Below, piece by piece: positions 1 to 64,000 of a stretch of 64,000 nucleotides of DNA. Below the pieces are notes generated by a model that had not been told where the DNA came from, ran no database searches, and saw only the letters and a list, made by a program, of their open reading frames with translations. The DNA comes from a virus. The position numbers were made by a program, and so were the translations under genes. The stretch covers positions 1-64,000 of the IMG/VR virus record IMGVR_UViG_3300047089_000307. The stretch is one strand, 5' to 3'. Within the stretch, counting starts at the first letter, position 1; every line of letters begins with the position of its first letter.

Positions 1-190
1 GTCCCGCGCTTCTCTCCCCGCTCAAAAATTCCATTTTTTGCGCGCGAGGAGAGGGGGAAATAATTCGAAAAAGTGGTTGAGAGCCGGAGCGTCGCAGATT
101 CAGGTAGTTTTTCCCAGCTCACAGTCAAGTTTAGATCACTTTTCCGTACTTTCTAAGAGTATTCGAAAGTTACATTAATGTAGTTCGGAT
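1..190. other. AT-rich intergenic region
   Basis: No convincing ORF is present. The stretch is much more AT-rich than the rest of the window and holds short A/T runs (near 25-40 and 108-114) and a 12-bp perfect palindrome TACATTAATGTA at 171-182. It may hold promoters or operators for the flanking genes; nothing more specific can be said. Confidence 0.5.
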
Positions 191-439
191 TCAGGATGTG
201 CCCCGGAGGATCGCCATGGCCTCCATCGGGGACCCGGCGACCAGCATCTGCTCGTAGACGCGCTCGCCGTCAGGGCCGGAGACGTCGGGCAGCCGGTGCC
301 AGCCGGCGCCGTCGAGGGCGGGCTGGAAGTGCACGCGGCACCCGGCGTTCACCAGGCGCCAGGAGCAGAAGGCGAACACGCCCAGGCCGTCCTTGGACGC
401 GATGACGTGCCGGTGCGTGAGGTTATGCAGGAGCATCAG
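191..439 (-). CDS. hypothetical protein (82 aa)
   Basis: Minus-strand ORF. The longer open frame reaches 673, but the convincing part begins at the ATG at 439, which has GGAAGG about 8 nt upstream. The protein starts MLLHNLTHRHVIASKDG and contains an acidic/proline-containing middle (DGAGWHRLPDVSG). No domain is recognised. It is divergent from the small + strand genes that follow. Confidence 0.6.
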   Translation of the reverse strand: MMLLHNLTHRHVIASKDGLGVFAFCSWRLVNAGCRVHFQPALDGAGWHRLPDVSGPDGERVYEQMLVAGSPMEAMAILRGTS

Positions 440-493
440 GGCGTGCCTTCCGGGTATCTTGCGGTCTTGGCTGACCGAGGGTAGCCTGCTGAG

Positions 494-583
494 ATGAGCG
501 AGGGGAAAACCAGGGCCGTCTTCTGCCAGTCCTGCGAGTGCGCTGAGGAGGAGCTGAGGGCCAGTGCCTGCGAGCGAGGCTAA
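494..583 (+). CDS. small Cys-containing protein (29 aa)
   Basis: The tiny ORF starts MSEGKTRAVFCQSCECAEEE and has a C-x2-C-x-C cluster suggestive of metal binding. Its ATG lies 6 nt after TAGCCT (482-487), the spacing expected of a leaderless transcript. Its 3' end overlaps the next gene and carries that gene's GAGGAGG ribosome binding site, so the two are probably coupled. Function unknown. Confidence 0.5.
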   Translation: MSEGKTRAVFCQSCECAEEELRASACERG

Positions 584-1121
584 GCAGCAGCAGTACATTT
601 CCGTGGCCGGAATGCTATCGGAGCTCGCGCAGGCCGGCGAGGCGGGAATGGCGACGGGGGAGCTGTCGCGCAAGTTCGCCTACCGCGACTCCTATGGCGG
701 TGAGCTTCAGCGCCTGCTCGCGGAGGCGAACACGCTGCTGGCCACCCAGGCGCGCATGGGCAACATCACCAGGTCCGCGACCATGGAGCCCTCCGCGTAC
801 TACCACAACACCCCGAACCGCCGGTGGTTCATCACCGTCGCGGGCCGTGAGTACCTCGCCGCGGGCGGGCGGATGGAGATCGCCCGGCGTGCCCGCGCGG
901 AAGCCAGCCGTGCCCGCGAGGAGAAGCGGCTGCGCCGGGAGCAGGCCCGTGAGGAAGGCACGGCACTGCTGGGAGCAGCTGCCGGGAGCATGATCCTGCG
1001 CGACGCGGTGATCTGCCAGCTGCGAGCGCAGGGCGACCTTACCCTTGAAGACATCGGGAGCCTGACCGGGCTGACCCGGGAGCGCGTCCGGCAGATCGCC
1101 CGGGACGGGGGAGTGACGTGA
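564..1121 (+). CDS. DNA-binding protein with sigma-70 region 4-like HTH
   Basis: This 185-aa protein begins at a GTG with GAGGAGG upstream. The N-terminal half (about residues 10-100) looks like a winged helix, ending in RRWFITVAGREYLAAGG. An Arg/Glu-rich helix follows (about 105-135). The C-terminus LTLEDIGSLTGLTRERVRQI is a near-textbook sigma-70 region 4.2 helix-turn-helix. No sigma region 2 is present, so it is more likely a regulator or anti-host transcription factor than a full sigma factor. The stop overlaps the next GTG (GTGA), so it heads a small operon. Confidence 0.8.
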   Translation: MPASEAKQQQYISVAGMLSELAQAGEAGMATGELSRKFAYRDSYGGELQRLLAEANTLLATQARMGNITRSATMEPSAYYHNTPNRRWFITVAGREYLAAGGRMEIARRARAEASRAREEKRLRREQAREEGTALLGAAAGSMILRDAVICQLRAQGDLTLEDIGSLTGLTRERVRQIARDGGVT

Positions 1122-1264
1122 TCACCATCGCGGGGCCGCTGGCCGGCCTTCAGCTCATCATGGCCGCGGGCATGGCCGGCCTGCTGCTGGCCGTCATCAT
1201 CGGGGCGGTCAGCGAGTGGCGCGGAAGGGCGGTCAGCGAGTGGCGCGGAAGGCAGGGCCGGTGA
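1118..1264 (+). CDS. small membrane protein with tandem repeat (48 aa)
   Basis: A GTG start overlaps the upstream stop. Residues about 9-30 form one hydrophobic segment rich in Leu, Ala, Gly and Ile. The C-terminus carries AVSEWRGR twice, encoded by a perfect 24-bp tandem duplication. Its stop overlaps the GTG of the next ORF. Function unknown; the pair of tiny membrane proteins could be membrane effectors. Confidence 0.5.
   Translation: MITIAGPLAGLQLIMAAGMAGLLLAVIIGAVSEWRGRAVSEWRGRQGR
1205..1252 (+). repeat. 24-bp perfect tandem repeat
   Basis: Two adjacent identical 24-bp copies (1205-1228 and 1229-1252) lie in frame inside the small membrane protein gene and add eight residues without shifting the frame. 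Confidence 0.85.
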
Positions 1265-1341
1265 GGTCGCTGCTGAGGGACGCGTGGCTCCCGCTCGCCG
1301 TGGCGCTGCTGCTGGCCGTCGCCTGGCTTGTCCTCACGTAA
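1261..1341 (+). CDS. small single-pass membrane peptide (26 aa)
   Basis: A GTG start overlaps the previous TGA (GTGA). The peptide has a charged start (MRSLLRDAW) followed by one hydrophobic segment (LPLAVALLLAVAWLVLT) running to the C-terminus. Translational coupling to the preceding membrane peptide is likely. Function unknown. Confidence 0.45.
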   Translation: MRSLLRDAWLPLAVALLLAVAWLVLT

Positions 1342-1383
1342 TGGTTTGCAGTATCACGCAGTCTTCGGTACTGTTCCTTTACT

Positions 1384-1436
1384 AAGGCCCGGGAAGCGCC
1401 CGCGCGGGGCGTGACAGCGGCCCCTTCCCGGGCCTT
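1384..1436. promoter_or_regulatory. 12-bp perfect inverted repeat in a 5' leader
   Basis: AAGGCCCGGGAA (1384-1395) and TTCCCGGGCCTT (1425-1436) are perfect complements around a 29-nt GC-rich loop. There is no U tract after it, so it is a poor terminator. It sits in the leader of the DUF7873-like gene and could block or attenuate transcription. Confidence 0.5.
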
Positions 1437-1470
1437 CTCCCATTCCCGGTACCCGGCAAGAAGGAACGTC

Positions 1471-2226
1471 ATGACTGCACTGCACCAGGTCATCGCCATT
1501 GAGCGCGGCGTCGCGGACGACACGGACAAGCACGTCGCCGACATCAGGCGCGTGCTGGCGGTCGGCGGCGAGAACGACCCGCTGACCGGCATCTCCCGGA
1601 CGTATGAGTCCGCGCGGGAGAACGGCGATGAGCTGCCCGCGCAGGCCCGCCGGGTCCAGTTCACCGTCACGGAGCTGCTGGAGCGCGCCCAGGCGCACAT
1701 GACGCGGCTGTTCGACCTCAAGCTCACGCGCGAGTGGGGCAACTGCTCGGCCCGCGGCGACATCGTCCTGCCGGACGGTACGGTCCTGGTCCGGGACGTC
1801 CCGGCCGGTTACATGCTGTTCCTGGAGGCCCAGCTGAAGGAGCTGATCAAGCTCATCGAGCAGCTGCCGCAGCTGAACCCCGCCCTGGACTGGGACGATG
1901 AGGACCCGGCGCTGCCCGCGGGCGTGTGGAAGGCCGCGCCGAAGCGCACGGTCCGGACGATCAAGGTCCCGCAGGTCCAGGTCCTGTACGCGGCGACGGA
2001 CCACCACCCGGCGCAGGTCCGCCAGTATGACACCGACATCATCGAGGGCTACTGGACTGAGGTGAGGTTCAGCGGCCAGCTGCCCGCCCGGGAAATCCAG
2101 GCGATGCGCGCTCGCGCCACTGCGGTGCTGCACGCGGTGAAGTACGCCCGTGAGCAGGCGAACACCCTGACGGTGGACGACCGGAAGGCCGGCGAGGACA
2201 TCCTCGGGTACGTCTTCGGTGGCTGA
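1471..2226 (+). CDS. DUF7873-like phage protein
   Basis: This 251-aa protein starts MTALHQVIAIERGVADD at an ATG with AAGGA upstream. Its layout matches my memory of a family common in actinobacteria and their phages (DUF7873): a short N-terminal helical part, a region like RRVQFTVTELLERAQAHM, a central LADVP/RDVPAGYMLFLE-type motif, VLYAATDHHPAQ near residue 180, and an acidic C-terminal stretch ending in GYVFGG. Molecular function is unknown. The open frame extends upstream to 1411, but that part overlaps the hairpin leader. Confidence 0.75.
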   Translation: MTALHQVIAIERGVADDTDKHVADIRRVLAVGGENDPLTGISRTYESARENGDELPAQARRVQFTVTELLERAQAHMTRLFDLKLTREWGNCSARGDIVLPDGTVLVRDVPAGYMLFLEAQLKELIKLIEQLPQLNPALDWDDEDPALPAGVWKAAPKRTVRTIKVPQVQVLYAATDHHPAQVRQYDTDIIEGYWTEVRFSGQLPAREIQAMRARATAVLHAVKYAREQANTLTVDDRKAGEDILGYVFGG

Positions 2227-2228
2227 TA

Positions 2229-2603
2229 GTGCGGAATGACTGCCCGGACCGGGATCGCTGCTCCCGCCTGGGCGGGACCTGCCAGTGCGCTGACGAGGAA
2301 TCCCGGAAGGCCCGTGAGGCTTATGCCTGCCCGCAGTGCGGCCCGGACCCGCGCGGCATGCTCGCGCACGGTGAGGCGCACCATGCGGGGCCGCCGGGCA
2401 ACGACGGCGTGTACTACGAGCGGCTGCGCGAAGGCGCGGTCGCTCGCACGGTTTCAGTGCGCGATGATGCTGCCCTGGTTGACGTCGACAGTGACGGGTT
2501 CGTGCTCGGCGTGGAGGTGCTGGACGGCGGTGACTGGCGGGACGCGCTCGCGAACCTTGCCAGGGCCGGCCGGCTGGCGGTCCCCCGGAAGGGCGGTGCC
2601 TGA
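2229..2603 (+). CDS. zinc-finger plus DUF2283-like protein
   Basis: This 124-aa protein begins at a GTG 3 nt after the previous stop. Residues 5-40 carry Cys pairs (CPDRDRC, CQC, CPQC). Residues about 60-105 contain GAVARTVSVRDDAALVDVD and GFVLGVEVLD, the signature of DUF2283, a small beta-rich domain of unknown function. It overlaps the next gene by ATGA, so they are co-translated. Confidence 0.7.
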   Translation: MRNDCPDRDRCSRLGGTCQCADEESRKAREAYACPQCGPDPRGMLAHGEAHHAGPPGNDGVYYERLREGAVARTVSVRDDAALVDVDSDGFVLGVEVLDGGDWRDALANLARAGRLAVPRKGGA

Positions 2604-2869
2604 TGGCCGGCTCTTACCAGCACATGGTGAACCGTAACGGCCGGCTGCTCGGCAACGAGTCGTTCACGGGCATGATCGAGAACCTCGGCGACGCTTACGA
2701 GGCGGCGCAGGAGTGCTACGGGATGATCTGGTACCTGGCTGACGTGATCGCGGGGGAGACGCTCGGCCGGGAGACCGCCCGCGGCGACCGGATCGCGATC
2801 ATCGAGGAGGCCCGGCAGCACTACCGGGACGGGCTGAGGCTCGGCGGGGTAAGCGGGCAGCGGTCATGA
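2603..2869 (+). CDS. hypothetical protein (88 aa)
   Basis: An ATG overlaps the upstream TGA. The protein is mostly helical, with AYEAAQECYGMIWYLADVIA followed by a basic/acidic C-terminal helix. No domain recognised; it lies in a tightly packed run of small phage genes. Confidence 0.65.
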   Translation: MAGSYQHMVNRNGRLLGNESFTGMIENLGDAYEAAQECYGMIWYLADVIAGETLGRETARGDRIAIIEEARQHYRDGLRLGGVSGQRS

Positions 2870-3072
2870 GCATGACGGACGGCTTCATTGATCGTGAGTC
2901 AGAGGCCATCGCCCGGTGCACGCGCGCCATTGACGGCCTGATTGGCGGGGAGGCCAAGGGGCGCGTCCTGCGTTACCTGAACGACCGGTACGGCTGGGCA
3001 CTTCCCCTCGGGGAGCGCGGAGTCACCCACACCGCGGACTGCGAGCCGGAGAAGGGGGATGCCCTGGCATGA
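2866..3072 (+). CDS. hypothetical protein (68 aa)
   Basis: It overlaps the preceding gene by 4 nt (ATGA). The protein contains IGGEAKGRVLRYLNDRYG, a helical segment, and ends with an acidic tail. No domain is recognised. Confidence 0.6.
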   Translation: MSMTDGFIDRESEAIARCTRAIDGLIGGEAKGRVLRYLNDRYGWALPLGERGVTHTADCEPEKGDALA

Positions 3073-3452
3073 TGCGCGCGTGCCGGCGTGAGTGGTACTT
3101 GCGCAGGCACGCGGCCGGCCGGGTGGCCAGGGAGTCACGCCTCTTGCGGGCATTCTGCGATTACTGCACTACCCGCAGGAGGTTCGTGCTGTACCGGGAC
3201 GGCGGCGCGGACGCGCAGTCCTGCTACCGGCACGTGCTGGCCATGATGGAGGACTCGCTCGCCGGCCTGGAGGTCGTGGCGGAGGCTCCCGGGCAAATCG
3301 AGTTGCGGGACCTCCGGAAGTCTCGTACAGTATTAATTGCCTCAAGGGGATCGGGCAGGCGGCCCTTCGCACTAGGAGGGCCGCCCTCCCCCCCGGAGGC
3401 ACCAAGAGTCTCAGGCAGTCTGAAAAAGGACTTGGCACCGGCCAGGTCATGA
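3069..3452 (+). CDS. basic hypothetical protein (127 aa)
   Basis: It overlaps the preceding gene by 4 nt. The N-terminus is very basic (MMRACRREWYLRRHAAGRVA) and includes FCDYC. The last third, after about residue 85, is Pro/Ser-rich and overlaps a promoter-like element at 3320-3336, so the true C-terminus could be longer than functionally needed. Function unknown. Confidence 0.55.
   Translation: MMRACRREWYLRRHAAGRVARESRLLRAFCDYCTTRRRFVLYRDGGADAQSCYRHVLAMMEDSLAGLEVVAEAPGQIELRDLRKSRTVLIASRGSGRRPFALGGPPSPPEAPRVSGSLKKDLAPARS
3320..3336 (+). promoter_or_regulatory. phage promoter-like element before the tRNA array
   Basis: GTCTCGTACAGTATTAA resembles the recurring element GTCTYTTAGNGTATWRT and contains a -10-like TATTAA. 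It lies inside the 3' end of the upstream gene and points toward the small ORF at 3467 and the tRNA array. Confidence 0.4.
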
Positions 3453-3466
3453 GCTACGGTAGGGAC

Positions 3467-3571
3467 ATGAGCACGACCCGGATCATCGCGAAGCAGGACG
3501 GCACTTACGCCGCCCCGCAGATGCGTGATGCCTGGAATCACTCCTTCCTAGCGAGGACGCGTCCCAGGTAG
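3467..3571 (+). CDS. small hypothetical protein (34 aa)
   Basis: MSTTRIIAKQDGTYAAPQ begins exactly 6 nt after TACGGT (3455-3460), suggesting leaderless expression. An alternative in-frame ATG is at 3449. Function unknown. Confidence 0.4.
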   Translation: MSTTRIIAKQDGTYAAPQMRDAWNHSFLARTRPR

Positions 3572-3593
3572 GGCCGGAAGTCAATGACGACTG

Positions 3594-3634
3594 AGGCCCC
3601 GGGGGACATCCCAAGGGGCCTTTCTCATTTTCAA
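3594..3634 (+). terminator. rho-independent terminator before the tRNA array
   Basis: AGGCCCC (594-600) pairs with GGGGCCT (615-621), followed by TTCTCATTTT. It closes the transcription unit of the small genes. Confidence 0.65.
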
Positions 3635-3647
3635 CTTCATAACGCAA

Positions 3648-3720
3648 GGGCTGCTGGTGTAATGGCGTAGCACAAGAGCTTCCAAACCTCTTGGTCCGGG
3701 TTCGATCCCTGGGTGGCCTG
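3648..3720 (+). tRNA. tRNA-Trp (CCA)
   Basis: A full cloverleaf is present. The acceptor GGGCTGC pairs with GTGGCCT, the anticodon loop TTCCAAA gives CCA, the T-loop is TTCGATC, and the discriminator is G73 as usual for Trp. One C-C mismatch closes the anticodon stem. Confidence 0.8.
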
Positions 3721-3845
3721 CTGGTTCCCACGCTGCACGACCGGGCTGGACGGAACCGTAACTTGATACCTCAACAGTGATGAGCAAATGCTCAGGGATC
3801 GCGGGAGGGCCTTGTGTCCGTTCGACCGGGTCTGCCTGGGCAGAT

Positions 3846-3919
3846 GGGACCTTAGCTCAGCCAGGGAGAGCACCTGCGTGGCACGCAGGGGGTCGCGGGT
3901 TCAATTCCCGCAGGTTCCA
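3846..3919 (+). tRNA. tRNA-Ala (GGC)
   Basis: The acceptor GGGACCT/AGGTTCC carries the alanine identity pair G3-U70. The anticodon stem CCTGC/GCAGG encloses GTGGCAC (GGC). T-loop TTCAATT, A73. Confidence 0.88.
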
Positions 3920-3923
3920 CTTC

Positions 3924-3995
3924 GGGCCGGTAGCTTAACGGTAGAGCGATTGCCTTGCAAGCAATTAGGCCAGGGTTCGAATCCCTGTTGGTCCA
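3924..3995 (+). tRNA. tRNA-Ala (TGC)
   Basis: Acceptor GGGCCGG/TTGGTCC again has G3-U70. The loop CTTGCAA gives TGC. T-loop TTCGAAT, A73. Confidence 0.88.
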
Positions 3996-4072
3996 CGGCC
4001 GCGGTAGCGAGTTCGACTCTCGTCGCATCCACGCACGGGTGCGTACCTCAACGGATAGAGGACGGCACTTAT
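3996..4072 (+). other. tRNA halves in permuted order (3' half then 5' half)
   Basis: A 3' half (3997-4031: anticodon stem GGCCG, T-arm GCGAG-TTCGACT-CTCGT, acceptor CGCATCC, A73) is followed after 5 nt by a 5' half (4037-4072: acceptor GGGTGCG, a textbook D-arm TA-CCTC...GAGG, anticodon stem CGGCA and loop up to TAT). The two acceptor strands pair 7 of 7 (one G-U), and the anticodon strands pair 4 of 5. The next tRNA starts immediately at 4073. Either a permuted tRNA gene or the remains of a tandem duplication. Confidence 0.6.
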
Positions 4073-4146
4073 CTAGGTATGGCGCAGTTTGGTAGCGCGC
4101 CGGGTTCGGGACTCGGAGGCCGCAGGTTCAAATCCTGCTATCTAGA
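4073..4146 (+). tRNA. tRNA-Pro (CGG)
   Basis: Acceptor CTAGGTA/TATCTAG, D-arm TGGCGCAG...GCGC, anticodon stem CCGGG/CTCGG with loop TTCGGGA (CGG), T-loop TTCAAAT, A73. Confidence 0.88.
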
Positions 4147-4152
4147 CTTTTT

Positions 4153-4227
4153 CGGGTTGTAGCTTAGCTTGGTGAAAGCGCGCGGCTGGGGGCCGCGAGA
4201 GCGCAGGTTCGAATCCTGCCTGCCCGA
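4153..4227 (+). tRNA. tRNA-Pro (GGG)
   Basis: Acceptor CGGGTTG/CTGCCCG (one mismatch), anticodon stem CGCGG/CCGCG with loop CTGGGGG (GGG), T-loop TTCGAAT, A73. Confidence 0.85.
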
Positions 4228-4231
4228 CGAG

Positions 4232-4391
4232 GGAAGCAGGAAGGTGGGCTTAGAAGCAGCCATCCTTTAAAGAGCGCGGTCATGCTGCCTTTTGTCTGAG
4301 GGCGCCAGCGGTAAGAGCTGGCACGCTAGCGGGCGGAAGGGTAAACGGGGAATCGCCCTGGCGTAACAGCACACCTGTTTTCCTGGAGCAC
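4232..4391 (+). ncRNA. structured RNA with a 23S rRNA GTPase-centre-like hairpin
   Basis: Bases about 4240-4277 closely match the conserved core of the L11/thiostrepton-binding region of bacterial 23S rRNA (helix 43 region, E. coli about 1055-1090). The run GGCTTAGAAGCAGCCAT (4247-4263) is identical to the rRNA, and TTTAAAGA follows as in rRNA. The helix 44 loop is not conserved. The segment is probably closed by GGAAGCAGG (4232-) pairing with CCTGTTTTCC (about 4376-4385). A second, weaker resemblance to later 23S sequence is seen near 4341-4362. It sits between tRNAs, not in an rRNA operon. Confidence 0.6.
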
Positions 4392-4401
4392 CGGGAAGTT
4401 A

Positions 4402-4474
4402 CGGATACGAGGGAGACGGATAACCCGCCTGGTCTGGGGCCAGGAAAAACTCAGTTCGACCCTGAGGTATCCGA
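4402..4474 (+). tRNA. tRNA-Pro (TGG) with C33
   Basis: Acceptor CGGATAC/GTATCCG pairs perfectly; anticodon stem CCTGG/CCAGG is perfect and encloses TCTGGGG, so the anticodon is TGG but position 33 is C instead of U. T-loop TTCGACC, A73. Position 8 is G rather than U. Confidence 0.7.
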
Positions 4475-4484
4475 CTGAAGCGGT

Positions 4485-4498
4485 CCCCCGTCAGGGGG
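4485..4498. other. short GC hairpin
   Basis: CCCCC-GTCA-GGGGG followed by TTAAAAA. It may be an RNA processing or weak termination signal within the array. Confidence 0.3.
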
Positions 4499-4505
4499 TT
4501 AAAAA

Positions 4506-4548
4506 CGGGCGTGGCCGAGTGGCGCCGCTGTGAAAAGAACGCCCGCCA
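4506..4548 (+). ncRNA. mini tRNA-like hairpin ending in CCA
   Basis: CGGGCGT (4506-4512) and ACGCCCG (4539-4545) form a perfect 7-bp acceptor-like stem directly followed by CCA. The inside keeps a D-arm-like GGCCGAGTGGC but lacks anticodon and T arms. It may be a deleted tRNA or a small acceptor-like RNA. Confidence 0.35.
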
Positions 4549-4549
4549 T

Positions 4550-4621
4550 GTGCCTTTGGCGTAAGGGGAAACGCGCCTGGTTGAAGCCCAGGGGTTCGCG
4601 GTTCGATTCCGTGGGGGTGCA
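4550..4621 (+). tRNA. tRNA-Phe (GAA)
   Basis: Acceptor GTGCCTT/GGGGTGC (with wobbles), D-stem GCGT/ACGC, anticodon stem CCTGG/CCAGG with loop TTGAAGC (GAA), A73. Position 37 is G instead of the usual A. Confidence 0.8.
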
Positions 4622-4622
4622 C

Positions 4623-4693
4623 GGGGTAGTTGGTTAACGGTAAACCAAGAGCCTTCCAAGCTTTGACTGCGGGTTCGAATCCCGTCTGCCCTT
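4623..4693 (+). tRNA. tRNA-Gly (TCC)
   Basis: Acceptor GGGGTAG/CTGCCCT, D-stem GGTT/AACC, loop CTTCCAA (TCC), T-loop TTCGAAT, T73 as expected for Gly. Confidence 0.88.
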
Positions 4694-4698
4694 CGGTA

Positions 4699-4774
4699 AA
4701 CGCTCGCAGTCAGGATAGGCGCGGTTCTTCGGGATTGCGTAATGGCCTGGCCCACTGGGAGCCAAGCGAGTGTT
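4699..4774 (+). other. unassigned structured segment
   Basis: ACGCTCGC (4699-4706) can pair with GCGAGTGT (about 4767-4774), closing a 60-nt internal region. No tRNA arms can be assigned. Confidence 0.25.
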
Positions 4775-4777
4775 TAT

Positions 4778-4846
4778 GCCGCAGCGCACGGCCTGCGACT
4801 CCCCCTTCGTACGGGGGACGGCCCGGTTCGACCCCGGGTTGCGGCT
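4778..4846 (+). tRNA. tRNA-Thr (CGT)
   Basis: Acceptor GCCGCAG/TTGCGGC, anticodon stem CCCCC/GGGGG with loop TTCGTAC (CGT), T-loop TTCGACC, T73. The D-arm is short (16 nt between acceptor and anticodon stem) and position 8 is C. Confidence 0.65.
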
Positions 4847-4997
4847 CTGCTCGTAAGGTCACCACGCGACTGTCACAGGGAGCGCGGCCCTGAGGGGAAG
4901 CACGGCCGCTGCGAACCCGGGACTTGTTAAGCCATCCACATCACGGTCGTTAGCCGGCTGCCTCCGGGCGTGGCTCTTACACTGGCAAGTCCCATCT
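4847..4997 (+). other. spacer without assignable tRNA
   Basis: About 150 nt containing GC hairpins (for example GCGGCC...GGCCGC near 4885-4910) but no complete cloverleaf or ORF that I can support. Confidence 0.3.
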
Positions 4998-5068
4998 GCG
5001 CTGCAAGCATTGTGGTGATGCAGAGGACTCTTAATCCTCGGAGCGGGGTTCGATCCCCTGGTGGCGCA
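4998..5068 (+). tRNA. tRNA-Lys (CTT)
   Basis: Acceptor GCGCTGC/GTGGCGC, D-stem GCAT/ATGC, anticodon stem GAGGA/TCCTC with loop CTCTTAA (CTT), T-loop TTCGATC, A73. Confidence 0.85.
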
Positions 5069-5069
5069 C

Positions 5070-5142
5070 GCGCGGCTAGTCCAATGGCAGAGGCGCCGGA
5101 CTCAAGATCCGGGCGATCCGGGTTCGAGTCCCGGGCTGCGCA
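5070..5142 (+). tRNA. tRNA with CAA anticodon, short variable loop
   Basis: Acceptor GCGCGGC/GCTGCGC, anticodon stem CCGGA/TCCGG with loop CTCAAGA (CAA, leucine codon UUG), T-loop TTCGAGT, A73. The variable loop is only GCGAT, whereas leucine tRNAs normally have a long arm, so charging with leucine is not assured. Confidence 0.75.
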
Positions 5143-5146
5143 CCGT

Positions 5147-5217
5147 TTCCCTCTCGTTCAATGGCAGGACGCCTGACTCTGAATCAGGCAATTGAGGTTC
5201 GAGTCCTCGGAGGGAAG
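5147..5217 (+). tRNA. tRNA-Gln (CTG)
   Basis: Acceptor TTCCCTC/GAGGGAA with the U1-A72 pair and G73 expected of Gln; stem CCTGA/TCAGG with loop CTCTGAA (CTG). Confidence 0.9.
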
Positions 5218-5222
5218 CTCAT

Positions 5223-5296
5223 GTCCGGGTAGGCAACTGGCAGACCACTCGCCTTGAGGTGGCGTGATGCTGTGGGTTCGAATCCCATCCTGGATA
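5223..5296 (+). tRNA. tRNA-Leu (GAG), shortened variable arm
   Basis: Acceptor GTCCGGG/CCTGGAT, loop TTGAGGT (GAG), T-loop TTCGAAT, A73 with an encoded CCA at 5297-5299. The variable region is much shorter than in cellular leucine tRNAs. Confidence 0.75.
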
Positions 5297-5300
5297 CCAA

Positions 5301-5371
5301 TGCCCTCTCGTTTAACGGCAGGACGCCGGGCTTTGGCCCCGGTAGTCGAGGTTCGAATCCCCGGGGGGCAG
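5301..5371 (+). tRNA. tRNA-Gln (TTG)
   Basis: Acceptor TGCCCTC/GGGGGCA with U1-A72 and G73; anticodon stem CCGGG/CCCGG with loop CTTTGGC (TTG). Confidence 0.88.
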
Positions 5372-5375
5372 CAGT

Positions 5376-5449
5376 GCCGCTTTAGCTCAGATGGCTAGAG
5401 CAGCCGCCTTGTAAGCGGCAGGTCGCCGGTTCGAGGCCGGCAAGCGGCT
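5376..5449 (+). tRNA. tRNA-Thr (TGT)
   Basis: Acceptor GCCGCTT/AAGCGGC, anticodon stem GCCGC/GCGGC with loop CTTGTAA (TGT), T73. All stems are complete. Confidence 0.92.
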
Positions 5450-5453
5450 CCGC

Positions 5454-5526
5454 GCCTGACTAGCTCTAGCGGTAGAGCGTCGCCATGGTAAGGCGAAGGT
5501 CATCGGTTCGAATCCGATGTCAGGCT
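5454..5526 (+). tRNA. tRNA-Thr (GGT)
   Basis: Acceptor GCCTGAC/GTCAGGC, anticodon stem TCGCC/GGCGA with loop ATGGTAA (GGT), T-loop TTCGAAT, T73. Confidence 0.92.
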
Positions 5527-5530
5527 CTTT

Positions 5531-5602
5531 GCAGACGTGGCGCAACGGTAGCGTATTACCTTGCCAAGGTAATGGTTGCGGGTTCGAGTCCCGTCGTCTG
5601 CT
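5531..5602 (+). tRNA. tRNA-Gly (GCC)
   Basis: Acceptor GCAGACG/CGTCTGC, anticodon stem TTACC/GGTAA with loop TTGCCAA (GCC), T73, followed by an encoded CCA (5603-5605). Confidence 0.92.
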
Positions 5603-5606
5603 CCAC

Positions 5607-5691
5607 GCGCGGGTGGTTGGAATTGGCAGACACGCACGGCTCAGACCCGTGTGGCCGCAAGGTCGTGAGGGTTCGAGTCCCTCTTCGCGCA
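5607..5691 (+). tRNA. tRNA-Leu (CAG)
   Basis: Acceptor GCGCGGG/TTCGCGC, anticodon stem CACGG/CCGTG with loop CTCAGAC (CAG), a normal long variable arm, T-loop TTCGAGT, A73. Confidence 0.9.
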
Positions 5692-5747
5692 CTAGGTGAC
5701 CCGGTAAACGTGGCGCTGCCGCGGCAACCGCAATCCGGGCACTCCCT

Positions 5748-5833
5748 GGAAGGCTCGCATAGCTGGCTTATTGCGCTGCCCTGCTAAGGCAGTTCGGATA
5801 ATACCGACGCGGGTTCGAATCCCGCGCCTTCCT
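5748..5833 (+). tRNA. tRNA-Ser (GCT)
   Basis: Acceptor GGAAGGC/GCCTTCC, anticodon stem CTGCC/GGCAG with loop CTGCTAA (GCT), long variable arm, T-loop TTCGAAT. The discriminator is T rather than the usual G. Confidence 0.85.
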
Positions 5834-5891
5834 CTGGATTCGCGTGAGGTACCGAAATGGCGCAAGCCTGTGAAGCGTGAGTCCTTCAAAT

Positions 5892-5975
5892 GGAAGATGA
5901 ACCTGGCAGGAGTCAGGGACCGGCCGGAAACCGGTTCGGCGCGCGAGCGCTGGGATTCGAGTTCTCCGTCTTCCG
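5892..5975 (+). tRNA. tRNA-Ser (GGA) with C33
   Basis: Acceptor GGAAGAT/GTCTTCC and G73; anticodon stem ACCGG/CCGGT is perfect and encloses CCGGAAA, so the anticodon GGA is preceded by C33 instead of U33. Long variable arm present. The upstream 58 nt (5834-5891) hold a weaker tRNA-like fold with a GTG-containing loop that I could not complete. Confidence 0.7.
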
Positions 5976-6113
5976 CGGAGGTAGGCCGGGAAACCCTGAC
6001 AGCGGGGAGGTTGCCTGCCTGCTGCCTTGAACTCCTGGGGAGCGCGACGTACGGCTAACCCCGAATCCCGCCAGGGCACAGGACAAGGGCAACATTTCCT
6101 GTGCCCGATCCCC
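5976..6113 (+). other. spacer with a perfect 10-bp hairpin
   Basis: GGGCACAGGA (6074-6083) pairs perfectly with TCCTGTGCCC (6097-6106) around a 13-nt loop, with no U tract. It may be an RNase processing site. The preceding 98 nt contain GCGGG/CCCGC but no clear T-loop, so no tRNA is called. Confidence 0.4.
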
Positions 6114-6195
6114 GGAAGGTACGCAGCCGGCGCTGCAACTCGCCTCGAAAGCGAGGGCGGGGTAACACCTGGGGGCTCGACACCTCTACCTTCCT
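6114..6195 (+). tRNA. tRNA-Ser (CGA)
   Basis: Acceptor GGAAGGT/ACCTTCC, anticodon stem CTCGC/GCGAG with loop CTCGAAA (CGA), long variable arm. The T-loop is CTCGACA (C54 instead of U54) and the discriminator is T. Confidence 0.72.
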
Positions 6196-6200
6196 CTTAC

Positions 6201-6273
6201 GGGCTCCTCGTCTAATCGGTGAGGACGCGTGTCTGATAAGCACGTAATCGGGGTTCAATTCCCTGGGGGCCTA
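6201..6273 (+). tRNA. tRNA-Ile (GAT)
   Basis: Acceptor GGGCTCC/GGGGCCT, anticodon stem CGTGT/GCACG with loop CTGATAA (GAT), T-loop TTCAATT, A73. Confidence 0.88.
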
Positions 6274-6274
6274 C

Positions 6275-6346
6275 TGGAGCGTCGTTCAATGGTAAGGACG
6301 CGCCTCTTATACGGACGTGACTCGGGTTCGATTCCCGGCGCTCCTA
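6275..6346 (+). tRNA. tRNA-Ile (TAT)
   Basis: Acceptor TGGAGCG/CGCTCCT (first pair unpaired), D-stem GTTC/GGAC, anticodon loop CTTATAC (TAT, codon AUA), T-loop TTCGATT, A73. One mismatch lies in the anticodon stem. Confidence 0.7.
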
Positions 6347-6347
6347 C

Positions 6348-6420
6348 TGGGATATAGCTTAGACGGAAGAGCGGCGGATTCATAACCCGTCAGGCCCGGG
6401 TTCGATCCCCGGTATCCCGA
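6348..6420 (+). tRNA. tRNA with CAT anticodon (elongator Met or Ile2)
   Basis: Acceptor TGGGATA/TATCCCG, D-stem GCTT/GAGC, anticodon loop TTCATAA (CAT), T-loop TTCGATC, A73. It lacks the three G-C pairs of initiators, so it is an elongator methionine tRNA or a lysidine-modified isoleucine tRNA. Confidence 0.8.
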
Positions 6421-6424
6421 CTAT

Positions 6425-6495
6425 GCCTCTTTAGCATAAGGCAGTGCAGCGGGCCTTTACCCCGCGTTGTCAGGGTTCAAGTCCCTGGGGAGGTA
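6425..6495 (+). tRNA. tRNA-Lys (TTT) with C33
   Basis: Acceptor GCCTCTT/GGGAGGT, D-stem GCAT/GTGC, perfect anticodon stem GCGGG/CCCGC with loop CCTTTAC: anticodon TTT, position 33 is C. T-loop TTCAAGT, A73. Confidence 0.72.
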
Positions 6496-6496
6496 C

Positions 6497-6570
6497 TGCG
6501 CGCAGGTGTACCGGATGGTCACGCCGGCCTTCTAAGCCGAGAGGACGGGGTTCGACTCCCCGGCGCGCGA
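6497..6570 (+). tRNA. tRNA-Arg (TCT)
   Basis: Acceptor TGCGCGC/GCGCGCG, anticodon stem CGGC/GCCG with loop CTTCTAA (TCT), T-loop TTCGACT, A73. Position 8 is A. Confidence 0.8.
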
Positions 6571-6575
6571 CTCAT

Positions 6576-6648
6576 GCTCGTGTGGACAAGCGGTGAAGTC
6601 ACCTGCCTCTCAAGCAGGAGATCCCGGGTTCAAATCCCGGTACGAGCA
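6576..6648 (+). tRNA. tRNA-Glu (CTC)
   Basis: Acceptor GCTCGTG/TACGAGC, anticodon stem CCTGC/GCAGG with loop CTCTCAA (CTC), T-loop TTCAAAT, A73. Confidence 0.9.
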
Positions 6649-6653
6649 CGTTT

Positions 6654-6744
6654 CCAGGGAAGCGCACAGTCCGGACTGTGCTAGCGGTTCTGGCCGATCA
6701 GGAACGTATGCCGGGCGGTTCGATTCCGTCGCCGCGTTCCCTGG
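6654..6744 (+). ncRNA. tRNA-like structured RNA
   Basis: CCAGGGAA (from 6654) pairs with TTCCCTGG (6737-6744), longer than a normal acceptor. A T-arm (GGCGG-TTCGATT-CCGTC, 6714-6730) is present. The D/anticodon region is replaced by the perfect 18-bp palindrome GCACAGTCCGGACTGTGC (about 6664-6681). No anticodon can be assigned. Confidence 0.4.
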
Positions 6745-6752
6745 ATTCATGA

Positions 6753-6823
6753 CGTCCTGTCGATCATGGGTAGGTCCCGGTCCTTTCAAGGCCGAGAACA
6801 GGGTTCGAGTCCCTGTAGGACGA
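6753..6823 (+). tRNA. tRNA-Glu (TTC)
   Basis: Acceptor CGTCCTG/TAGGACG, anticodon stem CGGTC/GGCCG with loop CTTTCAA (TTC), T-loop TTCGAGT, A73. Confidence 0.85.
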
Positions 6824-6824
6824 C

Positions 6825-6899
6825 CGCGGAGTAGGGGAGCTCGGTGTCCCCGCTGGGCTCATAACCCAGAGATCGCGGGTTCAAATCCCGCCTCCGCTA
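6825..6899 (+). tRNA. initiator tRNA-fMet (CAT)
   Basis: The anticodon stem CTGGG/CCCAG has the three consecutive G-C pairs of initiators with loop CTCATAA. Position 1 (C) does not pair with position 72 (T), the other initiator hallmark. T-loop TTCAAAT, A73 and an encoded CCA (6900-6902). Confidence 0.92.
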
Positions 6900-6903
6900 C
6901 CAA

Positions 6904-6974
6904 TCTCCTATCGTTTAATGGGAGGACGAGCGGCCGTTAACCGCTTAATTCTGGTTCGAGTCCAGGTGGGAGAG
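6904..6974 (+). tRNA. tRNA-Asn (GTT) with C33
   Basis: Acceptor TCTCCTA/TGGGAGA and G73 as expected for Asn. The perfect anticodon stem AGCGG/CCGCT encloses CCGTTAA: anticodon GTT with C at position 33. Confidence 0.75.
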
Positions 6975-6975
6975 C

Positions 6976-7045
6976 GGAAGCAGGAAGGGAGTACGCCTTC
7001 GCCAGGGAAGGTCTGGCACGAGAGAAGAGCCGTCCTGCTTCACCA
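6976..7045 (+). ncRNA. tRNA-like RNA closed by a 9-bp stem and ending in ACCA
   Basis: GAAGCAGGA (6977-6985) pairs perfectly with TCCTGCTTC (7033-7041), followed by ACCA. An internal hairpin GCCAG/CTGGC has a 7-nt loop GGAAGGT. There is no T-loop. The 5' sequence GGAAGCAGGAAGG is the same as the start of the 23S-like RNA at 4232. Confidence 0.4.
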
Positions 7046-7047
7046 AT

Positions 7048-7122
7048 GGGGCTATAACTCAGCCTGGTTAGAGTGCCACCTTGTCACGGTGGAAGCCGCC
7101 GGTTCAAATCCGGTTAGTCCCG
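7048..7122 (+). tRNA. tRNA-Asp (GTC)
   Basis: Acceptor GGGGCTA/TAGTCCC, anticodon stem CCACC/GGTGG with loop TTGTCAC (GTC), T-loop TTCAAAT, G73 as expected. Confidence 0.92.
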
Positions 7123-7123
7123 C

Positions 7124-7195
7124 GCAGCCATGGTGAAATGGATATCATGACAGGCTACGAACCTGTCGGTCTGGGTTCGACTCCCGGTGGCTGTA
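7124..7195 (+). tRNA. tRNA-Arg (ACG)
   Basis: Acceptor GCAGCCA/TGGCTGT, anticodon stem ACAGG/CCTGT with loop CTACGAA (ACG), A73 and encoded CCA (7196-7198). Confidence 0.92.
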
Positions 7196-7244
7196 CCAGC
7201 GCTAACTCCGGATGGCGCTATAGAAAACGTTCCGGGGCGAGCAA

Positions 7245-7316
7245 GCCCACTTAGCTCAGAGGCAGAGCGGCTGTCCTACAAACAGCGGGCCGGGATTTCG
7301 AAATTCTCAGTGGGTA
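7245..7316 (+). tRNA. tRNA-Val (TAC) with C33
   Basis: Acceptor GCCCACT/AGTGGGT, D-stem GCTC/GAGC, perfect anticodon stem GCTGT/ACAGC with loop CCTACAA: anticodon TAC, C33. The T-stem is weak (one mismatch), A73. Confidence 0.72.
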
Positions 7317-7336
7317 CTGCGCCGGAAGGCGCTCAT

Positions 7337-7420
7337 GGCGGCGGAAGCAGGATGGCATTATGCGTCAGGTTGTGACCCTGTGTCCGCAAGGATTCGCGGG
7401 TTCAAATCCCGTTCGTCGCC
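7337..7420 (+). tRNA. tRNA-His (GTG) with long variable arm
   Basis: An extra G at -1 pairs with C73, the histidine identity mark, extending GCGGCGG/TCGTCGC. The anticodon loop is TTGTGAC (GTG). The variable region includes TCC-GCAA-GGA, a class II-like arm not expected for histidine. T-loop TTCAAAT. Confidence 0.8.
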
Positions 7421-7540
7421 CGTAAGCCGGGGTTGAGGGCATCCTCGTGACGGCAAGCCGGACTCAGGCAGGCTCCCGGCCCCGCAAATCGCGTTCAGCC
7501 GTGACCTGCCGGGTTCAATGGCCGCGGAAACCCTCTTTAC
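7421..7540 (+). other. spacer without assignable tRNA
   Basis: About 120 GC-rich nt with short hairpins (GGGTT/AACCC near 7510-7532). No complete tRNA or ORF is supported. Confidence 0.3.
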
Positions 7541-7622
7541 TGACGAGTATGCAAGTGGTTCAAAGCATCCGGCCTGTAAATCCGGCGCCTCGGCTTCGTG
7601 GGTTCGAATCCCTCCTCGTCAA
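7541..7622 (+). tRNA. tRNA-Tyr (GTA)
   Basis: Acceptor TGACGAG/CTCGTCA pairs perfectly, anticodon loop CTGTAAA (GTA), long variable arm, T-loop TTCGAAT, A73. Confidence 0.85.
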
Positions 7623-7624
7623 CC

Positions 7625-7711
7625 GTGCCCCTACCCTGGATTGGTCTCCGGCGCTTGACGGCGTGCACGCTGCCGACGCTAGTGAGTATCCGTTCGAATC
7701 GGACAGGGGCT
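7625..7711 (+). other. degenerate class II tRNA-like segment
   Basis: TGCCCC near 7626 can pair with GGGGC at 7706-7710 and a T-arm TCCG-TTCGAAT-CGGA is present. The anticodon arm is ambiguous (a TTGA-containing loop might be serine TGA). Confidence 0.35.
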
Positions 7712-7719
7712 CGATACTT

Positions 7720-7788
7720 ATCCTTGGCAGCGGACCTGCTGCCCTCCCTCCGAAGGAGAGTTACCCGGTTCGACTCCGGGCAGGGATA
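7720..7788 (+). tRNA. tRNA-Arg (CCG)
   Basis: Acceptor ATCCTTG/CAGGGAT, anticodon stem with loop CTCCGAA (CCG), T-stem CCCGG/CCGGG with TTCGACT, A73. The D-arm is short. Confidence 0.65.
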
Positions 7789-7836
7789 CGAGGGGCCTCC
7801 CCGGGGCGCTGATGACAAAGAAGTACCGGGGATCAT

Positions 7837-7909
7837 GTCGCGTTACTCTCCGGTGAGGGGGCCTGGCTGCAACCCAGGCTGACGTCCGGTTCGACCCCGG
7901 AACGCGACT
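7837..7909 (+). tRNA. tRNA-Cys (GCA)
   Basis: Acceptor GTCGCGT/ACGCGAC, anticodon stem CCTGG/CCAGG with loop CTGCAAC (GCA), T73 as expected for Cys. Confidence 0.9.
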
Positions 7910-7916
7910 CTGCGCC

Positions 7917-7982
7917 CCCGCCGGCGGATTCGGTCCAGGGTTTCCTAAACCCGGGTGCCTGGTTCGACTCCAGGCGGCGGCA
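7917..7982 (+). tRNA. tRNA-Arg (CCT), short D-arm
   Basis: Acceptor CCCGCCG/CGGCGGC with an unpaired first position, anticodon loop TTCCTAA (CCT), T-stem CCTGG/CCAGG, A73 and an encoded CCA (7983-7985). Only 66 nt because the D-arm is reduced. Confidence 0.65.
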
Positions 7983-8004
7983 CCAGTTTGCTCATCACTG
8001 CTGA

Positions 8005-8016
8005 GTCTGTTATAGT
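8005..8016 (+). promoter_or_regulatory. promoter-like element (GTCTGTTATAGT)
   Basis: A GTCT-TATAGT element with the -10-like hexamer at 8011-8016, 6 nt before the ATG at 8023. It could drive a leaderless cupin mRNA and the last tRNA-like genes. Confidence 0.45.
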
Positions 8017-8022
8017 ATTCCC

Positions 8023-8538
8023 ATGGAAGGCTGGGAGCCTGCGAGGCTAGGCGGATTCCGGCGTTCGACCGCGGGTAGCTCAGAATGGAAGAGCGCTGCG
8101 CAGATTACGCAGAGGCCGGTGTCTCGAAAGCATCACCGCGGACTATGGCGAGCAGCCTGGGCTGAGAAGCTCGGGTTGCCCGGTTGTCCCTATGTCGTGA
8201 GGTGGCGGCTGGAGACCCCGGCAGGCTCTGTCCGGGTGCACCATTGGCTGAGGCCGGATGATGACCGGGCCTTCCATGATCATCCCTGGTGGTTCCTCAC
8301 CCTGGTCCTGCGCGGCGGCTACGCCGACCGGACCCCTGCGGGGGAGGACTACCTGTCCGCGGGGTCCGTGCGGTTCCGGCACGCCCGCTACCAGCACACC
8401 GTGATTCCGGGCCCGCAGGGTGCGTGGACGTTCCTGGTCACCGGCCGGCCAGCCCGCGCCTGGGGCTTCTGGAGGGACGGGAAGTTCCGCAAGGCCAATA
8501 AGTGGTTCGCCGCGTTCGGGCACCACCCGTGCTCTTGA
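8023..8538 (+). CDS. cupin-like protein
   Basis: The open frame gives 171 aa. The supported domain starts near residue 50 (LGLPGCPYVVRWRLETPAGS) and carries HHW, RAFHDHPWWFLTLVLRGGY and RHARYQHTVI, the two His-rich motifs of a small cupin often seen in phages. Metal binding is likely; substrate unknown. The ATG at 8023 fits a leaderless start, but residues about 16-40 are encoded across a tRNA-like sequence (8069-8142), so the true start may be the GTG at 8119 (AGAGG upstream). Confidence 0.65.
   Translation: MEGWEPARLGGFRRSTAGSSEWKSAAQITQRPVSRKHHRGLWRAAWAEKLGLPGCPYVVRWRLETPAGSVRVHHWLRPDDDRAFHDHPWWFLTLVLRGGYADRTPAGEDYLSAGSVRFRHARYQHTVIPGPQGAWTFLVTGRPARAWGFWRDGKFRKANKWFAAFGHHPCS
8069..8142 (+). 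tRNA. tRNA-like gene with aberrant anticodon loop (GAT)
   Basis: All four stems form: CCGCGGG/ACCGCGG, GCTC/GAGC, CTGCG/CGCAG, GGTGT/GCATC. The anticodon loop is CAGATTA, so U33 is replaced by A and purine 37 by T; the T-loop is CTCGAAA (C54). It overlaps the cupin ORF. It may be a decayed Ile(GAT)-type tRNA. Confidence 0.5.
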
Positions 8539-8687
8539 AGTATGGTACAGTATCTACGAGCGTAGCCTCAGCTTCCTGATCGCTCCCGGCCGTGTTGCCG
8601 GGAATCAGCCTCGTCGTCGTCATATCGCTCCAGCTTCAGCCTCCTTGATCCGTGTGTCCTCAGGCCGCGGGCCTGCGTACCGGAAGT

Positions 8688-8760
8688 GCGGGTTCAATTC
8701 CCGCCGGCTCCTCCCGTGGAGCCGTAGCTCAATTGGCAGAGCGTCGTTACTCAAGAAAAC
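8688..8760 (+). other. tRNA halves in permuted order (second case)
   Basis: A 3' half (T-arm GCGGG-TTCAATT-CCCGC and acceptor CGGCTCC, 8688-8712) precedes a 5' half (acceptor GGAGCCG at 8718-8724, then a textbook TA-GCTC-AATTGGCA-GAGC D-arm). The acceptor strands pair 7 of 7, separated by 5 nt. The anticodon region after the D-arm contains CTCAAGA but does not match the 3' half. Confidence 0.5.
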
Positions 8761-8805
8761 GGGCCGTTCCTGATGGCAGCCAAGCGGAACAGCACTTGCG
8801 TGCTC

Positions 8806-8879
8806 AATGAGGGTTCGAGTCCCTCCAGCGGTTCACTCGCTGTGGCGTAATCGGAAAACGCAATCGCCTTATAAGCGAT
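8806..8879 (+). other. tRNA halves in permuted order (third case)
   Basis: T-arm GAGGG-TTCGAGT-CCCTC and acceptor CAGCGGT (8826-8832) are followed after 3 nt by CTCGCTG (8836-8842), a D-arm GCGT...ACGC and a complete anticodon arm ATCGC-CTTATAA-GCGAT (TAT). No T-arm follows; the sequence runs into the terminator. Confidence 0.45.
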
Positions 8880-8894
8880 CATAAAACGCAAACA

Positions 8895-8935
8895 GGGACC
8901 CCCGGCCAGGGTAGTGCCGGGGGTCCCGCTTTTTT
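8895..8935 (+). terminator. strong rho-independent terminator ending the tRNA array
   Basis: GGGACCCCCGGC (8895-8906) pairs perfectly with GCCGGGGGTCCC (8916-8927), followed by GC and six T. Confidence 0.92.
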
Positions 8936-8953
8936 AAGGAGGGCACGTCCCCG

Positions 8954-9076
8954 GTGGCGGATGACGACGAGCACGTTCACTCGTATACGACGACAAGCTG
9001 GGAAGACAACGACACGGTGTACCTGCAATGGACGTGCGCGTGCGGTGACTCGTACACCACGTCCTCGAAGAAGTAG
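8954..9076 (+). CDS. small hypothetical protein (40 aa)
   Basis: A GTG start has AAGGAGG about 10 nt upstream. The protein begins MADDDEHVHSYTTTSWEDND and has a CAC metal-binding-like motif near its end (WTCACGDSYTT), resembling a truncated zinc ribbon. Confidence 0.6.
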   Translation: MADDDEHVHSYTTTSWEDNDTVYLQWTCACGDSYTTSSKK

Positions 9077-9100
9077 GAGCGATCCCCCAGGTGGCCTGGA

Positions 9101-9117
9101 GTCTTTTACGGTATAGT
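9101..9117 (+). promoter_or_regulatory. phage promoter element
   Basis: GTCTTTTACGGTATAGT, one mismatch from the copy at 12786. It lies 31 nt before the vWA-like gene. Confidence 0.65.
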
Positions 9118-9148
9118 AGGCTGTACTACCCGAGGGGAAAGGAACCCC

Positions 9149-9964
9149 ATGCAGATCGTACGTACGGAGACCCCGACCGGCGGCCCGGCGAGGACCCGGC
9201 GCGAGGAGATCGTCGCGCTGCTGCCGCAGGAGTCAGAGGCGGAGCCGGAGGTATACGCCGACTGCTCGGAGTCAGAGGGCTGGCCCTGGAGCAGTAACTC
9301 CGCAGTCTGCACCTGGGATGTCCAGATCGAGGCGATCCGGCAGCTCATCGTCCCGTTCGAGGCCCTGGACAGCCAGGCTGCGGGAGAGCAGGCGGACGGC
9401 GATGCCAGCCACGGCGGCGTGTACGTCTACCCGTTCAGCAACGTCTTCCTGCCGATCGGCAAGGGCGACGACGACGGCGACCTGAACTCTGCCAACTTCG
9501 AGCAGAAGATGCTCCGGGACTTCTACCGCAAGTACTTCGACGGCGGGACGCACCCCGTCCGCGGCGGCACGGAGATCATGGCGGCTATCAAGGCCGGCGA
9601 CGCGCACTACCTGGGTGACGCCCGCGATAAGGGCGAATTCTACGACACTCCTCGCGGTGACCGGCCGGTCCGGTTGCGTGTGGTGTTCACGGACGGCGCG
9701 CTGAGTGATGCGGCCAAGTTCCTGAAGTACCTCGCGCAGGCCACGCTCAGCCCGAAGGGCTACGGCTCACACGGCGAGTGGGACGAGGTCTGGGCGATCT
9801 GCATCCTCGGCGAGGCCGGCGGCGGCGGGAAGGCCGCCTACGACCAGTACGCGGAGATCGCCGGAACGCACCCGTGGGTGCACGCGTACTACTTCGAGAA
9901 CGTCGCGAATCCCGCGGAGATTGCTGAGGACATGGCCGTGGCGGCTATCCCTGCCCTGGCGTAA
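9149..9964 (+). CDS. vWA-like (von Willebrand factor A-type) protein
   Basis: This 271-aa protein has AAGGA upstream of its ATG. The middle and C-terminal parts suggest a vWA fold: GGTEIMAAIKAGD near residue 140 (the Thr loop) and PVRLRVVFTDGALSDAAKF near 175 (the D-G strand end). The classic first DxSxS motif is not obvious; a variant could be within residues 85-110 (GGVYVYPFSN). Such proteins often partner with AAA ATPases, but none is seen nearby. Function unknown. Confidence 0.6.
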   Translation: MQIVRTETPTGGPARTRREEIVALLPQESEAEPEVYADCSESEGWPWSSNSAVCTWDVQIEAIRQLIVPFEALDSQAAGEQADGDASHGGVYVYPFSNVFLPIGKGDDDGDLNSANFEQKMLRDFYRKYFDGGTHPVRGGTEIMAAIKAGDAHYLGDARDKGEFYDTPRGDRPVRLRVVFTDGALSDAAKFLKYLAQATLSPKGYGSHGEWDEVWAICILGEAGGGGKAAYDQYAEIAGTHPWVHAYYFENVANPAEIAEDMAVAAIPALA

Positions 9965-9974
9965 TCAAGAATGA

Positions 9975-10018
9975 GAAGCCCCCGGTTACGTGGCTCGTGC
10001 CGGGGGCTTCACGTTTTT
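9975..10018 (+). terminator. rho-independent terminator
   Basis: GAAGCCCCCGG (9975-9985) pairs with CCGGGGGCTTC (10000-10010), followed by ACGTTTTT. It separates the + unit from the convergent minus-strand genes. Confidence 0.85.
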
Positions 10019-10399
10019 CAGCGGGGACTGCACCTTCTTCTTCTTCTTCTTCTTCTTCTTCTGGAACTGGCGCCAGCGCGACCGCGCCCGGTAGCACGGC
10101 CAGATCACCAGTCGGCGAGCCGGGTAGACCAGCAGGCGGTGCAGCCGGCGGCGCGTACGGGACTTCCGCCAGGACCGGTGCCCGATGTGAATGTGCGGCA
10201 CGTGGCCGCGGCCGGCCTGCCAGTCGCCGGACCAGGTGCAGGCGTACGGCACCAGGTACCGTGCGTCGCCGCGCCGGCGGGATACCAGCTCCCGCTCCCG
10301 GATGCAGATCCGCGCGATGGCCAGCCAGGCGCGGGCACGGCTGGGGTACGTGCGCTTGCGCCCGTGCTGGGCGAGCCAGTCACTGCGCCTGCGGCTCAT
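9986..10399 (-). CDS. basic protein with poly-Lys tract (137 aa)
   Basis: Very rich in Arg/Lys, starting MSRRRSDWLAQHGRKRTYPS, with a central HVPHIHIGH motif. Nine consecutive lysines are encoded by nine AAG codons near the C-terminus. The last residues overlap the terminator. It may be a nucleic-acid-binding protein; the poly-Lys tract may vary in length. Last gene of the minus-strand block. Confidence 0.55.
   Translation of the reverse strand: MSRRRSDWLAQHGRKRTYPSRARAWLAIARICIRERELVSRRRGDARYLVPYACTWSGDWQAGRGHVPHIHIGHRSWRKSRTRRRLHRLLVYPARRLVIWPCYRARSRWRQFQKKKKKKKKKVQSPLKNVKPPARAT
10034..10060. repeat. trinucleotide microsatellite (CTT)9
   Basis: Nine perfect CTT units on the + strand encode nine Lys in the minus-strand ORF. 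The tract is unusual in this GC-rich sequence and prone to slippage. Confidence 0.95.
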
Positions 10400-10712
10400 G
10401 GCCCCCGTCCGGGGGAGTTACCTCCAGGAACCCGCCAAGCCGGTCGTAGATTCGCAGCAGGTTGCAGCGCGATCCGAACTTGTCATAGAACCAGCGGCAG
10501 TACGCTGCTCCCGCGGCCAGCTGCCCGGCGTATCCCAGGGTCTGGTGGCAGATGATCGCCCCGCCGCCGGCCAGGGCCTCCCGGACCATGCCCTGGACCC
10601 TCCCGGCGCGCAGGTCCATGAGGTTGCCCGCCCGGCCGATGCAAGAGGAGCACTGCTCGCTCAGTAGCCGCGGCTGCCCGGTCCCCGGGTCGAACACGTT
10701 GCGGCCCGTCAT
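10380..10712 (-). CDS. hypothetical protein with CSSC motif (110 aa)
   Basis: Contains CSSCIGRAGNLMDLRAGRVQ, then GGGAIICHQTLGY and a C-terminal DRLGGFLEV. I recall similar proteins in actinobacterial genomes and phages, without known function. It overlaps the methyltransferase gene by 4 nt, so it is co-translated. Confidence 0.7.
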   Translation of the reverse strand: MTGRNVFDPGTGQPRLLSEQCSSCIGRAGNLMDLRAGRVQGMVREALAGGGAIICHQTLGYAGQLAAGAAYCRWFYDKFGSRCNLLRIYDRLGGFLEVTPPDGGHEPQAQ

Positions 10713-11437
10713 AGCTGGGCCAGGACCTGGCGGCCGATCTCCTGCGTCATGTACGGCGGGATCGCTTCGGCGACGTCATCGCGGTTGCGCATCCAGTCGA
10801 TGGCCATGGCCTCGCGGACCGGCTCCTTGCGCTCGTGGCCGGAGACGCTGACGTACATGCCCGGCTTCCAGTGCCCGGCCTTCGCCGCCGGAACCGGGTG
10901 ATTCCACAGGCACCACTTGTTGAACGGCGTTGCCGAGTGCTGCTGCCAGGGCGGCGCGGGCGGCTGGGTGAGCGTGATCCCGTTCCCGGCCTCGAACAGG
11001 CGGTGCCGGTAGACGGGCTTGCCGAACATCTGCCCGCACAGCGTGACCGGGTCCTTCAGCCAGGGCCGGGCGGCGGCGACGTTCTCGATGACGTACGGGA
11101 GGCCAGTGCGCTCCAGCAGCTCGCGCCCGGGGCCGATCAGGTCCGGGTAGCCTGTCGCGAGACCTGGCCGGCACCGGCTCATCTGCGAGTAAAACTGGCA
11201 GGGAAAGCTGACGTGAATGAAGCTGAAGTCACGCAGGTCGCGCTGGCTGGCGAGTAGCTCCATGATGTTCCCGGCACCAAGCCAGTGGCCGCCCGATAGC
11301 TCGTAATCGCGGGCGTGCCGGGGGTTCAGGTCGGTTCCCCATACTTCAAATCCGGCGTCGATGTATCCCCGGGTAGCCCCGCCGGCTCCGCAGCACCCGT
11401 CAAGCATCACGGGACGTGGATGGGTTTGCCGGCTCAT
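10709..11437 (-). CDS. DNA (cytosine-5) methyltransferase
   Basis: This 242-aa protein shows the C5 methyltransferase motifs in order: motif I (LDGCCGAGGATRGYIDAGF, residues 12-30), motif IV with the catalytic Cys (SFPCQFYS, near 77-84), and motif VI (VIENV, near 117). The target recognition part is short. It would protect phage DNA from host restriction. The ATG at 11437 has GGAGAG upstream, but the frame stays open to about 11514 and encodes a zinc ribbon (CWSC and CRPC) that may be an N-terminal extension. Confidence 0.88.
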   Translation of the reverse strand: MSRQTHPRPVMLDGCCGAGGATRGYIDAGFEVWGTDLNPRHARDYELSGGHWLGAGNIMELLASQRDLRDFSFIHVSFPCQFYSQMSRCRPGLATGYPDLIGPGRELLERTGLPYVIENVAAARPWLKDPVTLCGQMFGKPVYRHRLFEAGNGITLTQPPAPPWQQHSATPFNKWCLWNHPVPAAKAGHWKPGMYVSVSGHERKEPVREAMAIDWMRNRDDVAEAIPPYMTQEIGRQVLAQL

Positions 11438-11514
11438 CCAGCTCTCCAGGCACGGCCGGCAGTACGCGGAGCGGTCCAGCCCGGCCCAGTGGCCGCAGGA
11501 CCAGCAGTACCCGT
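11438..11514 (-). other. in-frame zinc-ribbon extension upstream of the methyltransferase
   Basis: Reading upstream in the methyltransferase frame gives YCWSCGHWAGLDRSAYCRPC, a clear C-x2-C...C-x2-C zinc ribbon, bounded by an in-frame stop. Only a rare start (ATT) is available there, so it may be a remnant, a separate peptide or a real N-terminus. Confidence 0.4.
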
Positions 11515-11527
11515 CAATGGATCATGA

Positions 11528-12244
11528 TTATCCGCCATTTCGCCAAGCTTCAGAGTCGATGACCTGGCGGTCGTTGCCGTAGTTGTCGTAGATCACGCGG
11601 GCCAGCGCGATGACGGCGTCCTCGTAGGTTCCGGCGCCGCCGTCCAGGGCGCAGTCGTGCCAGGGGCAGTCCCCTTCCCCGTCTGGCAGCAGCTTCTCCG
11701 GGCCGAGCTCATACCACCACTGGGTTGCGGTGTTGCGGGCCGCGTCATCTTCGTGCCGCCCGGTCTCCGGGCACACCCGGTGCGGGGTGATCTCCGGCCA
11801 CCCGCGGGTCAGTGCGCCGCTCTCGGTGAGGCGCGTCACGTGATTTGCCGGGTAGCCCGCCTGCTGGCGCCCGCGGAACTTCCAGAACACGGGGTGGCGG
11901 TCGACGTACGTCCACGCGCTGAAGGCGTCCCCGGGACTCGCCTCGTAAGCGCGCACGGCTTCCTCCCAGGGGCCGGCCACGCACAGGCGCCAGTATTCCG
12001 CGTAGTGACCCGGATTCAGGCCGGTCCACGTGTAGTGCAAGACCCGGCCCTGGTCGTCATAGGCGGGGATGCTCCTCTTCCCCCCGGCGGCGTGCCACCG
12101 CGGGTCGCCCTCGTCGTGGCTGAGGCTCACCTCGGGAAGCGAGTACTCCTTGTGCGGGAGGCTGGTCAATCGTCCCTCCGGGCAGTCGGCCTGACAGCAT
12201 GCGGGGATTTCCGCACAGTGCCAGGAGTGCGGAAATCCCCACAT
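11528..12244 (-). CDS. hypothetical protein (238 aa)
   Basis: The convincing start is the ATG at 12244 (AAAGGA upstream); the open frame beyond it is not coding. The protein begins MWGFPHSWHCAEIPACC and contains several Cys/His pairs (CCQADC, CPWHDC) and an aromatic-rich centre (YAEYWRLCVAGPW). No family recognised. It heads the minus-strand methyltransferase operon. Confidence 0.65.
   Translation of the reverse strand: MWGFPHSWHCAEIPACCQADCPEGRLTSLPHKEYSLPEVSLSHDEGDPRWHAAGGKRSIPAYDDQGRVLHYTWTGLNPGHYAEYWRLCVAGPWEEAVRAYEASPGDAFSAWTYVDRHPVFWKFRGRQQAGYPANHVTRLTESGALTRGWPEITPHRVCPETGRHEDDAARNTATQWWYELGPEKLLPDGEGDCPWHDCALDGGAGTYEDAVIALARVIYDNYGNDRQVIDSEAWRNGG
12203..12240. promoter_or_regulatory. 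perfect 14-bp inverted repeat at a start codon
   Basis: GGGGATTTCCGCAC (12203-12216) and GTGCGGAAATCCCC (12227-12240) are perfect complements with a 10-nt loop, directly inside the first codons of the minus-strand gene. It may be an operator or a hairpin controlling translation. Confidence 0.6.
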
Positions 12245-12246
12245 GT

Positions 12247-12263
12247 GTCCTTTAGAGTATAAC
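12247..12263. promoter_or_regulatory. promoter element, possibly bidirectional
   Basis: On the + strand GTCCTTTAGAGTATAAC matches the phage element. On the minus strand the same bases give TATACT, 13 nt before the ATG at 12244. Confidence 0.55.
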
Positions 12264-12283
12264 ACCCGGGGTACGCTGCCTTC

Positions 12284-12544
12284 ATGGCTCACTTCCGGCC
12301 AGCCCCCCGGTTCACGGCGGGTTACTCCGGCAGCTGCTCCGGCTGCGGTAACGTCCCGGCGCCGCGCCGCGGGGGAACCTGGGCGTACTGCCCCGTTTTC
12401 ATGCGCGCTCACTACGATCCGCCCATGCTCTGCGCCCGGTTCCGTACGCTGAAGGGGTACAGGCGGCACTGGCGGAGGCATCATGAGCGATCCAGCGGTC
12501 TTCGGGTACCTGGGCCAGTCGGTCGAGGACTCGGTCCTGCATGA
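12284..12544 (+). CDS. small zinc-finger-like protein (86 aa)
   Basis: Starts MAHFRPAPRFTAGYSG and contains CSGCG...YCPV...LCARF, a possible zinc site. GC-rich third codon positions support coding. Its last 60 nt overlap the next gene in another frame. Confidence 0.5.
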   Translation: MAHFRPAPRFTAGYSGSCSGCGNVPAPRRGGTWAYCPVFMRAHYDPPMLCARFRTLKGYRRHWRRHHERSSGLRVPGPVGRGLGPA

Positions 12545-12785
12545 CCTGGCCCGGCTGCCGGAGGACATGCGCGAGGGCGGCGTGGCCAGGATCGCGCTCT
12601 TCTGCGCGCAGCAGCTCGACTCGGCCGCGGTGAACGGCCTTGCCCCCCGGGATGCGGCAGCGTACGCGCGGGAGCTGCGGCTGGCGCTGGCCCAGCTGCG
12701 GGAGATGGCGCCTGGTGAGGTGAAGGGCGACACGACGGATGAGGTCCGGGAGCGCCGCGAGCGCCGTCTCGCCGAGGGCGGGTAA
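12483..12785 (+). CDS. hypothetical protein (100 aa)
   Basis: Helical, acidic/basic protein starting MSDPAVFGYLGQSVEDSV, ending in an Arg/Glu-rich helix. No domain is recognised. It is followed directly by the phage promoter element. Confidence 0.65.
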   Translation: MSDPAVFGYLGQSVEDSVLHDLARLPEDMREGGVARIALFCAQQLDSAAVNGLAPRDAAAYARELRLALAQLREMAPGEVKGDTTDEVRERRERRLAEGG

Positions 12786-12802
12786 GTCTTTTAGGGTATA
12801 GT
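12786..12802 (+). promoter_or_regulatory. phage promoter element
   Basis: GTCTTTTAGGGTATAGT; the -10-like TATAGT (12797-12802) is 6 nt from the ATG at 12809. Confidence 0.7.
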
Positions 12803-12808
12803 TCAGGT

Positions 12809-12982
12809 ATGGGTTACTGGCAAGTGCGCGCTGAGTCGCAGGCCGGCGCGGTAGTCACGTTCAGCCTGTCCGCGCAGGACAGTGATGCCGCGGAGGAGGC
12901 CGCCCTGGAGCGGGCCCCGTTCGACCCGCACTGGATGTCCGTCGTCCAGCTGCTGCGCCCTCCGGCCGGAAGCGGCGGGTGA
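12809..12982 (+). CDS. small protein, probably leaderless (57 aa)
   Basis: MGYWQVRAESQAGAVVTFSL starts 6 nt after TATAGT with no ribosome binding site, so a leaderless mRNA is likely. The sequence reads like a small beta-alpha protein. It overlaps the GTG of the next gene by 4 nt. Function unknown. Confidence 0.6.
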   Translation: MGYWQVRAESQAGAVVTFSLSAQDSDAAEEAALERAPFDPHWMSVVQLLRPPAGSGG

Positions 12983-13248
12983 GGCTGCCCAGGGAGGCGC
13001 CCTGTAGTGAGTGCGGCGGTACGACGCGGCGTCATTCCGGAGGGTGCAGCCAGGCGCGAAATTCTCATGCCGGGTACGGTCCCGGGCTGACGGGCAAGCC
13101 GGGGACCTGCGGGGCGACGACCCGGAAGGCCGGAAAGCTGACAAGCCACATTGACCATAAGTGCCCGCTGAAGCTGCTGACGGGCGGCAAGCCTCACCCG
13201 GGATCGCACGTCTGCAACATCCCGAGCTGCGAGGTGACCTGGTATTAG
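12979..13248 (+). CDS. zinc-ribbon protein (89 aa)
   Basis: A GTG start overlaps the previous stop. It contains CSECGGTTRRHSGGC and a C-terminal CNIPSC. It is related to the next gene (CDFCGGTTRKHAGNC), so the two probably arose by duplication. Likely metal binding; role unknown. Confidence 0.65.
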   Translation: MRLPREAPCSECGGTTRRHSGGCSQARNSHAGYGPGLTGKPGTCGATTRKAGKLTSHIDHKCPLKLLTGGKPHPGSHVCNIPSCEVTWY

Positions 13249-13260
13249 GAGGATGTCGCA

Positions 13261-13536
13261 ATGGCCACGCCGTGTGATTTCTGCGGGGGGACGACGAGGA
13301 AGCACGCGGGCAACTGCCCGTTCGGGCCGACTGACGCTCCGCGAGCTGATCCTGGCAATAAGCACAAGGGTCATCGCCATGACTACAAGCCGAACGGCAC
13401 GCGTGAGGGACCGGTGACCAGGGAACGGCGCGGCCTGCGCTGGGTGAAGGTCCGGACGACCTATTACTTTGAGCGCTGTGGCGTACCGGACTGCCCGCAG
13501 CCGGACCGGACGGCAACCTCCACCCGTGACGTGTGA
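13261..13536 (+). CDS. zinc-ribbon protein, paralogue (91 aa)
   Basis: AGGAGG precedes the ATG. CDFCGGTTRKHAGNC at the N-terminus and CGVPDC near the C-terminus mirror the upstream gene; a basic central part (KHKGHRHDYK) may bind nucleic acid. Confidence 0.65.
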   Translation: MATPCDFCGGTTRKHAGNCPFGPTDAPRADPGNKHKGHRHDYKPNGTREGPVTRERRGLRWVKVRTTYYFERCGVPDCPQPDRTATSTRDV

Positions 13537-13543
13537 GCTTGCC

Positions 13544-13705
13544 TTACCGGTGCGGCCACCAGGAGCCGAAGACGGAGTGCAGTGCGAGGAACAGCAGGCC
13601 GAGGACGGACAGGCCCTGCCAGGTGAACGGGACATGGCCGCCTGAGCCTGCCCAGTACAGGATGAACGCGACCCCGAAGAGGATCGCGCTGATGATGCCG
13701 AACAT
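13544..13705 (-). CDS. small membrane protein (53 aa)
   Basis: MFGIISAILFGVAFILYWAG forms a first transmembrane segment and LSVLGLLFLALHSVFG a second. AAGGAGGT lies 7 nt before the ATG, an optimal ribosome binding site. Convergent with its neighbours. Similar two-helix peptides are common in actinophages; function unknown. Confidence 0.75.
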   Translation of the reverse strand: MFGIISAILFGVAFILYWAGSGGHVPFTWQGLSVLGLLFLALHSVFGSWWPHR

Positions 13706-13779
13706 GCAGGTCACCTCCTTACGGGAGGCTACCCCCGGAAGTCCTTGTTGATGCGGCACGGGGACGGTAGCGTGTAAGA

Positions 13780-13796
13780 GTCTTTTAGGGTATGGT
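13780..13796 (+). promoter_or_regulatory. phage promoter element
   Basis: GTCTTTTAGGGTATGGT, identical to the 12786 copy over its first 14 bases, 44 nt before the HTH gene. Confidence 0.7.
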
Positions 13797-13840
13797 GATG
13801 TCAGATTTCACGCCCCCTCAGCAAGGAGACTCACGTACCG

Positions 13841-14137
13841 ATGACTTCCCGGATAGTGACGGCGACCACAGTCAGTGACGCCGTCAAGGACATGCTCCGC
13901 CGTCAGATCAGGGCAGGGTGGACGTCCGAGCGCATCGCCTGGGCGATGCAGCAGCTGGGGCACGAGGGCTGGAATGCCCATACCGCCACCAGCTTGACCA
14001 GGCCAGGGACCAGGCCCCTGTCCGTGGACGAGGCGCTTGGCCTGATGGCCGCCCTCAAGAGCCGCAGCAGCATCCTCGCCAAGGAGGCCGGCCGCCTGGA
14101 GGCCATCCTGGTCAAGAAGGAGGAGGCGTCCCAGTGA
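13841..14137 (+). CDS. Xre-like helix-turn-helix protein (98 aa)
   Basis: Residues about 22-65 (SERIAWAMQQLGHEGWNAHT...GTRPLSVDEALGLM) follow the pattern of Xre-family DNA-binding domains. AAGGAG lies upstream of the ATG. It ends by overlapping the DGQHR-domain gene, with which it is probably co-expressed. It may be a phage repressor or regulator. Confidence 0.65.
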   Translation: MTSRIVTATTVSDAVKDMLRRQIRAGWTSERIAWAMQQLGHEGWNAHTATSLTRPGTRPLSVDEALGLMAALKSRSSILAKEAGRLEAILVKKEEASQ

Positions 14138-15006
14138 TCAACCCGGACCCCTTCAGTGTCAAGGCCGTTCAGATTCCCGGTGCCCCCGAGGGGGTGACAA
14201 TGCGGGCGATCATGATGACCCCGGAGATCGCCACCCTGTGGCGGCTTTCCTCGCAGGCCATGCAGCGCACTAAGCGGGAGGTCGTCAGCAACGCCTACGC
14301 CCGCGACATGGCAGAAAAGCGGTGGAAGTTCAACGGCGAGACCATCGTCAAGGACAAGCTCGGCAACCTGGTTCAGGGCCAGCACCGCCTGGAGGGAGTC
14401 GAGAAGAGCGGCCAGGCCGTCCTGCTGCTTCTGGTGGAGGGCGTTGAGCCCGACGTCATGGACACTTTCGACACGGGCCTGCCGAGGTACTACTTCGACA
14501 TGCTCAAGGTGAAGGGCTACAGCAACGTCATGGGCGTGTCGTCAATCACGCGCGCCATGTGGCAATGGGACAGGGGCCGTCTCATGATGGCCATCGCAGG
14601 CGGGGCCGAGCGCCCGTCCCGCACGGAGCTGGACGCCTACCTGGCGGCCCACGATGACGAGATCCGGGCCGCGGCAGCCTACGCCGACCGTCTCCGGCAC
14701 CGCGTGCCGCTGCCCCAGTCGGTGCTGGGCACGGCAACTATCATTCTCAACCGCATCAGCGTGGAAGCCGCGTCGGAGTTCTTCAACAGCCTGGCCTACG
14801 GGGCTGAGCTGGCCGAGACCAATCCCGTCCTGGTACTGCGCAACCAGCTGTACCGCTATCTCAACAGCGGGAAGCTGCCGACCGTCGATGAGCGCCGGGC
14901 GTACCTGTTCGGGGCCTGGAACGACTGGCGCGCGGGCGAGAAGCGCATTCGCATCCAGCCCTGGCGGGGGCAGCTCACGTTCAAGAACTACCCCGTCCCG
15001 AAGTAA
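14134..15006 (+). CDS. DGQHR/ParB-like domain protein
   Basis: The GTG at 14134 has AAGGAGGAGG upstream and gives 290 aa. NAYARDMAEKRWKFNGETIV followed by GNLVQGQHRLEGVEKSGQ resembles the ParB/Srx-type N-terminal domains of phage and plasmid proteins, with GQHR as the core. MDTFDTGLPR follows as in that family. The C-terminal two thirds are helical. It may bind DNA or nucleotides (some relatives are CTPases or nucleases); exact role unknown. Confidence 0.7.
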   Translation: MINPDPFSVKAVQIPGAPEGVTMRAIMMTPEIATLWRLSSQAMQRTKREVVSNAYARDMAEKRWKFNGETIVKDKLGNLVQGQHRLEGVEKSGQAVLLLLVEGVEPDVMDTFDTGLPRYYFDMLKVKGYSNVMGVSSITRAMWQWDRGRLMMAIAGGAERPSRTELDAYLAAHDDEIRAAAAYADRLRHRVPLPQSVLGTATIILNRISVEAASEFFNSLAYGAELAETNPVLVLRNQLYRYLNSGKLPTVDERRAYLFGAWNDWRAGEKRIRIQPWRGQLTFKNYPVPK

Positions 15007-15019
15007 GGAAGGGAACTAC

Positions 15020-15439
15020 GTGAACAAGATCGTAACTGCCGCCTGCGCCGCGGCACTGGCTGCGGCACTGGCCGCCTGCGGAGGCGGCGGGGGCAGCAGC
15101 TCCGGCGCGGCGCGGTCGGCCGCAGGCAGCATCGCGGCCAACCCGACCGTGAAGGCGGACGAGCAGGCCGCCGCGAAGCTCATCCAGGGCTGCCTCACGG
15201 CGGCGCACATCGCGGACGTGAAGTCCTGCATCCTCGGCAAGGTGTCCAAGGACAAGCGCACGGCCCTTGGCCAGTGCCTCGCCAGGGACGCGGCCGGGGT
15301 GGTCGGCCGCGCTGATGCCAGGGCGAAGTTCGCGCAGGGAGCGCAGGCATGCGTCACCACGGCCCTGGCCGTTCCCGTCCCGGGGGCCTCCGCGAACATC
15401 CCCGGGGTCACGGTGACGCCGGGCCCGAGCGCGTCATGA
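15020..15439 (+). CDS. putative lipoprotein (139 aa)
   Basis: A GTG start has AAGGAAGGGA upstream. The N-terminal signal (MNKIVTAACAAALAAALAAC) ends in the lipobox LAAC, followed by a Gly/Ser linker. The mature part has pairs of Cys. Phage lipoproteins can block superinfection at the cell surface, but nothing specific supports that here. Confidence 0.7.
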   Translation: MNKIVTAACAAALAAALAACGGGGGSSSGAARSAAGSIAANPTVKADEQAAAKLIQGCLTAAHIADVKSCILGKVSKDKRTALGQCLARDAAGVVGRADARAKFAQGAQACVTTALAVPVPGASANIPGVTVTPGPSAS

Positions 15440-15792
15440 GTACCCCTGAGCAGTTCCCGGCGACGGTCGCTGACCGCTCGCCGGGGCTGGCCGGCGCTGC
15501 TGCGTACTCAAGCTCTTACGCCCCCCGCAGGACCTTCCCGGTCAGCACGGAGGATGCCGTGCGCGGGGATGCCAGAAAATGCCCGGTCGCGCAGGCGTGC
15601 CGACAGATGTGGCCCGGGTGCGAGCCGCACATCGAGGGCGACGACCCGCACGTCATCCTCGCAGACGGTATCCGCATCCCCGTCCGGCTGGACCCGCGCC
15701 TCATTGAGGACATCGGCAGGTTTGACCGGGGCGAGGACGGCTGCTTCACGACGGGGTCCCTCGTGATCACCGGAGGGGAGTTCTGGCGATGA
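15436..15792 (+). CDS. hypothetical protein (118 aa)
   Basis: The ATG overlaps the previous TGA. Starts MSTPEQFPATVADRSPGLAG; a Cys-containing centre (KCPVAQACRQMWPGC) is followed by a beta-rich part. No family recognised. Confidence 0.6.
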   Translation: MSTPEQFPATVADRSPGLAGAAAYSSSYAPRRTFPVSTEDAVRGDARKCPVAQACRQMWPGCEPHIEGDDPHVILADGIRIPVRLDPRLIEDIGRFDRGEDGCFTTGSLVITGGEFWR

Positions 15793-16142
15793 GCTCACCG
15801 GAGGCGATCGACGTTACCCGCGAGGATGGCGTCACCCTTACCTGCGCCCGGTGCGGGGTGCAGCGCAGCCTGCCGCGCAACTGGCGGCAGCTCATGCAGG
15901 AGGACCCTCTGACGCCGCCGGACTGGGACGGGGTCCTGCGCTGCCAGGCCAGCCACCTGCCTGAGCCGATGCACGGGTTCGAGGGCGTGGAGAACGAGGA
16001 CGGCCAGTACAAGCGCTGGCGCGGCCGGTGCGCGTGCGGCCACGAGGCACCGTGGACGGCGGATAAGGACGCAGCCTGGGAGGAAATGGCAGCGCACCTC
16101 CTGCCCGCCCTGCTCGCCGCGATGGCCAGGGGGCAGTCATGA
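15789..16142 (+). CDS. zinc-ribbon-like protein (117 aa)
   Basis: LTCARCGVQRSL and RCACGHEAPW give two Cys pairs; the rest is helical (AWEEMAAHLLPALLAAMA). Overlaps both neighbours by 4 nt. Function unknown. Confidence 0.65.
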   Translation: MSSPEAIDVTREDGVTLTCARCGVQRSLPRNWRQLMQEDPLTPPDWDGVLRCQASHLPEPMHGFEGVENEDGQYKRWRGRCACGHEAPWTADKDAAWEEMAAHLLPALLAAMARGQS

Positions 16143-16222
16143 CCTTTCGCTATCGCTACTTCGTCACCGGGTTCAGCGACTCCCGATCGGGCCTCAGCGG
16201 CCGGATGGAGATGATCCGATGA
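16139..16222 (+). CDS. tiny ORF (27 aa)
   Basis: MTFRYRYFVTGFSDSRSGLS overlaps both neighbours with ATGA junctions, consistent with translational coupling. Function unknown. Confidence 0.4.
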   Translation: MTFRYRYFVTGFSDSRSGLSGRMEMIR

Positions 16223-16464
16223 CTACCGCGGAGCTGCTCCGCAAGGCTGCCGCCGCCCTGGACGACGGCTCCAGCCCGCTGGATAACTGGTTCCTGACGG
16301 AGAACGGCGTCACCATTGACCAGGCGCATGCCCTGGCCGGGCAGCTGGCGATCGGCGCCCGGGTCGTGGCGGCGGGCATCGAGAGCCCGAAGTCGGTCCA
16401 GGGTGCCGCCATGCTGCGCACCATGGCCGCGGAAGTGCTCAAGAGCGAGGAAGGGAAGAAGTGA
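16219..16464 (+). CDS. hypothetical protein (81 aa)
   Basis: Starts MTTAELLRKAAAALDDGSSP; helical with a C-terminal KSEEGKK. Coupled to neighbours by overlapping start and stop codons. Confidence 0.6.
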   Translation: MTTAELLRKAAAALDDGSSPLDNWFLTENGVTIDQAHALAGQLAIGARVVAAGIESPKSVQGAAMLRTMAAEVLKSEEGKK

Positions 16465-16691
16465 GCATGGCCAACAGCGGACCGTCGTTCCTGCCGCGCG
16501 AGGACCCCCCCGGCAGCAGCGAAGCCGCGTGGAATGCCTTCAGGGGCCTCATCGCGGTCGCGATCAGGGACTACCCGGCCTACGCCGGCCGGCCCGGCTG
16601 GTCTTACGGCCTGGACCCGCTGGACTTCGAGGACTTCGTCCCGGAGCTGGCGGACTACATCATGGCCGTCGTCACGGGGAGCGCCCGGTGA
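16461..16691 (+). CDS. hypothetical protein (76 aa)
   Basis: A GTG start overlaps the previous stop; acidic, with DPLDFEDFVPELADYIM near the end. No family recognised. Confidence 0.55.
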   Translation: MSMANSGPSFLPREDPPGSSEAAWNAFRGLIAVAIRDYPAYAGRPGWSYGLDPLDFEDFVPELADYIMAVVTGSAR

Positions 16692-17791
16692 CCGCGGAGA
16701 ACGGGCTTGATGCCCTCGCCGACCGGAGGCGGGCTGCCAGGGGCCGGAGCATCCCGAAGATCAGCCTCCTGTCCGCCGCGGGCATTGAGTCGGCCGGCTG
16801 GGGCATCGTCATTGCCCACCTGGTGAAGTGGGCCGTCTCGTTCGGGTACTTTGCCACCTGGCAGCTGAAGTACCCGGGGCCGCTGTACGGGAATGGCAAG
16901 CCCTACCTGCTCTGGTACGGCAAGGACTTCTGGGACCGGCTGCCCGTCCACGTCCAGAACGGGCTCCCCGGTGAAGTCGCCGTCTTGTGCGGCCTGGCAA
17001 CTGCGGGAATCCTCATCGCCATGAGCTGCCTGGCCTTCGCCAGGGCAGGTGAGGCGGGCCGCAAGGCAGTGCTCGCGACAGGCGTCCTGGCGGCGCTGGC
17101 CTGCGGCTGCCTGACGGCCCTGGAAATCGCGCGCCTCCTGTCCGGCTGGCACGTGCACTGGTTCCCCGGCGGCGGCCCGGAGCCCGCCTGGTGGATCACG
17201 TGGCGGCACGACATCCGGGACGTCGGCATCACGCTGATCGCGACCATCATCGTGCGGCTGATGTTCGCCAAGCCGAAGTACGGCGTGGACGACAACCCCG
17301 GGCCGGCCGTCTACCTGACCAGGATGCCGCTGGCCATCGGCGCGGCGCTCATCCCCGTCGCCATCGTGGGCGTCATCGCCTGGAAGCTGCCCTGGCTCAC
17401 GCACCATGGCGTGGAGGTCCCGGCCCGGTACGGGGCAGCGGCAGCGGCCTCCAACGAGTGGCTCGCGGCGGGCACCTGGATAGCCAGCGTGATGGGCATC
17501 CTCGGCGGCCTGGTCGCGACCCGGGTCATCCAGCGGGTCGCCGACGACATCCAGTGGTTCTGGGCGGAGCGCTCGGCGGCGAAGCTGCGGGCGCAGGGGT
17601 TCCTGTCCACCGGGCGGGTGATCGGCACGCCAGCTCACCGGCTGCGGGTGCACTGGCTGCTGGATAACAGCCCCGAGCTGCCCGTCCGCAGTCCCTGGCT
17701 CGTGCGGATCATGGTGGCCATCGCGTTCCTGTCCCTGCTGTTCGCGGGAGCCGGGGCGTGGCTCAACCTGGCCGGCCCGGCGGCGCACTGA
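16688..17791 (+). CDS. multi-pass membrane protein (367 aa)
   Basis: The GTG at 16688 overlaps the preceding stop. Hydrophobic segments occur near residues 35-55, 95-120, 125-150, 180-200, 215-240, 265-290 and 340-362, giving about six to seven transmembrane helices. DUF2637-like features (SxGxxFSW-type) are not clear, and no transporter signature is evident. It lies in a run of small phage genes. Confidence 0.65.
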   Translation: MTAENGLDALADRRRAARGRSIPKISLLSAAGIESAGWGIVIAHLVKWAVSFGYFATWQLKYPGPLYGNGKPYLLWYGKDFWDRLPVHVQNGLPGEVAVLCGLATAGILIAMSCLAFARAGEAGRKAVLATGVLAALACGCLTALEIARLLSGWHVHWFPGGGPEPAWWITWRHDIRDVGITLIATIIVRLMFAKPKYGVDDNPGPAVYLTRMPLAIGAALIPVAIVGVIAWKLPWLTHHGVEVPARYGAAAAASNEWLAAGTWIASVMGILGGLVATRVIQRVADDIQWFWAERSAAKLRAQGFLSTGRVIGTPAHRLRVHWLLDNSPELPVRSPWLVRIMVAIAFLSLLFAGAGAWLNLAGPAAH

Positions 17792-17952
17792 TGGGGCCAC
17801 AGGACTGGCGGCTTCTCGCCCGCGTCCTGCGCCTGGGCGGAAGGCGGACCTGGGGGATTAACGAGCCGGGTACCCGTCACCTGGGGTCCATCCTGGAGGC
17901 GATGGCCGGGGAAGCTGAGGCCATCGCCATGGAAGAAGAGGAGGTGCGCTAG
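17791..17952 (+). CDS. hypothetical protein (53 aa)
   Basis: The ATG shares its A with the previous stop. MGPQDWRLLARVLRLGGRRT is basic and the C-terminus (AIAMEEEEVR) acidic. Function unknown. Confidence 0.5.
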   Translation: MGPQDWRLLARVLRLGGRRTWGINEPGTRHLGSILEAMAGEAEAIAMEEEEVR

Positions 17953-17957
17953 CCGGG

Positions 17958-18221
17958 ATGGGCGTTAAGTTCACGCAGACTCCTGTCGCCCCGGGCGACC
18001 GGTACGGGCACCTGGTCATCGAGCGTGAGGTGGCCAGGGGCCCGTACGGGCACGAGACCCGGCGCATGGTCCTGGTCCGCTGCGACTGCGGTGACCTGGT
18101 CGTGAAGGTCCTGAAGGACCTGCGCGCGGGGGTGAGGTCCTGTAGCCCGTCGTGCCCGCAAAGGTATGTTAAAGTCTTACCGACGAGTGCTCCTGTCGTT
18201 GGCCCGCGTTTTTCCGGATGA
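17958..18221 (+). CDS. small zinc-ribbon protein (87 aa)
   Basis: GDRYGHLVIEREVARGPYGH followed by LVRCDCGD and LRAGVRSCSPSC resembles the zinc-binding element often found next to or within HNH/AP2 homing endonucleases. No nuclease domain follows. The last 15 residues overlap the leader region and may not be functional. Confidence 0.6.
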   Translation: MGVKFTQTPVAPGDRYGHLVIEREVARGPYGHETRRMVLVRCDCGDLVVKVLKDLRAGVRSCSPSCPQRYVKVLPTSAPVVGPRFSG

Positions 18222-18238
18222 GGGGCGACTCAGGAAAC

Positions 18239-18274
18239 GGCGGCTTCCCGTGCCAGCGGGAGGCCGCCTTTTTA
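18239..18274 (+). terminator. rho-independent terminator before the head module
   Basis: GGCGGCTTCCCG (18239-18250) pairs with CGGGAGGCCGCC (18257-18268), followed by TTTTTA. Confidence 0.85.
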
Positions 18275-18290
18275 GTTGCCGGGACAGACT

Positions 18291-18364
18291 GGATTAGACT
18301 GGCCCTCAATGCTGCGGCCTGCGGGAGCCAGCCGGGAACTGATTCCTGGAGCCAGCCATCGCCG
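18291..18364 (+). repeat. 74-bp leader repeat, copy A (before terL)
   Basis: This segment matches 50942-51015 at 68 of 74 positions. It contains a -10-like TAGACT (18295-18300), an ATG (18309) opening a short frame MLRPAGASRELIPGASH, a hairpin CCGGGAA-CTGA-TTCCTGG, and GGAG 6 nt before an ATC where the downstream protein frame begins in the +1 frame. Confidence 0.85.
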
Positions 18365-20103
18365 CCCAGCTGTTCGCCCGGCCGCTCGTCTACCTTCCGG
18401 ACGGGTCGGTCTACGAGGGTGAGCTGACGGGCAGCCAGCTGCCCCGGCTGTGGACGTCGCCCGAGCGGCACCGGGTCAAGGACCCCGACTGCCGTACGTG
18501 CAGCCAGCGCGGGTACCCCAGGCTCGGCTGCGGGGACTACGCCTCGGCTGAGCTGCTCCAGTGGGCGCCGTCGTGCGGCTATGACCTGGACCTGTGGCAG
18601 CGCTGGTGGCTGACCGAGGCGTGCGGCGTCAAGCCTGACGGCCGCTGGGCAGCCTTCGAGGTCTGCAACATATGCAGCCGCCAGAACGGGAAGAACCAGC
18701 TCCTGGAAGTGCGGGAGCTGGGCGGCCTGTTCCTGTTCGGCGAGCAGATGATCATCCACACGGCGCACGAGTTCAAGGCCGCCGCCGAGCACTTCCGCCG
18801 CGTCCGCGACACCATTACCTCCTATGATGAGCTGAGCAGGCGCGTCAAGCGGGTCATGACCAGCCACGGCGACGAGGCCATCGAGCTGCGGCCGACGCCG
18901 ACCCTCATCTTCGGCCCGGGGGGCGCGCGCGTCCGGAAGTCCGTCACTGCCCGGCTGCGCTTCCTGGCCCGCTCCCGCGGCTCCGGGCGAAGCTTCACGG
19001 CAGACTGCGTAGTGTACGACGAGGCCATGTTCCTGAGCGACGAGCAGGTTGGCGCGTCCATGCCCACCATGCGCGCCGTGCCCAATCCGCAGATGTACTA
19101 CACGGCCTCGGCGGGCATGAAGGACAGCGTCCAGCTCGCCACGGTCCGGCGGCGCGTCATGCGGGGCGACCCCACCGTGATGGGGGCGGAATGGTCGATT
19201 GACCCCCACCTGGACACGTGCCCGCGCGACGAGGTCCACGGCCGCAAGTCCAATCATTACGTCACCTGCGGCAGGCACGATGACCGGGACGACCCGAGGT
19301 CCTGGGCCAAGGCCAACCCGGCGTTCGGCCGGCGCATCTTCTACGATCACGTCCGGCGTGAGTTCGCGGCCATGTCCCCCGCCGCGTTTGACCGGGAGCT
19401 GCTCGGCGTTGGTGACTGGCCCGCGGAAGAGGAAGCCTGGGCGGTCGTCACCGAGGCCGCCTGGGAGGGCTGCGCGATGGATAACCCCGGCGGGGCCACC
19501 CGGCCCGTGGCGTTCGCGGTCGACGTCAACCCGGAGATGACGGTGGCCACCATCGCGGCGGCCTGGGAGCGCCCGGGGCCGCCGGAGCTGGTGGCCGTGC
19601 CGAAGGTCTATGCCACGGACGGCTCCGAGCGCAGGGGGCAGCCGCCGCCCGCCCGGCAGGCCCGGGTCGTGCTGGAGATCCCCCGCGGCTGCTCGCGGGA
19701 GGGCACCAGCTGGGTAGTGCAGCGGCTGGCCGAGCTGAGGAGGCAGTGGCGCCCGGTGGCCGTCTGCATCCCGCGCAACGGCCCGGCCGCCGCGCTGGCC
19801 GACGCCGCCGCGCACGCGGGCATTGACGTCCTGGTCGCCACCTCCGGGGACGAGGCCGCCGCATTCGCGCTGATGGTCACCGGGATCAGGGACAAGAAGG
19901 TCATCCACATGGGACGGCAGAACGCCCCTGCGCTGTGGAGCGCCATCGCCAGCGCGGAAACCCGCGACATCGGCGACGGCGGCCGGGGCTGGTCCCGGCG
20001 CAACAGCGAGGAGGACATCACGCCGGTTACCGCGGCGACCCTCGCCTACTGGGCGCTGAACAAGAAGCGGCGCAGCTACGACATCCGCAGGAGCATCGCA
20101 TGA
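18346..20103 (+). CDS. terL: terminase large subunit
   Basis: The open frame runs from 18343 (after TGA) and gives about 585 aa. Walker A is SRQNGKN (about residues 111-117) and Walker B VVYDEA (about 221-226). The C-terminal RNase H-like nuclease has PVAFAVDVNPEM, DVLVATSGDEA and a late acidic cluster (ETRDIGDGG). It powers DNA packaging and cuts concatemers. There is no ATG, GTG or TTG near the start: CTG (18346) or ATC (18358, with GGAG upstream) must serve, or a +1 shift from the short ORF at 18309. Confidence 0.9.
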   Translation: MEPAIAAQLFARPLVYLPDGSVYEGELTGSQLPRLWTSPERHRVKDPDCRTCSQRGYPRLGCGDYASAELLQWAPSCGYDLDLWQRWWLTEACGVKPDGRWAAFEVCNICSRQNGKNQLLEVRELGGLFLFGEQMIIHTAHEFKAAAEHFRRVRDTITSYDELSRRVKRVMTSHGDEAIELRPTPTLIFGPGGARVRKSVTARLRFLARSRGSGRSFTADCVVYDEAMFLSDEQVGASMPTMRAVPNPQMYYTASAGMKDSVQLATVRRRVMRGDPTVMGAEWSIDPHLDTCPRDEVHGRKSNHYVTCGRHDDRDDPRSWAKANPAFGRRIFYDHVRREFAAMSPAAFDRELLGVGDWPAEEEAWAVVTEAAWEGCAMDNPGGATRPVAFAVDVNPEMTVATIAAAWERPGPPELVAVPKVYATDGSERRGQPPPARQARVVLEIPRGCSREGTSWVVQRLAELRRQWRPVAVCIPRNGPAAALADAAAHAGIDVLVATSGDEAAAFALMVTGIRDKKVIHMGRQNAPALWSAIASAETRDIGDGGRGWSRRNSEEDITPVTAATLAYWALNKKRRSYDIRRSIA

Positions 20104-20396
20104 TCTCACGGGTTTCCCTGGACATCATGAGGGCCCGGCGGCTGGCTGCCTGGCATGAGGCGAAGGACCTGGTGGAGAAGGCAGCCCGGGAGGACCGCGC
20201 CTTCCTTACCGCCGCCGAGCAGTCGCAGTGGAGCAGGCTTACCGATGAGATGACGGCCCTGGACGCCCAGATCAGGCAGCGCCTGGAGCTGAGCGCGAAG
20301 TTCGCGGGCGGCCGGCTGGTGGCGGACGAGGCCGGGTCCCGGCACGGCTACGCCCTGCGGGCCAGGTCCCTGACGCTGGAGGAGATGGCGCCGTGA
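20100..20396 (+). CDS. small protein resembling the capsid N-terminal coiled coil
   Basis: This 98-aa protein overlaps terL by 4 nt. LAAWHEAKDLVEKAAREDRA and LTDEMTALDAQIRQRLE closely parallel the start of the major capsid protein at 24050 (WNEARAIAEAAAEENRS, MQEEMSTLDTRI). It looks like a stand-alone delta (scaffold) domain and may help capsid assembly, or be left over from a capsid gene duplication. Confidence 0.65.
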   Translation: MISRVSLDIMRARRLAAWHEAKDLVEKAAREDRAFLTAAEQSQWSRLTDEMTALDAQIRQRLELSAKFAGGRLVADEAGSRHGYALRARSLTLEEMAP

Positions 20397-20671
20397 CAGG
20401 GCAGGGCATGCAGTACCCGCACTGTGACCAGCGCATTCTTCACGCGCCAGGTGAGTGCCAGTACTGCGATGCGCACCCGGACTGGCAGGAACTGCGCGCT
20501 TCCTGGCACATTGCGTTTTCCGGTCATGCGCCTGAGCATGGCGAAACGGCGTGCCCGGCCGACCTGGCGGTGCTGTTCGGGGAGCGCGGGAACTATAACT
20601 GGTGGGGCGGTAACCGGCCCTTGCCTGAGTTATCCTGCCGTCATGGCCATTACCGCCCAGATCCCGGTTGA
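20393..20671 (+). CDS. Cys/His-rich hypothetical protein (92 aa)
   Basis: A GTG start overlaps the previous stop. CQYCDAHPDW and CRHGHY suggest metal binding. No family recognised. Confidence 0.55.
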   Translation: MTGQGMQYPHCDQRILHAPGECQYCDAHPDWQELRASWHIAFSGHAPEHGETACPADLAVLFGERGNYNWWGGNRPLPELSCRHGHYRPDPG

Positions 20672-20867
20672 CGAGATCACTGCCCGCGCCCGCGAGGTGA
20701 AGTTCTCCCGGATCGCGCTCACGCTCATCATGGGATTCTTCTACCTGATCGGGTGGGCGGCGGGGCATGCCTGGCTCGGTGTGGTCATTTGCGCGCTGTC
20801 GGCCCGCCGCGGCTGGCTAGAAGGCCAGGGAATTACCCAGGCCGTGGCAGTGCCGCCGCGAAGATGA
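20643..20867 (+). CDS. small membrane protein (74 aa)
   Basis: The ATG is 6 nt after TATCCT (20631-20636), so it may be leaderless; it overlaps the previous gene. MAITAQIPVDEITARAREVK is followed by two hydrophobic segments (ALTLIMGFFYLIGWAAG and WLGVVICALSA). Function unknown. Confidence 0.65.
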   Translation: MAITAQIPVDEITARAREVKFSRIALTLIMGFFYLIGWAAGHAWLGVVICALSARRGWLEGQGITQAVAVPPRR

Positions 20868-21022
20868 CTTTCAGTATTTAATAGTCGGTTACCGTATTAC
20901 GGTAGCGGCCCTTTTCCGCTGGTGTGTGCTAAATTCCCAGCGGTGGCGTACGCTTGCCGTTAACATACCCGCGGCCATTCTCCGGAGCCGGGACTTCTTG
21001 ACCGGAGGGACCCGGGAACCCT
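20868..21022. other. intergenic region before portal
   Basis: About 155 bp, relatively AT-rich at the start, with a hairpin ACCGT-ATT-ACGGT region (about 20891-20903). No ORF is supported. Confidence 0.35.
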
Positions 21023-22672
21023 GTGGGGCTGCTTGAGCGCATCCAGGCCGATCGCGCTGAGAAGCGCGCGATAACTGGTGTTCCCTGGCGCCCCTGGGAT
21101 AACCCCTTCATCAAGTTCAACCTGGGCGGCCCGGTTCACCCCTCCCGTGCCGCTTACGGCCAGGACCAGGCGCTCGGCCTCCCCGCGCTGTACTCGTGCA
21201 CCCGGCTGCTGGCCGAGTCGCTGGCCAGCCTCCCGCTGAAGCTTTACACGAGTCCTCCCGGGTCGGACGTCACCACGCGCTACACGGGGCCGTCACTCTT
21301 CGACCAGCCGAGCGCGGACACGGACGTCACGCTGTACGACTGGCTGTACCAGATGATGACCGCGCTGCTGCTGCACGGCAACGCGTGGGGCCTTATCTCC
21401 GGGCGCGACGGCTACGGGTACCCCACTGGCATTGAGTGGATTCCCCCCGAGCGGGTGTACGTGCAGGAGGACAGCCAGCAGCCGTGGAACCCGATGCGCA
21501 CCCGCGTGTACGTGGACGGACGGCTGTTCCCTGACTGGCGCAGCGATCTCTTCCACGTCCGGGGCTACGCGCTGGCCGGGCGCACGGAGGGCCTGTCCCC
21601 GCTGCGCGCGTTCGCGCTGACCGTGCTGTCCGGCATTGAGTCCCAGAAGTACGGCGCGGACTGGTACCTGAACGGCGGCTTCCCCTCCGGCGTCTTCCAG
21701 AACCAGGAGCTGGAGGTCAGCCTGGAGGACGCGCGGGAGATCCGCGAGTCGCTGATGGAGGCCATCCACGGGCACAAGCCGCTGGTCGTCGGGCGTGACT
21801 GGGACTACAAGCCCGTGTCGGTACCGCCGTCAGAAGCGCAGTTCCTCGAAGCGACCCAGATGAACGCCACCCAGGTCGCCGCGGTCTACGGGCTGCCCCC
21901 GGACCGGGTGGGCGGCCGGCGCGGCGACTCCCTGACCTACAACACAGTAGAGCAATCTACATTGCAAGTGATTGAGGCGCTGCGGCCGTGGATCGTCCGG
22001 CTGGAGACTGCCTTCTTCCGGCTGCTGCCGCAGAGCCGCTTCTGCCGGTTCAATTCCGACGCGCTGCTGAAGACCGACCTGAAGACGCGCACCGAGATCT
22101 ACGCGCAGCAGCGCGCGATCGGCATGCTCACCGTGGACGAGATCCGCGACATGGAAGACCGCATGCCGTACCCGAACGCCACGGGCGACGAGAAGATCCC
22201 CCAGGACGTCATGGTCGCCATGTCCCGGTCGATCCGCGGCATCCCGAATTCCATGCTGCCGAGCATCACCCTGGAAGTTGACCTGATCGCCGACCGGCTG
22301 ACCAAGCTCCAGGGCGAGGGGCTGACCAAGCCGGAGACCGAGCCGTCCATCCCTAACCCGGAGGACTTCCTGTCCGGCCAGGTCGGCTCCGTCCGCTCGG
22401 CCGCGGGCGCGCCGCCGCTTCCCCACGCGATGCTGGCGCACTTGCAGGCACTGCTGGCCGAGCACGTCGGCCGCGAGGCCGCGGCGCAGATCCTCGATAA
22501 GTCCCTGGCCACCGCGGGAGCCGATCGCAAGCAGCCGGAGTTCATCGGGCCGTGGATTCCGTCCGAGGCTGACCTGGCGAAGGCAGAGGCCGTCCTGAGG
22601 CTCGCCGCGTTCCCCGTCCCGGAGCTTGCCTCCGCGAACGGCGGCAACGGCAACGGGAACGGGAGGCACTGA
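21023..22672 (+). CDS. HK97-family portal protein
   Basis: This 549-aa protein starts at a GTG. Family features are clear: LPALYSCTRLLAESLASLPL near residue 55, the YDWLYQMMTALLLHGNAW segment, a WIPPERVYV strand, GLSPLRAFALTVLSG, and the long C-terminal helix region (GDSLTYNTVEQSTL, RTEIYAQQRAIGMLTVDEIR). It forms the ring at the capsid vertex through which DNA passes. The C-terminal Gly/Asn tail is low complexity. Confidence 0.95.
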   Translation: MGLLERIQADRAEKRAITGVPWRPWDNPFIKFNLGGPVHPSRAAYGQDQALGLPALYSCTRLLAESLASLPLKLYTSPPGSDVTTRYTGPSLFDQPSADTDVTLYDWLYQMMTALLLHGNAWGLISGRDGYGYPTGIEWIPPERVYVQEDSQQPWNPMRTRVYVDGRLFPDWRSDLFHVRGYALAGRTEGLSPLRAFALTVLSGIESQKYGADWYLNGGFPSGVFQNQELEVSLEDAREIRESLMEAIHGHKPLVVGRDWDYKPVSVPPSEAQFLEATQMNATQVAAVYGLPPDRVGGRRGDSLTYNTVEQSTLQVIEALRPWIVRLETAFFRLLPQSRFCRFNSDALLKTDLKTRTEIYAQQRAIGMLTVDEIRDMEDRMPYPNATGDEKIPQDVMVAMSRSIRGIPNSMLPSITLEVDLIADRLTKLQGEGLTKPETEPSIPNPEDFLSGQVGSVRSAAGAPPLPHAMLAHLQALLAEHVGREAAAQILDKSLATAGADRKQPEFIGPWIPSEADLAKAEAVLRLAAFPVPELASANGGNGNGNGRH

Positions 22673-22881
22673 TGCCCTGCGGCGTCTCGAACCAGGAGAC
22701 CGGTGACCTGCGCGGGTGCCACCCGGCCAGGAAGCATGCGCGCAGCCGGCACAGGGCGCGGTGCGCCACCGGGGACGGCGCCCGCCCCCGGCGGCCGGCG
22801 CCGGAGGCACCCGGGGACGCGACGGCGGTTCCCGGTGACTGGGCAATAACGGGCGGGCTCACGGATGCAGCCCCGGACTAA
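22672..22881 (+). CDS. small basic ORF (69 aa)
   Basis: The ATG overlaps the portal stop (TGATG). The protein is rich in Arg, Pro and Ala, starting MPCGVSNQETGDLRG. Coding support is moderate; function unknown. Confidence 0.4.
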   Translation: MPCGVSNQETGDLRGCHPARKHARSRHRARCATGDGARPRRPAPEAPGDATAVPGDWAITGGLTDAAPD

Positions 22882-22892
22882 AGGAAACGCGA

Positions 22893-23918
22893 ATGGATGA
22901 CGAGAGCCGGGCTGCGATGTCGGTGCAGGCCATGAACAACCTCCCCGACAGTGCCTTTGCCTACATCGAGGATGGCGGGAAGAAGGACGCCTCGGGTCGC
23001 ACGACCCCGCGGAGCAAGCGCCACTTCCCCGTGCACGACGCCCCGCACACCCGTAATGCCCTGGCCCGCGCGCCGCAGTCGCCCTTTGGCAAGCAGGCGA
23101 TGGCGAAGATCCTGAGCGCGGCGCGCAGGTTCGGCATCACGGTGCAGGGCAGCCAGCGCTCCGCGTTCGGCGAGGTCCCCCCGGACGGCTTCCCGGAGCG
23201 CCGGTTCACCCGGTTCCCGCTGGAGGTCCGCCAGGCGCACCCGGAGGACCCCAAGCACATCTACGGCTACGCGGCGTGCTTCGGCAAGCTGAGCCGCAAG
23301 CTGGGCGGCTTCGTGGAGCAGGTGTCCTCGCTGGCGTTCAACGAGTCGCGGGCCGATAACTGGCCGGACGTCGTGTGCCGGTTCAACCACAAGGACGACC
23401 TGCTGCTGGGGACGACGTACGCGAACACGCTGGACCTGCGGGTTGACGAGCAGGGCCTGCTGTACGACGTGATCCCGCCGCAGTCGCGCGGCGACATCGT
23501 GGAGTACTGCCAGCGCGGCGACGTCCGGCACAGCTCGTTCGCGTTCCGGGTGTTCCCGGGCGGCGACGAGTGGGGCGTGTCGGAGTTCAACTACCCGATG
23601 CGCACGCTGCTGTCGGTGCAGCTGGTGGACGTGGCCCCCGTGCTCGACCCGGCCTACCCGGACTCGACCGCGGCGGCCCGCGCGCTGAACGGCGCCGTGG
23701 AGTCGCTGAGCAACTGGGTGCAGGCGGACCCGGAGGAGGTCCGGTCCCGGCTGTCGGACGGCCGCGGGATGGAGTTCTTCAAGCGGACCGATAACACCGG
23801 GATGGCGCGGCGCTCGCTGCCGGCCCAGGCAGCGCCGGCCAAGCCAGTCCTGTCCGGCCAGCAGGCAATGCTCGCCCTTCAGGCCAACATGGAAGATCCC
23901 TTCGCAGACGAAGGGTGA
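22893..23918 (+). CDS. prohead protease with DUF6582-like N-terminus
   Basis: This 341-aa protein joins an N-terminal segment (LPDSAFAYIEDGGKKDASGR to FGITVQG, residues 17-86, DUF6582-like) to an HK97-type (S78) prohead protease. Likely catalytic residues are His166 (FNHKDDLLLG) and Ser214 (VRHSSFAF). It would cleave the delta domain of the capsid protein during maturation. Located between portal and capsid as expected. Confidence 0.9.
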   Translation: MDDESRAAMSVQAMNNLPDSAFAYIEDGGKKDASGRTTPRSKRHFPVHDAPHTRNALARAPQSPFGKQAMAKILSAARRFGITVQGSQRSAFGEVPPDGFPERRFTRFPLEVRQAHPEDPKHIYGYAACFGKLSRKLGGFVEQVSSLAFNESRADNWPDVVCRFNHKDDLLLGTTYANTLDLRVDEQGLLYDVIPPQSRGDIVEYCQRGDVRHSSFAFRVFPGGDEWGVSEFNYPMRTLLSVQLVDVAPVLDPAYPDSTAAARALNGAVESLSNWVQADPEEVRSRLSDGRGMEFFKRTDNTGMARRSLPAQAAPAKPVLSGQQAMLALQANMEDPFADEG

Positions 23919-24049
23919 TTTCCGTGGCATGCTTAGCAGGAGTAAAAGGGCTAGGCAGACAACAGAATACCGAGAAATACAAAAATGCCGTGGTCGTAGC
24001 TGCTATAGGTACGGACGGAGCCGGCGAGGAATGATTCAAGGAGAATCGA
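23919..24049. other. AT-richer leader before the capsid gene
   Basis: A 131-bp gap unusually rich in A and T for this genome (ACAACAGAATACCGAG-like sequence), ending in AAGGAG before the capsid ATG. It may hold the late capsid promoter (TATAGGT near 24000-24008). Confidence 0.4.
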
Positions 24050-25300
24050 ATGGCATCAGAAGTTGCCAAGCGCCTCCGCGACCGCCGGCTCAACGTCTGG
24101 AACGAGGCGCGGGCTATCGCGGAGGCAGCGGCTGAGGAAAACCGGAGCTTTACTCCGGACGAGCAAGGCCGCTGGGACGCCATGCAGGAAGAGATGTCCA
24201 CCCTGGACACCCGGATCAAGGCCGTCCTGGACACCGAGAAGCGGGCGAAGGACGCCGATGACGCCTACAACGCCATCGCCGGCAAGCCCGCGGACCGGCA
24301 GGCTCCCGCGGCCGTCGCCGCGGACACCGAGCTGCGCAAGTGGGCGCGCGGCGAGCCGGGTACCGCCCGGGTGCTGGACCTCCAGCACGACGTGGCCAAC
24401 CGCGGTCCCATCAACTACCGCATCCTGACCACCGCAGGCGTCGGCGGCACGAACGCGTCCTCGATCGTGCCGACTGACTTCTACGACATGCTCATCGCGC
24501 ACCTCATCGAGGTGTCCGGCGTGATGCAGTGCGGTCCCACCGTGCTGAACACCGGAGGCGGCGAGACGCTCCAGGTCCCGAAGACCACCGGTCACTCCAC
24601 CGCGACCTCGGCGGCGCAGGCTGGCACGATCGCGTCCTCGGACCCGGCGTTCAGCATGCAGACGCTGTCCGCCTACAAGTACGGCGTCCTGCTCCAGGTC
24701 GCCCGCGAGCTGATTGACGACACCGCCGTCGACCTGCTGGGGTACCTCGCGATGCAGGCAGGCCGCGCGCTGGGCAACGCGTTCGGCACCGACCTGATCA
24801 ACGGCTCCGGCGCGGGCCAGCCTTACGGCATCGTCAACAACTCCGTGGGCGTCACTGGCGCCACGACCGGCGTCGGCGGCGCTCCCAGCTACGCCAACCT
24901 GGTCGACCTGGAGTACTCGGTCATCGCTCCGTACCGCCAGTCGCGCAGCTGCTACTGGCTGGCCGCCGACAAGACAATCGGCGGGTTCAGGAAGATCACC
25001 GACACCGTGGGCCGTCCCATCTGGGAGCCGTCCGCAGTGCTCGGCTCGCCTGACCTGCTGCTGGGCAAGCCCCTGGTGGCGGACCCGTTCATGCCCGCCC
25101 TGGCAACCAACGCCCTGTCGATCGCCTTCGGCGACTTCAGCCAGTACTTCGTCCGCCTGGTCGGCGGGGTGCGGTTCGAGCGCAGCGACGACTTCGCCTT
25201 CTCCACCGACCTGGTGACCTTCCGCGCGATCCTGCGCGGCGACGGCACCATGGTCGACCGGACCGGCGCGATCAAGATGTTCAAGGGCGCGAGCTCGTAG
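24050..25300 (+). CDS. HK97-family major capsid protein
   Basis: This 416-aa protein has an N-terminal coiled coil (residues 1-70, probable delta domain) followed by GGTNASSIVPTDFYDMLIAH, ETLQVPKTTGHSTA, a YKYGVLLQVARELIDD helix and the C-terminal P-domain (SIAFGDFSQYFVRLVGGVRF, RAILRGDGTMVD). A strong AAGGAG lies upstream. It forms the icosahedral shell. Confidence 0.95.
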   Translation: MASEVAKRLRDRRLNVWNEARAIAEAAAEENRSFTPDEQGRWDAMQEEMSTLDTRIKAVLDTEKRAKDADDAYNAIAGKPADRQAPAAVAADTELRKWARGEPGTARVLDLQHDVANRGPINYRILTTAGVGGTNASSIVPTDFYDMLIAHLIEVSGVMQCGPTVLNTGGGETLQVPKTTGHSTATSAAQAGTIASSDPAFSMQTLSAYKYGVLLQVARELIDDTAVDLLGYLAMQAGRALGNAFGTDLINGSGAGQPYGIVNNSVGVTGATTGVGGAPSYANLVDLEYSVIAPYRQSRSCYWLAADKTIGGFRKITDTVGRPIWEPSAVLGSPDLLLGKPLVADPFMPALATNALSIAFGDFSQYFVRLVGGVRFERSDDFAFSTDLVTFRAILRGDGTMVDRTGAIKMFKGASS

Positions 25301-25345
25301 TATGGCGCAGTCTCCTCAACCGAGGTACCGATGAGTGACACCCGT

Positions 25346-25378
25346 TGCCCGGTGCCCGCCCTGCGCGGGCACCGGGCA
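25346..25378 (+). terminator. 12-bp hairpin after the capsid gene
   Basis: TGCCCGGTGCCC (25346-25357) pairs perfectly with GGGCACCGGGCA (25367-25378). No U tract follows, so it may be an attenuator or mRNA-stability element rather than a full terminator. Confidence 0.5.
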
Positions 25379-25410
25379 CGGCCCCTCCCGGAGAAGAGGA
25401 AGAGCCAGCC

Positions 25411-25827
25411 GTGATGTGGATCGAGACGGTCATGCACATGTCCGGCACGCGGGCGAACGGGGACAAGTACCCGCCGGGGTTCACGCCGTTCGAGGTGGCG
25501 GACTGGGAGGGCGAGCACCTGATCCGCGGCGGCATGGCCCGTGCGGTCGCCACGCCGGAGTGGGCCGTGCCCAAGCCGCCCGCGCCGCTGCCGGAGAAGC
25601 CCGTGACCGTGCCGGGGCCCGTGATGCAGGAGCCTGATCCTGCGCCGCCGGCGTACCAGCCGGATGATCCTGAGCCGGAGCTAGCCGCCCCCGCGGGACT
25701 GCCGCCGGCGCCCGGCGACCCGAAGCAGGCATGGGTGGATTACGCCGTCACCCAGGGCATGCCAGCCGATGATGCCTCGCGCATGACCAAGGCTGACCTA
25801 CAGTCCCGGTTCGGGCCGAGGCTGTAA
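25411..25827 (+). CDS. hypothetical head-region protein (137-138 aa)
   Basis: Start GTG 25411 or ATG 25414. The N-terminal half (MWIETVMHMSGTRANGDKYP) is compact, the middle is Pro-rich, and the C-terminus (KQAWVDYAVTQGMPADDASR plus TKADLQSRF) looks like a small helical SAP/Rho-N-like element found in phage head-tail proteins. Possibly a head accessory protein. Confidence 0.6.
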   Translation: MMWIETVMHMSGTRANGDKYPPGFTPFEVADWEGEHLIRGGMARAVATPEWAVPKPPAPLPEKPVTVPGPVMQEPDPAPPAYQPDDPEPELAAPAGLPPAPGDPKQAWVDYAVTQGMPADDASRMTKADLQSRFGPRL

Positions 25828-25867
25828 CCCCAGGCGTATCCTGAGCAGGAGGAAGGGAGCCAGACTC

Positions 25868-26404
25868 ATGGCAAGCCCAGGAAAGACCCCGACGAGCGGC
25901 CGGCCGTACTCCGGTCCCGCCACCAATTCGGACCCGACGACTGAGCCTGGCCAGTATCCTCCCGGCCCCGACTGGAGCAACGCCATCTTCGGCGGCCAGC
26001 TGCCCGCCGGCACTGGCGCCCCGGGCTCGCCGACGAGCGCGGAGGCACTGGACCCGACGAACGAGAAGGGCCAGACGATCGACGGCCTGACCGGCGTCAC
26101 GCACGAGGAGATCGTCAGCACGGGCGCCCCCGGCACCCAGGGCACCGTCCCGGACGTCGCCGGCAATGACGGCACCGCGATGACCTACACCAAGGCCAGT
26201 GACGGCATCGGCCCGTACGAGCAGGTCACCAGCTCCGACGAGCTGTCCGGCCCGCAGGATTCCACCCAGGCCAACGACGACGGCTACGCTACCGGCGGGC
26301 CGCAGCTCCCGGGCCTGAAGGGCAACGAGCCGCAGGCAGGCAGCGGACGGTACCAGCCCGGCGGCGGCAGCGTCATGCGCGGTGGCCGGGCCATCCGGGG
26401 CTAG
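25868..26404 (+). CDS. Gly/Pro/Thr-rich low-complexity protein (178 aa)
   Basis: Starts MASPGKTPTSGRPYSGPATN after GGAAGGGAG. Nearly the whole chain is Gly, Pro, Thr, Asp and Ser with no predicted hydrophobic core, suggesting a disordered protein. It opens a run of five small ORFs of similar composition. Function unknown. Confidence 0.6.
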   Translation: MASPGKTPTSGRPYSGPATNSDPTTEPGQYPPGPDWSNAIFGGQLPAGTGAPGSPTSAEALDPTNEKGQTIDGLTGVTHEEIVSTGAPGTQGTVPDVAGNDGTAMTYTKASDGIGPYEQVTSSDELSGPQDSTQANDDGYATGGPQLPGLKGNEPQAGSGRYQPGGGSVMRGGRAIRG

Positions 26405-26405
26405 C

Positions 26406-26465
26406 GTGCACGAGAAGCCGAGCCAGGCGTATCGCTACGAGCATTATGATCCCCGGAGGCGGTAA
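26406..26465 (+). CDS. tiny ORF (19 aa)
   Basis: A GTG start gives MHEKPSQAYRYEHYDPRRR; its stop overlaps the next ATG (TAATG). It may simply couple translation. Confidence 0.3.
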   Translation: MHEKPSQAYRYEHYDPRRR

Positions 26466-26791
26466 TGCAGGACCTGAGCGGGCTGCTGCCTGACCCGATC
26501 AGCGCTTTGGTGCCAACCTCCCAGGAGGGCGGCAACATGCAGGCGTCGAACGAGCAGGCGATGACCGCTCCCGGCTCGGAGCCCGTGGACGTCATGCACC
26601 AGGCCGGTGACTATTTCGGCAACGACCCCACGGTCACGCCGTCCAACGCGGCTGTGATCGAGCCTGCGACGGACGGCAAGCCGCAGGCCAGCGGGCAGGC
26701 TCACGAGTACAGCCCGCCGTCGCCTGCCTGGAAGGCCACCGGCACGCCGAATGTCGTGCGCCAGCCGGTGACGGCCAGGAAGGGCCGGTAA
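26465..26791 (+). CDS. low-complexity hypothetical protein (108 aa)
   Basis: GGAGG precedes the ATG. Starts MQDLSGLLPDPISALVPTSQ and continues rich in Pro, Thr, Ala and Gly. Its start is coupled to the tiny ORF and its stop to the next gene. Confidence 0.55.
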   Translation: MQDLSGLLPDPISALVPTSQEGGNMQASNEQAMTAPGSEPVDVMHQAGDYFGNDPTVTPSNAAVIEPATDGKPQASGQAHEYSPPSPAWKATGTPNVVRQPVTARKGR

Positions 26792-27009
26792 TGCAGAACC
26801 CCGCAGTTAACGGCCCGGTTCCCGAGTCGCCGCATGTCATCACGGCCTCCCCGGTGCAAGGCAACGTCCCGCAGCACGACTGGGACGCGACGAGCGACGC
26901 GACGATGAACGGCTGGAAGTCACTGGAGGCCAACGCCGGGACCGCGGACTTCAGCGGGACCGTGACGGAGGGCTTCCCGGACGGTCCCGGCCGCTGGAAG
27001 CAGACCTAG
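26791..27009 (+). CDS. hypothetical protein (72 aa)
   Basis: The ATG overlaps the previous stop. Ends in EGFPDGPGRWKQT, similar to the ends of the next ORF (GNGASDGSAWKQV), so these two small ORFs may be related. Confidence 0.55.
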   Translation: MQNPAVNGPVPESPHVITASPVQGNVPQHDWDATSDATMNGWKSLEANAGTADFSGTVTEGFPDGPGRWKQT

Positions 27010-27019
27010 GAGGACGAGA

Positions 27020-27271
27020 ATGCCACAGGCACCCGACCCGATCACCAGCCCCCCGCCCCAGCCCTGGCAGCCCTACGACGCCACCGCTCCCGGCGCCGCC
27101 GAGGACCAGGTCACGGCGACTACCATCTACGATGCCGTGGCGGGAGACTCCGCGGGCGGCCCCTGGCGCAAGATCCAGGAAGCAGGCGCGGCCGGGGCCC
27201 AGGGGGAGGCAGTCGCTGACGCCTGGCCGGGTAACGGCGCGTCTGACGGCAGCGCCTGGAAGCAGGTATAG
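27020..27271 (+). CDS. hypothetical protein (83 aa)
   Basis: AGGAGG upstream. The Pro-rich N-terminus (MPQAPDPITSPPPQPWQPY) is followed by a helical region ending in AWKQV, like the previous ORF. Confidence 0.55.
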   Translation: MPQAPDPITSPPPQPWQPYDATAPGAAEDQVTATTIYDAVAGDSAGGPWRKIQEAGAAGAQGEAVADAWPGNGASDGSAWKQV

Positions 27272-27274
27272 GTC

Positions 27275-27424
27275 ATGAGCGACATCGCACGCGTGTACCC
27301 GAACGGCCAGGAGCCGGCCAAGGGCGGCCAGACCGGCGGCCTGCCGTACCCGAACGGCTCGGAGAAGGCTCACGGCGGCAACGGCGGCCTTAGCCACGAC
27401 TACAAGGATGACCGCACTAAGTAG
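27275..27424 (+). CDS. small Gly-rich protein (49 aa)
   Basis: MSDIARVYPNGQEPAKGGQT contains the repeated motif YPNG twice (VYPNGQEPAKGG and PYPNGSEKAHGG). Probably disordered. Function unknown. Confidence 0.5.
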   Translation: MSDIARVYPNGQEPAKGGQTGGLPYPNGSEKAHGGNGGLSHDYKDDRTK

Positions 27425-27485
27425 GGTCTCCCTTTTCCAGCGCAGACGGGCTGGTCATGCCCAGCAGGGCCAGCTCGCAGCGTGA

Positions 27486-27662
27486 CTACTTCAGGCGCGC
27501 GGCGAAATCGCGCCACGCCCGTGTGCTGAATGTCAGGACGGTGCCGTCGCCGTGCTGGGTGGTGTCGCGAACGCCGACCTTATCTGCGTCCGTTCCGACG
27601 CTGACGCAGTGCGGGCACTGCCCGTCACAGCGGCTAGCGATACGCCAGTTAGCCGTCATCAT
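27486..27662 (-). CDS. DUF397-like protein (58 aa)
   Basis: TANWRIASRCDGQCPHCVSV followed by VGVRDT and VLTFSTRAWRDF matches the DUF397 pattern (W-x-S...C-V-V...VRDS...PVL-F-x-WxxF) typical of actinobacteria, where such proteins usually pair with Xre regulators. The preferred ATG at 27662 has GGGAGAAGG upstream. Divergent from the sugar island. Confidence 0.75.
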   Translation of the reverse strand: MMTANWRIASRCDGQCPHCVSVGTDADKVGVRDTTQHGDGTVLTFSTRAWRDFAARLK

Positions 27663-27761
27663 TTCCTTCTCCCGTTGTCCCTGAGTTCCCACGGTGGCAC
27701 TTCAGGCTAATACTAAGCTCATGCCGCGAGCGAGTGCCGGCCTTCGCGGATCACCGGCTAC

Positions 27762-27778
27762 GTCTGTTCTAGTATAAT
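27762..27778 (+). promoter_or_regulatory. promoter before the sugar island
   Basis: GTCTGTTCTAGTATAAT contains a consensus-like -10 (TATAAT) and matches the GTCT...GTATA part of the phage element. It lies 24 nt before the epimerase gene. Confidence 0.6.
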
Positions 27779-27802
27779 AAGGAAGTCTGCTAGAGTCGTC
27801 GC

Positions 27803-28780
27803 ATGAGAATCCTCGTGACCGGTGGGGCCGGGTTCCTCGGGAGCAGCCTCGTCCGCCGCCTGGCCGGGGAAGGTCATGAGGTACGGGTCCTTGACGACCT
27901 GAGCCGCGGTGACCGGGAGCGGCTCCGCGGCGTGCCGTGCACGCTCATTGAAGGCGACGTGCGAAACTCGGCAGACGTCCTGACCGCGATGCACGGCTGC
28001 GACATGGTGGCGCACCTGGCTTACCTCCAGGGCACCCAGACGTTCTACGCCGAGCCGCGCGCTGTCCTCGACGTTGCGCTGCGCGGCATCCTCAACGTGC
28101 TGCGCGGCTGCGAGGTCACCGGCTGCGGGGACCTGCTCCTGGTGTCCTCCTCCGAGGCGTACCAGGTGGCCCCGCAGGTGCCCACCCCGGAGGACATCCC
28201 CCTCGTCGTCCCGGACGTGCTCAATGCCCGGTACAGCTACGGCGGCGGCAAGATCGCCTGCGAGCTGGCCGTGCTGGCCTGGGAGCGGGCAGGGGTACTG
28301 GACCGGGTGGTGATCGCCAGGCCGCACAACGTCTACGGTCCTGACATGGGCCGGGAGCACGTTATCCCGGAGTTCTGCAACCGGATGGACGAGCTGATCC
28401 CGCAGTACCCGAAGGGGGGCGTCATCCCGTTCCCCATCCAGGGCACCGGCCAGGAGACCCGGTCGTTCTGCTACATCGATGACTGCACGGCCCAGCTGAG
28501 CCTGCTCGCCGGCCAGGGCACCCCCGGCGGCGTCTACCACGTGGGCACCATGGACGAGCGCACGGTCGCGGACGTTGCCGTTGCCGTGGGCCGGCGCTAT
28601 GGCCGTGAGGTCAAGGTCATGCCGGGCAAGCTGGCCAAGGGGTCGCCGCCGCGCAGGCTGCCGGACACGGCGAAGATCCGGGCGCTGGGAACCTGGCCGG
28701 AGACCTCGTTCGAGGACGGCCTGGCCGAGACGGCAGCCTGGTACCAGGCGCACAGCCTCCTGCCGCGGCAGGCTTGGTGA
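27803..28780 (+). CDS. NAD-dependent sugar epimerase/dehydratase (extended SDR)
   Basis: This 325-aa protein has the Rossmann motif TGGAGFLGSSL (residues 6-16), SSSEAY near 113-118, the catalytic YSYGGGK (Y-x3-K) near 146-152, and the family features RPHNVYGP and YIDDC. It probably interconverts a nucleotide sugar (GalE/RmlB-type chemistry). First gene of a collinear sugar-modification cluster; the next gene starts by overlap. Confidence 0.9.
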   Translation: MRILVTGGAGFLGSSLVRRLAGEGHEVRVLDDLSRGDRERLRGVPCTLIEGDVRNSADVLTAMHGCDMVAHLAYLQGTQTFYAEPRAVLDVALRGILNVLRGCEVTGCGDLLLVSSSEAYQVAPQVPTPEDIPLVVPDVLNARYSYGGGKIACELAVLAWERAGVLDRVVIARPHNVYGPDMGREHVIPEFCNRMDELIPQYPKGGVIPFPIQGTGQETRSFCYIDDCTAQLSLLAGQGTPGGVYHVGTMDERTVADVAVAVGRRYGREVKVMPGKLAKGSPPRRLPDTAKIRALGTWPETSFEDGLAETAAWYQAHSLLPRQAW

Positions 28781-29907
28781 CCGGTGACGTCACCGCCTGC
28801 GGCGGCTGCGGGGCGCACGGGCTGCTGAGGCCCTTCTTCGACATGGGGCGCCAGCCGCTTGCCGAGAGCTCCAGGGCAAGTGCCCGGTACCCGCTCGCCC
28901 TCGTGCAGTGCGCGAGCTGCCTGCTCGTCCAGCTCAGCTACATCGCGGACCAGCGGGAGGTCTTCCCGGAGGATCACCCGTACACGACGGGCAACTCCCG
29001 GGTGCTGCGCGAGCACTATGCGAACCTGACCCGGGACCTTGCCGGAAACCTCGCCCTGGGCGACCTGGTCGTTGATATCGGGGCCAATGACGGGACGCTG
29101 CTGGGCAGTTACCCGGGACCACCGCGCCGGGTAGCGATAGAGCCGACGAACCAGGTCAGGAAGTGCGGTCCTGGCATCACGCAGTACCAGGAGTTCTTCA
29201 CCGCTGGCCTGGCGGCGAAGATCCGCGGGGAGCACGGGCCGGCCAGGGTCGTCACGGCGTGCAACGTCCTCGCGCACGTGCCGGATGTCCATGACTTCCT
29301 GGACGGCGTGGTGACCTTGCTGGCTGACGACGGGGAGTTCGTCACCGAGAACCACGACCTGGCGAGCATCACCGAGGGCCTTCAGATCGACACGATCTAC
29401 CATGAGCACCTGCGGTACTACTCGGTGGCCACCCTCGCCGGCCTGCTGGAGCGGCACGGCCTGCGGGTCACCAGCTCGCAGGAGACCCCGATGCACGGCG
29501 GGTCGTTCCGCGTGCGGGCCCGCAAGCAGCGGGGCGGCCTCCAGCACCGGGCCGAGGGCGCCGCTGCGGCGCTGCGCGGGATGCTATGGAAGATCACCGT
29601 CCAGGAGAAGGAGAAGGTGTACGGCATCGGCGCGACCACCCGCGCCACGCCGCTCCTCCACTACGCGGGCGTTCAGAAGTACGTCACGTGCGTCTGCGAG
29701 GTACCCGGCAGCGAGAAGATCGGCCAGCTGATGCCAGGCACGCAGATTCCCGTGGTGGACGAGAAGCGGCTCATCGAGGACCAGCCCGCGTACGCGCTGA
29801 TGCTGTCCTGGCACATCGCCGGCGACATCATGCCGAAGCTGCGCGCGGCCGGCTACCAGGGCAAGTTCATCGTCCCGCTTCCCAGCCCAGGGATCGCCGG
29901 TGCCTAG
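28777..29907 (+). CDS. sugar C-methyltransferase
   Basis: A GTG start (TTG 28774 possible) overlaps the epimerase gene. The N-terminal zinc-binding domain has CGGCGAHG and CASC. The SAM-binding motif is VVDIGANDGTLLGSY (about residues 88-102), followed by FVTENHDLASI and the Tyr/His region IYHEHLRYYSV. The C-terminal domain (KVYGIGATTRATPLLHY) is the type found in NDP-hexose C-methyltransferases. It probably methylates a keto-sugar made by the upstream enzyme. Confidence 0.88.
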   Translation: MTGDVTACGGCGAHGLLRPFFDMGRQPLAESSRASARYPLALVQCASCLLVQLSYIADQREVFPEDHPYTTGNSRVLREHYANLTRDLAGNLALGDLVVDIGANDGTLLGSYPGPPRRVAIEPTNQVRKCGPGITQYQEFFTAGLAAKIRGEHGPARVVTACNVLAHVPDVHDFLDGVVTLLADDGEFVTENHDLASITEGLQIDTIYHEHLRYYSVATLAGLLERHGLRVTSSQETPMHGGSFRVRARKQRGGLQHRAEGAAAALRGMLWKITVQEKEKVYGIGATTRATPLLHYAGVQKYVTCVCEVPGSEKIGQLMPGTQIPVVDEKRLIEDQPAYALMLSWHIAGDIMPKLRAAGYQGKFIVPLPSPGIAGA

Positions 29908-30262
29908 CAGCTTCCGGGACGACCGGGGCTACATCGAGGACCTTGTCGTCTCCCCGATTGACTCCGTGACGCGCATCATCACCAGGGCGGGCGCTGTCCG
30001 CGGGAACCACGTGCACCGGGAGACCGTGCAGTGGACGTACGTGGTCTCCGGGAGGCTCCTCATTGCTATCCGGCTCCAGGACGGGAGCATCCGCGAGCGT
30101 GAGCTTGGCCCGGGGGAGATGGCCCGGGAAGAGGCCGGGGCTCCTCACGCGTGGAAGGCCATCGCCGACTGTACCTGCCTTGTCTTCACCCGTGGCCCGC
30201 GATCAGGGGCCGGGTATGAGAGTGACACGACCAGGCTAGCCGAGGAGGACTGGCTGCTATGA
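29900..30262 (+). CDS. cupin sugar isomerase-like protein
   Basis: This 120-aa protein is one cupin domain: RGNHVHRETVQWTYVVSGRL (metal site) and GEMAREEAGAPHAWKA. It resembles small WxcM/FdtA-type 3,4-ketoisomerases or RmlC-like cupins. It overlaps both neighbours, so it belongs to the sugar operon. Confidence 0.75.
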   Translation: MPSSFRDDRGYIEDLVVSPIDSVTRIITRAGAVRGNHVHRETVQWTYVVSGRLLIAIRLQDGSIRERELGPGEMAREEAGAPHAWKAIADCTCLVFTRGPRSGAGYESDTTRLAEEDWLL

Positions 30263-30921
30263 GGGACCTGCTCGTCGTGGTGCCCAGCCGGGGCCGCCCG
30301 CAGAATATCCAGCGGCTGCGAGAGGCCATGGACGTTACCTGCCAGGGGTACACGACGCTCCTCGTTGGCCTGGACGAGGACGACGAGGAAAGCTACCCCC
30401 GGCTGGGGAACGTGCAGTATGCAGTCCGGGCCGGCCTGCGCGGCTTTACCGCCTGGGCGAATGAGCTGGCCGTGCCCGCCGTGGGGGAGTACCGGTACAT
30501 CGGGGCGCTCGGTGATGACTGCGTGCCGGAGACGCCCGGCTGGGACGTGCGGATCATGGAGGCCCTGAACCGCCAGCCCTTCGCGTACGCCAACGACCTG
30601 TACCCGCTGCGCCCGCACGGCTCTCAGGTAACGCACGTCTTCACCAGGAGTGAAGTCGTCCGGGCGCTCGGCTATATCGGCGTCCCGGCTCTTACTCACA
30701 TGTACGTGGACGACGCCTGGGGGGCCTGGGGCGCGGCCTGCGGGATCGAGTACCTCCCCGGCGTGATCATTGAGCACTTGCACCACTCCTCCGGGAAAGC
30801 GCCGGCTGACGAGACGTACCGGCGGGCGGAGGAGACCTCGGCGCAGTGCCAGGCAGCCTTCGCCGAGTACTGCCGCGGAGAGCTGGACGAGGATGTCCGC
30901 AAGATCAAGGCGGTGCTGTGA
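30259..30921 (+). CDS. glycosyltransferase-like protein, copy 1
   Basis: Starts MRDLLVVVPSRGRPQNIQRL, a GT-A fold opening, with GLDEDDEESYPRL and the metal/sugar motif LGDDCVPETPGWD (about residues 82-94). Strongly similar to the ORF at 32022 (same start, same HMYVDD/HMYVDV segment). Probably transfers a sugar; acceptor unknown. Confidence 0.75.
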   Translation: MRDLLVVVPSRGRPQNIQRLREAMDVTCQGYTTLLVGLDEDDEESYPRLGNVQYAVRAGLRGFTAWANELAVPAVGEYRYIGALGDDCVPETPGWDVRIMEALNRQPFAYANDLYPLRPHGSQVTHVFTRSEVVRALGYIGVPALTHMYVDDAWGAWGAACGIEYLPGVIIEHLHHSSGKAPADETYRRAEETSAQCQAAFAEYCRGELDEDVRKIKAVL

Positions 30922-30922
30922 C

Positions 30923-31390
30923 GTGAGGATGCACGGCAAGTGCGGGTGGCTGTACCTGGAGAATGCCGATCCAGTGCTCCTGCGGGAGTGGATGTATGAC
31001 GCCAGCAGCTCCACCCTGGAGACCGTCCCTCCGGTGAACGTCGCCAGTGCCGTGCCTTTCCGGCTTTACCCGGCCGCGGCCATTTCCGAGATTCCCCCGC
31101 CTGCGGGCGACCAGCATTTCTGGGGCGTTATCAGGCCGGGGGGCCGGGTGCCGGGCATCCAACGCCATCCAGGAGGGTCAGAGCCCCGGGAGCTAGTTGG
31201 CAGGCTCGTCCGCCAGGTCTGGGTGCAGTGGGCGCGAGAGCAGCCGGACCCGAAGCCGTCCTGGCTACTGCCCTGGGAGGACTTGGACGACGGCCAGCGT
31301 GAGGCGGACATGCGCATCGGAGCGGCCTTGTTCGATGCGGGCTACCGGGCAGGGACGAACGGGGATGACGCGCTGGGAACGGCGCCATGA
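30923..31390 (+). CDS. hypothetical protein (155 aa)
   Basis: A GTG start follows the previous stop closely. Contains RQVWVQWAREQPDPKPSWLL and DMRIGAALFDAGYRAG, reminiscent of short actinobacterial proteins of unknown function. It lies inside the glycosyltransferase operon and overlaps the next gene. Confidence 0.55.
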   Translation: MRMHGKCGWLYLENADPVLLREWMYDASSSTLETVPPVNVASAVPFRLYPAAAISEIPPPAGDQHFWGVIRPGGRVPGIQRHPGGSEPRELVGRLVRQVWVQWAREQPDPKPSWLLPWEDLDDGQREADMRIGAALFDAGYRAGTNGDDALGTAP

Positions 31391-32025
31391 CGGGCGTGAC
31401 CTGGGACGTCCTGATCTGCTCGATCCCGCACCGGCACGTGACGCTGCTGGAGCTGCTCGCTGACCTTAACCGGCAATGGCAGCCGGGATTCGGCGCGCTG
31501 ATCTACCGGGACAACCTGGAGGACAGCTACGGGGCTAAGACGCAGACCCTGCTGAACAGGTCCCGGACACAGTACGTCTCCTGCATCGATGACGACGACC
31601 TGCTGGCCCCCGATGGCGTGGCGCGGATCATGGCGGCACTCCAGGCGCAGCCGGATTACGTGGGCTTCATGGTGCGCTGGACGACGGACGGCGTTCCGGA
31701 AGTCCCGGTTGAGCACTCGCTCGCGCACTCGAACTGGACTAACCGGCCGGACATCCTGCTCCGGGACATCACCCAGTTCAACCCGATCCGCCGGGAGCTG
31801 GCGCTGCTGGGCACCTGGGAGGGCGGGAATGAGGCTGAGCGCCGCTGGAGCAGCGGGGTGCGGGCCAGCGGCAAGTGCGTGAGCCAGGCATGGCTACCGG
31901 ACCCCCCGGTGTACTACTACCGGTCATCAAGCAAGGACACCTTCAAGATGGAGCGCTTCCCGATGCCGCAGGACCAGATTCCGCTGCTGCCGTCGTATCC
32001 CTGGCTGACGGTGGTCGGATCATGA
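31387..32025 (+). CDS. glycosyltransferase-like protein
   Basis: This 212-aa GT-A-like protein has LICSIPHRHVTLLELL at its start and VSCIDDDDLLAPDG (DxD-type) near residue 65-78. Overlaps both neighbours by 4 nt. Confidence 0.7.
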   Translation: MTGVTWDVLICSIPHRHVTLLELLADLNRQWQPGFGALIYRDNLEDSYGAKTQTLLNRSRTQYVSCIDDDDLLAPDGVARIMAALQAQPDYVGFMVRWTTDGVPEVPVEHSLAHSNWTNRPDILLRDITQFNPIRRELALLGTWEGGNEAERRWSSGVRASGKCVSQAWLPDPPVYYYRSSSKDTFKMERFPMPQDQIPLLPSYPWLTVVGS

Positions 32026-32747
32026 GGGACCTGCTGGTCGCCGTGCCCAGCCGGGGACGCCCTGCGAGCATCGCCCGGCTTGCGCAGGCGATGAAGGACA
32101 CCTGCACGGCGGACACCGTGCTGGCGGTCGGCCTGGACGACGACGACGAGGGCCAGTACCCGCGGCTGCCCGGCGTGGAGTACGAGGTGCGCTCCGGGCT
32201 GCGCCGGGTCACCGCGTGGACCAATGAGCTGGCCGTCCCCCGGGCCGGGCAGTACCGGGCGGTCGGCTCCCTCGGCGATGACAACGTGCCGCGCACGCCC
32301 GGCTGGGACACGGCCATCCTCAAGGCCCTGGAGAGCACGCCGTTCGCATTCGGCAACGACCTGTACCCGCGGGACCCCGGGTCGATGAGCTGCCACATCT
32401 TCATGCGCAGTGAGGTGGTGCAGGCCCTCGGCTACGCGGGGGCGCCGACGATCTCGCACATGTACGTGGACGTGGGCTGGTTCGCCTGGGGCACTGCCTG
32501 CGGGATCACGTACCTGGACGACGTGGTCATCGAGCACATGCACTACTCCGTGGGCAAGTCCGGCCCGGATGAGGTCTACGCCGCCTCCTACGCGCTGACG
32601 AGCACGGACCTCCAGAACTGGCATGCCTACAGCCGCGGCGGCCAGCTGAACGCCGACATCGCGAAGCTGGGCGGGACGCCGTTCACCCCCGAGTCGCTGT
32701 CCGAGTTCAACCGGAGCATCAACGTGCCGGACCAGTGGCCGGGATGA
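32022..32747 (+). CDS. glycosyltransferase-like protein, copy 2
   Basis: The preferred ATG at 32022 overlaps the previous stop. MRDLLVAVPSRGRPASIARL, GLDDDDEGQYPRL, LGDDNVPRTPGWD and SHMYVDVGWFAWG parallel copy 1 throughout, so the two arose by duplication and diverged. About 241 aa. Confidence 0.75.
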   Translation: MRDLLVAVPSRGRPASIARLAQAMKDTCTADTVLAVGLDDDDEGQYPRLPGVEYEVRSGLRRVTAWTNELAVPRAGQYRAVGSLGDDNVPRTPGWDTAILKALESTPFAFGNDLYPRDPGSMSCHIFMRSEVVQALGYAGAPTISHMYVDVGWFAWGTACGITYLDDVVIEHMHYSVGKSGPDEVYAASYALTSTDLQNWHAYSRGGQLNADIAKLGGTPFTPESLSEFNRSINVPDQWPG

Positions 32748-33373
32748 CCCAGCCCCTGGTATCGGTGGTTACCCCCACGTGGCAGCGGCACGCGATGCTC
32801 ATGGACCGCTGCGTCCCGGCCGTGCAGGCGCAGGACTATGACAGCGTTGAGCACGTCATCGTCAGCGACGGCCCGGACAGCACGCTGGCCATCGTGCTCG
32901 GCATGCTGTGCGGCAAGAACGCCTGGGGCAACGTCGTCTACCGGGAACTGCCGGAGCATCCCGCCGGCGAGCACTGGGGCCATCATGCCCGGCTGGCCGG
33001 CCTGGAGGTGGCCCGCGGGCAGTACGTCACCTACTGCGATGACGATGACGCCCTCCGGCCCCGGCACTGCGCGCTGATGGCCGCGGCCCTGGACGCGGCC
33101 CCGGAGGCGGGCTTTGCCGTGAGCCGCATGACGTGCCACGGCGGCCCGCACGAGTCGGTGACCGGCTGGGGACCGCTGGCCTGCGGCAACGTGGGAACCC
33201 CGATGATCATGCACCGCCGGGAGATCCTGGCGCACGGGACCTGGGGGCCGGCGTCCTTCACCGAGGACTGGGACCTCGTGGAGCGCTGGCTGGACGCGGG
33301 AGTCAGCTACGTGAGCGTGGACGCGGAGACCAGCGATGCCTGGCCCTCCCTGTACAGGCAGGGGCAGCAATGA
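32744..33373 (+). CDS. GT2-family glycosyltransferase
   Basis: LVSVVTPTWQRHAMLMDRCV followed by HVIVSDGPD and VTYCDDDDALRP (DxD near residue 103) is the GT2 pattern. ATG 32744 overlaps the previous stop. Around 209 aa, a minimal GT-A domain. Confidence 0.8.
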   Translation: MTQPLVSVVTPTWQRHAMLMDRCVPAVQAQDYDSVEHVIVSDGPDSTLAIVLGMLCGKNAWGNVVYRELPEHPAGEHWGHHARLAGLEVARGQYVTYCDDDDALRPRHCALMAAALDAAPEAGFAVSRMTCHGGPHESVTGWGPLACGNVGTPMIMHRREILAHGTWGPASFTEDWDLVERWLDAGVSYVSVDAETSDAWPSLYRQGQQ

Positions 33374-33699
33374 CGGACGGCCATGACCGGGAACGTCATG
33401 CTCCTGCGCCGCAGCAGCGGGTGAGGGACCTGGAGCGCCAGTACGACGTTGCCCGGGAGCACGAGGAGAGGTACCGCAACGCCCTGCTGTGGGTGCGCAC
33501 GGTTGCCGGCATGCACTACCTCGGCGGGGCCTTCGAGCCCGAGCACATGCGCGACCTGGCCAACCTCGCCGCTAACGCGCTGGACGGCACGGACCTGCCA
33601 GACTGCGAGGAAAGCTCGGCCAAGGCCCGGAAGAAGGCCAGCAAGTGGGCGGAGCGGTTCGGGCGGGAGCTGGCTGAACAGGAGCTGGCGGAAGACTGA
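33370..33699 (+). CDS. coiled-coil hypothetical protein (109 aa)
   Basis: The ATG overlaps the previous stop. A charged helix (VRDLERQYDVAREHEERYRN) opens the protein, and the C-terminus (SAKARKKASKWAERFGRELA) is also helical. Function unknown. Confidence 0.55.
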   Translation: MTDGHDRERHAPAPQQRVRDLERQYDVAREHEERYRNALLWVRTVAGMHYLGGAFEPEHMRDLANLAANALDGTDLPDCEESSAKARKKASKWAERFGRELAEQELAED

Positions 33700-33700
33700 C

Positions 33701-34342
33701 ATGGGCATCATGAGCAAGAACGGCCTGGACGTGCGCAGTTACTACCATTGCTTCGCGGCCGGGGCCTGGGCCGACCCGGTACGGGATCACTTCGCCGCGA
33801 TGGGCCGCAGCGGCCTGGACGAGACGGCGATCACGGTTGGCCTCGTTGGACCGCCGCGGGACCGGGACAATGCCCGGCAGCGGATCGGCCTGCTGTGCCG
33901 CAACTGGTGCATTCCCGAGCCGGCGCAGTGGCGCGAGGCAGAGGAAGGATGGGAGCAGGTAACGCTCCAGGCCATCTACGACGACGTCCAGAAGATCCCC
34001 GGTGAGTACGCGGTCCTTTACGCGCACGCCAAGGGCGCCTACGGCGACACGGACACGAACCACGCCTGGCGCCGGTCGATGACCCGTCACGTCGTGCGCG
34101 GCTGGGAGGACTGCGTGACGCTCCTCGGCAGCCATGACATGGTCGGATGCCACTACGTCTCCAACGACCATTACCCGCAGGACCCGCCGTTCTTCGGAGG
34201 GAACTTCTGGTGGGCCCGGGCATCGTACCTGCGCCGGCTGCCCCCGCCGGAGAACGAGAACCGCTGGACCGCGGAGATCTGGGCGACGCAGGCGAACCCC
34301 CTGGTCCATGACTTGCGGCCAGGATGGCCTGACTACCAGTGA
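33701..34342 (+). CDS. probable glycosyltransferase of unassigned family
   Basis: About 213 aa. AVLYAHAKGAYGDTDTNHAW, then HDMVGCHYVSND and PPFFGGNFWWARASYLRRLP form a pattern I associate with surface-glycan glycosyltransferases. It lies among other glycosyltransferase genes. Confidence 0.6.
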   Translation: MGIMSKNGLDVRSYYHCFAAGAWADPVRDHFAAMGRSGLDETAITVGLVGPPRDRDNARQRIGLLCRNWCIPEPAQWREAEEGWEQVTLQAIYDDVQKIPGEYAVLYAHAKGAYGDTDTNHAWRRSMTRHVVRGWEDCVTLLGSHDMVGCHYVSNDHYPQDPPFFGGNFWWARASYLRRLPPPENENRWTAEIWATQANPLVHDLRPGWPDYQ

Positions 34343-34343
34343 G

Positions 34344-35069
34344 GTGATCCCCGTCAAAGCTTTCATCATCTTCCGTGACCGGGTGACGTACGGTCGCCAG
34401 TGCCTTGCGGCGTTCCAGGCCGCGGGCCTTGAAACGACGATCGTTGACCACGGCAGTACCTGGCCGGGGGCAGTGGACTGGCTCAGGGAGCTGAAGAAGT
34501 CGGGCGTCCCGGTGGTTGACGAAGGCGGCGGCAACCCGCGGGACCTATGGCAGCGGGACTGGTTCCGCAGGGCGTGCGCCCGGGAGAAGTACGTCGTGAA
34601 TGACCCGGACGTCATACCGTCGCAGGAATGCCCGCCCGACTGGCCGCAGTACCTGTCGGAAGTCCTCGACAGGCACCCGAACTACCACAAGATCGGCCTC
34701 GGGCTGCGCATCGACCGCATCCCGGAGCACTACACGCAGCGCGATAACGTCATCGGCTGGGAAGCGCACTTCTGGGATCACGAGGTAGAGCACGGCGTGT
34801 ATCACGCGGACGTCGACACTACGCTGGCCGTGCACATCCCGATGATGGACATGGGCTGCCATTCCTTCAGCGCGATGCGCACGGGCTTCCCGTACGTTGC
34901 CGACCACGTGGCCTGGTACGAGGACTACCGGAACCTGAGCGAGGAGCTGGCGTACTACCACAGCCACGCGGAGGAGGGGATCTCCTGCTGGACGCCGCGG
35001 AAGGAAGCTCCGTGGGATGCCGGGGGAGCGATCCTGCCGGGGCGCGGCATGGCTACCGGGACTGACTGA
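34344..35069 (+). CDS. glycosyltransferase-like protein
   Basis: A GTG start. MIPVKAFIIFRDRVTYGRQC, then VNDPDVIPSQECP (DxD-like) and VDTTLAVHIPMMDMGCHSFS. About 241 aa, GT-A-like. Last large gene before a short promoter gap. Confidence 0.65.
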   Translation: MIPVKAFIIFRDRVTYGRQCLAAFQAAGLETTIVDHGSTWPGAVDWLRELKKSGVPVVDEGGGNPRDLWQRDWFRRACAREKYVVNDPDVIPSQECPPDWPQYLSEVLDRHPNYHKIGLGLRIDRIPEHYTQRDNVIGWEAHFWDHEVEHGVYHADVDTTLAVHIPMMDMGCHSFSAMRTGFPYVADHVAWYEDYRNLSEELAYYHSHAEEGISCWTPRKEAPWDAGGAILPGRGMATGTD

Positions 35070-35075
35070 GCTGCT

Positions 35076-35092
35076 GTCTCATGGAGTATCCT
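35076..35092 (+). promoter_or_regulatory. promoter-like element
   Basis: GTCTCATGGAGTATCCT resembles the phage element; TATCCT (35087-35092) is 7 nt before the ATG at 35100. Confidence 0.45.
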
Positions 35093-35099
35093 CACCGGC

Positions 35100-35210
35100 A
35101 TGAGTGACTGGGCTGGCAAGCCGAGCATGCGAAGCAAGGCCCGGCTGGTCATGGCCGCGGATGGCGCGAGCATCGAGGCGGCGATGGCCGCGCCCGGGGC
35201 GGGAAAGTGA
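35100..35210 (+). CDS. small protein, probably leaderless (36 aa)
   Basis: MSDWAGKPSMRSKARLVMAA starts 7 nt after TATCCT. Ala/Met-rich; its end overlaps the next GTG. Function unknown. Confidence 0.45.
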   Translation: MSDWAGKPSMRSKARLVMAADGASIEAAMAAPGAGK

Positions 35211-35419
35211 AGTCCCGCGTCACGCTGGAGCCGTCTGAGCTCAGTGAGGACGGACGGGTCATCGAAGCCTGGATCAGCGTCGAGCGCCTCGGTGACTGCG
35301 ACGATGACGCTACGGACCGGGACCTGTTCCTGTCCCCGGAGGAGATGCAGTTCCTGTACCAGGGGATGAGGCGCTACTACGAGGACGGCGTGTGGACGAC
35401 CGGGACGGTGGAGTGGTGA
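35207..35419 (+). CDS. hypothetical protein (70 aa)
   Basis: A GTG start overlaps the previous stop. Acidic: MKSRVTLEPSELSEDGRVIE, then DLFLSPEEMQFLYQGMRRYY. No family recognised. Confidence 0.55.
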   Translation: MKSRVTLEPSELSEDGRVIEAWISVERLGDCDDDATDRDLFLSPEEMQFLYQGMRRYYEDGVWTTGTVEW

Positions 35420-35877
35420 GCGCCAAGTGGGACGAGCGGTACCTGAACCTGGCCACGCTGGTGTCGTACTGGAGCAAGGACCGCAGTACGAAGGTCGGCT
35501 GCGTGATCGTGGGCGAGGCCGGCCAGGTGCTCTCCACCGGGTACAACGGCTTCCCGCGCGGCATTGGCGACGATGTAGCGCAACGGCACGCTCGCCCGGC
35601 CAAGTACCTGTGGACCGAGCACGCTGAGCGGAATGCCGTCTATAACGCGGCCCGGACGGGCACGTCCCTGCTCGGGTCGTCGCTGTACCTGCCGTGGTTC
35701 CCCTGCGCGGACTGCGCCAGGGCCATCATCCAGTCGGGGATAGCCGTCCTCGTGGTTGTCGAGGTCAAGCGCGGCGACGCCCAGTGGGATGAGAGCATCG
35801 CGGTCAGCAAGGAGATGCTCGCGGAGGCCGGAGTCATTGTCCGCTGGCACGAGCCGGGGGTGAGCGCGAGCGCGTGA
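35416..35877 (+). CDS. dCMP/cytidine deaminase family protein
   Basis: This 153-aa protein has the zinc deaminase signature: TEHAERNAVYNAA (H-A-E) and FPCADCARAII (P-C-x2-C). DRSTKVGCVIVG and STGYNGFPRG are typical of phage dCMP deaminases, which supply dUMP for dTTP synthesis. A role in base modification or tRNA editing cannot be excluded. It overlaps both neighbours. Confidence 0.88.
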   Translation: MSAKWDERYLNLATLVSYWSKDRSTKVGCVIVGEAGQVLSTGYNGFPRGIGDDVAQRHARPAKYLWTEHAERNAVYNAARTGTSLLGSSLYLPWFPCADCARAIIQSGIAVLVVVEVKRGDAQWDESIAVSKEMLAEAGVIVRWHEPGVSASA

Positions 35878-36041
35878 GCGAGATCTTCTTCCTGCTCGTG
35901 TGCCGGGAGTGCGGTAACCCGGGAAAGCCCTTGATCATGCCCTTCGGCTCGGCGGCCGACCGGGGGAAGTGGGCCTCGGAGCACACGAGGGCCACCGGGC
36001 ATGACCGCTGGTGGGTGCAGGACGAGGTGCGGGAATCATGA
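35874..36041 (+). CDS. small hypothetical protein (55 aa)
   Basis: A GTG start overlaps the deaminase stop. FLLVCRECGNPGKPLIMPFG has one Cys pair, and AADRGKWASEHTRATGHDRW follows. It resembles actinobacterial zinc-binding small proteins. Function unknown. Confidence 0.6.
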   Translation: MSEIFFLLVCRECGNPGKPLIMPFGSAADRGKWASEHTRATGHDRWWVQDEVRES

Positions 36042-36430
36042 GCGGCTGCCAGCGGGAGGAGAGGCCAGTGCATGAGGTCAAGGTCACCGGCAACATCATG
36101 GCGGACGGCGTCGATATCTGGGTGACGATGAAGTTCGAGGGATCGCCGCGTCGTATCCTGCACTTCCGGGAGGGCCTTCCGGACTGGGACGAGGCGGACG
36201 GGACCGCGCAGCCCCCGACGATGACGCTGCCTGATGACGCGGGCCGGGCGCTGCTGGAGCAGCTGCTACGGCATTACGCCGGGTCGCAGGACCTGCACAC
36301 GGTCCGCGCTGACCTGGTGCACGAGCGCAAGCGCGTTGACAATCTCATCAGCGCGCTCACGCAGGCGCTGGCCGTGACCATTCAGCAGCGTATTACAGTG
36401 TCTTCTCGTGAGGATCTTCGCAGGCCATGA
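36038..36430 (+). CDS. hypothetical protein (130 aa)
   Basis: The ATG overlaps the previous stop. VTGNIMADGVDIWVTMKFEG and HYAGSQDLHTVRADLVHERK (a C-terminal helix) are the main features. Overlaps the next glycosyltransferase gene. Confidence 0.55.
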   Translation: MSGCQREERPVHEVKVTGNIMADGVDIWVTMKFEGSPRRILHFREGLPDWDEADGTAQPPTMTLPDDAGRALLEQLLRHYAGSQDLHTVRADLVHERKRVDNLISALTQALAVTIQQRITVSSREDLRRP

Positions 36431-37481
36431 TGGTGGGTCAGGCTGCATGTACTACCGGATCAAGGTCCCCCTGGAGGAGCTGGCCCGGCACGGTCATGAG
36501 GTGACCTTCCGCTCCGGCGGGAATGAGGAGGGTAACCGGCCCATCACCCTGGCGGAGATGGCCGAGCATGACGTGGTGATCGGGCAGCGGTTCAATCACT
36601 ACGCGGGCATGGGCACCTGGCGCCGCGCCCGCGGGCCGTCCAGCCGGCTGGTCTACGAGATTGATGACGACGTCTTCTCCGTGACCCCGGTCAACTGGCA
36701 GGCGTACCACGTCTACAGCCAGCCGGAGGTCCGCGAGGCTGTCATGCACCAGGCCCAGGTATCGGACCTGGTGACCGTGACCACGGAGCACCTGGCCGCG
36801 GTGATGCGCGAGCACACCGGCAACGGCAACGTCCTGGCGCTGCCGAACTGCGTCCCCGGCTGGGTGCTGGACATGGAGCGCAGGCCCCGGCAGCGCCCGG
36901 CGATCGGCTGGGCGGGCGGCGCCAGCCACGGCAGCGACGTCGGGCTGCTCGTCAGCCCCGTGCGCCGGTTCCTGAAGCGGTTCCCCGGCTGGGACTTCCA
37001 GCTTGGCGGCACGGACTTCCGGGAGACCTTCGCCCGGGAGGGGTCGCCGCGCGGGAGGCTGCTGCACGCCCGGTGGGTGCCGGTCTGCGAGGACGCGCGG
37101 GGCTATTACGAGACCGCGGACTTCGACATCGGCCTGGCCCCGCTGGCGGGAACCCCGTTTGACCTGTCGAAGTCCTGCGTCAAGGTACTGGAGTACGCGG
37201 CCCGGGGCATTCCCTCGATCGCCAGTGACTGCGAGGTTTACCGGTCGTTCATCCGCCATGGCGAGAACGGCTTCCTGGTGAAGAGGGACCATGAGTGGCT
37301 GAAGTACGCATCCGAGCTGGCCAGCGACGGGGGCCTGCGGCTGGCGATGGGCCAGGCAGCGCGGGACACGGCGCGGGAGTGGACGATCGAGGCGAATTAC
37401 CACCTATGGGAGCAGGCGTACCGGAGCCTGTTTAAGGTCAAGTCTCTTAGCGTATTATGGCCTTCGTGCGCGAGCCAGTAG
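36408..37481 (+). CDS. glycosyltransferase (GT4/GT-B type)
   Basis: This 357-aa GTG-started protein has a GT-B layout: an N-terminal domain with MYYRIKVPLEELARHGHEVT and LVYEIDDDVFSV, a linker, then AIGWAGGASHGSDVG, DFDIGLAPLAGTPFDLSKSC and CVKVLEYAARGIPSIASDCE (the nucleotide-sugar binding E-x7-E-like region), ending in GENGFLV. It overlaps the nuclease gene by 25 nt. Confidence 0.85.
   Translation: MRIFAGHDGGSGCMYYRIKVPLEELARHGHEVTFRSGGNEEGNRPITLAEMAEHDVVIGQRFNHYAGMGTWRRARGPSSRLVYEIDDDVFSVTPVNWQAYHVYSQPEVREAVMHQAQVSDLVTVTTEHLAAVMREHTGNGNVLALPNCVPGWVLDMERRPRQRPAIGWAGGASHGSDVGLLVSPVRRFLKRFPGWDFQLGGTDFRETFAREGSPRGRLLHARWVPVCEDARGYYETADFDIGLAPLAGTPFDLSKSCVKVLEYAARGIPSIASDCEVYRSFIRHGENGFLVKRDHEWLKYASELASDGGLRLAMGQAARDTAREWTIEANYHLWEQAYRSLFKVKSLSVLWPSCASQ
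37442..37458 (+). promoter_or_regulatory. phage promoter element at the nuclease start
   Basis: GTCTCTTAGCGTATTAT matches the recurring element. Its -10-like TATTAT (37453-37458) overlaps the annotated ATG and lies 7 nt before a GTG (37466) in the same frame, so transcripts from here would begin translation at the GTG. Confidence 0.6.
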
Positions 37482-39241
37482 CCAGGCAGTACCGTTACCG
37501 GGCCTATCCCGATGAGGAGCAGGCTGACCTCCTGGACTTCTACGCAGCGGGCGCCCGCGCGTTCTGGAATAAGAACGTCGCGTGGCTGCGCGCCATGGAG
37601 GGAAGTGAGGGGCATGACGACCTTGGCGCTGGCCGCCAGCTGAGCGAGGCTTACGCTTACCTCGCCAGCGTGCCCGGCATCGCTGAGGCCCTGAAGAGCA
37701 GGAAGCATCCGGAGCATGAGCGCTGGACGGCCTTCCTGCGAAAGGCAGAAAGGCCGCGCCAGCCCGGCTGGCATGCGTGGACGCGGCATTACGGGGGTGC
37801 CAGGCTCCGCGGGCAGCTGAGCGGGAACTTCTCTGCCGCCGTGCACGCTGCGCGGGAGAGCGGGATGACGTTCTGGCACGGGGGCGAGCAGCACCCGGTC
37901 TCGGCGGTCCCGTCGAAGGTCCTGCACGGGGCGTGCGGGAGCAAGGGCCAGCTCAAGGCCGCCGTGGACGCTGTCATGAAGAAGCGCGCCGCTGGCAAGC
38001 GCGCAGAGCTGCCCCGCTGGCGTGCCCGGCATGAGAGCCAGAACCTGCGCTGGCAAGTCCAGGATGGTCCCCGGAACGCGACCCGGGAGTCCCTGGTGAC
38101 GGTAACGGGCACGCGGCACGCCACCGTGCCGCTGGTAACGACGCGCGGGCACGAGGGTAATAAGAGCCTGCGCATCCGCTATCATCGCGAGCTCCCCGCG
38201 GACGCCTCAGTGTCCTTCATGCAGGTGACCTGGAATCCGGGGACCGGCTGCTACTTCGTGACGCTCACGCTGACGACCGCGCAGTACGAGGTTCCGGCCA
38301 CGACGGGCATGGCCGGCATCGACCGGGGCATCGTAAAGGCTGCTGTCACTTCGGACGGGGAGTACTACGATTCTCCGGGACTGAACCAGGGGCGCCGTCG
38401 CCGCGAGCTCCTGCTCCAGCAGTCCCTTGACTGGAAGCGCCGCGTGCTGCCGTGCAAGGGCCGGTGCGCGCACGAGCCAGGGCAGTGCTGGCGCACGTCA
38501 CTACGGTATGCACGGGTCGTGACGGCCCGGCAGCGGCTCCTGGACGCCCAGGAGGACCTCATCGATGACGGGGCGCACAAATTCTCCCGGGCTATCGCCC
38601 GCCGGTACGCGGTCGTCGTGCTTGAGGACCTGGCGAACCTGATGACGGCGTCCACGGCGAAGGGCACGGTAGCCGCCCCCGGCGTGAGCGTGCGCGCCGC
38701 CGCCGGACGCAACCGGGAGGTACGCGCGGCTAACTGGGGGCGCATTGAGCAGTACCTGGGGTATAAGGCAGGGCAGCTCCTCGGCGTCCCGGCGCCGTAT
38801 ACGTCGCGGACATGCCCGCGATGCGGGTATGTTAGCGTCATGAACCGGCCCTCCCAGGCGGAGTTCCGGTGCGGGTCCTGCGGACTCAGCGGCAACGCTG
38901 ACGTGATCGCGGCCGGCAATATCGTTAATGCAGGGAAAACCGCCCGCGCGCTGCGGGATAACGGGCAGGGATCGTCCTCCGGGATTAACCGGGGGCCTGG
39001 CGCTAGCCGGGAGCCTGCCAACACTCACAACTTTACAGTGGCCCCGGGCGAGCGCTGCGGTAGTGCGCCCGATCCCGGTCAGCGCTCGCAGGCAGGTGAG
39101 CAGCCAGGAATCGTTACCGAGCTCGACGGAACGGTGATCCCGGAGACGTGGGGCATCCCCGGTGCTCGCATCCGCGGGGGAAACCGCAGGTCACGACGGG
39201 CGAAAAAGCCGAGCGGTGGCAACACTGCCGGAGCCGGGTGA
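37457..39241 (+). CDS. Cas12/TnpB-like RuvC nuclease, CRISPR-associated
   Basis: 594 aa from ATG 37457 (591 from the likelier leaderless GTG 37466). The N-terminus RQYRYRAYPDEEQADLLDFY is OrfB/TnpB-like. A middle part leads to PRWRARHESQNLRWQ. The RuvC parts are complete: Asp289 (GIDRG), Glu390 (VVLEDLANL), and Asp482 (GNADVIAAGNIVNAG), with a zinc ribbon at Cys453, 456, 472 and 475 (CPRC...CGSC). A low-complexity tail of about 100 residues follows, and the stop lies inside the first CRISPR repeat. TnpB proteins are usually about 400 aa and no TnpA is nearby, so a compact type V (V-U like) effector is the best call. An intact triad predicts RNA-guided DNA cleavage. Confidence 0.85.
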   Translation: MAFVREPVARQYRYRAYPDEEQADLLDFYAAGARAFWNKNVAWLRAMEGSEGHDDLGAGRQLSEAYAYLASVPGIAEALKSRKHPEHERWTAFLRKAERPRQPGWHAWTRHYGGARLRGQLSGNFSAAVHAARESGMTFWHGGEQHPVSAVPSKVLHGACGSKGQLKAAVDAVMKKRAAGKRAELPRWRARHESQNLRWQVQDGPRNATRESLVTVTGTRHATVPLVTTRGHEGNKSLRIRYHRELPADASVSFMQVTWNPGTGCYFVTLTLTTAQYEVPATTGMAGIDRGIVKAAVTSDGEYYDSPGLNQGRRRRELLLQQSLDWKRRVLPCKGRCAHEPGQCWRTSLRYARVVTARQRLLDAQEDLIDDGAHKFSRAIARRYAVVVLEDLANLMTASTAKGTVAAPGVSVRAAAGRNREVRAANWGRIEQYLGYKAGQLLGVPAPYTSRTCPRCGYVSVMNRPSQAEFRCGSCGLSGNADVIAAGNIVNAGKTARALRDNGQGSSSGINRGPGASREPANTHNFTVAPGERCGSAPDPGQRSQAGEQPGIVTELDGTVIPETWGIPGARIRGGNRRSRRAKKPSGGNTAGAG

Positions 39242-40039
39242 GTGAGGCGACACGCTCTTGCCGTGCAGCTGGTCAATCTGGCCCTGGTGGCAACACTGCC
39301 GGAGCCGGGTGAGTGAGGCGACTGGGCACCGGGCGAGGCGTTCTGCCCGGCGTTGCCGGTGGCAACACTGCCGGAGCCGGGTGAGTGAGGCGACTGGGCA
39401 CCGGGCGAGGCGTTCTGCCCGGCGTTGCCGGTGGCAACACTGCCGGAGCCGGGTGAGTGAGGCGACAGGTGGTGGGACGGGCTGCCCGGGTTGGTCAGCA
39501 TGGTGGCAACACTGCCGGAGCCGGGTGAGTGAGGCGACCAGCCCGCGCCGTCGCTCCGGAGAACCTTGTATTCGGTGGCAACACTGCCGGAGCCGGGTGA
39601 GTGAGGCGACAAGCAGCAGACGCCGCCGGTGAGCGTGTCCTCGGGCCGTGGCAACACTGCCGGAGCCGGGTGAGTGAGGCGACTCGGTGCGCCTGCGGCT
39701 ACGGGTGGCCGGCTTGATCGGTGGCAACACTGCCGGAGCCGGGTGAGTGAGGCGACGGCTTCCAGGCGTCGGCGAGCCGGACCACCTCGCGCGTGGCAAC
39801 ACTGCCGGAGCCGGGTGAGTGAGGCGACCGCGACTGCTGCAATGCGCTAGACAAGGCAGGTGGCAACACTGCCGGAGCCGGGTGAGTGAGGCGACAGTGC
39901 AGCGCTGATGTCAGCCTGCGCCCGCGACTTGGTGGCAACACTGCCGGAGCCGGGTGAGTGAGGCGACATCAGGACCGGCCTTACCGGTCGACGCCTCCCG
40001 GCGGTGGCAACACTGCCGGAGCCGGGTGAGTGAGGCGAC
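39216..40039. CRISPR. CRISPR array, 12 identical 36-bp repeats, 11 spacers
   Basis: Repeats start at 39216, 39287, 39359, 39431, 39503, 39575, 39648, 39721, 39793, 39860, 39932 and 40004; each begins GTGGCAACACTGCC and ends GTGAGTGAGGCGAC, with no differences. Spacers are 35, 36, 36, 36, 36, 37, 37, 36, 31, 36 and 36 bp; spacers 2 and 3 are identical. On the minus strand the repeat begins GTCGCC and ends with a hairpin GGCA-GTGT-TGCC plus AC, as in type V repeats, which suggests transcription from right to left. No cas1, cas2 or other cas gene is in the window. Confidence 0.97.
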
Positions 40040-40080
40040 TGCTGCGGTATCCTGGCCACCGCAGCCGGGAGGAGCACGTG

Positions 40081-40290
40081 ATGACGCAGGTACCGCAGAC
40101 GGAGTCCCGCGGCGGCGACAAGCCGGACTGGGGCAAGGCCGTCGCCGGCGAGCCGCTGCCGCAGCTGGGCGAGGAGTACCCGGAGCCGGACAGCGGGCAG
40201 GCCCCGTTGCAGGACGGCCAGCCCTTGCGGCCAGAGGACAACCGGGGCGTTACGGAGCCTCCCGGCGGCAATGACCCGGAGTCGCAGTAG
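40081..40290 (+). CDS. Pro/Gly-rich hypothetical protein (69 aa)
   Basis: The ATG at 40081 has GGGAGGAG upstream and a -10-like TATCCT (40048-40053) just after the last CRISPR repeat. MTQVPQTESRGGDKPDWGKA continues as a disordered acidic chain. It resembles the small ORFs after the capsid gene. Confidence 0.55.
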   Translation: MTQVPQTESRGGDKPDWGKAVAGEPLPQLGEEYPEPDSGQAPLQDGQPLRPEDNRGVTEPPGGNDPESQ

Positions 40291-40496
40291 TGGCGCACGG
40301 CGGCTTTCACGGCCAGGTGGGCCAGGGCGGCACCGGTCCGGACGAGGCGGTACCCGAGTGCCCGGTCTGCCACGCCTGCGGCGGCGGGGGCCACGGCGGC
40401 TTCTGCCCGAACCGGGACCAGCCTGACCCGGCGCGCTGGACGACCTTGCCGCCGGCCGGGTTCACCGCGGCGCCACCGCATGAAGGGAAGCCATGA
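40290..40496 (+). CDS. Cys-rich small protein (68 aa)
   Basis: A GTG start overlaps the previous stop. CPVCHACGGGGHGGFC is a CxxC-type knuckle. Function unknown. Confidence 0.55.
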   Translation: MAHGGFHGQVGQGGTGPDEAVPECPVCHACGGGGHGGFCPNRDQPDPARWTTLPPAGFTAAPPHEGKP

Positions 40497-40552
40497 GCGA
40501 CGAGACGGCAGCGACCGCACGCGAGCACCAGGAGGGGGCACCCAGTGAGTGA
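40493..40552 (+). CDS. tiny ORF (19 aa)
   Basis: MSDETAATAREHQEGAPSE overlaps both neighbours and carries the AGGAGG ribosome binding site of the next gene; probably serves coupling. Confidence 0.35.
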   Translation: MSDETAATAREHQEGAPSE

Positions 40553-41108
40553 CGCAGGCGAGCTGAGGTCCCTGATCGCGGACGTGATGAGGCTGGACCG
40601 CGAGTGGATGCGCAAGGCGACCGGGCGCGATGACCCGCGCAGCACCCCGTGGATGCCGTTCCCGCTGTTCGACTTCATCGCGCTGGTGGCCGAGGCGCTG
40701 CCGGAGTCGGCGGGAGACGCCCTCCTGGAGGTCGGCTGCGGCATCGGCACCCGGATGCGGGTCGCGCACGATCTCTACGGCCTGGACTGCCACGGCATCG
40801 ACCGTGTCCCCGAGTACGTCGCCCAGGCGACGGAGCTGCTCCCGGAGGGCATGCCCGGGGTCACCGCCGAGGTAGCGGACGCACTCGGCTGGGACGGGTA
40901 CGGCAAGTACGACCTCCTCTGGTTCAACCGGCCCTTCGCCGACCGCGTCCTCCAGCGCCAGCTTGAGGCGCAGGTCTGGAGCGACATGAAGCCCGGGGCC
41001 GTGGTGATCTGGGCCAACCTGGAGACGCCGCCGCCGCCTGCCTGGTGGCCGGTCCTGACGGAGACGAGCGTGCCCCGGGGCATCGTGCAGAAGCCGGTGG
41101 CGCCATGA
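40545..41108 (+). CDS. SAM-dependent methyltransferase (187 aa)
   Basis: A GTG start. The SAM motif LLEVGCGIGTRMRVAHDLYG (about residues 60-79) and HGIDRVPEYV are clear class I methyltransferase features; DLLWFNRPF occupies the motif IV position. The substrate is unknown. Confidence 0.82.
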   Translation: MSDAGELRSLIADVMRLDREWMRKATGRDDPRSTPWMPFPLFDFIALVAEALPESAGDALLEVGCGIGTRMRVAHDLYGLDCHGIDRVPEYVAQATELLPEGMPGVTAEVADALGWDGYGKYDLLWFNRPFADRVLQRQLEAQVWSDMKPGAVVIWANLETPPPPAWWPVLTETSVPRGIVQKPVAP

Positions 41109-41404
41109 CCATGCCGCATCCCGGCGCCCGGCAGCTCGTTGACACCGGGAACCAGCTGCTCAGCAAGGCCCCCGTCACGCTGGACACCGGGTCGGTCGAG
41201 ACCCCCGAGGCGATACTCGGCGTGGTCACCTTCCGGACGGCCTCGGTCACGTTGACCGCCTTCCTGACGGCCGCGGAGCTGAAGGAGTGGTCCGGGCTGC
41301 TGGACGGCCTGGCGGACCAGCTGAGCGGCACCGGCCTGGTCAAGGCGTCCCCGCAGGACCTGAGCCTGCTCACTGCGCTGGCGCGCAAGAGGAAGCAGCC
41401 GTAA
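41105..41404 (+). CDS. hypothetical protein (99 aa)
   Basis: The ATG overlaps the methyltransferase stop. LGVVTFRTASVTLTAFLTAA followed by ELKEWSGLLDGLADQLSG resembles a small phage family of unknown function. Confidence 0.6.
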   Translation: MTMPHPGARQLVDTGNQLLSKAPVTLDTGSVETPEAILGVVTFRTASVTLTAFLTAAELKEWSGLLDGLADQLSGTGLVKASPQDLSLLTALARKRKQP

Positions 41405-41582
41405 GGCCCGGGTCCTCCCGCTGGACTGGGAGCTGCGGGCTGCGGCGGGCTCGTGCGGAAAGCGGGGCTGTGACCTGCCCAGGACCAGCGGTAGCAGGCT
41501 AGACTAGCCCCAGCCGAGGTCTGAGGCTGCCCTGAAGCAGAGCCGGAAGCCGGGATGATCATCCTGGCTGGAGGCTCTCCGG
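41405..41582 (+). other. leader region with palindromic hairpin
   Basis: A TAGACT (about 41502-41507) is followed by a large hairpin: GAGCCGGA (41539-41546), the near-perfect palindrome AGCCGGGATGATCATCCTGGCT-type core (about 41547-41568) and GGAGGCTC. It partly resembles the hairpin in the 74-bp leader repeats. An ATG at 41555 opens an overlapping frame. GGAGG 7 nt before GTG 41583 serves the next gene. Confidence 0.45.
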
Positions 41583-41903
41583 GTGAATGTCCCCCTCCTG
41601 AAGGTCCCGTACGAGGACTGGCACTGCCCGAACTGCGGCATTGCCGAGCGCACGGCCGCACTGCCTCCGGGAGCGTCCCGGTTCCATGCCTGCCCCCGCC
41701 TGCACAATCTCACCGCGCCCCTGGTCCGCGCCGGGACGCGGTGCTCGGTCGTGGCCGAGGAGCGACAGGATTACGTCGGCCGTGAGGTCGTCCGCTACGG
41801 CGATGACGGCAAGGCGTACATGGCCGTGCGCACGGTTCGCGAGGACGGTGACGACCTGGTGGTTAACGCCCCGGTCGCGCAGGGCCGCATGGGGGACTGG
41901 TGA
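41583..41903 (+). CDS. zinc-ribbon phage protein (106 aa)
   Basis: A GTG start with GGAGG upstream. HCPNCGIAERT and FHACPRLHNLTAPLVRAGTR resemble a small actinophage protein of the head-tail region; a beta-rich C-terminus follows. Function unknown. Confidence 0.65.
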   Translation: MNVPLLKVPYEDWHCPNCGIAERTAALPPGASRFHACPRLHNLTAPLVRAGTRCSVVAEERQDYVGREVVRYGDDGKAYMAVRTVREDGDDLVVNAPVAQGRMGDW

Positions 41904-42070
41904 GCCGCGAGGACGCTCCCCTGGACGGGGAGCAGCAGCCGGGAGAGGTTCCGGACGGCACGGTGCAGTTCCCCGTTCCGCAGGACATCCCCGCGTACAC
42001 CGTGCAGGCGGGCCTGGCCACCGCGCACGGTGCCTCCCCTGATTTCCAGGGCAACGGGGAAGAGGAATAA
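41900..42070 (+). CDS. hypothetical protein (56 aa)
   Basis: A GTG start overlaps the previous stop. Acidic: MSREDAPLDGEQQPGEVPDG, ending GNGEEE. Function unknown. Confidence 0.5.
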   Translation: MSREDAPLDGEQQPGEVPDGTVQFPVPQDIPAYTVQAGLATAHGASPDFQGNGEEE

Positions 42071-42073
42071 GGC

Positions 42074-42589
42074 ATGGCCTGGACCGCATCCGCCATCTTC
42101 CAGCAGGCGATGCTCAACCCCATCGCCGGGCGCAGCTGGACTACTGCCGCGCCGACGACGTACTCCTCGCTGTCGGCCGACACGATCAACGTCTCCCTGT
42201 TCGGCACGCTGACCCCGGACAAGACTGCCGCCGTGGGCAGCACCGGGTACAACACGGGCGTCTGGGTCACCGGCTCCGAGATCACTGACGCGACCAACTG
42301 GGTGGCGGGCGGCCGGGCGCTGGGCTCCAAGGCGTTCGCGATCGACACCGGGTCGTCCTCGATCTGCTTCACCGCGGCGAACCTGGCCGGCGGCGGCACG
42401 GTCACGCTGACGGCATTCTTCGGCTGCTTCGTCTACGATTTCACGATCACGGCAGGCACGGTCGCCAAGCAGGGCCTCTGCTACAACTACTTCGGCGGCT
42501 CCCAGACGGTGACGGGCGGCACGTTCACCATCCTCTGGGCGACCCCGGTCGGCGCGGCCGTCACCGCCGTCTTCAACATCTCGGTGTAG
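42074..42589 (+). CDS. probable virion structural protein (171 aa)
   Basis: Starts MAWTASAIFQQAMLNPIAGR. Rich in Thr, Ala, Gly and beta-strands (TVTLTAFFGCFVYDFTITAG). Composition and position suggest a capsid decoration or minor structural protein. Its last 100 nt overlap the convergent endonuclease gene. Confidence 0.6.
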   Translation: MAWTASAIFQQAMLNPIAGRSWTTAAPTTYSSLSADTINVSLFGTLTPDKTAAVGSTGYNTGVWVTGSEITDATNWVAGGRALGSKAFAIDTGSSSICFTAANLAGGGTVTLTAFFGCFVYDFTITAGTVAKQGLCYNYFGGSQTVTGGTFTILWATPVGAAVTAVFNISV

Positions 42590-43161
42590 CCGGCGTGAGC
42601 ACGGTCCAGGTAGCTGAGCAGGCGGCGGGCACTCGCCACGTCGTCCTTCAGCAACCCGACCGCCCGGTTGCAGTTCACGCACAGCAGGCCGCGTACGCAC
42701 TTCCCGCAGGAGTCGGCACCTGGACAGCAAGCGTGATCGTGGTCGACGGCGAGCTTGTCTCTCCGGGGGCCGGGATTAAGGCAGATTGCGCATACCCCGT
42801 CCTGGGAGGCGAGCATTGCGTCGTAGGCGTCACGGGTCAGGCGATAGTGCGCCATGAGCCACCAGCTACGCTGCCGCGCCTGGCCGTCCGGCGTCTGGTT
42901 GTACTCCTGGCTGTAGCAGCGCACGCACTGGCCTGTCTTGTACGAGGCGCGTTTTCCGCATGCGCACCTGACCCACTCGTACTCAGGCCGTGGACTGCTG
43001 CGCGGGCGCATTTCTATCTCCGAGCGCAGCAGCGAATTACGGATAACTGCCCGGTTCACTCCCAGTTGCTCTGCGAGCTGCTTGAGCGTGAGCCGGTCAT
43101 CAACGTAAAGCTTGGCGATATCCGCGTCTTGCTCCGTAGAGAACTTTCGTTTGCGTCCCAT
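42487..43161 (-). CDS. recombination endonuclease VII-type homing endonuclease
   Basis: This 224-aa minus-strand protein has an N-terminal helix-turn-helix (LTLKQLAEQLGVNRAVIRNS), a zinc pair (CACG...CVRC), and the endonuclease VII core: CAICL, LAVDHDH, VRGLLCVNCNRAVGLLKDD. It is inserted against the direction of the structural genes, which is typical of a freestanding homing endonuclease. TATCAT lies 6 nt before its ATG, fitting a leaderless start. Confidence 0.88.
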   Translation of the reverse strand: MGRKRKFSTEQDADIAKLYVDDRLTLKQLAEQLGVNRAVIRNSLLRSEIEMRPRSSPRPEYEWVRCACGKRASYKTGQCVRCYSQEYNQTPDGQARQRSWWLMAHYRLTRDAYDAMLASQDGVCAICLNPGPRRDKLAVDHDHACCPGADSCGKCVRGLLCVNCNRAVGLLKDDVASARRLLSYLDRAHAGYTEMLKTAVTAAPTGVAQRMVNVPPVTVWEPPK

Positions 43162-43204
43162 GACGCAATGATATCAGGAGTTGAGTAAAGTTTCCGGATA
43201 TACC

Positions 43205-43771
43205 ATGACTCAGCTGGAATTGCTTTACAATCTTCCGGCTGCGGTCACCAAGAACACCTACACCACGCAGGCGCCGATCTCGGCCATCGCGTCCACCTCG
43301 GTTCCCCGCGCCCTGATCCCGGCCGGCTACTTCAACGTGGTCGGCAAGTCCCTGCGGGTCAAGGCAGGCGGCACGATCACGTCGGTGGCGGGCACGGCCA
43401 CGTTCGTCTGGGCCTCGGGCCTGGACGCCACGGCAGGCACGATCGCCGGCACGGGCGGCGCGACCCTGTTCACGTCGCCGACGTACACTCCGGCGATCAC
43501 CACGATCTTCCCGTGGGACCTGGACATGGACCTCACCTGCCAGGCAGTCGGCAGCCTGGGTACCACGATCCAGTGCAACGGCTACCTGCGCGTGGCTGTC
43601 GTCGCCACGTCGGTGTTCTCCGCGGCCGGGCAGACGATGGCTTTCACCAACAACCTGACCGGCGTCAATAACGAGATCAGCCTGTTCCTGGAGCTGTTCG
43701 GCACCTGGAGCGTCTCCAACGCCGCCAATAGCACGACCCTCCAGGTCCTGAAGGTCTACGGCGAGAACTGA
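43205..43771 (+). CDS. probable virion structural protein (188 aa)
   Basis: The ATG at 43205 is preferred (TTG 43181 is possible). MTQLELLYNLPAAVTKNTYT continues as Thr/Ala/Gly-rich beta strands. Similar in style to the 42074 protein on the other side of the endonuclease. Confidence 0.6.
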   Translation: MTQLELLYNLPAAVTKNTYTTQAPISAIASTSVPRALIPAGYFNVVGKSLRVKAGGTITSVAGTATFVWASGLDATAGTIAGTGGATLFTSPTYTPAITTIFPWDLDMDLTCQAVGSLGTTIQCNGYLRVAVVATSVFSAAGQTMAFTNNLTGVNNEISLFLELFGTWSVSNAANSTTLQVLKVYGEN

Positions 43772-43827
43772 TCGGAGTGTAATTACGCGGACACATAGCG
43801 TGACCTGACCAGGAGGGAGGGCCGCGG

Positions 43828-46800
43828 GTGACCGCCACCTTTGACTCGGTCGGCCCGAGCTCCAGCGGCTTTACCTCCGCGGCGACGCCGTACTCGTGGT
43901 CCCATACGCTGGGCGCCGGCGCGACGCTGCTCATCGTGGGGCTGTCGTGCGGCACTGACGGCAACACGCTGACCGTCACCGCGGGCGGCGTGCCGATGAC
44001 CACTACCGCCGGGTCGACCGCCTGGAAGCGGCACACGAACGACGGCACCGCCGGGTTCGGGCAGATTTACGTGCTGCCCGCGCCGCCGACCGGCACGATC
44101 ACGATCGCGGTCTCGGGGGCGACGACCGGCGACCGGGTCAGCGGCGGATCGCTGGCGTTCGCGAGCACCCCCCTGGACTCCACGGCTTACGGCATCCCGG
44201 TTTCTGCCGCAGGGCAGTCCGCCTCCGCCACGGTGAACGTCACGACGACGGCGTCCTCCAGCCTGGTCGCCGCGTTCATGGCCTCCGGGCAGGGCGCCGG
44301 GGCCGTGAGCGGCACGTCTGCCAGCCGGTTCGTGGCCAACGGGGACACTAACTCCGGGGCCGGCAACGATGCCGGGCAGACCGCGCCGGGCACGGGCGGC
44401 AGCGTCGCCATGACGCGGGCGCTCACCTCTGACTTCTGGGCGATATTCGGCATCGAGGTGATGGCCGGGGCCGCTCCGCCAGGCGCCCCGCCAGCGCAGC
44501 CCGGCAGCCGGACGTGGCGCCGCAGCTTCCGCCGCAGTCAGTCCAGCGTCATCCAGGTCAGCCAGGATGTCGTGGCCACCGCCGGGCTGGCCACTGCCAC
44601 CGGGGCCGCGCCGGACGTGGCGTTTGCGACGACGACGCAGCCGGCGCCGGCGCAGCAGCTGGGCGGCGGGACGTGGAAGCGGCACTGGCGCAACCCGATG
44701 GTGCCGTGGTACCGCTTCCAGGAGCTGCCGTACATCACTGGCCTGGCGGGCGGGGGGCGCGGCTACTTCACCGACCAGTTCGGAAATCCCCGGCTGGTGT
44801 GGGGCGACGCCGTCTGGGCGCTGTGCGGCAACGCGGGCCGGTGGAACAGCGGCAACTGGCGGGCTGACTACGACACCTTCACCAGCAACCGCGCCGCGCA
44901 GGGCTTCACTGCCTTGTACGGCAAGCCGATGGGGACGCTCCAGTCCTCTAACATCGACAATAACGGCGGGACGTTCGACTCGCTGTTCCCCTTCCAGGGC
45001 GCGGCGCCGACTACGGGAACCGCCGGGGCCAACCCCAGCACCGGCCTGACCGAGGCGTACTGGCAGCGAATCGATTACTTCCTGGCCGTGTGCAAGGCCA
45101 AGGGCATCACGTTCTTCATGAACGCGGTGGGCTACGCCTCGGACTTCGTAGCAGGCGGTTCCGGGCCGCTGGCCAGCAAGAGCGCCGCGGAGTTCCAGGC
45201 GTACGGCGTCGCGCTCGGCAACCGGTACAAGAACCAGCCGAACATCGTCTGGATGGTCGCGGACGACTATTTCGGCGGATCTGACGACGCGCTGCTGGAC
45301 GGGTTCCTCACCGGGCTGCGCTCATCCGGGGACGCGCACGTCATCTCGATCGAGAACATGCCGGAGTCCACGAGCCGTAACACGCTGGACGCGTCTCCCT
45401 CGGTGGCGGCATGGGGCACCGCGAACGCCCAGTTCGACTTCACTTACTCCTATAACCAGGAGTACTACGGGGTCGAGCAGGCGTACAAGGAAGGCAGCCC
45501 TGTCCCGGTCATCCAGGGGGACGGGTACTTCTACCAGGGCAGCAACGCCTACGCGGGCGGCTCGGGGGCGTTCGCGTACGACCAGGCGTTCCGGCAGGCT
45601 GCCTGGTGGTCCCTGGCCGCCGGCGCCCGCGGCAAGGTCCACGGGTCGGAGTCCATCTGGCAGTACCAGTCCACTGCGCTGGCCAACTCGGCGACGGACT
45701 GGTTCTACGCGAACAACGCCCTGGTCATTCGCACGGTGGTCGAGGGCCTGACGGGGTGGCAGAACCTCTTCCCGGACCTCAGCAGCCAGCTGGTCACCGC
45801 AGGCCGGGGCACCAGGGCCAGCGCGTTCGCCTCCGGCGGCGGCGGCGGGCAGTACGAGGTGGCGTTCACCAGCAGCTACGTGGCCGCGTCGGCCACCCCG
45901 GATTACTCGCTGGCTTTGCTGTACCTGCCGCGGGCCACGACCATCACCGTCAATACCGCGCTGCTGGGACCGGGCTTCACCGCTAACTGGGTGGACCCGG
46001 TCAGCGGGGCGATGTCATCAGCAGGCACCGGGCCGGCGTTCAATTCCACGGCCAAGGGCAGCAACAGCCAGGGCGACCCGGACTGGGCGCTGGTGCTCCA
46101 GGGGCCGCCGGTCACGCCGTCCAGCGTGGTGCCCCCGCAGCCCGGCTCTGTCAGCTGGCGCAGGCAGTTCCGCAGGGTGCAGCAGCTCATGGCCAGCCCG
46201 GCGACCGGGGCCAGTCCTGACCTCCAGGTAACTGCCCAGCTGGCAACGGGCACGGGGTCCGCCCTTGCCCCCGGCGCCGGCCTTACCCCCCCGGTATCGT
46301 CCGGTGCCGGATCGGCAGGCGCCCCCGGCATCGGCCTGGCCGGCGGCTCCGCGGCCGGCAGCGGCGTGGCCCAGCCGCCGGGCGTGCAGCTGGCAACGGG
46401 CCTGGCCACGGGCGCCGGGTCAGCCGGGGCACCGGGCATCGGGCTGGCGGGGGGATCGGCTGCCAGTTCCGGCGTGGCCCAGTCGCCGGGCGTGCAGCTG
46501 GCAACAGGGCTGGCGACGGGCACAGGCTCCGCCCCGGGACCTGGCGCCGGCCTGGCCGCGGCGCTCGCGCCCGGCAGCGGCGCCGCGGGAGCGCCGGGCG
46601 TGCAGCTGACCCCCGGTGCGGCCTCCGGCACGGGCAGCAGCCAGCCCCCGCAGCCGCAGTTCGTGATGAGCGCCGGCCTCAGCCAGGGCACCGGGACGGC
46701 GCTCGCGCCCGGCATCGGCCTGACGGGCGGGCCGGCTGCCGGCAGCGGCGTGGCCCAGTCGCCGGGTGACGAGCTTACCCCGGGCCTTGCCGGGAGCTCT

Positions 46801-47406
46801 GCCGCAGCGGGCGCGGCCGGGACGGGCCTGACCCCGGGCCTGGCCAGCGGCACGGGCACGGCCTTCGGCCCCGGGACCTCAGTCGGCGGGAACCTTCAGG
46901 TCAGCGCGGGCCTGGCAGCGGGCACGGGCACGGCCCTGGCGCCGGGCACTGGCCTGGCAGGCGGCTCCGCGGGCGGCAGCGGCGCTGCGGCATCCCCTGG
47001 CGTGCAGCTGACGCCGGCCCTGGCCGGCGGTACGGGCAGCGGGCAGGGAGCCTCTTCTGCCTCGGCCGCCGGCGCCGCGACCGCCACCGGGACGGGCGCT
47101 GCCCAGCCTCCGGCAGGCGGCAATGCAACGGGCGCCGGCCTCGCGACCGGGGCCGGGGCGGCGCAGGCCGGCGCCAGGGCGCTAACCCCGGCCCCGGCCG
47201 TTGCCCTGGCGGCAGCGCAGCCGCCGTCCCTGTCAGTTACCGCTACCGCCCAGGCGGCCCTGGCGCCGGGCCAGGCGCTGAACGCCACTGCGCAGGGACA
47301 GGCCGCGGTCATCAAGGGCTACAGCACGGGCACGGCAGTCACGCAGCCATCGCAGGGATCAGCGGGCGTGAGCGCGACCGCGACGTCTCAGGGCGGGGTT
47401 ACGTAA
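43828..47406 (+). CDS. large tail fibre with DUF4038-like glycosidase domain
   Basis: 1192 aa from a GTG (GGAGGGAGG upstream). Residues 1-215 form a beta-rich part (MTATFDSVGPSS). Residues about 280-650 read as a DUF4038/apiosidase-like TIM barrel: FTDQFGNPRLVWGDAVWALC, ITFFMNAVGY, NRYKNQPNIVWMVADDYFGG and HGSESIWQY. Residues about 790-1190 are Ala/Gly/Ser/Thr repeats (for example GSAGAPGIGLAGGS). It probably binds and trims host surface glycans. Confidence 0.75.
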   Translation: MTATFDSVGPSSSGFTSAATPYSWSHTLGAGATLLIVGLSCGTDGNTLTVTAGGVPMTTTAGSTAWKRHTNDGTAGFGQIYVLPAPPTGTITIAVSGATTGDRVSGGSLAFASTPLDSTAYGIPVSAAGQSASATVNVTTTASSSLVAAFMASGQGAGAVSGTSASRFVANGDTNSGAGNDAGQTAPGTGGSVAMTRALTSDFWAIFGIEVMAGAAPPGAPPAQPGSRTWRRSFRRSQSSVIQVSQDVVATAGLATATGAAPDVAFATTTQPAPAQQLGGGTWKRHWRNPMVPWYRFQELPYITGLAGGGRGYFTDQFGNPRLVWGDAVWALCGNAGRWNSGNWRADYDTFTSNRAAQGFTALYGKPMGTLQSSNIDNNGGTFDSLFPFQGAAPTTGTAGANPSTGLTEAYWQRIDYFLAVCKAKGITFFMNAVGYASDFVAGGSGPLASKSAAEFQAYGVALGNRYKNQPNIVWMVADDYFGGSDDALLDGFLTGLRSSGDAHVISIENMPESTSRNTLDASPSVAAWGTANAQFDFTYSYNQEYYGVEQAYKEGSPVPVIQGDGYFYQGSNAYAGGSGAFAYDQAFRQAAWWSLAAGARGKVHGSESIWQYQSTALANSATDWFYANNALVIRTVVEGLTGWQNLFPDLSSQLVTAGRGTRASAFASGGGGGQYEVAFTSSYVAASATPDYSLALLYLPRATTITVNTALLGPGFTANWVDPVSGAMSSAGTGPAFNSTAKGSNSQGDPDWALVLQGPPVTPSSVVPPQPGSVSWRRQFRRVQQLMASPATGASPDLQVTAQLATGTGSALAPGAGLTPPVSSGAGSAGAPGIGLAGGSAAGSGVAQPPGVQLATGLATGAGSAGAPGIGLAGGSAASSGVAQSPGVQLATGLATGTGSAPGPGAGLAAALAPGSGAAGAPGVQLTPGAASGTGSSQPPQPQFVMSAGLSQGTGTALAPGIGLTGGPAAGSGVAQSPGDELTPGLAGSSAAAGAAGTGLTPGLASGTGTAFGPGTSVGGNLQVSAGLAAGTGTALAPGTGLAGGSAGGSGAAASPGVQLTPALAGGTGSGQGASSASAAGAATATGTGAAQPPAGGNATGAGLATGAGAAQAGARALTPAPAVALAAAQPPSLSVTATAQAALAPGQALNATAQGQAAVIKGYSTGTAVTQPSQGSAGVSATATSQGGVT
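46240..47330 (+). repeat. degenerate coding repeats, Ala/Gly-rich
   Basis: The 3' part of the tail fibre gene encodes about twenty degenerate units of 18-20 residues on the pattern GLATGTGSA-PG-GL. The repeats would allow length change by recombination. Confidence 0.75.
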
Positions 47407-47598
47407 ATGAGTGCCATCTGCAAGAAGACATCCTCGGGCGTGGACGGCCGGAGTTTTCATGTTGACCACGATCACGTCACAGGCGCAGTGCGCGGGCTGC
47501 TATGTCAGACTTGCAATGTCGGACTTGGAGCACTGCATGATGACGTGAACTTGCTGCGCGCTGCTCTCGCTTACCTGGAAGGGAGCGTGATGTCATGA
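47407..47598 (+). pseudogene. truncated endonuclease VII-type fragment (63 aa)
   Basis: [20 protein letters not shown] and [20 protein letters not shown] are the C-terminal endonuclease VII motifs, starting at an AIC remnant; the DNA-binding half is missing. It sits directly between the fibre gene and the connector gene, so a homing endonuclease insertion has decayed here. It could still be expressed. Confidence 0.65.
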
Positions 47599-48534
47599 CC
47601 GCCACGGTCTTCTTTTGACTCCGTTAACGAGATCGCGCTGCTCAGCAACACGTTCCTGAACAGCTCGCAGGCCGCGGCCGACCCCACGGCCGTCAGCTGC
47701 ACCGTCTCGGACCCGTCCGGGACCTCGGTCACGCACACGTTCGGCGGCGCGTCCCCCGCGGATATCGTCAAGGTAGCCACGGGCAAGTACACGCTGTCGG
47801 TGGCGTGCGCGCCGGCCATCGCGGGCGTGGACGGGCTGTGGCAGTTCGAGTGGGCCGGCACCGGGGCGGTCAGCGACGTCCAGCCGGGAACCTGGCGGGT
47901 GCTGCCGGCCAGCGTCGCCACCTGGTACATCGGGCTGGAGGAGTTCAAGGACCGGCTGGGCATCGCCGACGATAGCGATGACTCCCAGGCGCAGATCGCC
48001 ATCCAGACTGTCTGCGGGTGGGTCAACCAGTGGACCGGCCAGCACTTCAACCGGATCACCGAGGCACGCACGTTCGTGCCGCACGACATCTGCAAGGTCA
48101 ACATCGACCCGCTGGTGTCGGTCACCACGTTCCTGGTCGACCGCGACGGCAACGGCGTCTTCGGCGAGACCTGGACGCTGAACACCGACTACCAGCTGCG
48201 CATCGGGCCGGATTCCTACAACCTGAACGCGACCGGCATCCTGCGGCCGTACCGGCAGGCCGTCACCGTGCAGTCCGGTAAGCTCTTCCCGTTCATCTAC
48301 CCGTTCTCCCACCAGGACCGGGTGCAGGTCACCGGTACCTGGGGCTGGTTCGCGGTCCCCGCGGAGGTTGCCCAGGCGACGTTCATCCTCGCCGCGGACC
48401 TGTTCAAGATGAAGGATGCCCCGTTCGGCGTGGCGGGCGTCAGCGACTACGGCATTACCCGCATTCAGGCCAATCCCTGGCTCATCGAGCTGCTGCGGCC
48501 GTACAAGAACACAAAGCGGGCGGTCGGCGTATGA
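47595..48534 (+). CDS. head-tail connector protein, needs +1 frameshift
   Basis: The ATG at 47595 gives MTATVFF and then TGA. A +1 shift on TTTT (47613-47616) at UUU-UGA-C yields ...[18 protein letters not shown] and a 312-aa protein. The first 100 residues look Ig-like; the rest is a head-tail connector: [20 protein letters not shown], a [14 protein letters not shown] helix and [20 protein letters not shown]. The site resembles the prfB frameshift. An indel error is the alternative. Confidence 0.7.
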
Positions 48535-48677
48535 TTCCCTCCTTCAAGGACGCGACTGCCGTACTCCGTCAGACCCTAACGGGGAAGGAAGAGCACGGTC
48601 ATGCTCATGAGGCGCCAACGTGGCTGCGCGTGCAGTTGCCGCGCTTGCGCGAATGGAGGCTGCTCGATGTGCCTTAA
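48531..48677 (+). CDS. small ORF (48 aa)
   Basis: The ATG overlaps the connector stop. [20 protein letters not shown] looks like the start of a head-tail joining protein, but the ORF ends early. It may be a truncated gene. Confidence 0.4.
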   Translation: MIPSFKDATAVLRQTLTGKEEHGHAHEAPTWLRVQLPRLREWRLLDVP

Positions 48678-48693
48678 CGGGCCCGCGCACTGA
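48601..48693 (+). CDS. Cys-rich mini-protein (30 aa)
   Basis: GGAAGAG precedes the ATG. RGCACSCRACANGGCSMC gives six Cys in 18 residues, a likely zinc-binding mini-domain. It overlaps the previous ORF in another frame. Confidence 0.45.
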   Translation: MLMRRQRGCACSCRACANGGCSMCLNGPAH

Positions 48694-48694
48694 C

Positions 48695-48790
48695 ATGAGG
48701 CCGCCCGCAAGCTCGCGCCCTGTCCTGACGACGGCGAACTGCCCCGCGCTCGTGCCCGTGACGAACGTCAGGGCGGGCGGGAGGAGGTAA
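48695..48790 (+). CDS. small ORF (31 aa)
   Basis: MRPPASSRPVLTTANCPALV ends with AGGRR and carries GGAGGAGG for the next gene. Weak support; function unknown. Confidence 0.3.
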   Translation: MRPPASSRPVLTTANCPALVPVTNVRAGGRR

Positions 48791-48793
48791 GCC

Positions 48794-49459
48794 GTGGCCA
48801 GGGCGCCGAAGGTCAAGAAGAAGTCCGCTGCCCAGGCTGCCGCGGGGAAGAAATTCGCGGCCGGCGGCCGGGCGGCCATGGCGTCCAAGCGCGCCGCTTA
48901 CGCCAAGAGCCACCATGGCGCGAAGCTGCCCCCGTCCAAGGCGCAGACGCAGGCGTCGATGAAGTGGGCGTCGGCCGGCCGCGCGGCCCAGGCGGCTAAG
49001 AAGCAGGGCAAGAAGCCGCCTGCCAAGGCAGCGGCCACCGCGCCGCCCGGCACCCGGCCTTCGCTGCCCGGCTGGTCGATGGGCTGCAACGACGCCGGGC
49101 CGACGTGCGCCTCGGCGGCCGTGGCCAACCACCTGCTCGCGAGCACGGGCCTGGAGATGACCGAGCAGGAGATAGCGCTGCTGCACATGCTGGCAGGCGG
49201 CGACGACGGCGCGGACATCCCGTCCGTGCTGGAGGTCCTGCTCGCGCGGCCCGCGCTGGTAGCCGGGGCCCGCGGCGGCCTCGCGCGGTTCTTCCAGGCT
49301 GACGAGCAGGTCATCGTCCCGGGCCTGGTCGTCGTGACCGACCTCGGGCACGCCCGGCACGCGGTGCTGTCCCACCCCGGCGGCATGGTGAGCTGGGGTG
49401 GCATCCGGCCCTGGGAGGGCAGCCCCCTGGAGGCGTGGGCGATCGAGTGGGCCGCCTGA
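48794..49459 (+). CDS. basic protein with papain/C39-like domain (221 aa)
   Basis: A GTG start with GGAGGAGG upstream. The first 80 residues are Lys/Ala-rich (histone-like). The rest has GCNDAGPTCASAAVANHLLA (Cys region) and ARHAVLSHPGG (His region), as in C39/papain-like peptidases. It may be a virion-associated peptidase or a defective relative. Confidence 0.55.
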   Translation: MARAPKVKKKSAAQAAAGKKFAAGGRAAMASKRAAYAKSHHGAKLPPSKAQTQASMKWASAGRAAQAAKKQGKKPPAKAAATAPPGTRPSLPGWSMGCNDAGPTCASAAVANHLLASTGLEMTEQEIALLHMLAGGDDGADIPSVLEVLLARPALVAGARGGLARFFQADEQVIVPGLVVVTDLGHARHAVLSHPGGMVSWGGIRPWEGSPLEAWAIEWAA

Positions 49460-49533
49460 ATGCATAATGAAGCGCGTTTATCGCCCGATAAAGACAGCAG
49501 GCTTTGCATCCGGGGCGGTATACGCTGTGCGCC

Positions 49534-49692
49534 ATGGCTGATGAGCCTCCCCGGGAAGACCCGATAACCGCCCTCCAGGTGAGCGCGGTGCAGCAGCATG
49601 AGATGTTCCTCGCCTGGCAGGTGGCGGGCTTCGATGCCGCCCAGGCCCTGGAGCTGCTGAAGGCCGTGATCATGGCCATGATCCTGAAGTAG
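49534..49692 (+). CDS. small helical protein, probably leaderless (52 aa)
   Basis: MADEPPREDPITALQVSAVQ starts 7 nt after TACGCT (49521-49526). A C-terminal helix (ALELLKAVIMAMILK) is hydrophobic. Such small proteins occur next to lysis or membrane genes. Function unknown. Confidence 0.55.
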   Translation: MADEPPREDPITALQVSAVQQHEMFLAWQVAGFDAAQALELLKAVIMAMILK

Positions 49693-49711
49693 GCCATGGC
49701 ATACTTTGCCC

Positions 49712-50155
49712 ATGGCAGACCTCCCTCCCGACGCGGCGGCCGAGCTGCGCCTCCTGCGCGCGGAGGTGAGCGCGCTGCGCCCGCACGTGGCAGCGGCAGC
49801 GGCCGAGGTAGCGGCGCTGCGCGTGCACGTGGCAGCAGCGGCCGTGCCCCCGGCCGTCATGCGGCACGGCTGGCTGAGGCACGTGGTCAAGGACCTGGAG
49901 ACGGACCCGCACGTCCAGTACAAGGTCCACCTGTACGGTGCGATTTACTGGCTGGTGAACATCCCGGCCGTCGTCCTGCTTTACCTTTTCGCCCCGGGGC
50001 TGTGGCTGAAGCTGGGCATCTTCATCACGCTGCTCTACTCGATATACGCCAATTTTGCCACCGACTACGGAGGAATGTCCGCGGCGATGGCGTCCTTCGG
50101 GCAGTCCCCGCTGCCGGAGTTGCCTGTTCAAGAGCATGTCGACGCGCCTGACTAG
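49712..50155 (+). CDS. coiled-coil membrane protein, probably leaderless (147 aa)
   Basis: The ATG at 49712 is 6 nt after CATACT. Heptad-like repeats (LRLLRAEVSALRPHVAAAAA) are followed by two hydrophobic segments (YWLVNIPAVVLLYLFAPG and LKLGIFITLLYSIYANF). It may be a holin-like or membrane-anchoring protein; unproven. Confidence 0.6.
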   Translation: MADLPPDAAAELRLLRAEVSALRPHVAAAAAEVAALRVHVAAAAVPPAVMRHGWLRHVVKDLETDPHVQYKVHLYGAIYWLVNIPAVVLLYLFAPGLWLKLGIFITLLYSIYANFATDYGGMSAAMASFGQSPLPELPVQEHVDAPD

Positions 50156-50177
50156 TAGCTAGCGTACTCTAGATCCT

Positions 50178-50744
50178 ATGCAAAATTTGCTACTGACGTG
50201 GCCGGAAGCGGCGCGGTTTCCGCTCGCGATGCCCGTGGGAAAGCGTGTAGTAGCGGTGGCCGAGTCTGATGTCCGGCGGTTCATGGGCATGACGGAGGCT
50301 GACGGGAGGTGCCTGCGGTTTACCCGCTGGAAGGACCCGAGGACGGCTTACGGGATGTTCGGGCTGAAGTGCCAGGCGACGGTCCTCGCGCACCGGTTCG
50401 CCTACACGGTCTGGCGCGGGCCGATTCCGGCCAGGCTCACGATCGATCACCTGTGCCATAACGAGGCGGCACAGGCGGGCATGTGTGACGGCGGTCCCTG
50501 TGCTCACCGCGCTTGCGTCTGGCCGTGGAGCCTCCACCCGACTACGCTCTCCCTGAATAAGGCGGCCAGCCCGACGCGCAGCAGGGGCGGAGGCGAGAAT
50601 CACCGCAACGCCCGCAAGACGCACTGCGACAACGGCCATGAGTTCACGCCGGAGAATACGTACGAATGGCGGGGACAGCGGCATTGCCGGGCCTGCCGGG
50701 CAACGGACGCCAGGAACTTCCGGGAGAAAGGCAGTCACGCATGA
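50178..50744 (+). CDS. HNH homing endonuclease (188 aa)
   Basis: The ATG is 7 nt after TACTCT. LAHRFAYTVWRGPIPARLTI then DHLCHNEAAQ and NHRNARKTHCDNGHEFTPEN give an HNH core flanked by zinc knuckles (CDGGPC...C, HCRAC). It is the kind of HNH protein common as a mobile insert in phage genomes. Confidence 0.85.
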   Translation: MQNLLLTWPEAARFPLAMPVGKRVVAVAESDVRRFMGMTEADGRCLRFTRWKDPRTAYGMFGLKCQATVLAHRFAYTVWRGPIPARLTIDHLCHNEAAQAGMCDGGPCAHRACVWPWSLHPTTLSLNKAASPTRSRGGGENHRNARKTHCDNGHEFTPENTYEWRGQRHCRACRATDARNFREKGSHA

Positions 50745-50926
50745 GCACGTTCGTGCTGTCCGAGCTGAGTCACGGCGGCGCCTACCGGACGAACTGGCAC
50801 TGCCAGCCGCCGGACCCCGGGGTGCTGTTCCGGGTGACCCGCGAGGAATGGTCCGTCAGCAGGAATGGCCTGGACGTCCGGGACGTCTACGAGATCGAGG
50901 TCCTGGACGGGGAGGTCCGGGCCTGA
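50741..50926 (+). CDS. hypothetical protein (61 aa)
   Basis: The ATG overlaps the HNH stop. MSTFVLSELSHGGAYRTNWH and a C-terminal IEVLDGEVRA. Function unknown. Confidence 0.5.
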   Translation: MSTFVLSELSHGGAYRTNWHCQPPDPGVLFRVTREEWSVSRNGLDVRDVYEIEVLDGEVRA

Positions 50927-50941
50927 CTTCGCGGTGATACG

Positions 50942-51015
50942 GGATTAGACTGACCCCTGATGCTGCGGCCTCCGGGAGCCAGCCGGGAACTGATCCCTGG
51001 AGCCAGCCATCGCCG
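50942..51015 (+). repeat. 74-bp leader repeat, copy B
   Basis: Matches 18291-18364 at 68 of 74 positions, including TAGACT, an ATG (50960) opening MLRPPGASRELIPGASH, the hairpin and GGAG 6 nt before ATC. The downstream virion gene is again in the +1 frame relative to that ATG. Confidence 0.85.
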
Positions 51016-51434
51016 ACCTCGCCGCCATCCGCACCGCGCTGGCGAACCGGATCACCGCCGGGACCGGCCTGCGGACGCTGCCCGAGGCGCGAGACCAGGT
51101 CAGCCCCCCGGTTGCCGTCATCCTGCCCGCCCCGGGGGTGATCCAGTACGGGAACACCGTGGACGGGGCGTTCACCGTCAACCTCGTCGTGCTGCTGCTC
51201 ATCAGCGACGCCGCGCCGACTGAGAAGGTCCAGCGGGCCCTGGACGCCTACCTCGGGATCGGCGCGCACGACGCCGTCCCGTCCAGCATCGCCGGGGCCA
51301 TCCAGGACGACCCGACGCTCGGCGGCACCGTGCACTTCGCGCTGGCCGTCTCCGCGAGCGGGTACGGCCGCGTCGACTACGCCGCGGTCACCTACTTCGG
51401 CGCCCGGGTAGCCGTGCAGGCGGGAGCTATCTGA
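50997..51434 (+). CDS. tail terminator/head-tail joining-like protein
   Basis: The open frame (after TGA at 50991) reads LEPAIADLAAIRTALANRIT, then SPPVAVILPAPGVIQYGNTV and FTVNLVVLLLISDA, and ends with a beta-rich part. It resembles tail-completion proteins of siphoviruses. No ATG, GTG or TTG lies near the start; CTG 50997 or ATC 51009 (GGAG upstream) or a +1 shift from ATG 50960 are the options. Confidence 0.7.
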   Translation: MEPAIADLAAIRTALANRITAGTGLRTLPEARDQVSPPVAVILPAPGVIQYGNTVDGAFTVNLVVLLLISDAAPTEKVQRALDAYLGIGAHDAVPSSIAGAIQDDPTLGGTVHFALAVSASGYGRVDYAAVTYFGARVAVQAGAI

Positions 51435-51763
51435 TGAGCCAGTCCTGGCAATTCCAGCCGGGGACTGACACCTTCGGCAACCGGTACCTTCCGCTGACGA
51501 CCGGCCAGGTCTTCACGGGCCAGGCACGCCCGGCGGCCGACGCCTTCCCTGCGCAGCTGACCCCCGGCGAGTACGTCATTCCCGCCGGCGCTCTCCAGCA
51601 CGCTTACAGCCGGCTGGGGTGGACGGCGACCACGACCACGGCGCAGGCGGCCTGGGCGATCCGGTACATCGCGGATGCCTACGGGAACCGGGACGAGGTC
51701 ATGTCCGCGCGGGGCGTCACCTGGCGCGTGAGGCCGCTGACCCTGGAGGAGATGCTCGCGTAA
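51434..51763 (+). CDS. hypothetical protein (109 aa)
   Basis: The ATG overlaps the previous stop. MSQSWQFQPGTDTFGNRYLP and a C-terminal WRVRPLTLEEMLA, which echoes the C-terminus (LRARSLTLEEMAP) of the small protein at 20100. Function unknown. Confidence 0.55.
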   Translation: MSQSWQFQPGTDTFGNRYLPLTTGQVFTGQARPAADAFPAQLTPGEYVIPAGALQHAYSRLGWTATTTTAQAAWAIRYIADAYGNRDEVMSARGVTWRVRPLTLEEMLA

Positions 51764-51857
51764 GACAATACTCGGAACGTTCACGACTTTCGCAAAGAGT
51801 AAAAATGTACCTGCAACGGAAAGCGCGGGATGCCCGCGTGAAGGAGGTGCTTTTAAA

Positions 51858-52934
51858 ATGAGAGTTCTTATTGTGCATCCGGGGCCCGATTTTCTCCGTC
51901 GCTGACGTCTACCGCGGTTGGGCTGATGGCCTTCGAGAGATGGGCTGTGACGTCGCCATGTTCAATACGAACGATCGATTATCCGGCTCTATTTTTATTC
52001 CCGTGCGCTGATCGACACGGAGCAGAAGGACGAGACCGGCCACCCGATCGTCCGGCAGGCGATGACGCAGCTGGAGGCGGTGCGCGCCAGCATGCAGGGC
52101 CTCTCCCATGCGTGCCTGTCTTACTGGCCCGACGTGATCTTGTTCGTCAGCGGGTTCTTCGTCACCGCGGACATCTTTCACCTGCTGCGACTGCGCCGGT
52201 TTAAGATCGTGCTGCTCATGACGGAATCGCCGTACCAGGACAACGAGCAGCTAGAGCGGGCGCCATTCGCGGACATCAACCTGCTGAACGACCCCACGAA
52301 CATCAGCGCGTACTCCGAGCTCGGCCCGGCTCACTACGTCCCGCACGCCTACCGGCCGGAGCTGCACCACCCGCGGAAGGGCCCGCTGAACCCGGACCTG
52401 GCGGCGGACCTGACGTTCATCGGCACCGCGTTCAAGTCCCGGGTGGAGTTCTTCGAGGCCATGGCCGCCCACCCGTCGTTTGCCGGGACCGACTTCCTGC
52501 TCGGCGGCTCGTACTGGACCGAGGAGACGGACGAGGGCTCGGTGCTGCGCAAGTACCTGTCCCAGGCATGCCAGTGCGTGGACAACACCGAGACGGCCGA
52601 GCTGTACCGGCACGCGAGCTGCGGCATCAACCTGTATCGCCGGGAGTCCGAGGACGACCACCAGGGCGAGGGCTGGGCAATGGGCCCGCGCGAGGTGGAG
52701 CTGGCGGCATCCGGGCTGTTCTTCCTGCGCGACCCGCGGCCGGAGACCGACGAGGTGCTGCCCATGCTGCCGTCCTTTTCCTCCCCGGGGGACGCCGCTG
52801 AGAAGCTGCGCTGGTGGCTGTCCAGGCCAGAATTGAGGAGCAAGGCCGCGCGGGAGGCCCGGCTGGCGGTCGCAGACCGGACTTTCGCAAGCAACGCCAA
52901 AAAGCTGCTCGGCTGGATTGGGGAGCTGCCGTGA
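51858..52934 (+). pseudogene. glycosyltransferase-like gene with two compensating frameshifts
   Basis: AAGGAGG precedes ATG 51858 (MRVLIVHPGPDF). A +1 shift at TTTT (about 51889-51892) is needed to read SVADVYRGWADGLREMGCDV, and a -1 shift at TTTTT (about 51989-51993) restores YSRALIDTEQKDETGHPIVR and the intact 290-codon remainder (CLSYWPDVILFVSGFF ... GFFVTADIF, GEGWAMGPREVELAASGLFF). The C-terminal half looks like a GT4-type glycosyltransferase. Pseudogene, assembly errors at T runs, or recoding. Confidence 0.6.
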
Positions 52935-53206
52935 GCGACCCTGGCGATGAGTGGACGATGATCTGCCCGCCCGGCTGGATGGACGAGGCGCTGGAGCTGG
53001 CCGCCACCCTCCCGGAGAACGTGCGCGAGGTCGCGGAGTCTGTGCTGGCCCTGGGCAAGTTCCTGCTGATCAACGACACGCAGGTCGCGCGGGTACTATC
53101 AGAGCCGATCCGGTTCGAGTTCAGCTATGAGCCGTTGCCGCGCTGGGGCATGCAGCCGCTCGTCACGCCGCCGCCGCTGAGCCCGGTCCTGCTCAGCGGC
53201 ACCTGA
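52931..53206 (+). CDS. hypothetical protein (91 aa)
   Basis: A GTG start overlaps the previous stop. MSDPGDEWTMICPPGWMDEA, then helical, then a Pro-rich end. Function unknown. Confidence 0.55.
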   Translation: MSDPGDEWTMICPPGWMDEALELAATLPENVREVAESVLALGKFLLINDTQVARVLSEPIRFEFSYEPLPRWGMQPLVTPPPLSPVLLSGT

Positions 53207-53220
53207 GGAAGAGGCTTGCC

Positions 53221-53505
53221 ATGGGATATGACGGGAAGTACGGCAAGATCGCCACGGAGCACGGCAGCATCCCCGGCGATGAGCCGGTCATCGTCTTCCG
53301 CGCCCGTGACGCGCTGGCGTGCCCGCTGCTCAGCGCGTACTACGACCTGTGCGAGAAGAAGGGCAGTCCTGAGTTCCACCTCGCCCTGATCGAGCAGGCG
53401 TACAAGACTTTCGCCGACTGGCAGGAAGCGCACCCGGATCAGGTCCGCACGCCGGATAGCGCCGCGCACCGTGAGCGGCTGGAGGCAGGAAGAAGCGGCT
53501 CGTGA
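53221..53505 (+). CDS. hypothetical protein (94 aa)
   Basis: Starts MGYDGKYGKIATEHGSIPGD, then PVIVFRARDALACPLLSAYY, a pattern I have seen in short actinophage proteins. Function unknown. Confidence 0.65.
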   Translation: MGYDGKYGKIATEHGSIPGDEPVIVFRARDALACPLLSAYYDLCEKKGSPEFHLALIEQAYKTFADWQEAHPDQVRTPDSAAHRERLEAGRSGS

Positions 53506-53585
53506 AGCTGGACGCCGGGCTGTGCCTGATCACCGCCTGCCTGAGCGCCGGAGTGCTCATCCTGGTCCTTGCGCTGTACGGCTGA
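53502..53585 (+). CDS. tiny membrane peptide (27 aa)
   Basis: A GTG start overlaps the previous stop. One hydrophobic helix (LITACLSAGVLILVLALYG) runs to the end. Function unknown. Confidence 0.45.
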   Translation: MKLDAGLCLITACLSAGVLILVLALYG

Positions 53586-53607
53586 CGTCAAAGGAAAGGA
53601 ACCTCCC

Positions 53608-54561
53608 ATGGACCTCAAGCTCGGCCGCCGCCCCGCTGACCCGTCCCGCCCGCGCATCCGGCTGGCCCGGTCGCTGACCGGCGTCGTCCCGGCGCATCCC
53701 GCTGCCGCGGACTACCTGGCCCGGCTGAGCGGCTGGCAGATGCTCGGCAACGACACGTACGGGGATTGCGTGAGCGTGACCGCGGCTAACCTGCGGCGCC
53801 TCACCACAGCCGTCCTGTCCACTGAGTACTACTGGACGCTGCCTCAGGTGGAGGCTTTTTATACGACGCAGAACCCGGGCTTCCCGCGGCAAGACGACGG
53901 GATGGATATCCAGACTGCCCTCGGCGACCTGGTCAGGTCGGGCGGCCCGGATGGGGTGAAGGCGCTCGGCTTCGCCTCGGTGGACCACACCAGCCCGGAT
54001 GAGGTCAAGGCGGCCATCGCGATCTTCGGCGCGGTCTGGACGGGCATCGTCGTGCAGGACGCGCAGATGAGCCAGTTCGACGCCCGCCAGCCCTGGGACT
54101 ACGTCTCCGGCTCCCCCGACGCGGGGGGCCACTCCGTGCTCGTCGGCGGCTACGGCGCCGGCGGTACCGGTCAGCTCGGCGGGGATGAGAAGCTCATCAC
54201 CTGGGCGCAGGAGACGTCGTTCACCGACCGGTACTGGAGCCGTGAGGTGGAAGAGTGCTGGGTGGTCATCTGGCCTGAGCACCTGGGCAGCAAGGCGTTC
54301 CAGGAAGGCGTGGACCTGGCCCAGTTCGCCGCGGACTACACGGCGCTGACCGGCAAGCCGTTCCCGGTCCCCGTTCCCCCGCCGCCAGCCCCGGTGCCTG
54401 CTCCCCCGCCAGTTCCCGTGCCCGTGCCGCCCGCGCCTTCCGACGCAGCGGACCAGCAGCTGTGGGGGGCCACGTGGGCCTGGGCAGGCGAGCGCCACGC
54501 GGGCGGGAACAAGAAGGCCGCGCAGGCCGTGACTGCGTGGGCGCGGGCGAAAGGGCTGTGA
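53608..54561 (+). CDS. papain-like cysteine peptidase-fold protein (317 aa)
   Basis: The ATG has AAAGGAA upstream. MDLKLGRRPADPSRPRIRLA leads to QMLGNDTYGDCVSVTAAN (active-site Cys region), GGHSVLVGGYGAG (His) and ITWAQETSFTDRYW (third residue region), the order of C1-like folds. A Pro/Val-rich linker (residues about 252-285) precedes a small C-terminal helical part. Might act in lysis or entry; the related 48794 product has a similar fold. Confidence 0.7.
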   Translation: MDLKLGRRPADPSRPRIRLARSLTGVVPAHPAAADYLARLSGWQMLGNDTYGDCVSVTAANLRRLTTAVLSTEYYWTLPQVEAFYTTQNPGFPRQDDGMDIQTALGDLVRSGGPDGVKALGFASVDHTSPDEVKAAIAIFGAVWTGIVVQDAQMSQFDARQPWDYVSGSPDAGGHSVLVGGYGAGGTGQLGGDEKLITWAQETSFTDRYWSREVEECWVVIWPEHLGSKAFQEGVDLAQFAADYTALTGKPFPVPVPPPPAPVPAPPPVPVPVPPAPSDAADQQLWGATWAWAGERHAGGNKKAAQAVTAWARAKGL

Positions 54562-54572
54562 GCAGGTAAAAC

Positions 54573-56033
54573 TCAGAATTTTACCGGGTAGAGCGCGGCT
54601 ATGAGAGAAGCCATGTCCTGCCGGTAGGACTGGAATGGCGTGATCGTCGCCTGGCCGGTGTCCTCGTCGTACTCATAAGCGCCGGACATGAAGATCACCG
54701 GGCTGGGCATGACCTCGCCGCCGTAGGACGGGTCGGTGACGACCACCTGGTAGACCAGCCCGGCCTGGTCGCTGCCGAGGTCAGCCGGGGTCCCCGCAGT
54801 GTTCATCACCTGGCCCGGCCCCACGGTGAACGGCTGGGCGAAGCTGGCCCGGACGTAGCGGGTGAGGATGTTCTGGCCGATCGCCGCTGCTGCTGACGCC
54901 TTCAGCACCCCGGCCGAGCTGATGTCCAGGTAGTACTCCATGGGCCCGTGCCTGGCCACGGAGTTGCCGTTCACCACGTGAGAGATCGCGAACGTGGCGG
55001 GAACGGCCTTCTTGGTCGCGGTGGCCGCGATGTCCGCGGTGGCCTGGTAGCGCAGGAACAGCACGTTGATGTCGGCGGCAATGGTGCGCGCAATGGGCGT
55101 GCTGGAGACCAGGAGGCGGTCCGGCGCCTGCGTCGGGTTCCCGTTGAGGTCCTGCTTGAACGGGAACACCCTCAGCTTCCACGGCCCGGCCGGCGGCGCG
55201 GAGGCGGTTCCCGGCGAGACCATCCACAGCAGGCCGCCCCCGGTGATGAGCAGGTTCAGGTGCGCGGTGACCGTTTCCGACGCGCTGTCCTGCTGCTGGC
55301 CCAGGAAGATGCCGGCCGGCTTGCCGATGCCCGGGTTCGCCCAGCGCATTCCGCGGAAGATGGCCTGGTTCACCGCGTCGTCAGCGTTCCAGGTCGTGTA
55401 GAGCGCGGCGAAGTCGCTGCCGTACGTCCCGGCCCCGTGCGCGGTGACCGTCCAGCCGTCCCCGGTCGCCGCGGGCTCGTTCAGCTTGCCCTCCCAGACG
55501 CAGGACGCGCCGCGCCAGACCTGGATGACGCGCCCGGGGTTCAGCGCGTCCGTGCGCAGTTCCGGGGGCGTGCGCAGCAGCAGGCTCAGGTTCTCCGGGC
55601 CGCCGGGGCAGGTGTAGCTGCGGGTCATGTTCGTCACGTGCCCGATGGCGCCGAGCCAGCGCGGGCTCTTCGGCGCCGGGACTGACTGCGCATTGTCGGT
55701 GCTCACCGGGGCGGCCAGCGGGGACGGGGTGAAGAAGACGTACCAGTTCTGCGTCCCGGTGACCGGCAGCGTGCCGACCACCGTGAAGACCGTGGGCTCC
55801 TTGAGGCTCCCGCTGGCGTACAGCCGGAACTTATCCCCGGTGAACGCCGGCGCCACGGGGGTGAGCGTGCTGTTCGTGGGCGCGATGAAGAAGTCATACC
55901 CGCCGAATGCGCCGTACTGCGCCTGCGCCTGGCCGCCCGGGGCCTTGCCCCCGCCGGACAAGATGACGGACCAGAACTGCCCCGGCGGCTCAAAAGTGAC
56001 AGCCTGGCTGTAGTTAACCTGCTCAAGTGCCAC
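54573..56033 (-). CDS. minor tail protein (486 aa)
   Basis: Starts MALEQVNYSQAVTFEPPGQF. Beta-rich throughout; PGRVIQVWRGASCVWEGKLN and DAVNQAIFRGMRWANPGIG are typical of siphovirus minor tail (baseplate/hub) proteins. The last gene of the minus-strand tail module, convergent with the peptidase-like gene. Confidence 0.75.
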   Translation of the reverse strand: MALEQVNYSQAVTFEPPGQFWSVILSGGGKAPGGQAQAQYGAFGGYDFFIAPTNSTLTPVAPAFTGDKFRLYASGSLKEPTVFTVVGTLPVTGTQNWYVFFTPSPLAAPVSTDNAQSVPAPKSPRWLGAIGHVTNMTRSYTCPGGPENLSLLLRTPPELRTDALNPGRVIQVWRGASCVWEGKLNEPAATGDGWTVTAHGAGTYGSDFAALYTTWNADDAVNQAIFRGMRWANPGIGKPAGIFLGQQQDSASETVTAHLNLLITGGGLLWMVSPGTASAPPAGPWKLRVFPFKQDLNGNPTQAPDRLLVSSTPIARTIAADINVLFLRYQATADIAATATKKAVPATFAISHVVNGNSVARHGPMEYYLDISSAGVLKASAAAAIGQNILTRYVRASFAQPFTVGPGQVMNTAGTPADLGSDQAGLVYQVVVTDPSYGGEVMPSPVIFMSGAYEYDEDTGQATITPFQSYRQDMASLIAALYPVKF

Positions 56034-56068
56034 TCATCATCACCTCTCCGGCGTTGCCCATCGCGTGC

Positions 56069-56323
56069 TCACGGGATATCGCTGGCGGCTACCGCAGCCC
56101 GCACGAGGCAGTCCTTCGCCTCCACGAGCTTGTGCAGCCCGCGCGTCAGCTCCGGGTCGTCGGCGCTGATCATGCCGAGCAGGGCCTGCGCCAGGGTCGC
56201 GACGGCCAGGGACACGTCGCGCGGCGGCCCGGCCGGCAGCTGCCCGTAGTCGAACCACCGGGTGACGTCCTGCACCGCGCGGTGGCGGCCCGTGGCGTCA
56301 ACGGCGTGCGGGATGCCCATCAC
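56069..56323 (-). CDS. hypothetical tail-module protein (84 aa)
   Basis: GIPHAVDATGRHRAVQDVTR, then WFDYGQLPAGPPRDVS and DPELTRGLHKLVEAKDCLVR, a pattern shared by many actinophage accessory proteins. ATG 56320 overlaps the previous stop. Function unknown. Confidence 0.7.
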   Translation of the reverse strand: MMGIPHAVDATGRHRAVQDVTRWFDYGQLPAGPPRDVSLAVATLAQALLGMISADDPELTRGLHKLVEAKDCLVRAAVAASDIP

Positions 56324-56613
56324 TGCGCGCCTATAACCTGGGTGGAGCTATTCACGAATGAGTACGGCAGAACGTAAGCGCCGCCGGGGGCCAGGCCGTG
56401 GTAGATGTTGCCGAGGGCATTCAGGTCCGCGGCCATCGACCGCATCAGCGCCAGGTCCCCGGTGGTAACGCCGATGCCGGTCATGTCGCCGTCAGACTGG
56501 GCGGACAGCCAGGCGTAGAAGTTCTGCGCGCTGATGACGGAATCCCGTACGGCTACCGCCCGCTGGGTGGCGGCGCTGGCGATCAGCCCGGGATTGGCGA
56601 TGGCGGTGAACAT
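56320..56613 (-). CDS. hypothetical tail-module protein (97 aa)
   Basis: MFTAIANPGLIASAATQRAV continues helical and ends with GGAYVLPYSFVNSSTQVIGA. Overlaps the downstream gene. Possibly a small virion protein. Confidence 0.6.
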   Translation of the reverse strand: MFTAIANPGLIASAATQRAVAVRDSVISAQNFYAWLSAQSDGDMTGIGVTTGDLALMRSMAADLNALGNIYHGLAPGGAYVLPYSFVNSSTQVIGAQ

Positions 56614-56626
56614 GAGGCTCCCCTGG

Positions 56627-58426
56627 TCAGTTGTCGAGTGCGAGGAAGAAGTCGAGGACCAGGACGCCGGAGGTCGTGGCGCCGTTGATCACCTGGACGG
56701 TGCCGGCTGAGGCGATCCGGAAGAAGATGCCCGAGCTGGCGCCCGTGGCCGTGTGGAAGCCAGCCGCATGGTCCTGGGTGGAGGCGGGCCGGTACCCGGC
56801 GGGCAGGGTGAACGCGGTGGACGGGAACCCGCCGGTAACCCCGGACGGGTCGAGTACCCCCAGGACCCAGACGGCACTGAACGGCATGCGCTTGTACTGA
56901 ATGGTGGTGCTGGCCCAGTTGTTGGACAGTCCCGGCGTGTGCCAGGTCTCCACGTTGGCCGGGCTGGACCCCGGCTGGAAGGCGGTGACGTCCCCGGTGA
57001 ACCCGGCGGCGAAGTCATTGCCGGCGTCGTCAGTGGCCGCCGCGGGCATCATCCCGGCCAGGGCCACGCCGGGCGTGACGTAGGTGATGGTGACGGTGCC
57101 GTCGCCGCCGTCGCCGCCGTGCACCTGCGCTGCCCCGGTGTGCCCGATGACGGTCAGCACGGGCGCGCCCGCCTGCCCGGCGCCGGCGAAGGACCCGTAA
57201 TAGTCGGTGTCGAAGGCCGGGACGGTGCCCAGGACCAGCGCCTTGGCCGTCCCGGCCTTCAGCGGGCCGGCCAGCGTGTCGCTGACGTCCTGGACGTGGG
57301 CGGCGCTCATCGGGACGGGGTACGTCTGCCCGGCGCTCACCCCGGTCACGCCGTCGAAGCTGGCGGGCATCGCGGTGGCGGCGCTGTAGCCCAGCTGCAC
57401 GGTCAGCCCGGTGCTGTTCCAGGACGTCAGGTTGGTCATCGTCAGCCGGACGGTGTCGACGGTCACTGCCGCCAGGTCCGCGGCCACCGATGACGGCAGG
57501 ATCATCAGTGACGTCATGGTGCCCAGGAAGTCCCCGCCGCCGGATTGCTGGCCGCCCTGGAACATCGTGTTGCCGATGGCGGCGTACCGGTTATCCGCGT
57601 TCCCGCCGAGGGCGTCGCTGCCGTAGTAGGTGCCGGAGAACGTAGGGCTGTAGGTGAAGACGACCTGCCCCGCCGCGGTAGCCGCGCCCACCCCGCCGCC
57701 GCCCGCGCCGGGGGTGCCGCCGTCTGTGCCGGTAGCGGCGGAGTTGCCGCCCGCGCCGCCGGCCACGCCGCCGCCAGGGCCTGCGCCGCCGCCGGCCGCG
57801 CCGGTCCCGCTGACGGACTTCGCGCCTGAGCCGCCGGCGTTGCCGGAGCCGCCGGAGCCGCCGCCGCCGCAGCCGCCCGTTGACTGGGTGCCGTCCCCGC
57901 CGCCGCTGCCGCCGGAGTGCGCGATCGTCTGCGCGGCGTTCAGGGCAGCGTGCGCGCCGCCGTTCAGCCCGTCCGATCCGCCGCCGGCGCCCGCGTAGAC
58001 GCCCGGCCCCCCGGTGATCCCGTTGACGTCGAAGTAGCTGGGATTGCCGTCGTCCCCGAAGCCCTGGTTATTGATGGAGCCGTCACCGCCGTCACCGACG
58101 ACGTAGGCGTAAACGGTGCCCGGGACCACCGGGTAAGACGGTTCCTGGGAGTAGGCCCCGCCGCCGCCCCCGCCGCCGCCGTGCGTGGAGTTGCCGCCGC
58201 CCGCGCCGCCGCCCGCCCCCCAGGCTTCGATCTTCGCCGACGTGACCCCGGCCGGGCAGGTCCAGGAGTACTTGCCCGCCGTGGACTGGGTGACGACGGT
58301 CGCCGTGGGCGTGTACGCGGTGACCGGCTCGCCCTGGCTGGCTACCAGCGCAGCCAGCCGGGCCTCGGTGAGCTGCGCCTTGGCTGTCGTCTTCGGCAGC
58401 AGTTGCGGGTCGTTCGGGCCGGCCAT
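56627..58426 (-). CDS. Gly-rich tail protein (599 aa)
   Basis: MAGPNDPQLLPKTTAKAQLT forms a helical start. Residues about 50-265 contain a glycine-rich domain (GAGGGAGGGNSTHGGGGGGG) like those of phage receptor-binding and tail fibre proteins. The C-terminal half is beta-rich (SNNWASTTIQYKRMPFSAVW). It probably contacts the host surface. Confidence 0.75.
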   Translation of the reverse strand: MAGPNDPQLLPKTTAKAQLTEARLAALVASQGEPVTAYTPTATVVTQSTAGKYSWTCPAGVTSAKIEAWGAGGGAGGGNSTHGGGGGGGGAYSQEPSYPVVPGTVYAYVVGDGGDGSINNQGFGDDGNPSYFDVNGITGGPGVYAGAGGGSDGLNGGAHAALNAAQTIAHSGGSGGGDGTQSTGGCGGGGSGGSGNAGGSGAKSVSGTGAAGGGAGPGGGVAGGAGGNSAATGTDGGTPGAGGGGVGAATAAGQVVFTYSPTFSGTYYGSDALGGNADNRYAAIGNTMFQGGQQSGGGDFLGTMTSLMILPSSVAADLAAVTVDTVRLTMTNLTSWNSTGLTVQLGYSAATAMPASFDGVTGVSAGQTYPVPMSAAHVQDVSDTLAGPLKAGTAKALVLGTVPAFDTDYYGSFAGAGQAGAPVLTVIGHTGAAQVHGGDGGDGTVTITYVTPGVALAGMMPAAATDDAGNDFAAGFTGDVTAFQPGSSPANVETWHTPGLSNNWASTTIQYKRMPFSAVWVLGVLDPSGVTGGFPSTAFTLPAGYRPASTQDHAAGFHTATGASSGIFFRIASAGTVQVINGATTSGVLVLDFFLALDN

Positions 58427-58500
58427 CAGGCGTCACCGCGCTCGATGACGCAGTGCCTGCCATGACCCCAGAGGACTGGTAGGCTCCGTGAGATAGACAT
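58426..58500 (-). CDS. tiny ORF coupled to the Gly-rich tail gene (24 aa)
   Basis: MSISRSLPVLWGHGRHCVIE ends in TGATG, overlapping the start of the tail protein. It may only couple translation. Confidence 0.35.
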   Translation of the reverse strand: MSISRSLPVLWGHGRHCVIERGDA

Positions 58501-58502
58501 TT

Positions 58503-61500
58503 TCACACAAGCCTCTCCAAGAACCACCTGTTGAGGAAGGAGACGGCGAGGTCCGGGGCGCCGTCAACCGTGTAGGCCAGGAACAGGTTGTCGCCCGGCT
58601 GGATGTAGAAAGGCGACCCGGAGACCAGTACGTTGTCCAGCACGCTGACCGCCTGGGAGCGGTCCAGGTCCGAGCCGAGGACGAGGCCCAGGTCCCGCTC
58701 GATGGTCGGCTCGTCAATGTAGAAGTTGGCGTAGTCAGTGCCGGGCGGGACGTTGATGATCACCGTGCTGCCCTGGGCGTCCAGGAACAGCACGTCCAGG
58801 AACTGGTCATTGTTGTCGGTGTCAGTGATCGAGACGGTGAAGAAGCCCGAGGTGTTGGACGGGTCCAGTCCCTTGACCGGCAGCGTCAGCTCGCCCATGA
58901 CCACGATGCCGTTGACGATGTCGGTGGACGGGGTGAAGGTCCGCGACACCGACAGCGGGAAGTTATGGCCGCCCAGGTACTCGAACTGGTTGACGGTCAC
59001 CGTGACCGTCCGCGCCGAGGACGGGCTGTCCCAGGCATAAGCCACTAGCACGACGGTGTACGTGCCGTTGAACAGCGCGTTAACGCCGGAGACCAGCGAT
59101 GGCACGGTGTACTGGGTGCCGGAGGGCGGGTCTGCGGTGTTGCTGACCGGCACGCACGGGTTCAGCTCCGGCGGGGAATCGGCGCCGGGCCGGTGCGCGA
59201 CCAGCGTCCGGAACTGGGCCAGCGGCGGGGACCAGGTCAAGACGATGTTGCCGTTGCCGCCCTGGCCGCCTGCCTGGGCGGTGCCCGTCGTGACCGCTCC
59301 GCCGCCGCCGCCTCCAGGCGGGGAGGCGCCGTCGCCGACGTCCACGGCTGCCGTGCCGCCATTGGCTCCCTTGCCTCCCCCGGCCACTGCTGCCGCGCCC
59401 GTGCCGCCGGAGGCGCCCGCAGTGCCGGCATTGCCGACTGAGGCGCTGCCGCCGGAGCCGCCGCCGCCGCCGCCGTTCGTGCCGCCGAGGCCGCCGGCGC
59501 CGCCGTTGCTGTGCGTCGTGTTGGCGCTGCCGGTACCGCCCGTGCCGCCGGTCGCGGTGTTCAGCGCCACCGACTGGCCGCCGTGCGCGGTGACCACCGT
59601 GACGGTGGTCGCCGCGGAGCCGAAGGTCGTGCTGGCACCGCTGACCGGCGTGCCGGCGTTGACGGTGTAGGTGAGCCTGACCTGGCCGGCGCCTCCGGCG
59701 GCCCCGGGGTTATTGCCCAGGTTGGTGTACCCGCCGCCCCCTCCGCCGCCCGGGGCTGCCCCTGCGGCCGGGAAGCCGGGGTTGCTGGCGCCCGCGCCGC
59801 CCGCGCCGCCGCCCGTGACGGCCACGGCCCCGGCGCCGCCCGTGTTGCCGGCCCCGTTGCTGCCCGTGTTGCCGGCCGCTGCCGTGCCGCCGCCGCCGCC
59901 TCCGCCGCCGCCGCCGTACGAGGGTGACGTGCCGCCCGTGCCGCCGTTGTGGTGCGTGGTGTTCGCGCTGCCGGAGCCGCCCGCGCCGCCGGAGGAGGTT
60001 CCGGCCGGGCTGGCGGGCTTGCCCGGGTGCGCGAGCACCGTCACGGAGTCACCGGGGAAGGTGGTGGACGTGCCGCCGGCGCCGGGCGTCACGCCTGCCT
60101 GCCCGCCGAGGCCGACCTTGAAGCTGTAGGTCTTGCCCGGGGTGACGGCCAGCGCAGGCTCGGCCGCGTACTCGCCGCCGCCGGCCCCGCCGCCGCCGGT
60201 CGTGCCCGCGCCGCCGCCCGCCCAGCACTCGGCCAGGATCGCGGTGACGTTGGCGGGGCACGTCCAGCTGCCACTCCCCGGGGAGGTGAAGGTGAGGACC
60301 TGCTGGCTGGCGCCGGTCGTGCCTGCCGTGCCGCAGGAGTACGGGACGGGCGTCCCCTCAGTCACCGTCAGGGCCGGCTCGGCCGCGTACTCGCCGCCGC
60401 CGCCGCCGCCGCCCTGCCCGGACGTCGAGCGCGACCCGCCCGCGCCGCCCGCGCCGATGCACTCCGCCTTGACGGACGTCACGCCGGGCGGCGGCCACCA
60501 CACGCCGGAGCCGGACAGCTCAAGGGACAGCGGGTCGGCCTGCGGAAGCTGGAACTGGCAGGAGACGGGGGTCCGCGCGGTGCCCGGCACGCCCATCACG
60601 TTGTAGACGACGCCGCGCTGGGAGGCGGGGGCGGCCAGGGACGGCGGGTTGGCGACCACGTCGTCAAGCCAGGCGTTCATCCGGACGAAGGCCGTCTTGC
60701 CCTGGCCTGCCCAGTTGGACAGCGTCAGTGAGTACGAGGCGACGGATGCGTAGTTGAAGCTGGCGTTGCCTTGCGGGACCGGCGCGGTGACGCGGGTCCA
60801 TTTCGGCACGAGCGCCTTGCTGTTGTACGGCAGGCCATTGAATGTCCGGTGGAAGGTCAGCTTGTGGCCGCCGTTATCGGTCAGCGTCCAGCGGAAGGTC
60901 ACGTTGGACTTGAATCCCGAGTGGGGCTTGCCGAACAGCGGGACGTAGTATGCCTGGCCGAACCATACCGACAGCACCGGCAGGCCGGTGATATTCAGGG
61001 ACAGGCCGCTCTTGGAGTAGGTCACCGGGACGTAATTCGCGTTCGGCGGGGTGTACCGGGCGGAGTGCGGGCCGACCACGAACTGGGTGGTCTGCGTCCA
61101 GCCGGTGCCGGACACGGTGCCGAACGCGTCCAGCGTCACCGGGGCCGGCGGCGCGGCGATGCCGTTGAGGATCGGGCTGGAGAAGGCCACGTCCGTCAGC
61201 TGGTCCGGTGCGCTGCGGCCGTAGGGCAGCGCCTGGAAGGTCAGCGTGATGACGGCCATCGGCAACGGCTGGTTCGGCAGGAAGCCGTAGGAGAACACGG
61301 TGGGCAGCGCGCGGAAGCAGTCGAAGACCTGGGTCAGGCCCGTGGAGGAGGGCGTCCAGGTCAGCGTCCAGGAAGGCTGGTCCACCGCCTGGATCAGGTA
61401 CTCCTTGGCAGCCGACAGCGTTGCCTGGTCCGGTGCGGTGATCCTGACCGGCAGCGTGATCGTGCGGTTGGACGCCCGGGTGCCGAACGGCCGCTCGCCG

Positions 61501-61721
61501 TCCAGCAGCAGGGTCTGCACCTGGCTGACGGTCGGCTGCGGGGCGCCCAGGTCCCAGGTCATCCCCGGGCTCGCGGCGGAGCCCGGGGACGACGGGGCGA
61601 ACAGCCGGAAAACGGCCCCGGTGCCGGCCGCGTTCACCAGGGCGGGAATGTCCGACTGCACGCCGGATGCCCCGCCGAGGACCTCGATCAGGTCCGCGAT
61701 GATGAGCGAGTCGCTAGCCAC
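58503..61721 (-). CDS. distal tail-like protein with Gly-rich domains (1072 aa)
   Basis: The N-terminus (residues about 55-210: FDCFRALPTVFSYGFLPN, PMAVITLTFQALPYGRSAPD) is like distal tail (Dit) proteins, following the tape measure gene as expected. Two glycine-rich sections (about residues 410-470 and 485-835) with WTCPANVTAILAECWAGG-type starts resemble the receptor-binding Gly-rich domain of the next gene. The C-terminus holds VLVSGSPFYIQPGDNLFLAY, typical of Dit C-lobes, so Gly-rich domains appear inserted into a Dit. Confidence 0.78.
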   Translation of the reverse strand: MASDSLIIADLIEVLGGASGVQSDIPALVNAAGTGAVFRLFAPSSPGSAASPGMTWDLGAPQPTVSQVQTLLLDGERPFGTRASNRTITLPVRITAPDQATLSAAKEYLIQAVDQPSWTLTWTPSSTGLTQVFDCFRALPTVFSYGFLPNQPLPMAVITLTFQALPYGRSAPDQLTDVAFSSPILNGIAAPPAPVTLDAFGTVSGTGWTQTTQFVVGPHSARYTPPNANYVPVTYSKSGLSLNITGLPVLSVWFGQAYYVPLFGKPHSGFKSNVTFRWTLTDNGGHKLTFHRTFNGLPYNSKALVPKWTRVTAPVPQGNASFNYASVASYSLTLSNWAGQGKTAFVRMNAWLDDVVANPPSLAAPASQRGVVYNVMGVPGTARTPVSCQFQLPQADPLSLELSGSGVWWPPPGVTSVKAECIGAGGAGGSRSTSGQGGGGGGGEYAAEPALTVTEGTPVPYSCGTAGTTGASQQVLTFTSPGSGSWTCPANVTAILAECWAGGGAGTTGGGGAGGGEYAAEPALAVTPGKTYSFKVGLGGQAGVTPGAGGTSTTFPGDSVTVLAHPGKPASPAGTSSGGAGGSGSANTTHHNGGTGGTSPSYGGGGGGGGGGTAAAGNTGSNGAGNTGGAGAVAVTGGGAGGAGASNPGFPAAGAAPGGGGGGGYTNLGNNPGAAGGAGQVRLTYTVNAGTPVSGASTTFGSAATTVTVVTAHGGQSVALNTATGGTGGTGSANTTHSNGGAGGLGGTNGGGGGGSGGSASVGNAGTAGASGGTGAAAVAGGGKGANGGTAAVDVGDGASPPGGGGGGAVTTGTAQAGGQGGNGNIVLTWSPPLAQFRTLVAHRPGADSPPELNPCVPVSNTADPPSGTQYTVPSLVSGVNALFNGTYTVVLVAYAWDSPSSARTVTVTVNQFEYLGGHNFPLSVSRTFTPSTDIVNGIVVMGELTLPVKGLDPSNTSGFFTVSITDTDNNDQFLDVLFLDAQGSTVIINVPPGTDYANFYIDEPTIERDLGLVLGSDLDRSQAVSVLDNVLVSGSPFYIQPGDNLFLAYTVDGAPDLAVSFLNRWFLERLV

Positions 61722-64000
61722 CGTAGTACCCCCTGCCGGCGCCGCGGGCTGCGGCCACGCCGATCCCGTGCGCGAACTGCTGGCCCTGCGCCCCGGTGAC
61801 CCGGGTGTTCTCCTGGACCGCGTGGATCATCTGCCGCAGCAGCATGTTGGTCTCGTGCAGGGAGCCGGGGCCCTGCGCCGGGCTGACCATCTCCGCCTTG
61901 CCCGAGGTGTTGACGCCCACGCCCCACGGGGGCAGGATGCCGCCCTTGTCATAGGTTGAGCCGACCAGGCCGCCGGAACGGTAGCCGTGCCCGTGCCCGA
62001 TCACGCCCGCCATCGCCGCCCCGCCGTAGCGCGCGGAAGCGTAGTGGATAGCTGCGTATATTTGTGCCATCGGATTTTCTGATACCGTGCCTCCGCCAAA
62101 ATTCACCAGCGGCGGGGTGTTAACATAGGGCCCTGCGTAAGCATGGAAGGTCCCAGGTATGAGTTGGAGGAGCCCAACGGACGGATGACCCGCCTGAGCG
62201 TTACTGTCCGTGAGGTTCACGGCGTTCAAATTTCCGCCAGATTCTGTTTGAATCTGAGAAAGCCAGTTGGAAACCAGGGACAGCGGCAGGCCCATCGAGC
62301 TCAGGACGGCGGAGATGTCGGCGGCGTAGTTGCCGGAGCCGGGCCCGAGGAACACCCCGCCGCCGGCCGCTGCCGCTGCTGCCGCTGCGGCCTGGGTGGC
62401 CTTGATGGCCGCGTTCGCGAAGGCCACGGCCGAGTTCTGGCCGAACAGCGCCTCGGAGTTGCTGAACCCGGTGATGCCCTTGGTCACCTGGGTGTCCACG
62501 AAGCCGGCCAGGCCGCCGGCCGCGTACCTGCGCGCGGTGACGCCGCCGAGCCACGGCGACTGGGTGGGCGTGGCGGTGAACCCGGGGATACGGCCGCGCA
62601 GGTGGTCGACCAGGCCGGCGCTCACCATGTTCGCCGGCACGACGAGCTCGCCCTTGCTCAGGAACGCCGCCACGTCATCCGCGGTGGGCGTTGACCCCCG
62701 GTTGATGAACAGCCCCTTGGCCGGGGTGAGCACGTGCCCGCCGCCAGGCCCCGAGGCGCCGCTGATCCGGCCGGTCGTGGTGTTCAGCGTCCGGGTGGCG
62801 ACGCCGGTCCCGCTGATGGTGATGTTGCCCTTGCCCTGCATCTGGAGCACGATGTCGATCGCCTTGCTCAGCGGGATGTGCAGGATCTTGGAAATCATCG
62901 CGGCGATTTCCCCGGTCGTGTCGTGGGCGGCGCGGCCGGCGTTGATGATGGACTGGACCAGCGCGTCCTGCTGCGGCTTGGCCTTGGCGGCGTCGCCGCC
63001 GGACTGGGCGAGGGCGGTGCCGTAATCGGTGGCTGCCTTCTGCACGCCGTCATAGGCCAGGATCGCGTTATTAATGTCGCCGATCAGCTCGTTGGCGAGG
63101 AACTGGCCCTGGGACTGCATCGCCCCGGTCAGCAGCGCCTCCTGCGTGGTCGCCTCGTCGGTGATCTTCTTCAGGTCCTTGGTGGCCGAGCCGGTGTTCT
63201 GGAGCCACTTGTTCAGTTCCTTGAACGCCGCCGGGCCGGTGTACCCGGCCGTCCGGGCGATCTTGGTCAGCTTGTCCAGCAGGGCCTGGTCGCCCTTGGC
63301 GTGCGCGAGCAGCGGGGTAATCGACTTCTTGACGCTCACGGTGAGCGCGTCGTTCTGGTTAGCGGCTGCGCCCAGCCACTTGGTCAGCTCCTTGAGGGAG
63401 ACCGGGCCGGTGTAGTTGGCTTCCTGCGCCAGCGCGACCAGCTGGGCGGTGGCCTCGGTGGACCCGCTGGCGTACCGCAGCAGCGGCGCGATGGCGTCCT
63501 TGACGGCCTGGCTGAACGCGGCGGTGCCGCCGATCGCGGTGCGCAGGGAGCCGAGCATCCGGTCGGTGTTGGTGACCTGCTGGGTGAACGCCTGGTTGAG
63601 GTCCAGGCTGGCCTGGGACAGCCCGTCCATCGAGGCGCCGGTCAGCGTGCCGGTTAGCGTCAGCTGGCCCAGCTTGTTCTTCAGCGTCTCGCCGCTGCCG
63701 CCGGCCTTGGCGAAATTCGCGTTCAGGTTGACGATGCCCAGCGCCACCGTGTCGAACGTCCCCTGGGTGCTGGTGACGTCGCCGATGAAGGTGTTCCATG
63801 CCTGGTTCAGCTTCTGGGTGGCCTGGTACTGGTCGGTCTCGGTGCGGCCCAGGACCTCCAGGTTGTTCTCCAGCGATCCGGTGACCCCCGTCATGGCCCG
63901 GATCGCGTTGATCGTCCCGTCGATCTCCGCGGTGTCGATGGCCCACGCCTGGCCCTGGTCCTTGGTGACCTGCGCGGTGGTGATGCCGGCGGCGTTCAGG
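61714..64000 (-). CDS. tape measure protein with lytic transglycosylase domain, 5' part outside window
   Basis: The frame is open from the right edge, so the N-terminus is missing; 762 residues are visible. The visible N-terminal part is helical repeats (LTKWLGAAANQNDALTVSVK, LNKWLQNTGSATKDLKKITD). About residues 530-660 hold an SLT-like domain: IQTESGGNLNAVNLTDSN, SVGLLQLIPGTFHAY. It sets tail length and may open peptidoglycan during entry. The SLT part is much more AT-rich than its surroundings. Confidence 0.88.
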   Translation of the reverse strand, partial: LNAAGITTAQVTKDQGQAWAIDTAEIDGTINAIRAMTGVTGSLENNLEVLGRTETDQYQATQKLNQAWNTFIGDVTSTQGTFDTVALGIVNLNANFAKAGGSGETLKNKLGQLTLTGTLTGASMDGLSQASLDLNQAFTQQVTNTDRMLGSLRTAIGGTAAFSQAVKDAIAPLLRYASGSTEATAQLVALAQEANYTGPVSLKELTKWLGAAANQNDALTVSVKKSITPLLAHAKGDQALLDKLTKIARTAGYTGPAAFKELNKWLQNTGSATKDLKKITDEATTQEALLTGAMQSQGQFLANELIGDINNAILAYDGVQKAATDYGTALAQSGGDAAKAKPQQDALVQSIINAGRAAHDTTGEIAAMISKILHIPLSKAIDIVLQMQGKGNITISGTGVATRTLNTTTGRISGASGPGGGHVLTPAKGLFINRGSTPTADDVAAFLSKGELVVPANMVSAGLVDHLRGRIPGFTATPTQSPWLGGVTARRYAAGGLAGFVDTQVTKGITGFSNSEALFGQNSAVAFANAAIKATQAAAAAAAAAGGGVFLGPGSGNYAADISAVLSSMGLPLSLVSNWLSQIQTESGGNLNAVNLTDSNAQAGHPSVGLLQLIPGTFHAYAGPYVNTPPLVNFGGGTVSENPMAQIYAAIHYASARYGGAAMAGVIGHGHGYRSGGLVGSTYDKGGILPPWGVGVNTSGKAEMVSPAQGPGSLHETNMLLRQMIHAVQENTRVTGAQGQQFAHGIGVAAARGAGRGYYGG

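Follow-up and report, generated by a model that had tools for sequence, protein, structure and literature searches.

Three sites in one viral genome raise the question of what becomes of an RNA in which the 3′ half of a tRNA is encoded ahead of its 5′ half. We analyzed a 64,000-nucleotide stretch (the window) of a 158,651-base virus record (G000; 158.7 kb, possibly incomplete), in which a T-arm and 3′ acceptor strand lie directly 5′ of a matching 5′ acceptor strand and D-arm at positions 3997 to 4072, 8688 to 8762, and 8809 to 8879. We consider it probable, at roughly 0.8, that these junctions are tRNA-like modules of the YrlA (bacterial Y RNA) type, circularly permuted and closed at the acceptor, from an actinophage-like virus. 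This reading draws on comparisons of sequence and predicted structure.

Three permuted junctions in and beside a tRNA array

The window carries a large tRNA array on the plus strand (3648 to 7985; 33 genes by ARAGORN), which hosts the first junction. The permuted order and complete acceptor pairing reported there by the first-pass annotation were confirmed, as were the two further junctions that it had placed near 8.7 to 8.9 kb. The acceptor strands pair at 7 of 7 positions at 3997 to 4072 and 8688 to 8762 and at 6 of 7 at 8809 to 8879, with 3 to 6 nt between the 3′ and 5′ strands in every case. As a chance control, we paired non-cognate acceptor strands of the 33 array tRNAs; none of 1,056 combinations reached 7/7 (3.9% paired at 6/7 or better), which makes the two 7/7 cases unlikely to have arisen by chance. 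The same control in the array of a diverged relative, L002, gave 5 of 812. A strict pattern scan (gap of at most 15) returned the three junctions, one wrong-register match at a tRNA-tRNA junction, and nothing else.

The first module (3997 to 4072, plus strand) fills the gap between tRNA-Ala(TGC) and tRNA-Pro(CGG). Its T-arm (4007 to 4023) is followed by the 3′ acceptor strand CGCATCC (4024 to 4030), a 6-nt gap (ACGCAC, a discriminator-like A plus five nucleotides), the 5′ acceptor strand GGGTGCG (4037 to 4043), and the D-arm (4046 to 4061). The acceptor strands thus form a closed hairpin (4024 to 4043) whose seven pairs include one G-U, and a 4-bp stem (3998 to 4001 with 4063 to 4066) closes the module. 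The minimum free energy structure predicted by RNAfold for 3996 to 4072 alone is exactly this permuted cloverleaf, with a folding energy that is ordinary relative to shuffled sequences (z = −0.94). The module lacks an anticodon-arm-like hairpin. An exact-pattern search of viral contigs with its acceptor and D-arm gave zero matches, so the module is represented by one genome, with no second sequence.

The other two modules belong to a locus of their own (8559 to 8940, plus strand) composed of a leader, the two modules, and a terminator-like hairpin with a T run. Module 1 (8681 to 8762) comprises a T-arm (8688 to 8704), an acceptor hairpin (8705 to 8724) in which CGGCTCC and GGAGCCG form seven Watson-Crick pairs, and a D-arm (8727 to 8742), and it adopts the permuted arrangement in its predicted fold. 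Module 2 (8809 to 8879) has a T-arm (8809 to 8825), an acceptor hairpin (8826 to 8842; CAGCGGT with CTCGCTG), and a D-arm (8845 to 8861). In both, an anticodon-arm-like hairpin follows the D-arm: TCGTT-ACTCAAGAA-AACGG at 8744 to 8762 in module 1 and ATCGC-CTTATAA-GCGAT, with an Ile UAU-type loop, at 8863 to 8879 in module 2. Downstream, a strong G+C-rich hairpin followed by TTTTTT (8895 to 8935, plus strand), recognized by eye, is a probable intrinsic terminator; it is missing from the terminator scan list because its loop is too long for the scan tool. No sigma-70-type promoter was found 5′ of the locus. A CAGCTTCAGC-like motif occurs twice in the leader (8559 to 8640), upstream of the modules, and is also present in L002 (10526 to 10615). 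Folds of the whole locus are barely or no better than those of shuffled sequences (z = −1.91 in the window and −0.17 in L002).

The array holds further unusual sequences. Positions 4238 to 4278 closely resemble the GTPase-associated center of 23S rRNA (H43/44), with ∼90% identity over 39 nt to E. coli 23S genes, and lie in a stretch (4236 to 4375) that is 81% conserved in L002 (11595 to 11734). The fragment agrees at 37 of 37 positions with unannotated sequence within the tRNA cluster of Pseudomonas phage UNO-G1W1 and at 35 of 36 with sequence in that of phage pf16, with similar sequences in XacN1 and Aeromonas phage 4_4572; it is a possible phage rRNA mimic, as judged from these matches. By eye, we also recognized tRNA-like genes missed by ARAGORN at 4401 to 4475 [Pro(UGG)], 6118 to 6196 [Ser(CGA)], 7338 to 7420 [His(GUG); also found by Rfam], and 7729 to 7789 [Arg(CCG)]. 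Several structured-looking stretches between tRNAs (4694 to 4781, 4860 to 4998, 5834 to 6110, 6649 to 6753, and 6975 to 7048) correspond to neither a recognized tRNA nor a long open reading frame, and some have long complementary ends (e.g., GGGACTTG...CAAGTCCC at about 4920 to 4996).

Conservation of the permuted helices

Permuted junctions could also arise by decay, if tandem tRNA genes were each truncated from the outside, as the first-pass annotation had suggested, and the matching acceptors reflected descent from a duplicated tRNA. Arrays of tRNA genes recombine often, and the evidence for 3997 to 4072 comes from a single genome, both of which favor such an origin. A search with the protein encoded at 9149 to 9961 led to five related loci. 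The contig L001 is identical to the window and stops short of 3997 to 4072, whereas L002 is diverged and has a syntenic tRNA array. Positions 8559 to 8862 are conserved in L002 at 10526 to 10840, on the opposite side of the array; the retention of the locus at a different position relative to the array indicates an element of its own. Both of its permuted junctions are kept. Between the window and L002, 7 pairs show compensatory double changes, 1 shows a one-sided change, and 23 are unchanged, and one further pair is formed in L002 and unpaired in the window.

Compensatory changes that preserve permuted helices between two diverged phages are hard to reconcile with decay, which fails at 8.6 to 8.9 kb on this account; the arrangement is, moreover, common to many phages that carry Ro60. 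At the L002 site syntenic to 3997 to 4072, Ala(TGC) immediately precedes Pro(CGG) with nothing between them, so a parent tRNA pair for this module has left no trace there. The two complete tandem tRNAs that decay would predict in relatives were found at neither site in L002. We consider decay quite unlikely overall.

Resemblance to YrlA RNAs and the missing Ro60

Closed permuted modules of the YrlA type accommodate these observations, and we evaluated them with covariance models. Ro60 (TROVE) is the protein partner of Y RNAs, and the partner RNAs of Ro60/Rsr are the YrlA/Y RNAs. The YrlA model RF02553 matched module 1 over its full length (38.2 bits at 8662 to 8769; E = 4.8 × 10−8), with the outer stem poorly paired, and gave 31.6 bits at 3999 to 4068 and 26.0 bits at 8808 to 8861, compared with a maximum of 21.9 bits on ordinary tRNA-tRNA junctions of G000. 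The Rfam gathering cutoff of 69 bits is missed by all window modules and equally by all six positive controls, annotated actinophages with a Ro-like protein (Nappy, Sparky, Cashline, Kela, Alone3, and Neville). Each control has a YrlA match of 33.8 to 44.1 bits no more than about 1 kb 5′ of Ro, so the window scores fall in or close to the range normal for phages.

For an independent model, R1, we used 12 phage Y-RNA modules from outside the window and L002; the R1 acceptor helix covaries (0/500 shuffles). R1 scored 58.5 bits for module 1 (at 8681) and 48.9 bits for the array module (at 3999), against a maximum of 40.5 bits for ordinary tandem junctions of the window. The L002 modules scored 41.4 and 37.9 bits, against 25.0 bits for the best ordinary L002 junction. 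Module 2 scored 30.6 bits, within the ordinary-junction range; it is thus not separated by R1, and its case rests on conservation in L002. High R1 matches at 3887 to 3956 and 4114 to 4188 of the window and in G010 proved to be ordinary tandem tRNA junctions and served as the null.

The gene neighborhood points in the same direction. In the related locus L004, Y RNAs (6103 to 6990) are followed by genes for Ro60 (7361 to 9025), a vWA protein (10001 to 10810), and a methylase-like protein (12082 to 11399). The window has the same order and strands minus Ro60: the Y-RNA-like locus (8559 to 8940), the vWA counterpart (9149 to 9961), and the methylase-like gene (11437 to 10709). This synteny, with Ro60 missing from the window, closes the identity argument. 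The plus-strand gene at 9149 to 9961 encodes a conserved 271-amino-acid protein whose homologue adjoins Ro60 in L004; a low-confidence structural model (mean pLDDT, 54) gave weak matches, most of them to vWA domains, and the protein probably has a vWA-like fold. The minus-strand gene at 10709 to 11437, a conserved syntenic marker of 242 amino acids, has a subthreshold match to C-5 cytosine methylase. In L004, there is no ARAGORN tRNA nearby; instead, the locus has six units in tandem that share a conserved GGGCCGG...TCGGTTA stem; several of these units enclose the same permuted module, and Rfam names one of them YrlA. G012, related through the methylase-like gene, likewise has Y RNAs upstream of Ro60, with the order and orientation relative to that gene seen in L004. 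Of 12 related records, 7 encode TROVE, and a profile search detected it in 3 of another 4. Searches with Pfam and a four-member phage profile detected no Ro60 in G000 or G002, both possibly incomplete records. In bacterial genomes, the Ro60 profile yielded only four loci, with no strong module. Streptomyces phage Kela (L040, 1729 to 2481) has a gene annotated as an RNA ligase in the interval that separates its Y-RNA-like module from Ro60.

The window modules share with bacterial YrlA/Y RNAs the T-arm, the acceptor stem with a short closing loop, the D-arm, and the short closing stem, and phage copies of these RNAs sit just upstream of Ro60. They differ in having neither a recognizable Ro60-binding stem nor a Ro60 gene, in placing anticodon-arm-like hairpins 3′ of the D-arm, and in that one copy is a bare module within a tRNA array. 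Allowing up to three mismatches, the window still has no copy of the relatives' Ro60-stem motif, GGGCCGGANGAGRATCGGTTA, and at 3997 to 4072 the space between the flanking tRNAs is too short for such a stem. The Y RNAs of Ro60-bearing actinophages and related IMG/VR phages (L004, L009 to L013, G012, Nappy, Sparky, Cashline, and Neville) contain the module as in the window, and L004 and G012 share its neighborhood order; unlike the window, these phages have Ro60, most have a GGGCCGG...GGTTAYC stem, and in most of those examined the T-arm is preceded by a complete anticodon arm, the anticodons being of many different kinds. Because the tRNA-mimic module is present while the Ro60 stem, the Ro60 gene, and a score above the Rfam cutoff are lacking, we file the window features as YrlA-like rather than as full Y RNAs. 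They probably derive from a Ro60-associated Y-RNA locus.

Anticodon arms, tRNA identity, and possible roles

The anticodon arm of the relatives merits closer description. Most Ro60-associated phage Y RNAs examined have a short anticodon arm before the T-arm. In 13 sequences with a 7-nt loop, 38 of 39 inner stem pairs (three per unit) form, and the two outer pairs form with bases 3′ of the D-arm in 26 of 26 cases; these counts, in a register picked by eye, were never reached in 20,000 trials in which partners were shuffled among the 13 sequences. The loop has U33 (12/13), a purine at 37 (13/13), and A38 (13/13), with eleven distinct anticodon triplets represented. A further unit, from Cashline, fits the pattern fully. 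When the parts were joined in tRNA order, ARAGORN called a tRNA for 12 of 13, compared with 52 of 156 non-cognate joins, so this figure is moderately discriminating at best. On this evidence, the Ro60-associated phage Y RNAs resemble whole tRNAs that have been circularly permuted, with the opening near 28|29. The tRNA-Ser(gct) deposited for Alone3 (L041, 2274 to 2385) is 74 nt long, lacks a long variable arm, and overlaps a permuted Y-RNA-like module whose acceptor strands pair 7/7; the acceptor and inner stem fit the pattern, the outer pairs do not, and the tRNA assignment is probably a misannotation.

Could the window modules be genuine permuted tRNA genes, whose transcripts are circularized via the anticodon region and cleaved at the acceptor by RNase P and RNase Z to give decoding tRNAs? 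Algal and archaeal permuted tRNA genes (Soma 2014, as cited in PMC10085705) likewise encode the 3′ half 5′ of the 5′ half, and the acceptor pairing is comparable. Trial joining can also restore tRNAs: the commonest ARAGORN calls were Leu(caa) for the module at 8688 and Ile(tat) for that at 8809 (the latter in 473 of 1,600 joins). The flanking tRNAs bound the module at 3997 to 4072 exactly, and their processing would place its ends on the anticodon side. When joined, however, this module forms only 4 of 5 anticodon-stem pairs, and a 7-nt loop requires the discriminator base of the upstream tRNA. The anticodon region at 8.6 to 8.9 kb differs between the window and L002, and the restorable anticodons (Leu CAA and Ile UAU) duplicate those of ordinary array tRNAs. 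A ligase search, directed at RtcB only, found none in ten records. Whereas algal and archaeal transcripts are circularized and recut to ordinary tRNAs, the window bears no sign of such processing; the acceptor end is closed by a loop of 2 to 10 nt, and module position and architecture match the YrlA RNAs of Ro60-bearing phages. The circularize-and-cut scheme raised by the first-pass annotation is thus unsupported, and we regard it as very unlikely. Fragments of a permuted, two-piece tmRNA are an extremely unlikely explanation: RF04321 and RF01850 match the T-arm/acceptor part weakly and partially (22.3 and 19.0 bits), below their gathering scores and below YrlA, the D-arm is complete and of the tRNA type, neither a tag nor pseudoknots were found, and ARAGORN reported no tmRNA in the window.

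If the modules are YrlA-like, the locus at 8559 to 8940 would have descended from a Ro60-associated Y-RNA locus in which the phage Ro60 gene and a recognizable Ro60-binding stem were lost or dispensed with, and 3997 to 4072 would be a stand-alone copy freed by maturation of the flanking tRNAs. With its acceptor closed, such an RNA could not be aminoacylated and so would act as a stable tRNA look-alike, perhaps a decoy or tether for proteins that recognize the tRNA elbow or anticodon arm. Candidate targets are tRNA-modifying enzymes, PNPase, and anticodon nucleases of host defense. In a record without Ro60, the host's Ro60 may be used or the module may act alone. Any single one of these functions is, in our estimate, less than half as probable as the identity of the modules. 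There are precedents: in Deinococcus, a Y RNA tethers Rsr to PNPase, and the tRNA-like domain of YrlA has been suggested as a possible competitive inhibitor of anticodon nuclease (PMC7790460); some jumbo phages encode a TROVE protein with a tRNA-like partner (PMC7824862); and mycobacteriophage Y RNAs and their tRNA mimicry have already been published (Chen et al. 2014, as cited in PMC12282133 and PMC7790460).

A broader proposal, which we advance as a speculation and think unlikely, is that these phages deploy circularly permuted whole tRNAs, with a closed acceptor and an opening in either the anticodon stem or the variable loop, as diverse decoys displaying many anticodon loops (for example, against anticodon-nuclease defense), with Ro60 in some lineages, without it in that of the window, and with a bare copy in the array.

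Read as YrlA-like modules, what looked like a puzzling permuted tRNA becomes a recognizable RNA class, one that annotation misreads, as with the tRNA-Ser(gct) of Alone3. A lineage without Ro60 in which compensatory changes still preserve the fold would uncouple tRNA mimicry from Ro60 binding, and the anticodon arms of its Ro60-bearing relatives provide a concrete, testable decoy hypothesis for phage counterdefense.

Follow-up and report, generated by a model that had tools for sequence, protein, structure and literature searches.

The stretch of viral DNA analysed here, hereafter the window, comprises 64,000 nucleotides (positions 1 to 64,000 of the IMG/VR record IMGVR_UViG_3300047089_000307). 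The record behind it is 158,651 bases long and its genes include those of a portal protein and of a tail length tape measure protein; no RelA/SpoT, uL11 or MazG genes were found within these 158,651 bases. Near its start, the window carries an array in which ARAGORN finds 33 tRNA genes (Table 1). Between tRNA-Pro(GGG) at 4153-4228 and the next tRNA found downstream, Phe at 4550, lies an element encoding a complete copy of the GTPase-associated centre (GAC) of 23S rRNA, that is helices h42, h43 and h44 or E. coli positions 1051-1108. Several other tRNA-like stretches receive no ARAGORN call (3992-4070, 4396-4475, 6114-6196 and 7338-7420), the last one being called by Rfam although ARAGORN passes over it. 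A weak match to the Y RNA-like YrlA is seen at 3999-4068 (31.6 bits vs 69), and a TnpB-like protein with Cas12f1-like TNB and OrfB_IS605 matches is encoded at 37457-39241.

Table 1. Features of the GAC-like element and of the tRNA array that contains it (window positions).
Feature	Positions	Strand	Basis or pairing
Phage tRNA array	3648-7985	+	33 tRNA genes by ARAGORN
h42-like closing stem, 5' strand GGGAAGCAGG	4231-4240	+	10 uninterrupted pairs with 4374-4383
h43 stem-loop, E. coli 1057-1081	4242-4266	+	23S sequence match; 1058-1080 covariation
h43 loop UUAGAAGCA	4250-4258	+	within h43 stem-loop
Tertiary core TTAAAGAGC, E. coli 1082-1090, including lone pair 1082-1086 and A1088	4267-4275	+	
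Helix P (closes the insert), 5' strand GCGG	4276-4279	+	pairs with 4353-4356
Variable accessory insert, predicted mostly helical	4280-4352	+	fold prediction of the window
Helix P, 3' strand TCGC	4353-4356	+	pairs with 4276-4279
3' module CCTGGCGTAACAGCACAC	4357-4374	+	match to the family 3' pattern
h44 hairpin GC-GUAACA-GC, E. coli 1091-1100	4361-4370	+	inside the 3' module
h42-like closing stem, 3' strand CCTGTTTTCC	4374-4383	+	pairs with 4231-4240

A sequence-only reading of this DNA had recognized helix 43 outside any rRNA gene, and both points are borne out. The stretch 4247-4273 (GGCTTAGAAGCAGCCATCCTTTAAAGA) matches h43 of 23S rRNA and the bases after it, and the Rfam LSU model matches 4238-4290 with 29.8 bits and an E value of 5e-6 (gathering score 50); the locus lies between tRNA-Pro and the later part of the tRNA array. 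The LSU match is partial, covering positions 1180-1233 of 2987, and the element failed as a member of LSU rRNA. At gathering level, Rfam 15 returned no family other than tRNA for the window; eight further loci, searched with permissive settings, gave tRNA and sub-threshold LSU matches only. The same reading held that the loop of h44 had been lost. This is wrong, as the loop is kept beyond an insert of about 83 nt (4274-4356), which falls between positions 1090 and 1091 and separates h43 from h44. The 3' module downstream of the insert occurs once in the window vs 0.09 matches expected by chance, and its counterpart in the phage members, TTTGGCGTAAYAGCACAC, is the equivalent of E. coli 1091-1104. 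Since the sequences ahead of h43 and behind this module pair into an h42-like stem, the window contains the whole GAC, with E. coli position 1072 at 4257. The proposal of a GAC mimic therefore stands, with its extent corrected to 4231-4383 so as to take in the 10-bp h42-like stem and the insert.

Relatives were collected from IMG/VR with a degenerate 5' pattern excluding rRNA (62 stretches) and with two 3' patterns (at least 120 and 88 viral stretches). Once duplicates were collapsed, at least 171 distinct elements remained from viral contigs and phage isolates; base counts at positions inside the search patterns are biased by this mode of collection. The objection that the segment might be a scar absent from relatives, which the sequence-only reading had itself raised, thus falls. 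Blastn against phage records, apart from genuine rRNA contaminants that were discarded, retrieved the same 36-37 bases, again intergenic, in pf16, Aeromonas 4_4572, Xanthomonas XacN1 and others, and in Pseudomonas phage UNO-G1W1 the h43 match is 37/37 bases (100%, E 1e-9, intergenic). The isolates that carry the element infect Pseudomonas, Xanthomonas, Aeromonas, Cronobacter, Pectobacterium, Erwinia, Serratia and Acinetobacter, and belong to the genera Otagovirus, Chakrabartyvirus, Lahexavirus, Mimasvirus, Eneladusvirus and Metrivirus. Degenerate members are found in the half-megabase Prevotella phages Lak-A1 and Lak-B2 (loci L262 and L263, around 2000), in which both loops have diverged and what is retained is the core CATCATTTAAAGAGT together with the closing and h43 stems. 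Two phages have tandem copies: Pseudomonas phage Astolliot, 337 bases apart (L268, 672 and 1009), one copy with U and a U-A triple and the other with C and C-G, and Milchi, about 340 bases apart (L006, 3672 and 4009).

The element is phage-specific and nearly absent from cellular genomes. Among those of 84,980 species, the 5' pattern gave five matches, namely four real members and one rRNA; the four members sit in genomes named Clostridiaceae, Pricia and delta-proteobacteria, three of which are MAGs. A match in Paenibacillus Pd_22F, the locus L174 and the matches annotated as 23S were left out of the family as ordinary rRNA. In the open-access literature we found no paper on a phage RNA of such a GAC/L11 kind, and the window element belongs to a family of phage RNAs not described before.

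The fold of this family was analyzed by covariation. In 49 distinct elements chosen solely by short 5' and 3' patterns, the h42 stem covaries in the rRNA register, G1055-C1104, with 10.0 of 14 pairs formed in that register vs 6.1-6.7 at other offsets. Helix P, which closes the insert, has standard pairs in 49, 49 and 48 of the 49, shuffles (a control that ignores relatedness) averaging 28, 34 and 23. The larger set numbers 117 distinct elements, and its pair counts were made on the 110 ungapped ones. There, the first three pairs of helix P are standard in 110, 109 and 103 cases (shuffle means 67, 65 and 49), and pair 1057-1081 switches in concert from A-U to C-G. Pair 1058-1080 is standard in 110/110 (G-C 42, U-A 35, A-U 27, C-G 3, wobble 3; shuffle mean 47) as well as in 145/145 of a wider set. 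The lone pair 1082-1086 is U-A in 71, C-G in 22 and A-U in 14, so that 107/110 are standard vs a shuffle mean of 68 and maximum of 77; in the wider set the figure is 139/145. An extra hairpin is observed at position 1078 in the h43 of several elements (L122, L123, L125, L138, L144, L145, L161, L164 and others).

The base triple 1072-(1092-1099) was examined in a search that left position 1072 free. C goes with C-G in 113/113 elements and U with U-A in 57/58, hence 170/171 obey the rule. The exchange has recurred, since L212/L224 and GAP32 are 88% identical and differ by the whole triple, and since the nearest neighbour of 20 of the 58 U-A elements has C-G; these repeated switches are independent of relatedness. 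Conn, Gutell and Draper reportedly described the same coordinated exchange for rRNA in 1998. For rRNA, work on the (1092/1099)1072 exchange has also addressed how it affects the binding of uL11. The h42, h43 and h44 register, the lone pair, the triple, U1060 and A1088 all place the elements in the GAC fold. Altogether, this shows that both the secondary and the tertiary structure of the GAC are under selection across many unrelated phages, and strongly supports a GAC mimic that is neither an rRNA operon nor a scar. There is virtually no chance that we are looking at a functionless recombination scar or a captured fragment of host rRNA: the sequence does originate in 23S rRNA, but covariation already refutes this idea, with compensatory changes in stems, lone pair and triple across at least 171 sequences, and the elements have in common an insertion site and a TTTGG linker absent from rRNA.

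The insert ranges from 26 to 367 nt across the family and is modestly more stable than its shuffles (mean z -0.95, 168 inserts). Several classes exist with internal motifs of their own, e.g. GGCACCCCGUAACUGGUAAGG, or GCGAAAUGC...GAUGUGC. Another motif, GUGCGAAAUGCUAA...UUAGUGAUGUGC, recurs in L014, L041, L051, L085, L103, L129, L172 and L196; it resembles a conserved internal loop, and its carriers differ in the GAC triple.

As for the genomic context, 84 of the 117 elements have a tRNA in the same locus, and the nearest one is on the same strand in 84/84. A tRNA lies within 20 nt of 46/117 elements vs 18% of random positions in the same loci. No conserved neighbouring protein family was found, any one being common to at most 4 loci, so that the RNA, to judge by its surroundings, works on its own. 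In locus L131, a DUF7788/DUF2828 protein is encoded near the element (754-2241); it looks like a putative RNA-binding protein of the Ro60/TROVE type and has relatives in 3 loci.

Which ligand could such an RNA have? Base conservation was assessed on 134 elements with a loosely constrained 5' side, found without use of A1067 or AANGAGT. The three-way core is best kept (U1060 134/134, G1059 132/134, A1077 131/134, AANGAGT 130/134), and the loop tips are more variable (A1067 100/134, G1068 99/134, A1070 97/134). A1088 is present in 110/110, a count whose filter required it, the loop base A1095 in 107/110, and G1071 is also well kept. The core is the part gripped by the C-terminal domain of uL11 in the ribosome; it is here, through this domain, that the 58-nt GAC binds uL11 with high affinity. 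A1067 is the thiostrepton contact base and also the best known factor-contact base. With the core kept and the loop tips varying, uL11 is favoured as the ligand over EF-G or thiostrepton. The functions first suggested included a uL11 decoy, damping of the stringent response and protection against a thiopeptide. Of these, sequestration of uL11 is still the best guess, and protection against thiostrepton is disfavoured by the change of A1067 in about a quarter of the elements; a further point against it is that most isolate carriers infect Gram-negative hosts. We also considered that position 1067 could track the host. This was rejected, as Acinetobacter phage ME3 has G1067 vs A1067 in the 23S gene of an Acinetobacter phage assembly record.

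We propose that the most likely mechanism is a trans-acting phage RNA which holds uL11 and whose variable insert is an accessory domain, and from the sequences we would give it about an even chance. The RNA would be transcribed together with the tRNAs, fold like the 58-nt rRNA domain and bind uL11 in the infected cell. It could then prevent uL11 from joining new ribosomes or anchor it at some other place, and the insert could supply a phage-specific function or partner, two steps of which we are less confident. One might guess that, with uL11 withdrawn during infection, RelA would be less strongly activated and factor-dependent steps would change. On the other hand, free uL11 is expected to be scarce late in infection. 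The hairpin at position 1078 of several elements would have to be accepted by a protein ligand, which counts against uL11, as do the absent L10 site of h42 and the diverged loops of the Lak phages. A wider and rather doubtful extension is that large phages of several bacterial phyla capture uL11 so as to uncouple RelA from the ribosome, as a stringent-response counter-measure in which the insert would be a second effector.

Another hypothesis, which we consider unlikely, is a decoy whose target is a translation factor or a stress sensor in contact with the GAC, be it EF-G, RelA or another translational GTPase, uL11 being then a passenger or not bound at all. EF-G is reported to bind GAC oligomers, and the good conservation of A1095 and G1071 would fit such a ligand. 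However, A1067 is replaced in 34/134 elements, and the G1067 of ME3 departs from the 23S base quoted above. Distinctly unlikely as well is that the GAC fold has been reused as a compact scaffold joining h42 to the insert, its ribosomal likeness having no functional meaning. The size and variety of the inserts could be understood in this way, and so could the Lak phages, which keep the core and lose the loops; yet U1060, A1077, AANGA and GUA are almost fixed beyond the needs of pairing, and a bare scaffold does not need the rRNA-identical loops of most elements. One could finally imagine, by analogy and with quite low probability, a target decoy against a defence system of the host by which the ribosomal GAC is attacked or modified. 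In a similar way, tRNAs encoded by phages take the place of those that anticodon nucleases have cut, and the arrays are thought to counter tRNA-cutting defences. The placement of the elements in tRNA arrays and the variation of both position 1067 and the lone pair would agree with this idea. Against it, no anti-phage effector cleaving the GAC is known to us, and with no uL11 bound, the free RNA might not serve as a substrate.

To our knowledge, this would be the first known case of a trans-acting RNA that mimics one of the functional domains of the large ribosomal subunit. A GAC-mimic RNA is widespread in tRNA-rich phages. The role of non-tRNA genes in phage tRNA arrays is a long-open question, and it becomes directly testable here, as we know what the original site in rRNA binds. 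Moreover, these natural variants add to the covariation on record for a textbook RNA tertiary structure, with a lone pair that varies where sampled rRNA does not.

A parallel can be drawn with the RNA anti-CRISPRs (Racr), in which a phage RNA imitates a host RNA and captures a host protein; this is a works-like analogy only, since RNA, target and structure all differ from the GAC mimic. Ribosomal protein leader RNAs, e.g. the L10 leader, likewise copy an r-protein site outside the ribosome. The leaders, however, are cis-regulators upstream of r-protein genes, whereas the phage RNA has no conserved neighbour gene. Small stable or abundant RNAs beside tRNA genes are also produced by virulent phages, as in band C/D of T4 and sRNA1/2 of PAK_P3 (PMC4933390). 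In PAK_P3, two late sRNAs are strongly expressed and one of them lies between tRNAs (PMC4933390), so such intergenic regions can be transcribed. Neither T4 band C/D (rnaC/rnaD) nor PAK_P3 sRNA1/2 has a GAC module, and they were ruled out as family members.

The closest comparison remains the GAC of 23S rRNA itself, with which the phage RNA shares h42, h43 and h44, the loops, U1060, A1088, the lone pair 1082-1086 and the triple 1072-(1092-1099). It differs in being a stand-alone gene, in its 26-367 nt insert at 1090/1091 and in having U-A at pair 1101. The insertion site and the TTTG(G) linker are common to the phage elements, and the linker is absent from rRNA. The L10-binding kink-turn below G1055-C1104 is absent from the phage RNA, where h42 is a covarying regular helix. 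In the 42 bacterial genomes from three phyla that yielded a matching rRNA site, with search patterns that fix many other bases, 1082-1086 is always U-A and 1080 is A or C. The variable 1082-1086 and 1080, the linker, the insert and the missing kink-turn mark the phage elements as an old independent lineage and not as recent captures.

Follow-up and report, generated by a model that had tools for sequence, protein, structure and literature searches.

Each of two near-identical 74-bp stretches in the genome of this large soil phage is probably a promoter together with the 5' leader of a late gene, belonging to a family of such elements in a clade of related phages, and the two genes that follow, which encode the terminase large subunit (TerL) and the tail terminator, would begin at an AUC codon. 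This reading is drawn from comparative sequence analysis of the window (the whole stretch of DNA analyzed, 64,000 nucleotides), of the full record of 158,651 bp, and of related phages. The TerL proteins of cultured relatives share at most 35.6% identity among the matches listed, and no cultured relative of the tail terminator appears among the matches listed. The host is probably an actinobacterium, as inferred from the best TerL matches, the G+C content and the -10.

The two 74-bp copies and their parts

Direct comparison of positions 18291 to 18364 with 50942 to 51015 gives 68 identities in 74 without gaps, in agreement with the coordinates and identity given in the original prediction, and the whole record holds no third 74-bp copy. 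The likeness between the copies fades within a few bases past either end, and the shared stretch runs from just 5' of the TAGACT sequence to one or two codons past the ATC. Four of the six mismatches are located between TAGACT and the leader ATG. The features of the copies and of the genes behind them are as follows.

18291 to 18364, plus strand: copy 1, the putative promoter-leader cassette of terL; 68/74 to copy 2; PWM rank 5 of 260 genes
18295 to 18300, plus strand: TAGACT, probable -10 of the TANNNT type, aligned with TACGCT/TANNNT of relatives
18309: leader ATG of copy 1
18312 to 18319, plus strand: box A, CTGCGGCC, identical to the CYGCGGCC box of relatives
18323 to 18332, plus strand: box B, GGGAGCCAGC; consensus CGGAGCCRGG
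18332 to 18349, plus strand: short hairpin CCGGGAA-CTGA-TTCCTGG, not above shuffled sequence (z 0.2)
18340 to 18342, plus strand: TGA stop in the TerL frame
18348 to 18351, plus strand: GGAG Shine-Dalgarno, 6 nt before ATC, with its GG in the 3' strand of the hairpin
18358 to 20103, plus strand: terL, proposed start ATC 18358; PHROG 9, E value 2.7e-64; ATG/GTG at the same codon in the closest relatives
50942 to 51015, plus strand: copy 2, the putative cassette of the tail terminator; 68/74 to copy 1; PWM rank 4 of 260
50946 to 50951, 50960, 50963 to 50970, 50974 to 50983 and 50999 to 51002: -10, leader ATG, box A, box B and GGAG of copy 2, respectively
51009 to 51434, plus strand: tail-terminator gene, proposed start ATC 51009; PHROG 17840, E value 2.8e-20; seven aligned relatives start there

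The TAGACT, the ATG opening the frame MLRPxGASRELIPGASH, the GGAG 6 nt before the ATC, and the virion protein in the +1 frame, all previously described, were found in both copies. The hairpin described along with them folds as stated in each, but its stability does not exceed that of shuffled sequence (z = 0.2 and 0.1 for copies 1 and 2, respectively).

Initiation of terL and the tail-terminator gene

Both copies carry an in-frame TGA 18 nt before the ATC, and a full-length protein could thus be started only at a CTG (18346 and 50997) or at the ATC (18358 and 51009). The first in-frame ATG, GTG or TTG is a GTG in each gene, at 18709 in terL and at 51138 in the tail-terminator gene. Starting at the former would lose the P-loop, as the invariant RQNGKN lies upstream of that codon, while starting at the latter would drop 43 of about 141 residues, i.e., a third of the protein. 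The claim that both genes lack a usual start codon was therefore correct, with no ATG, GTG or TTG near the homologous N-termini. The closest TerL relatives (80-81% identity) have an ATG (L006) or a GTG (L021) exactly at the ATC position, and more distant ones start there or some codons to either side. All seven aligned relatives of the tail terminator start, with GTG or ATG, at the ATC residue. Every other contig recovered for this species, drawn from five metagenomes, carries an identical ATC, which rules out a sequencing slip. Since no ordinary start lies nearby and relatives have ATG or GTG at the ATC position, AUC initiation behind GGAG with a 6-nt spacing is the best reading for both genes, with CUG second. 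The two marks of non-AUG initiation, the absence of an ordinary start and relatives that begin at the same codon, are thus present.

Bacteria seldom start at AUC. In this phage, the 128 genes with a clear call begin with ATG in 77 cases, GTG in 46 and TTG in five. A crude coding scan flagged further genes in which the coding signal extends upstream of the first ordinary start, many of which look artefactual; among those examined closely, only terL and the tail-terminator gene have an ATC behind GGAG in a shared leader, while one of the others has a frameshift site and one is apparently doubly frameshifted. A search for an initiator tRNA able to read AUC yielded a tRNA-Ile(GAT) without initiator features, and the initiator-like tRNA of the phage has the anticodon CAT; this candidate was rejected. 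No phage-encoded IF3 was found when looked for. The window contains 33 tRNA genes (3648-7985), in which the initiator-like tRNA-Met at 6825-6902 has a 1:72 mismatch and a GGG/CCC anticodon stem.

Initiation at the CUG four codons before the ATC would give a product beginning MEPAIA..., with the ATC as a plain isoleucine codon. The CTG is in frame in both copies, one codon past the in-frame TGA, and CUG is known as a rare bacterial start. It lacks a properly spaced Shine-Dalgarno, however, having only CGGGAA, and the GGAG would then lie inside the gene. Relatives, moreover, begin at the ATC position rather than 12 bases upstream, and we regard a CUG start as improbable.

A second route to the same proteins would have ribosomes begin at the leader ATG and shift +1 within the leader, producing a MLRP..-TerL fusion. 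Both copies keep the leader frame open, its ATG lies 8 nt past TAGACT, so that the message could be near-leaderless, and +1 frameshifting is probably used elsewhere in this phage (47613-47618). In relatives, however, the leader frame is missing: some have no ATG there, others only a short frame closed by a stop (L180, L318), and their starts are in frame. The leader likewise has no stop codon, re-pairing site or other classical +1 slip site where one would be needed, and one of the two differences between the copies within the leader frame changes a residue. A frame so poorly conserved leaves +1 frameshifting unsupported for these two genes, and we consider it very improbable here. Where the original prediction had left AUC or CUG initiation and +1 frameshifting as alternatives, the non-AUG start is thus upheld by the ATG and GTG of relatives at the ATC position, and frameshifting is not. 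The leader peptide as a conserved unit was ruled out by its absence from relatives, and the view that the conserved stretch is a signal rather than a peptide is borne out, with the signal located in the leader.

The head-tail adaptor gene (window 47595-48534) reads ATG ACC GCC ACG GTC TTC TTT TGA C at its start, and a +1 shift at UUU UGA (47613-47618) restores the adaptor frame, matching MTATVFYDN of relatives. The sequence TTCTTTTGAC of this site recurs in the relative L084/L085 (62% protein identity) and in three further contigs of the phage, making it a strong candidate for programmed +1 frameshifting. Another gene (window 51858-52934), glycosyltransferase-like by eye, apparently needs two frame changes at T runs (GATTTTC and CTATTTTTATT), which are the same in other contigs, and seems to be a pseudogene or recoded. 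In L021, whose TerL shares 81% identity with that of the window, an intein-like insertion (about 1800-3001) directly follows RQNGKN.

A family of elements before late genes

The two stretches are best understood against their counterparts in related phages, where a multi-copy family of putative late promoter-leaders, apparently undescribed, is present across a clade of large GC-rich soil phages. In its layout, a TACGCT-like -10 is followed after 10-20 nt by box A (CYGCGGCC), after another 3-11 nt by box B (CGGAGCCRGG), and after about 24-40 nt more by the start codon, with a hairpin between box B and the start codon that usually holds the Shine-Dalgarno. Genes downstream of the element in the clade include those for TerL, portal, major tail protein, endolysin and epimerase, among others. 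The terL leaders of 19 relatives share the TACGCT-like -10, the CYGCGGCC box and, ending a few bases upstream of the start, the hairpin GGAGCCGGGA..TCCCGGCTCC. In the alignment of this hairpin 88% of cells pair and two pairs vary on both sides, a modest covariation that, given its controls, may also reflect shared ancestry. A covariance model of the terL hairpin recovered more copies before portal genes, epimerases and other genes, and with a sequence profile (R2) the element was located in 10 out of 12 records from related phages. Held-out matches of R2 include the terL leader of G008 (E value 5e-16), the portal leader of G004 (E value 1e-10), G003:96977 (E value 7.6e-8) and G001:110890 (E value 2.8e-7); some strand-reversed matches represent the hairpin from the other side, and those with E values above about 1e-3 are mostly noise. 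The search in other phages, proposed earlier as a check, thus returned the element as a family.

No common -35 was found among the leaders compared. Among 2.9 million viral contigs, 34 stretches fit the pattern of the -10 with both boxes, mostly from this clade with a few chance matches, and a slightly stricter pattern is absent from 84,980 cellular species. Perfect inverted repeats (GGAGCC..GGCTCC) were considered as the defining feature and rejected, being confined mostly to terL. The elements have no match in Rfam 15 at the gathering score, and no description of them was found in the part of the literature covered. Near the major-tail gene of L294, Rfam matches below threshold on the two strands at positions 2065-2189 point to a long inverted repeat; the particular families named there are probably chance matches.

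Both copies are likely members of this family, judging by their sequence and chiefly because the terL leaders of relatives clearly belong to it. Each copy has an exact box A, a box B with one or two changes, and the family spacing. Both directly precede a late gene, and the terL copy occupies the same place as the terL leaders of relatives. With a PWM trained on relatives alone, and 260 genes ranked, copy 1 scored 20.2 (rank 5) and copy 2 scored 20.4 (rank 4), against null values of 13.4 (99%) and 22.3 (99.9%); gene 66505, which outranks them, looks like a chance match. Neither copy was reported by the R2 profile at E values up to 10, and a loose regular expression for the element gave eight matches in this genome against 4.4 in shuffled sequence, near background. 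The assignment of the -10 is the weakest part, as the PWM preferred TACGGG as the -10 of copy 2.

A copy or conversion event in this lineage, followed by selection, best accounts for the near-identity of the two stretches. Without selection, they would be a mere recent recombination duplication at module boundaries and the ATC a tolerated, damaged start. The copies do lie at gene boundaries and share 92% identity, whereas the remaining elements of the genome differ considerably. Their edges, on the other hand, coincide with the -10 and the start codon, their boxes fit the clade consensus, and the ATC is unchanged in all contigs seen, so that a functionless duplication seems unlikely.

The element is not peculiar to terL and the tail terminator. 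A textbook copy, missed in the original prediction, precedes the portal gene within the window, and a probable divergent one precedes gene 41583.

20949 to 21022, plus strand: canonical element before the portal gene; TACGCT, CCCGCGGCC at 20968-20976 and CCGGAGCCGGG at 20982-20992
21023 to 22672, plus strand: portal gene, GTG start; PHROG 12, E value 7.9e-68
41500 to 41582, plus strand: probable divergent element before gene 41583 (GTG start); TAGACT, hairpin z -2.1, weak PWM score of 12.1

The portal-leader copy was reported directly before the gene by the hairpin model R1, which was trained on relatives only (E value 0.48), and by R2 with an E value of 6e-11, although it was among the R2 training rows. 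The partly similar hairpin noted earlier before 41583 was confirmed: the element there shares TAGACT with the two copies and has a strong hairpin, and canonical boxes precede the counterpart of this gene in the relative L062. In this phage, the element is found with terL, portal, the tail terminator, the major tail protein (68363, minus strand) and endolysin (127005), with 41583 probable; the genes that carry it have late functions.

Box B and the repeats of an array in the window have CCGGAGCCGGG in common, possibly by chance. This array comprises 12 repeats of about 35 nt with spacers of about 36 nt, two of them identical, and adjoins a gene for a 594-aa Cas12-like protein whose best PADLOC match is Cas12u4, followed by Cas12f; gene and array together occupy 37457-39241 and 39216-40052.

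The region from box B to the start was folded in 32 leaders, all but one of which are not terL leaders of relatives. The mean z against shuffled sequence is -1.3, compared with 0.02 at 128 gene starts elsewhere in this phage (p 1e-7), a p-value that is indicative only, as the leaders come from several genomes and the control from one, the sequences are not quite equal in length, and some of the leaders belong to related genes. Across leaders, most of the Shine-Dalgarno is paired (mean 0.64). Copies 1 and 2 have no such excess folding, unlike the family as a whole. Relatives with strong hairpins retain AUG or UUG, whereas these two copies combine a weak hairpin with a weak start codon.

Proposed function and known systems

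In the proposed mechanism, transcription by a host-type RNA polymerase would begin a few bases past TAGACT and yield a leader RNA with box A, box B, the hairpin region and then the GGAG. The ribosome would begin TerL and the tail terminator at the AUC six bases past GGAG, probably with fMet. The purpose may be coordinated late expression, with translation intentionally held down for two proteins of which the phage needs little; the weak AUC in place of AUG or GUG would keep both low. Taken as a family, the elements are most likely late promoters under common regulation, each followed by a structured ribosome-binding site.

The stretch might instead be chiefly a transcription signal in the DNA or nascent RNA, e.g., one for put/nut/qut-type antitermination by a phage late regulator, with the start codon incidental. 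Boxes A and B are the best-conserved parts, fall within the first approximately 50 transcribed bases and precede late genes. No regulator was identified, however, box spacing varies widely, and the tendency of the hairpins to hold the Shine-Dalgarno points to translation. We consider this a real possibility, though not the favored one, and it is compatible with the promoter-leader reading. The variable spacing of the boxes in a presumably transcribed region and the folded Shine-Dalgarno favor action of boxes A and B as RNA. A bolder proposal is that the boxes and hairpin represent a novel type of RNA control in phages, one that a phage factor recognizes as a joint switch for late genes and that in this phage directs AUC initiation with help from the initiator tRNA at 6825-6902, which we put forward only tentatively as a rather doubtful extension.

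The nearest described system is SAS/ESAS of the cluster K mycobacteriophages, a repeated phage-specific motif with a Shine-Dalgarno just before start codons (PMC3203893). The SAS is a 13-bp sequence, GGGATAGGAGCCC, located 3-7 bp before the start in the non-structural half of the genome, and its authors judged a hairpin to be poorly supported (PMC3203893). Both systems have the Shine-Dalgarno within a repeated pre-start motif, in many cases accompanied by inverted repeats and a spacer of variable length. The present element differs in having its own -10 and boxes A and B, virion genes downstream, and family-wide folding support, and the leaders do not contain GGGATAGGAGCCC, their sequences being different. 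Like the HK022 put RNA and lambda nut/qut (PMC9378689, PMC6606751), it consists of short conserved parts, some folded, at the start of phage transcripts; unlike them, it includes the Shine-Dalgarno, and there is no sequence relation. The AUU/AUA starts of infC, pcnB, cvfC1 and ccpN lower expression by way of the non-canonical codon (PMC13009471). They share with the proposed phage starts a non-canonical codon behind a Shine-Dalgarno, while the phage would use AUC and has two virion genes, a duplicated leader and a short Shine-Dalgarno (GGAG).

Standard gene callers would truncate both genes and lose the P-loop of TerL, and the pair provides two clean candidates for AUC initiation in essential virion genes. 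The motif of the element offers a handle for finding late genes in a large group of uncultured soil phages, and the case could serve to test whether phages adjust the amounts of low-copy virion proteins through the structure of the leader and the choice of start codon.
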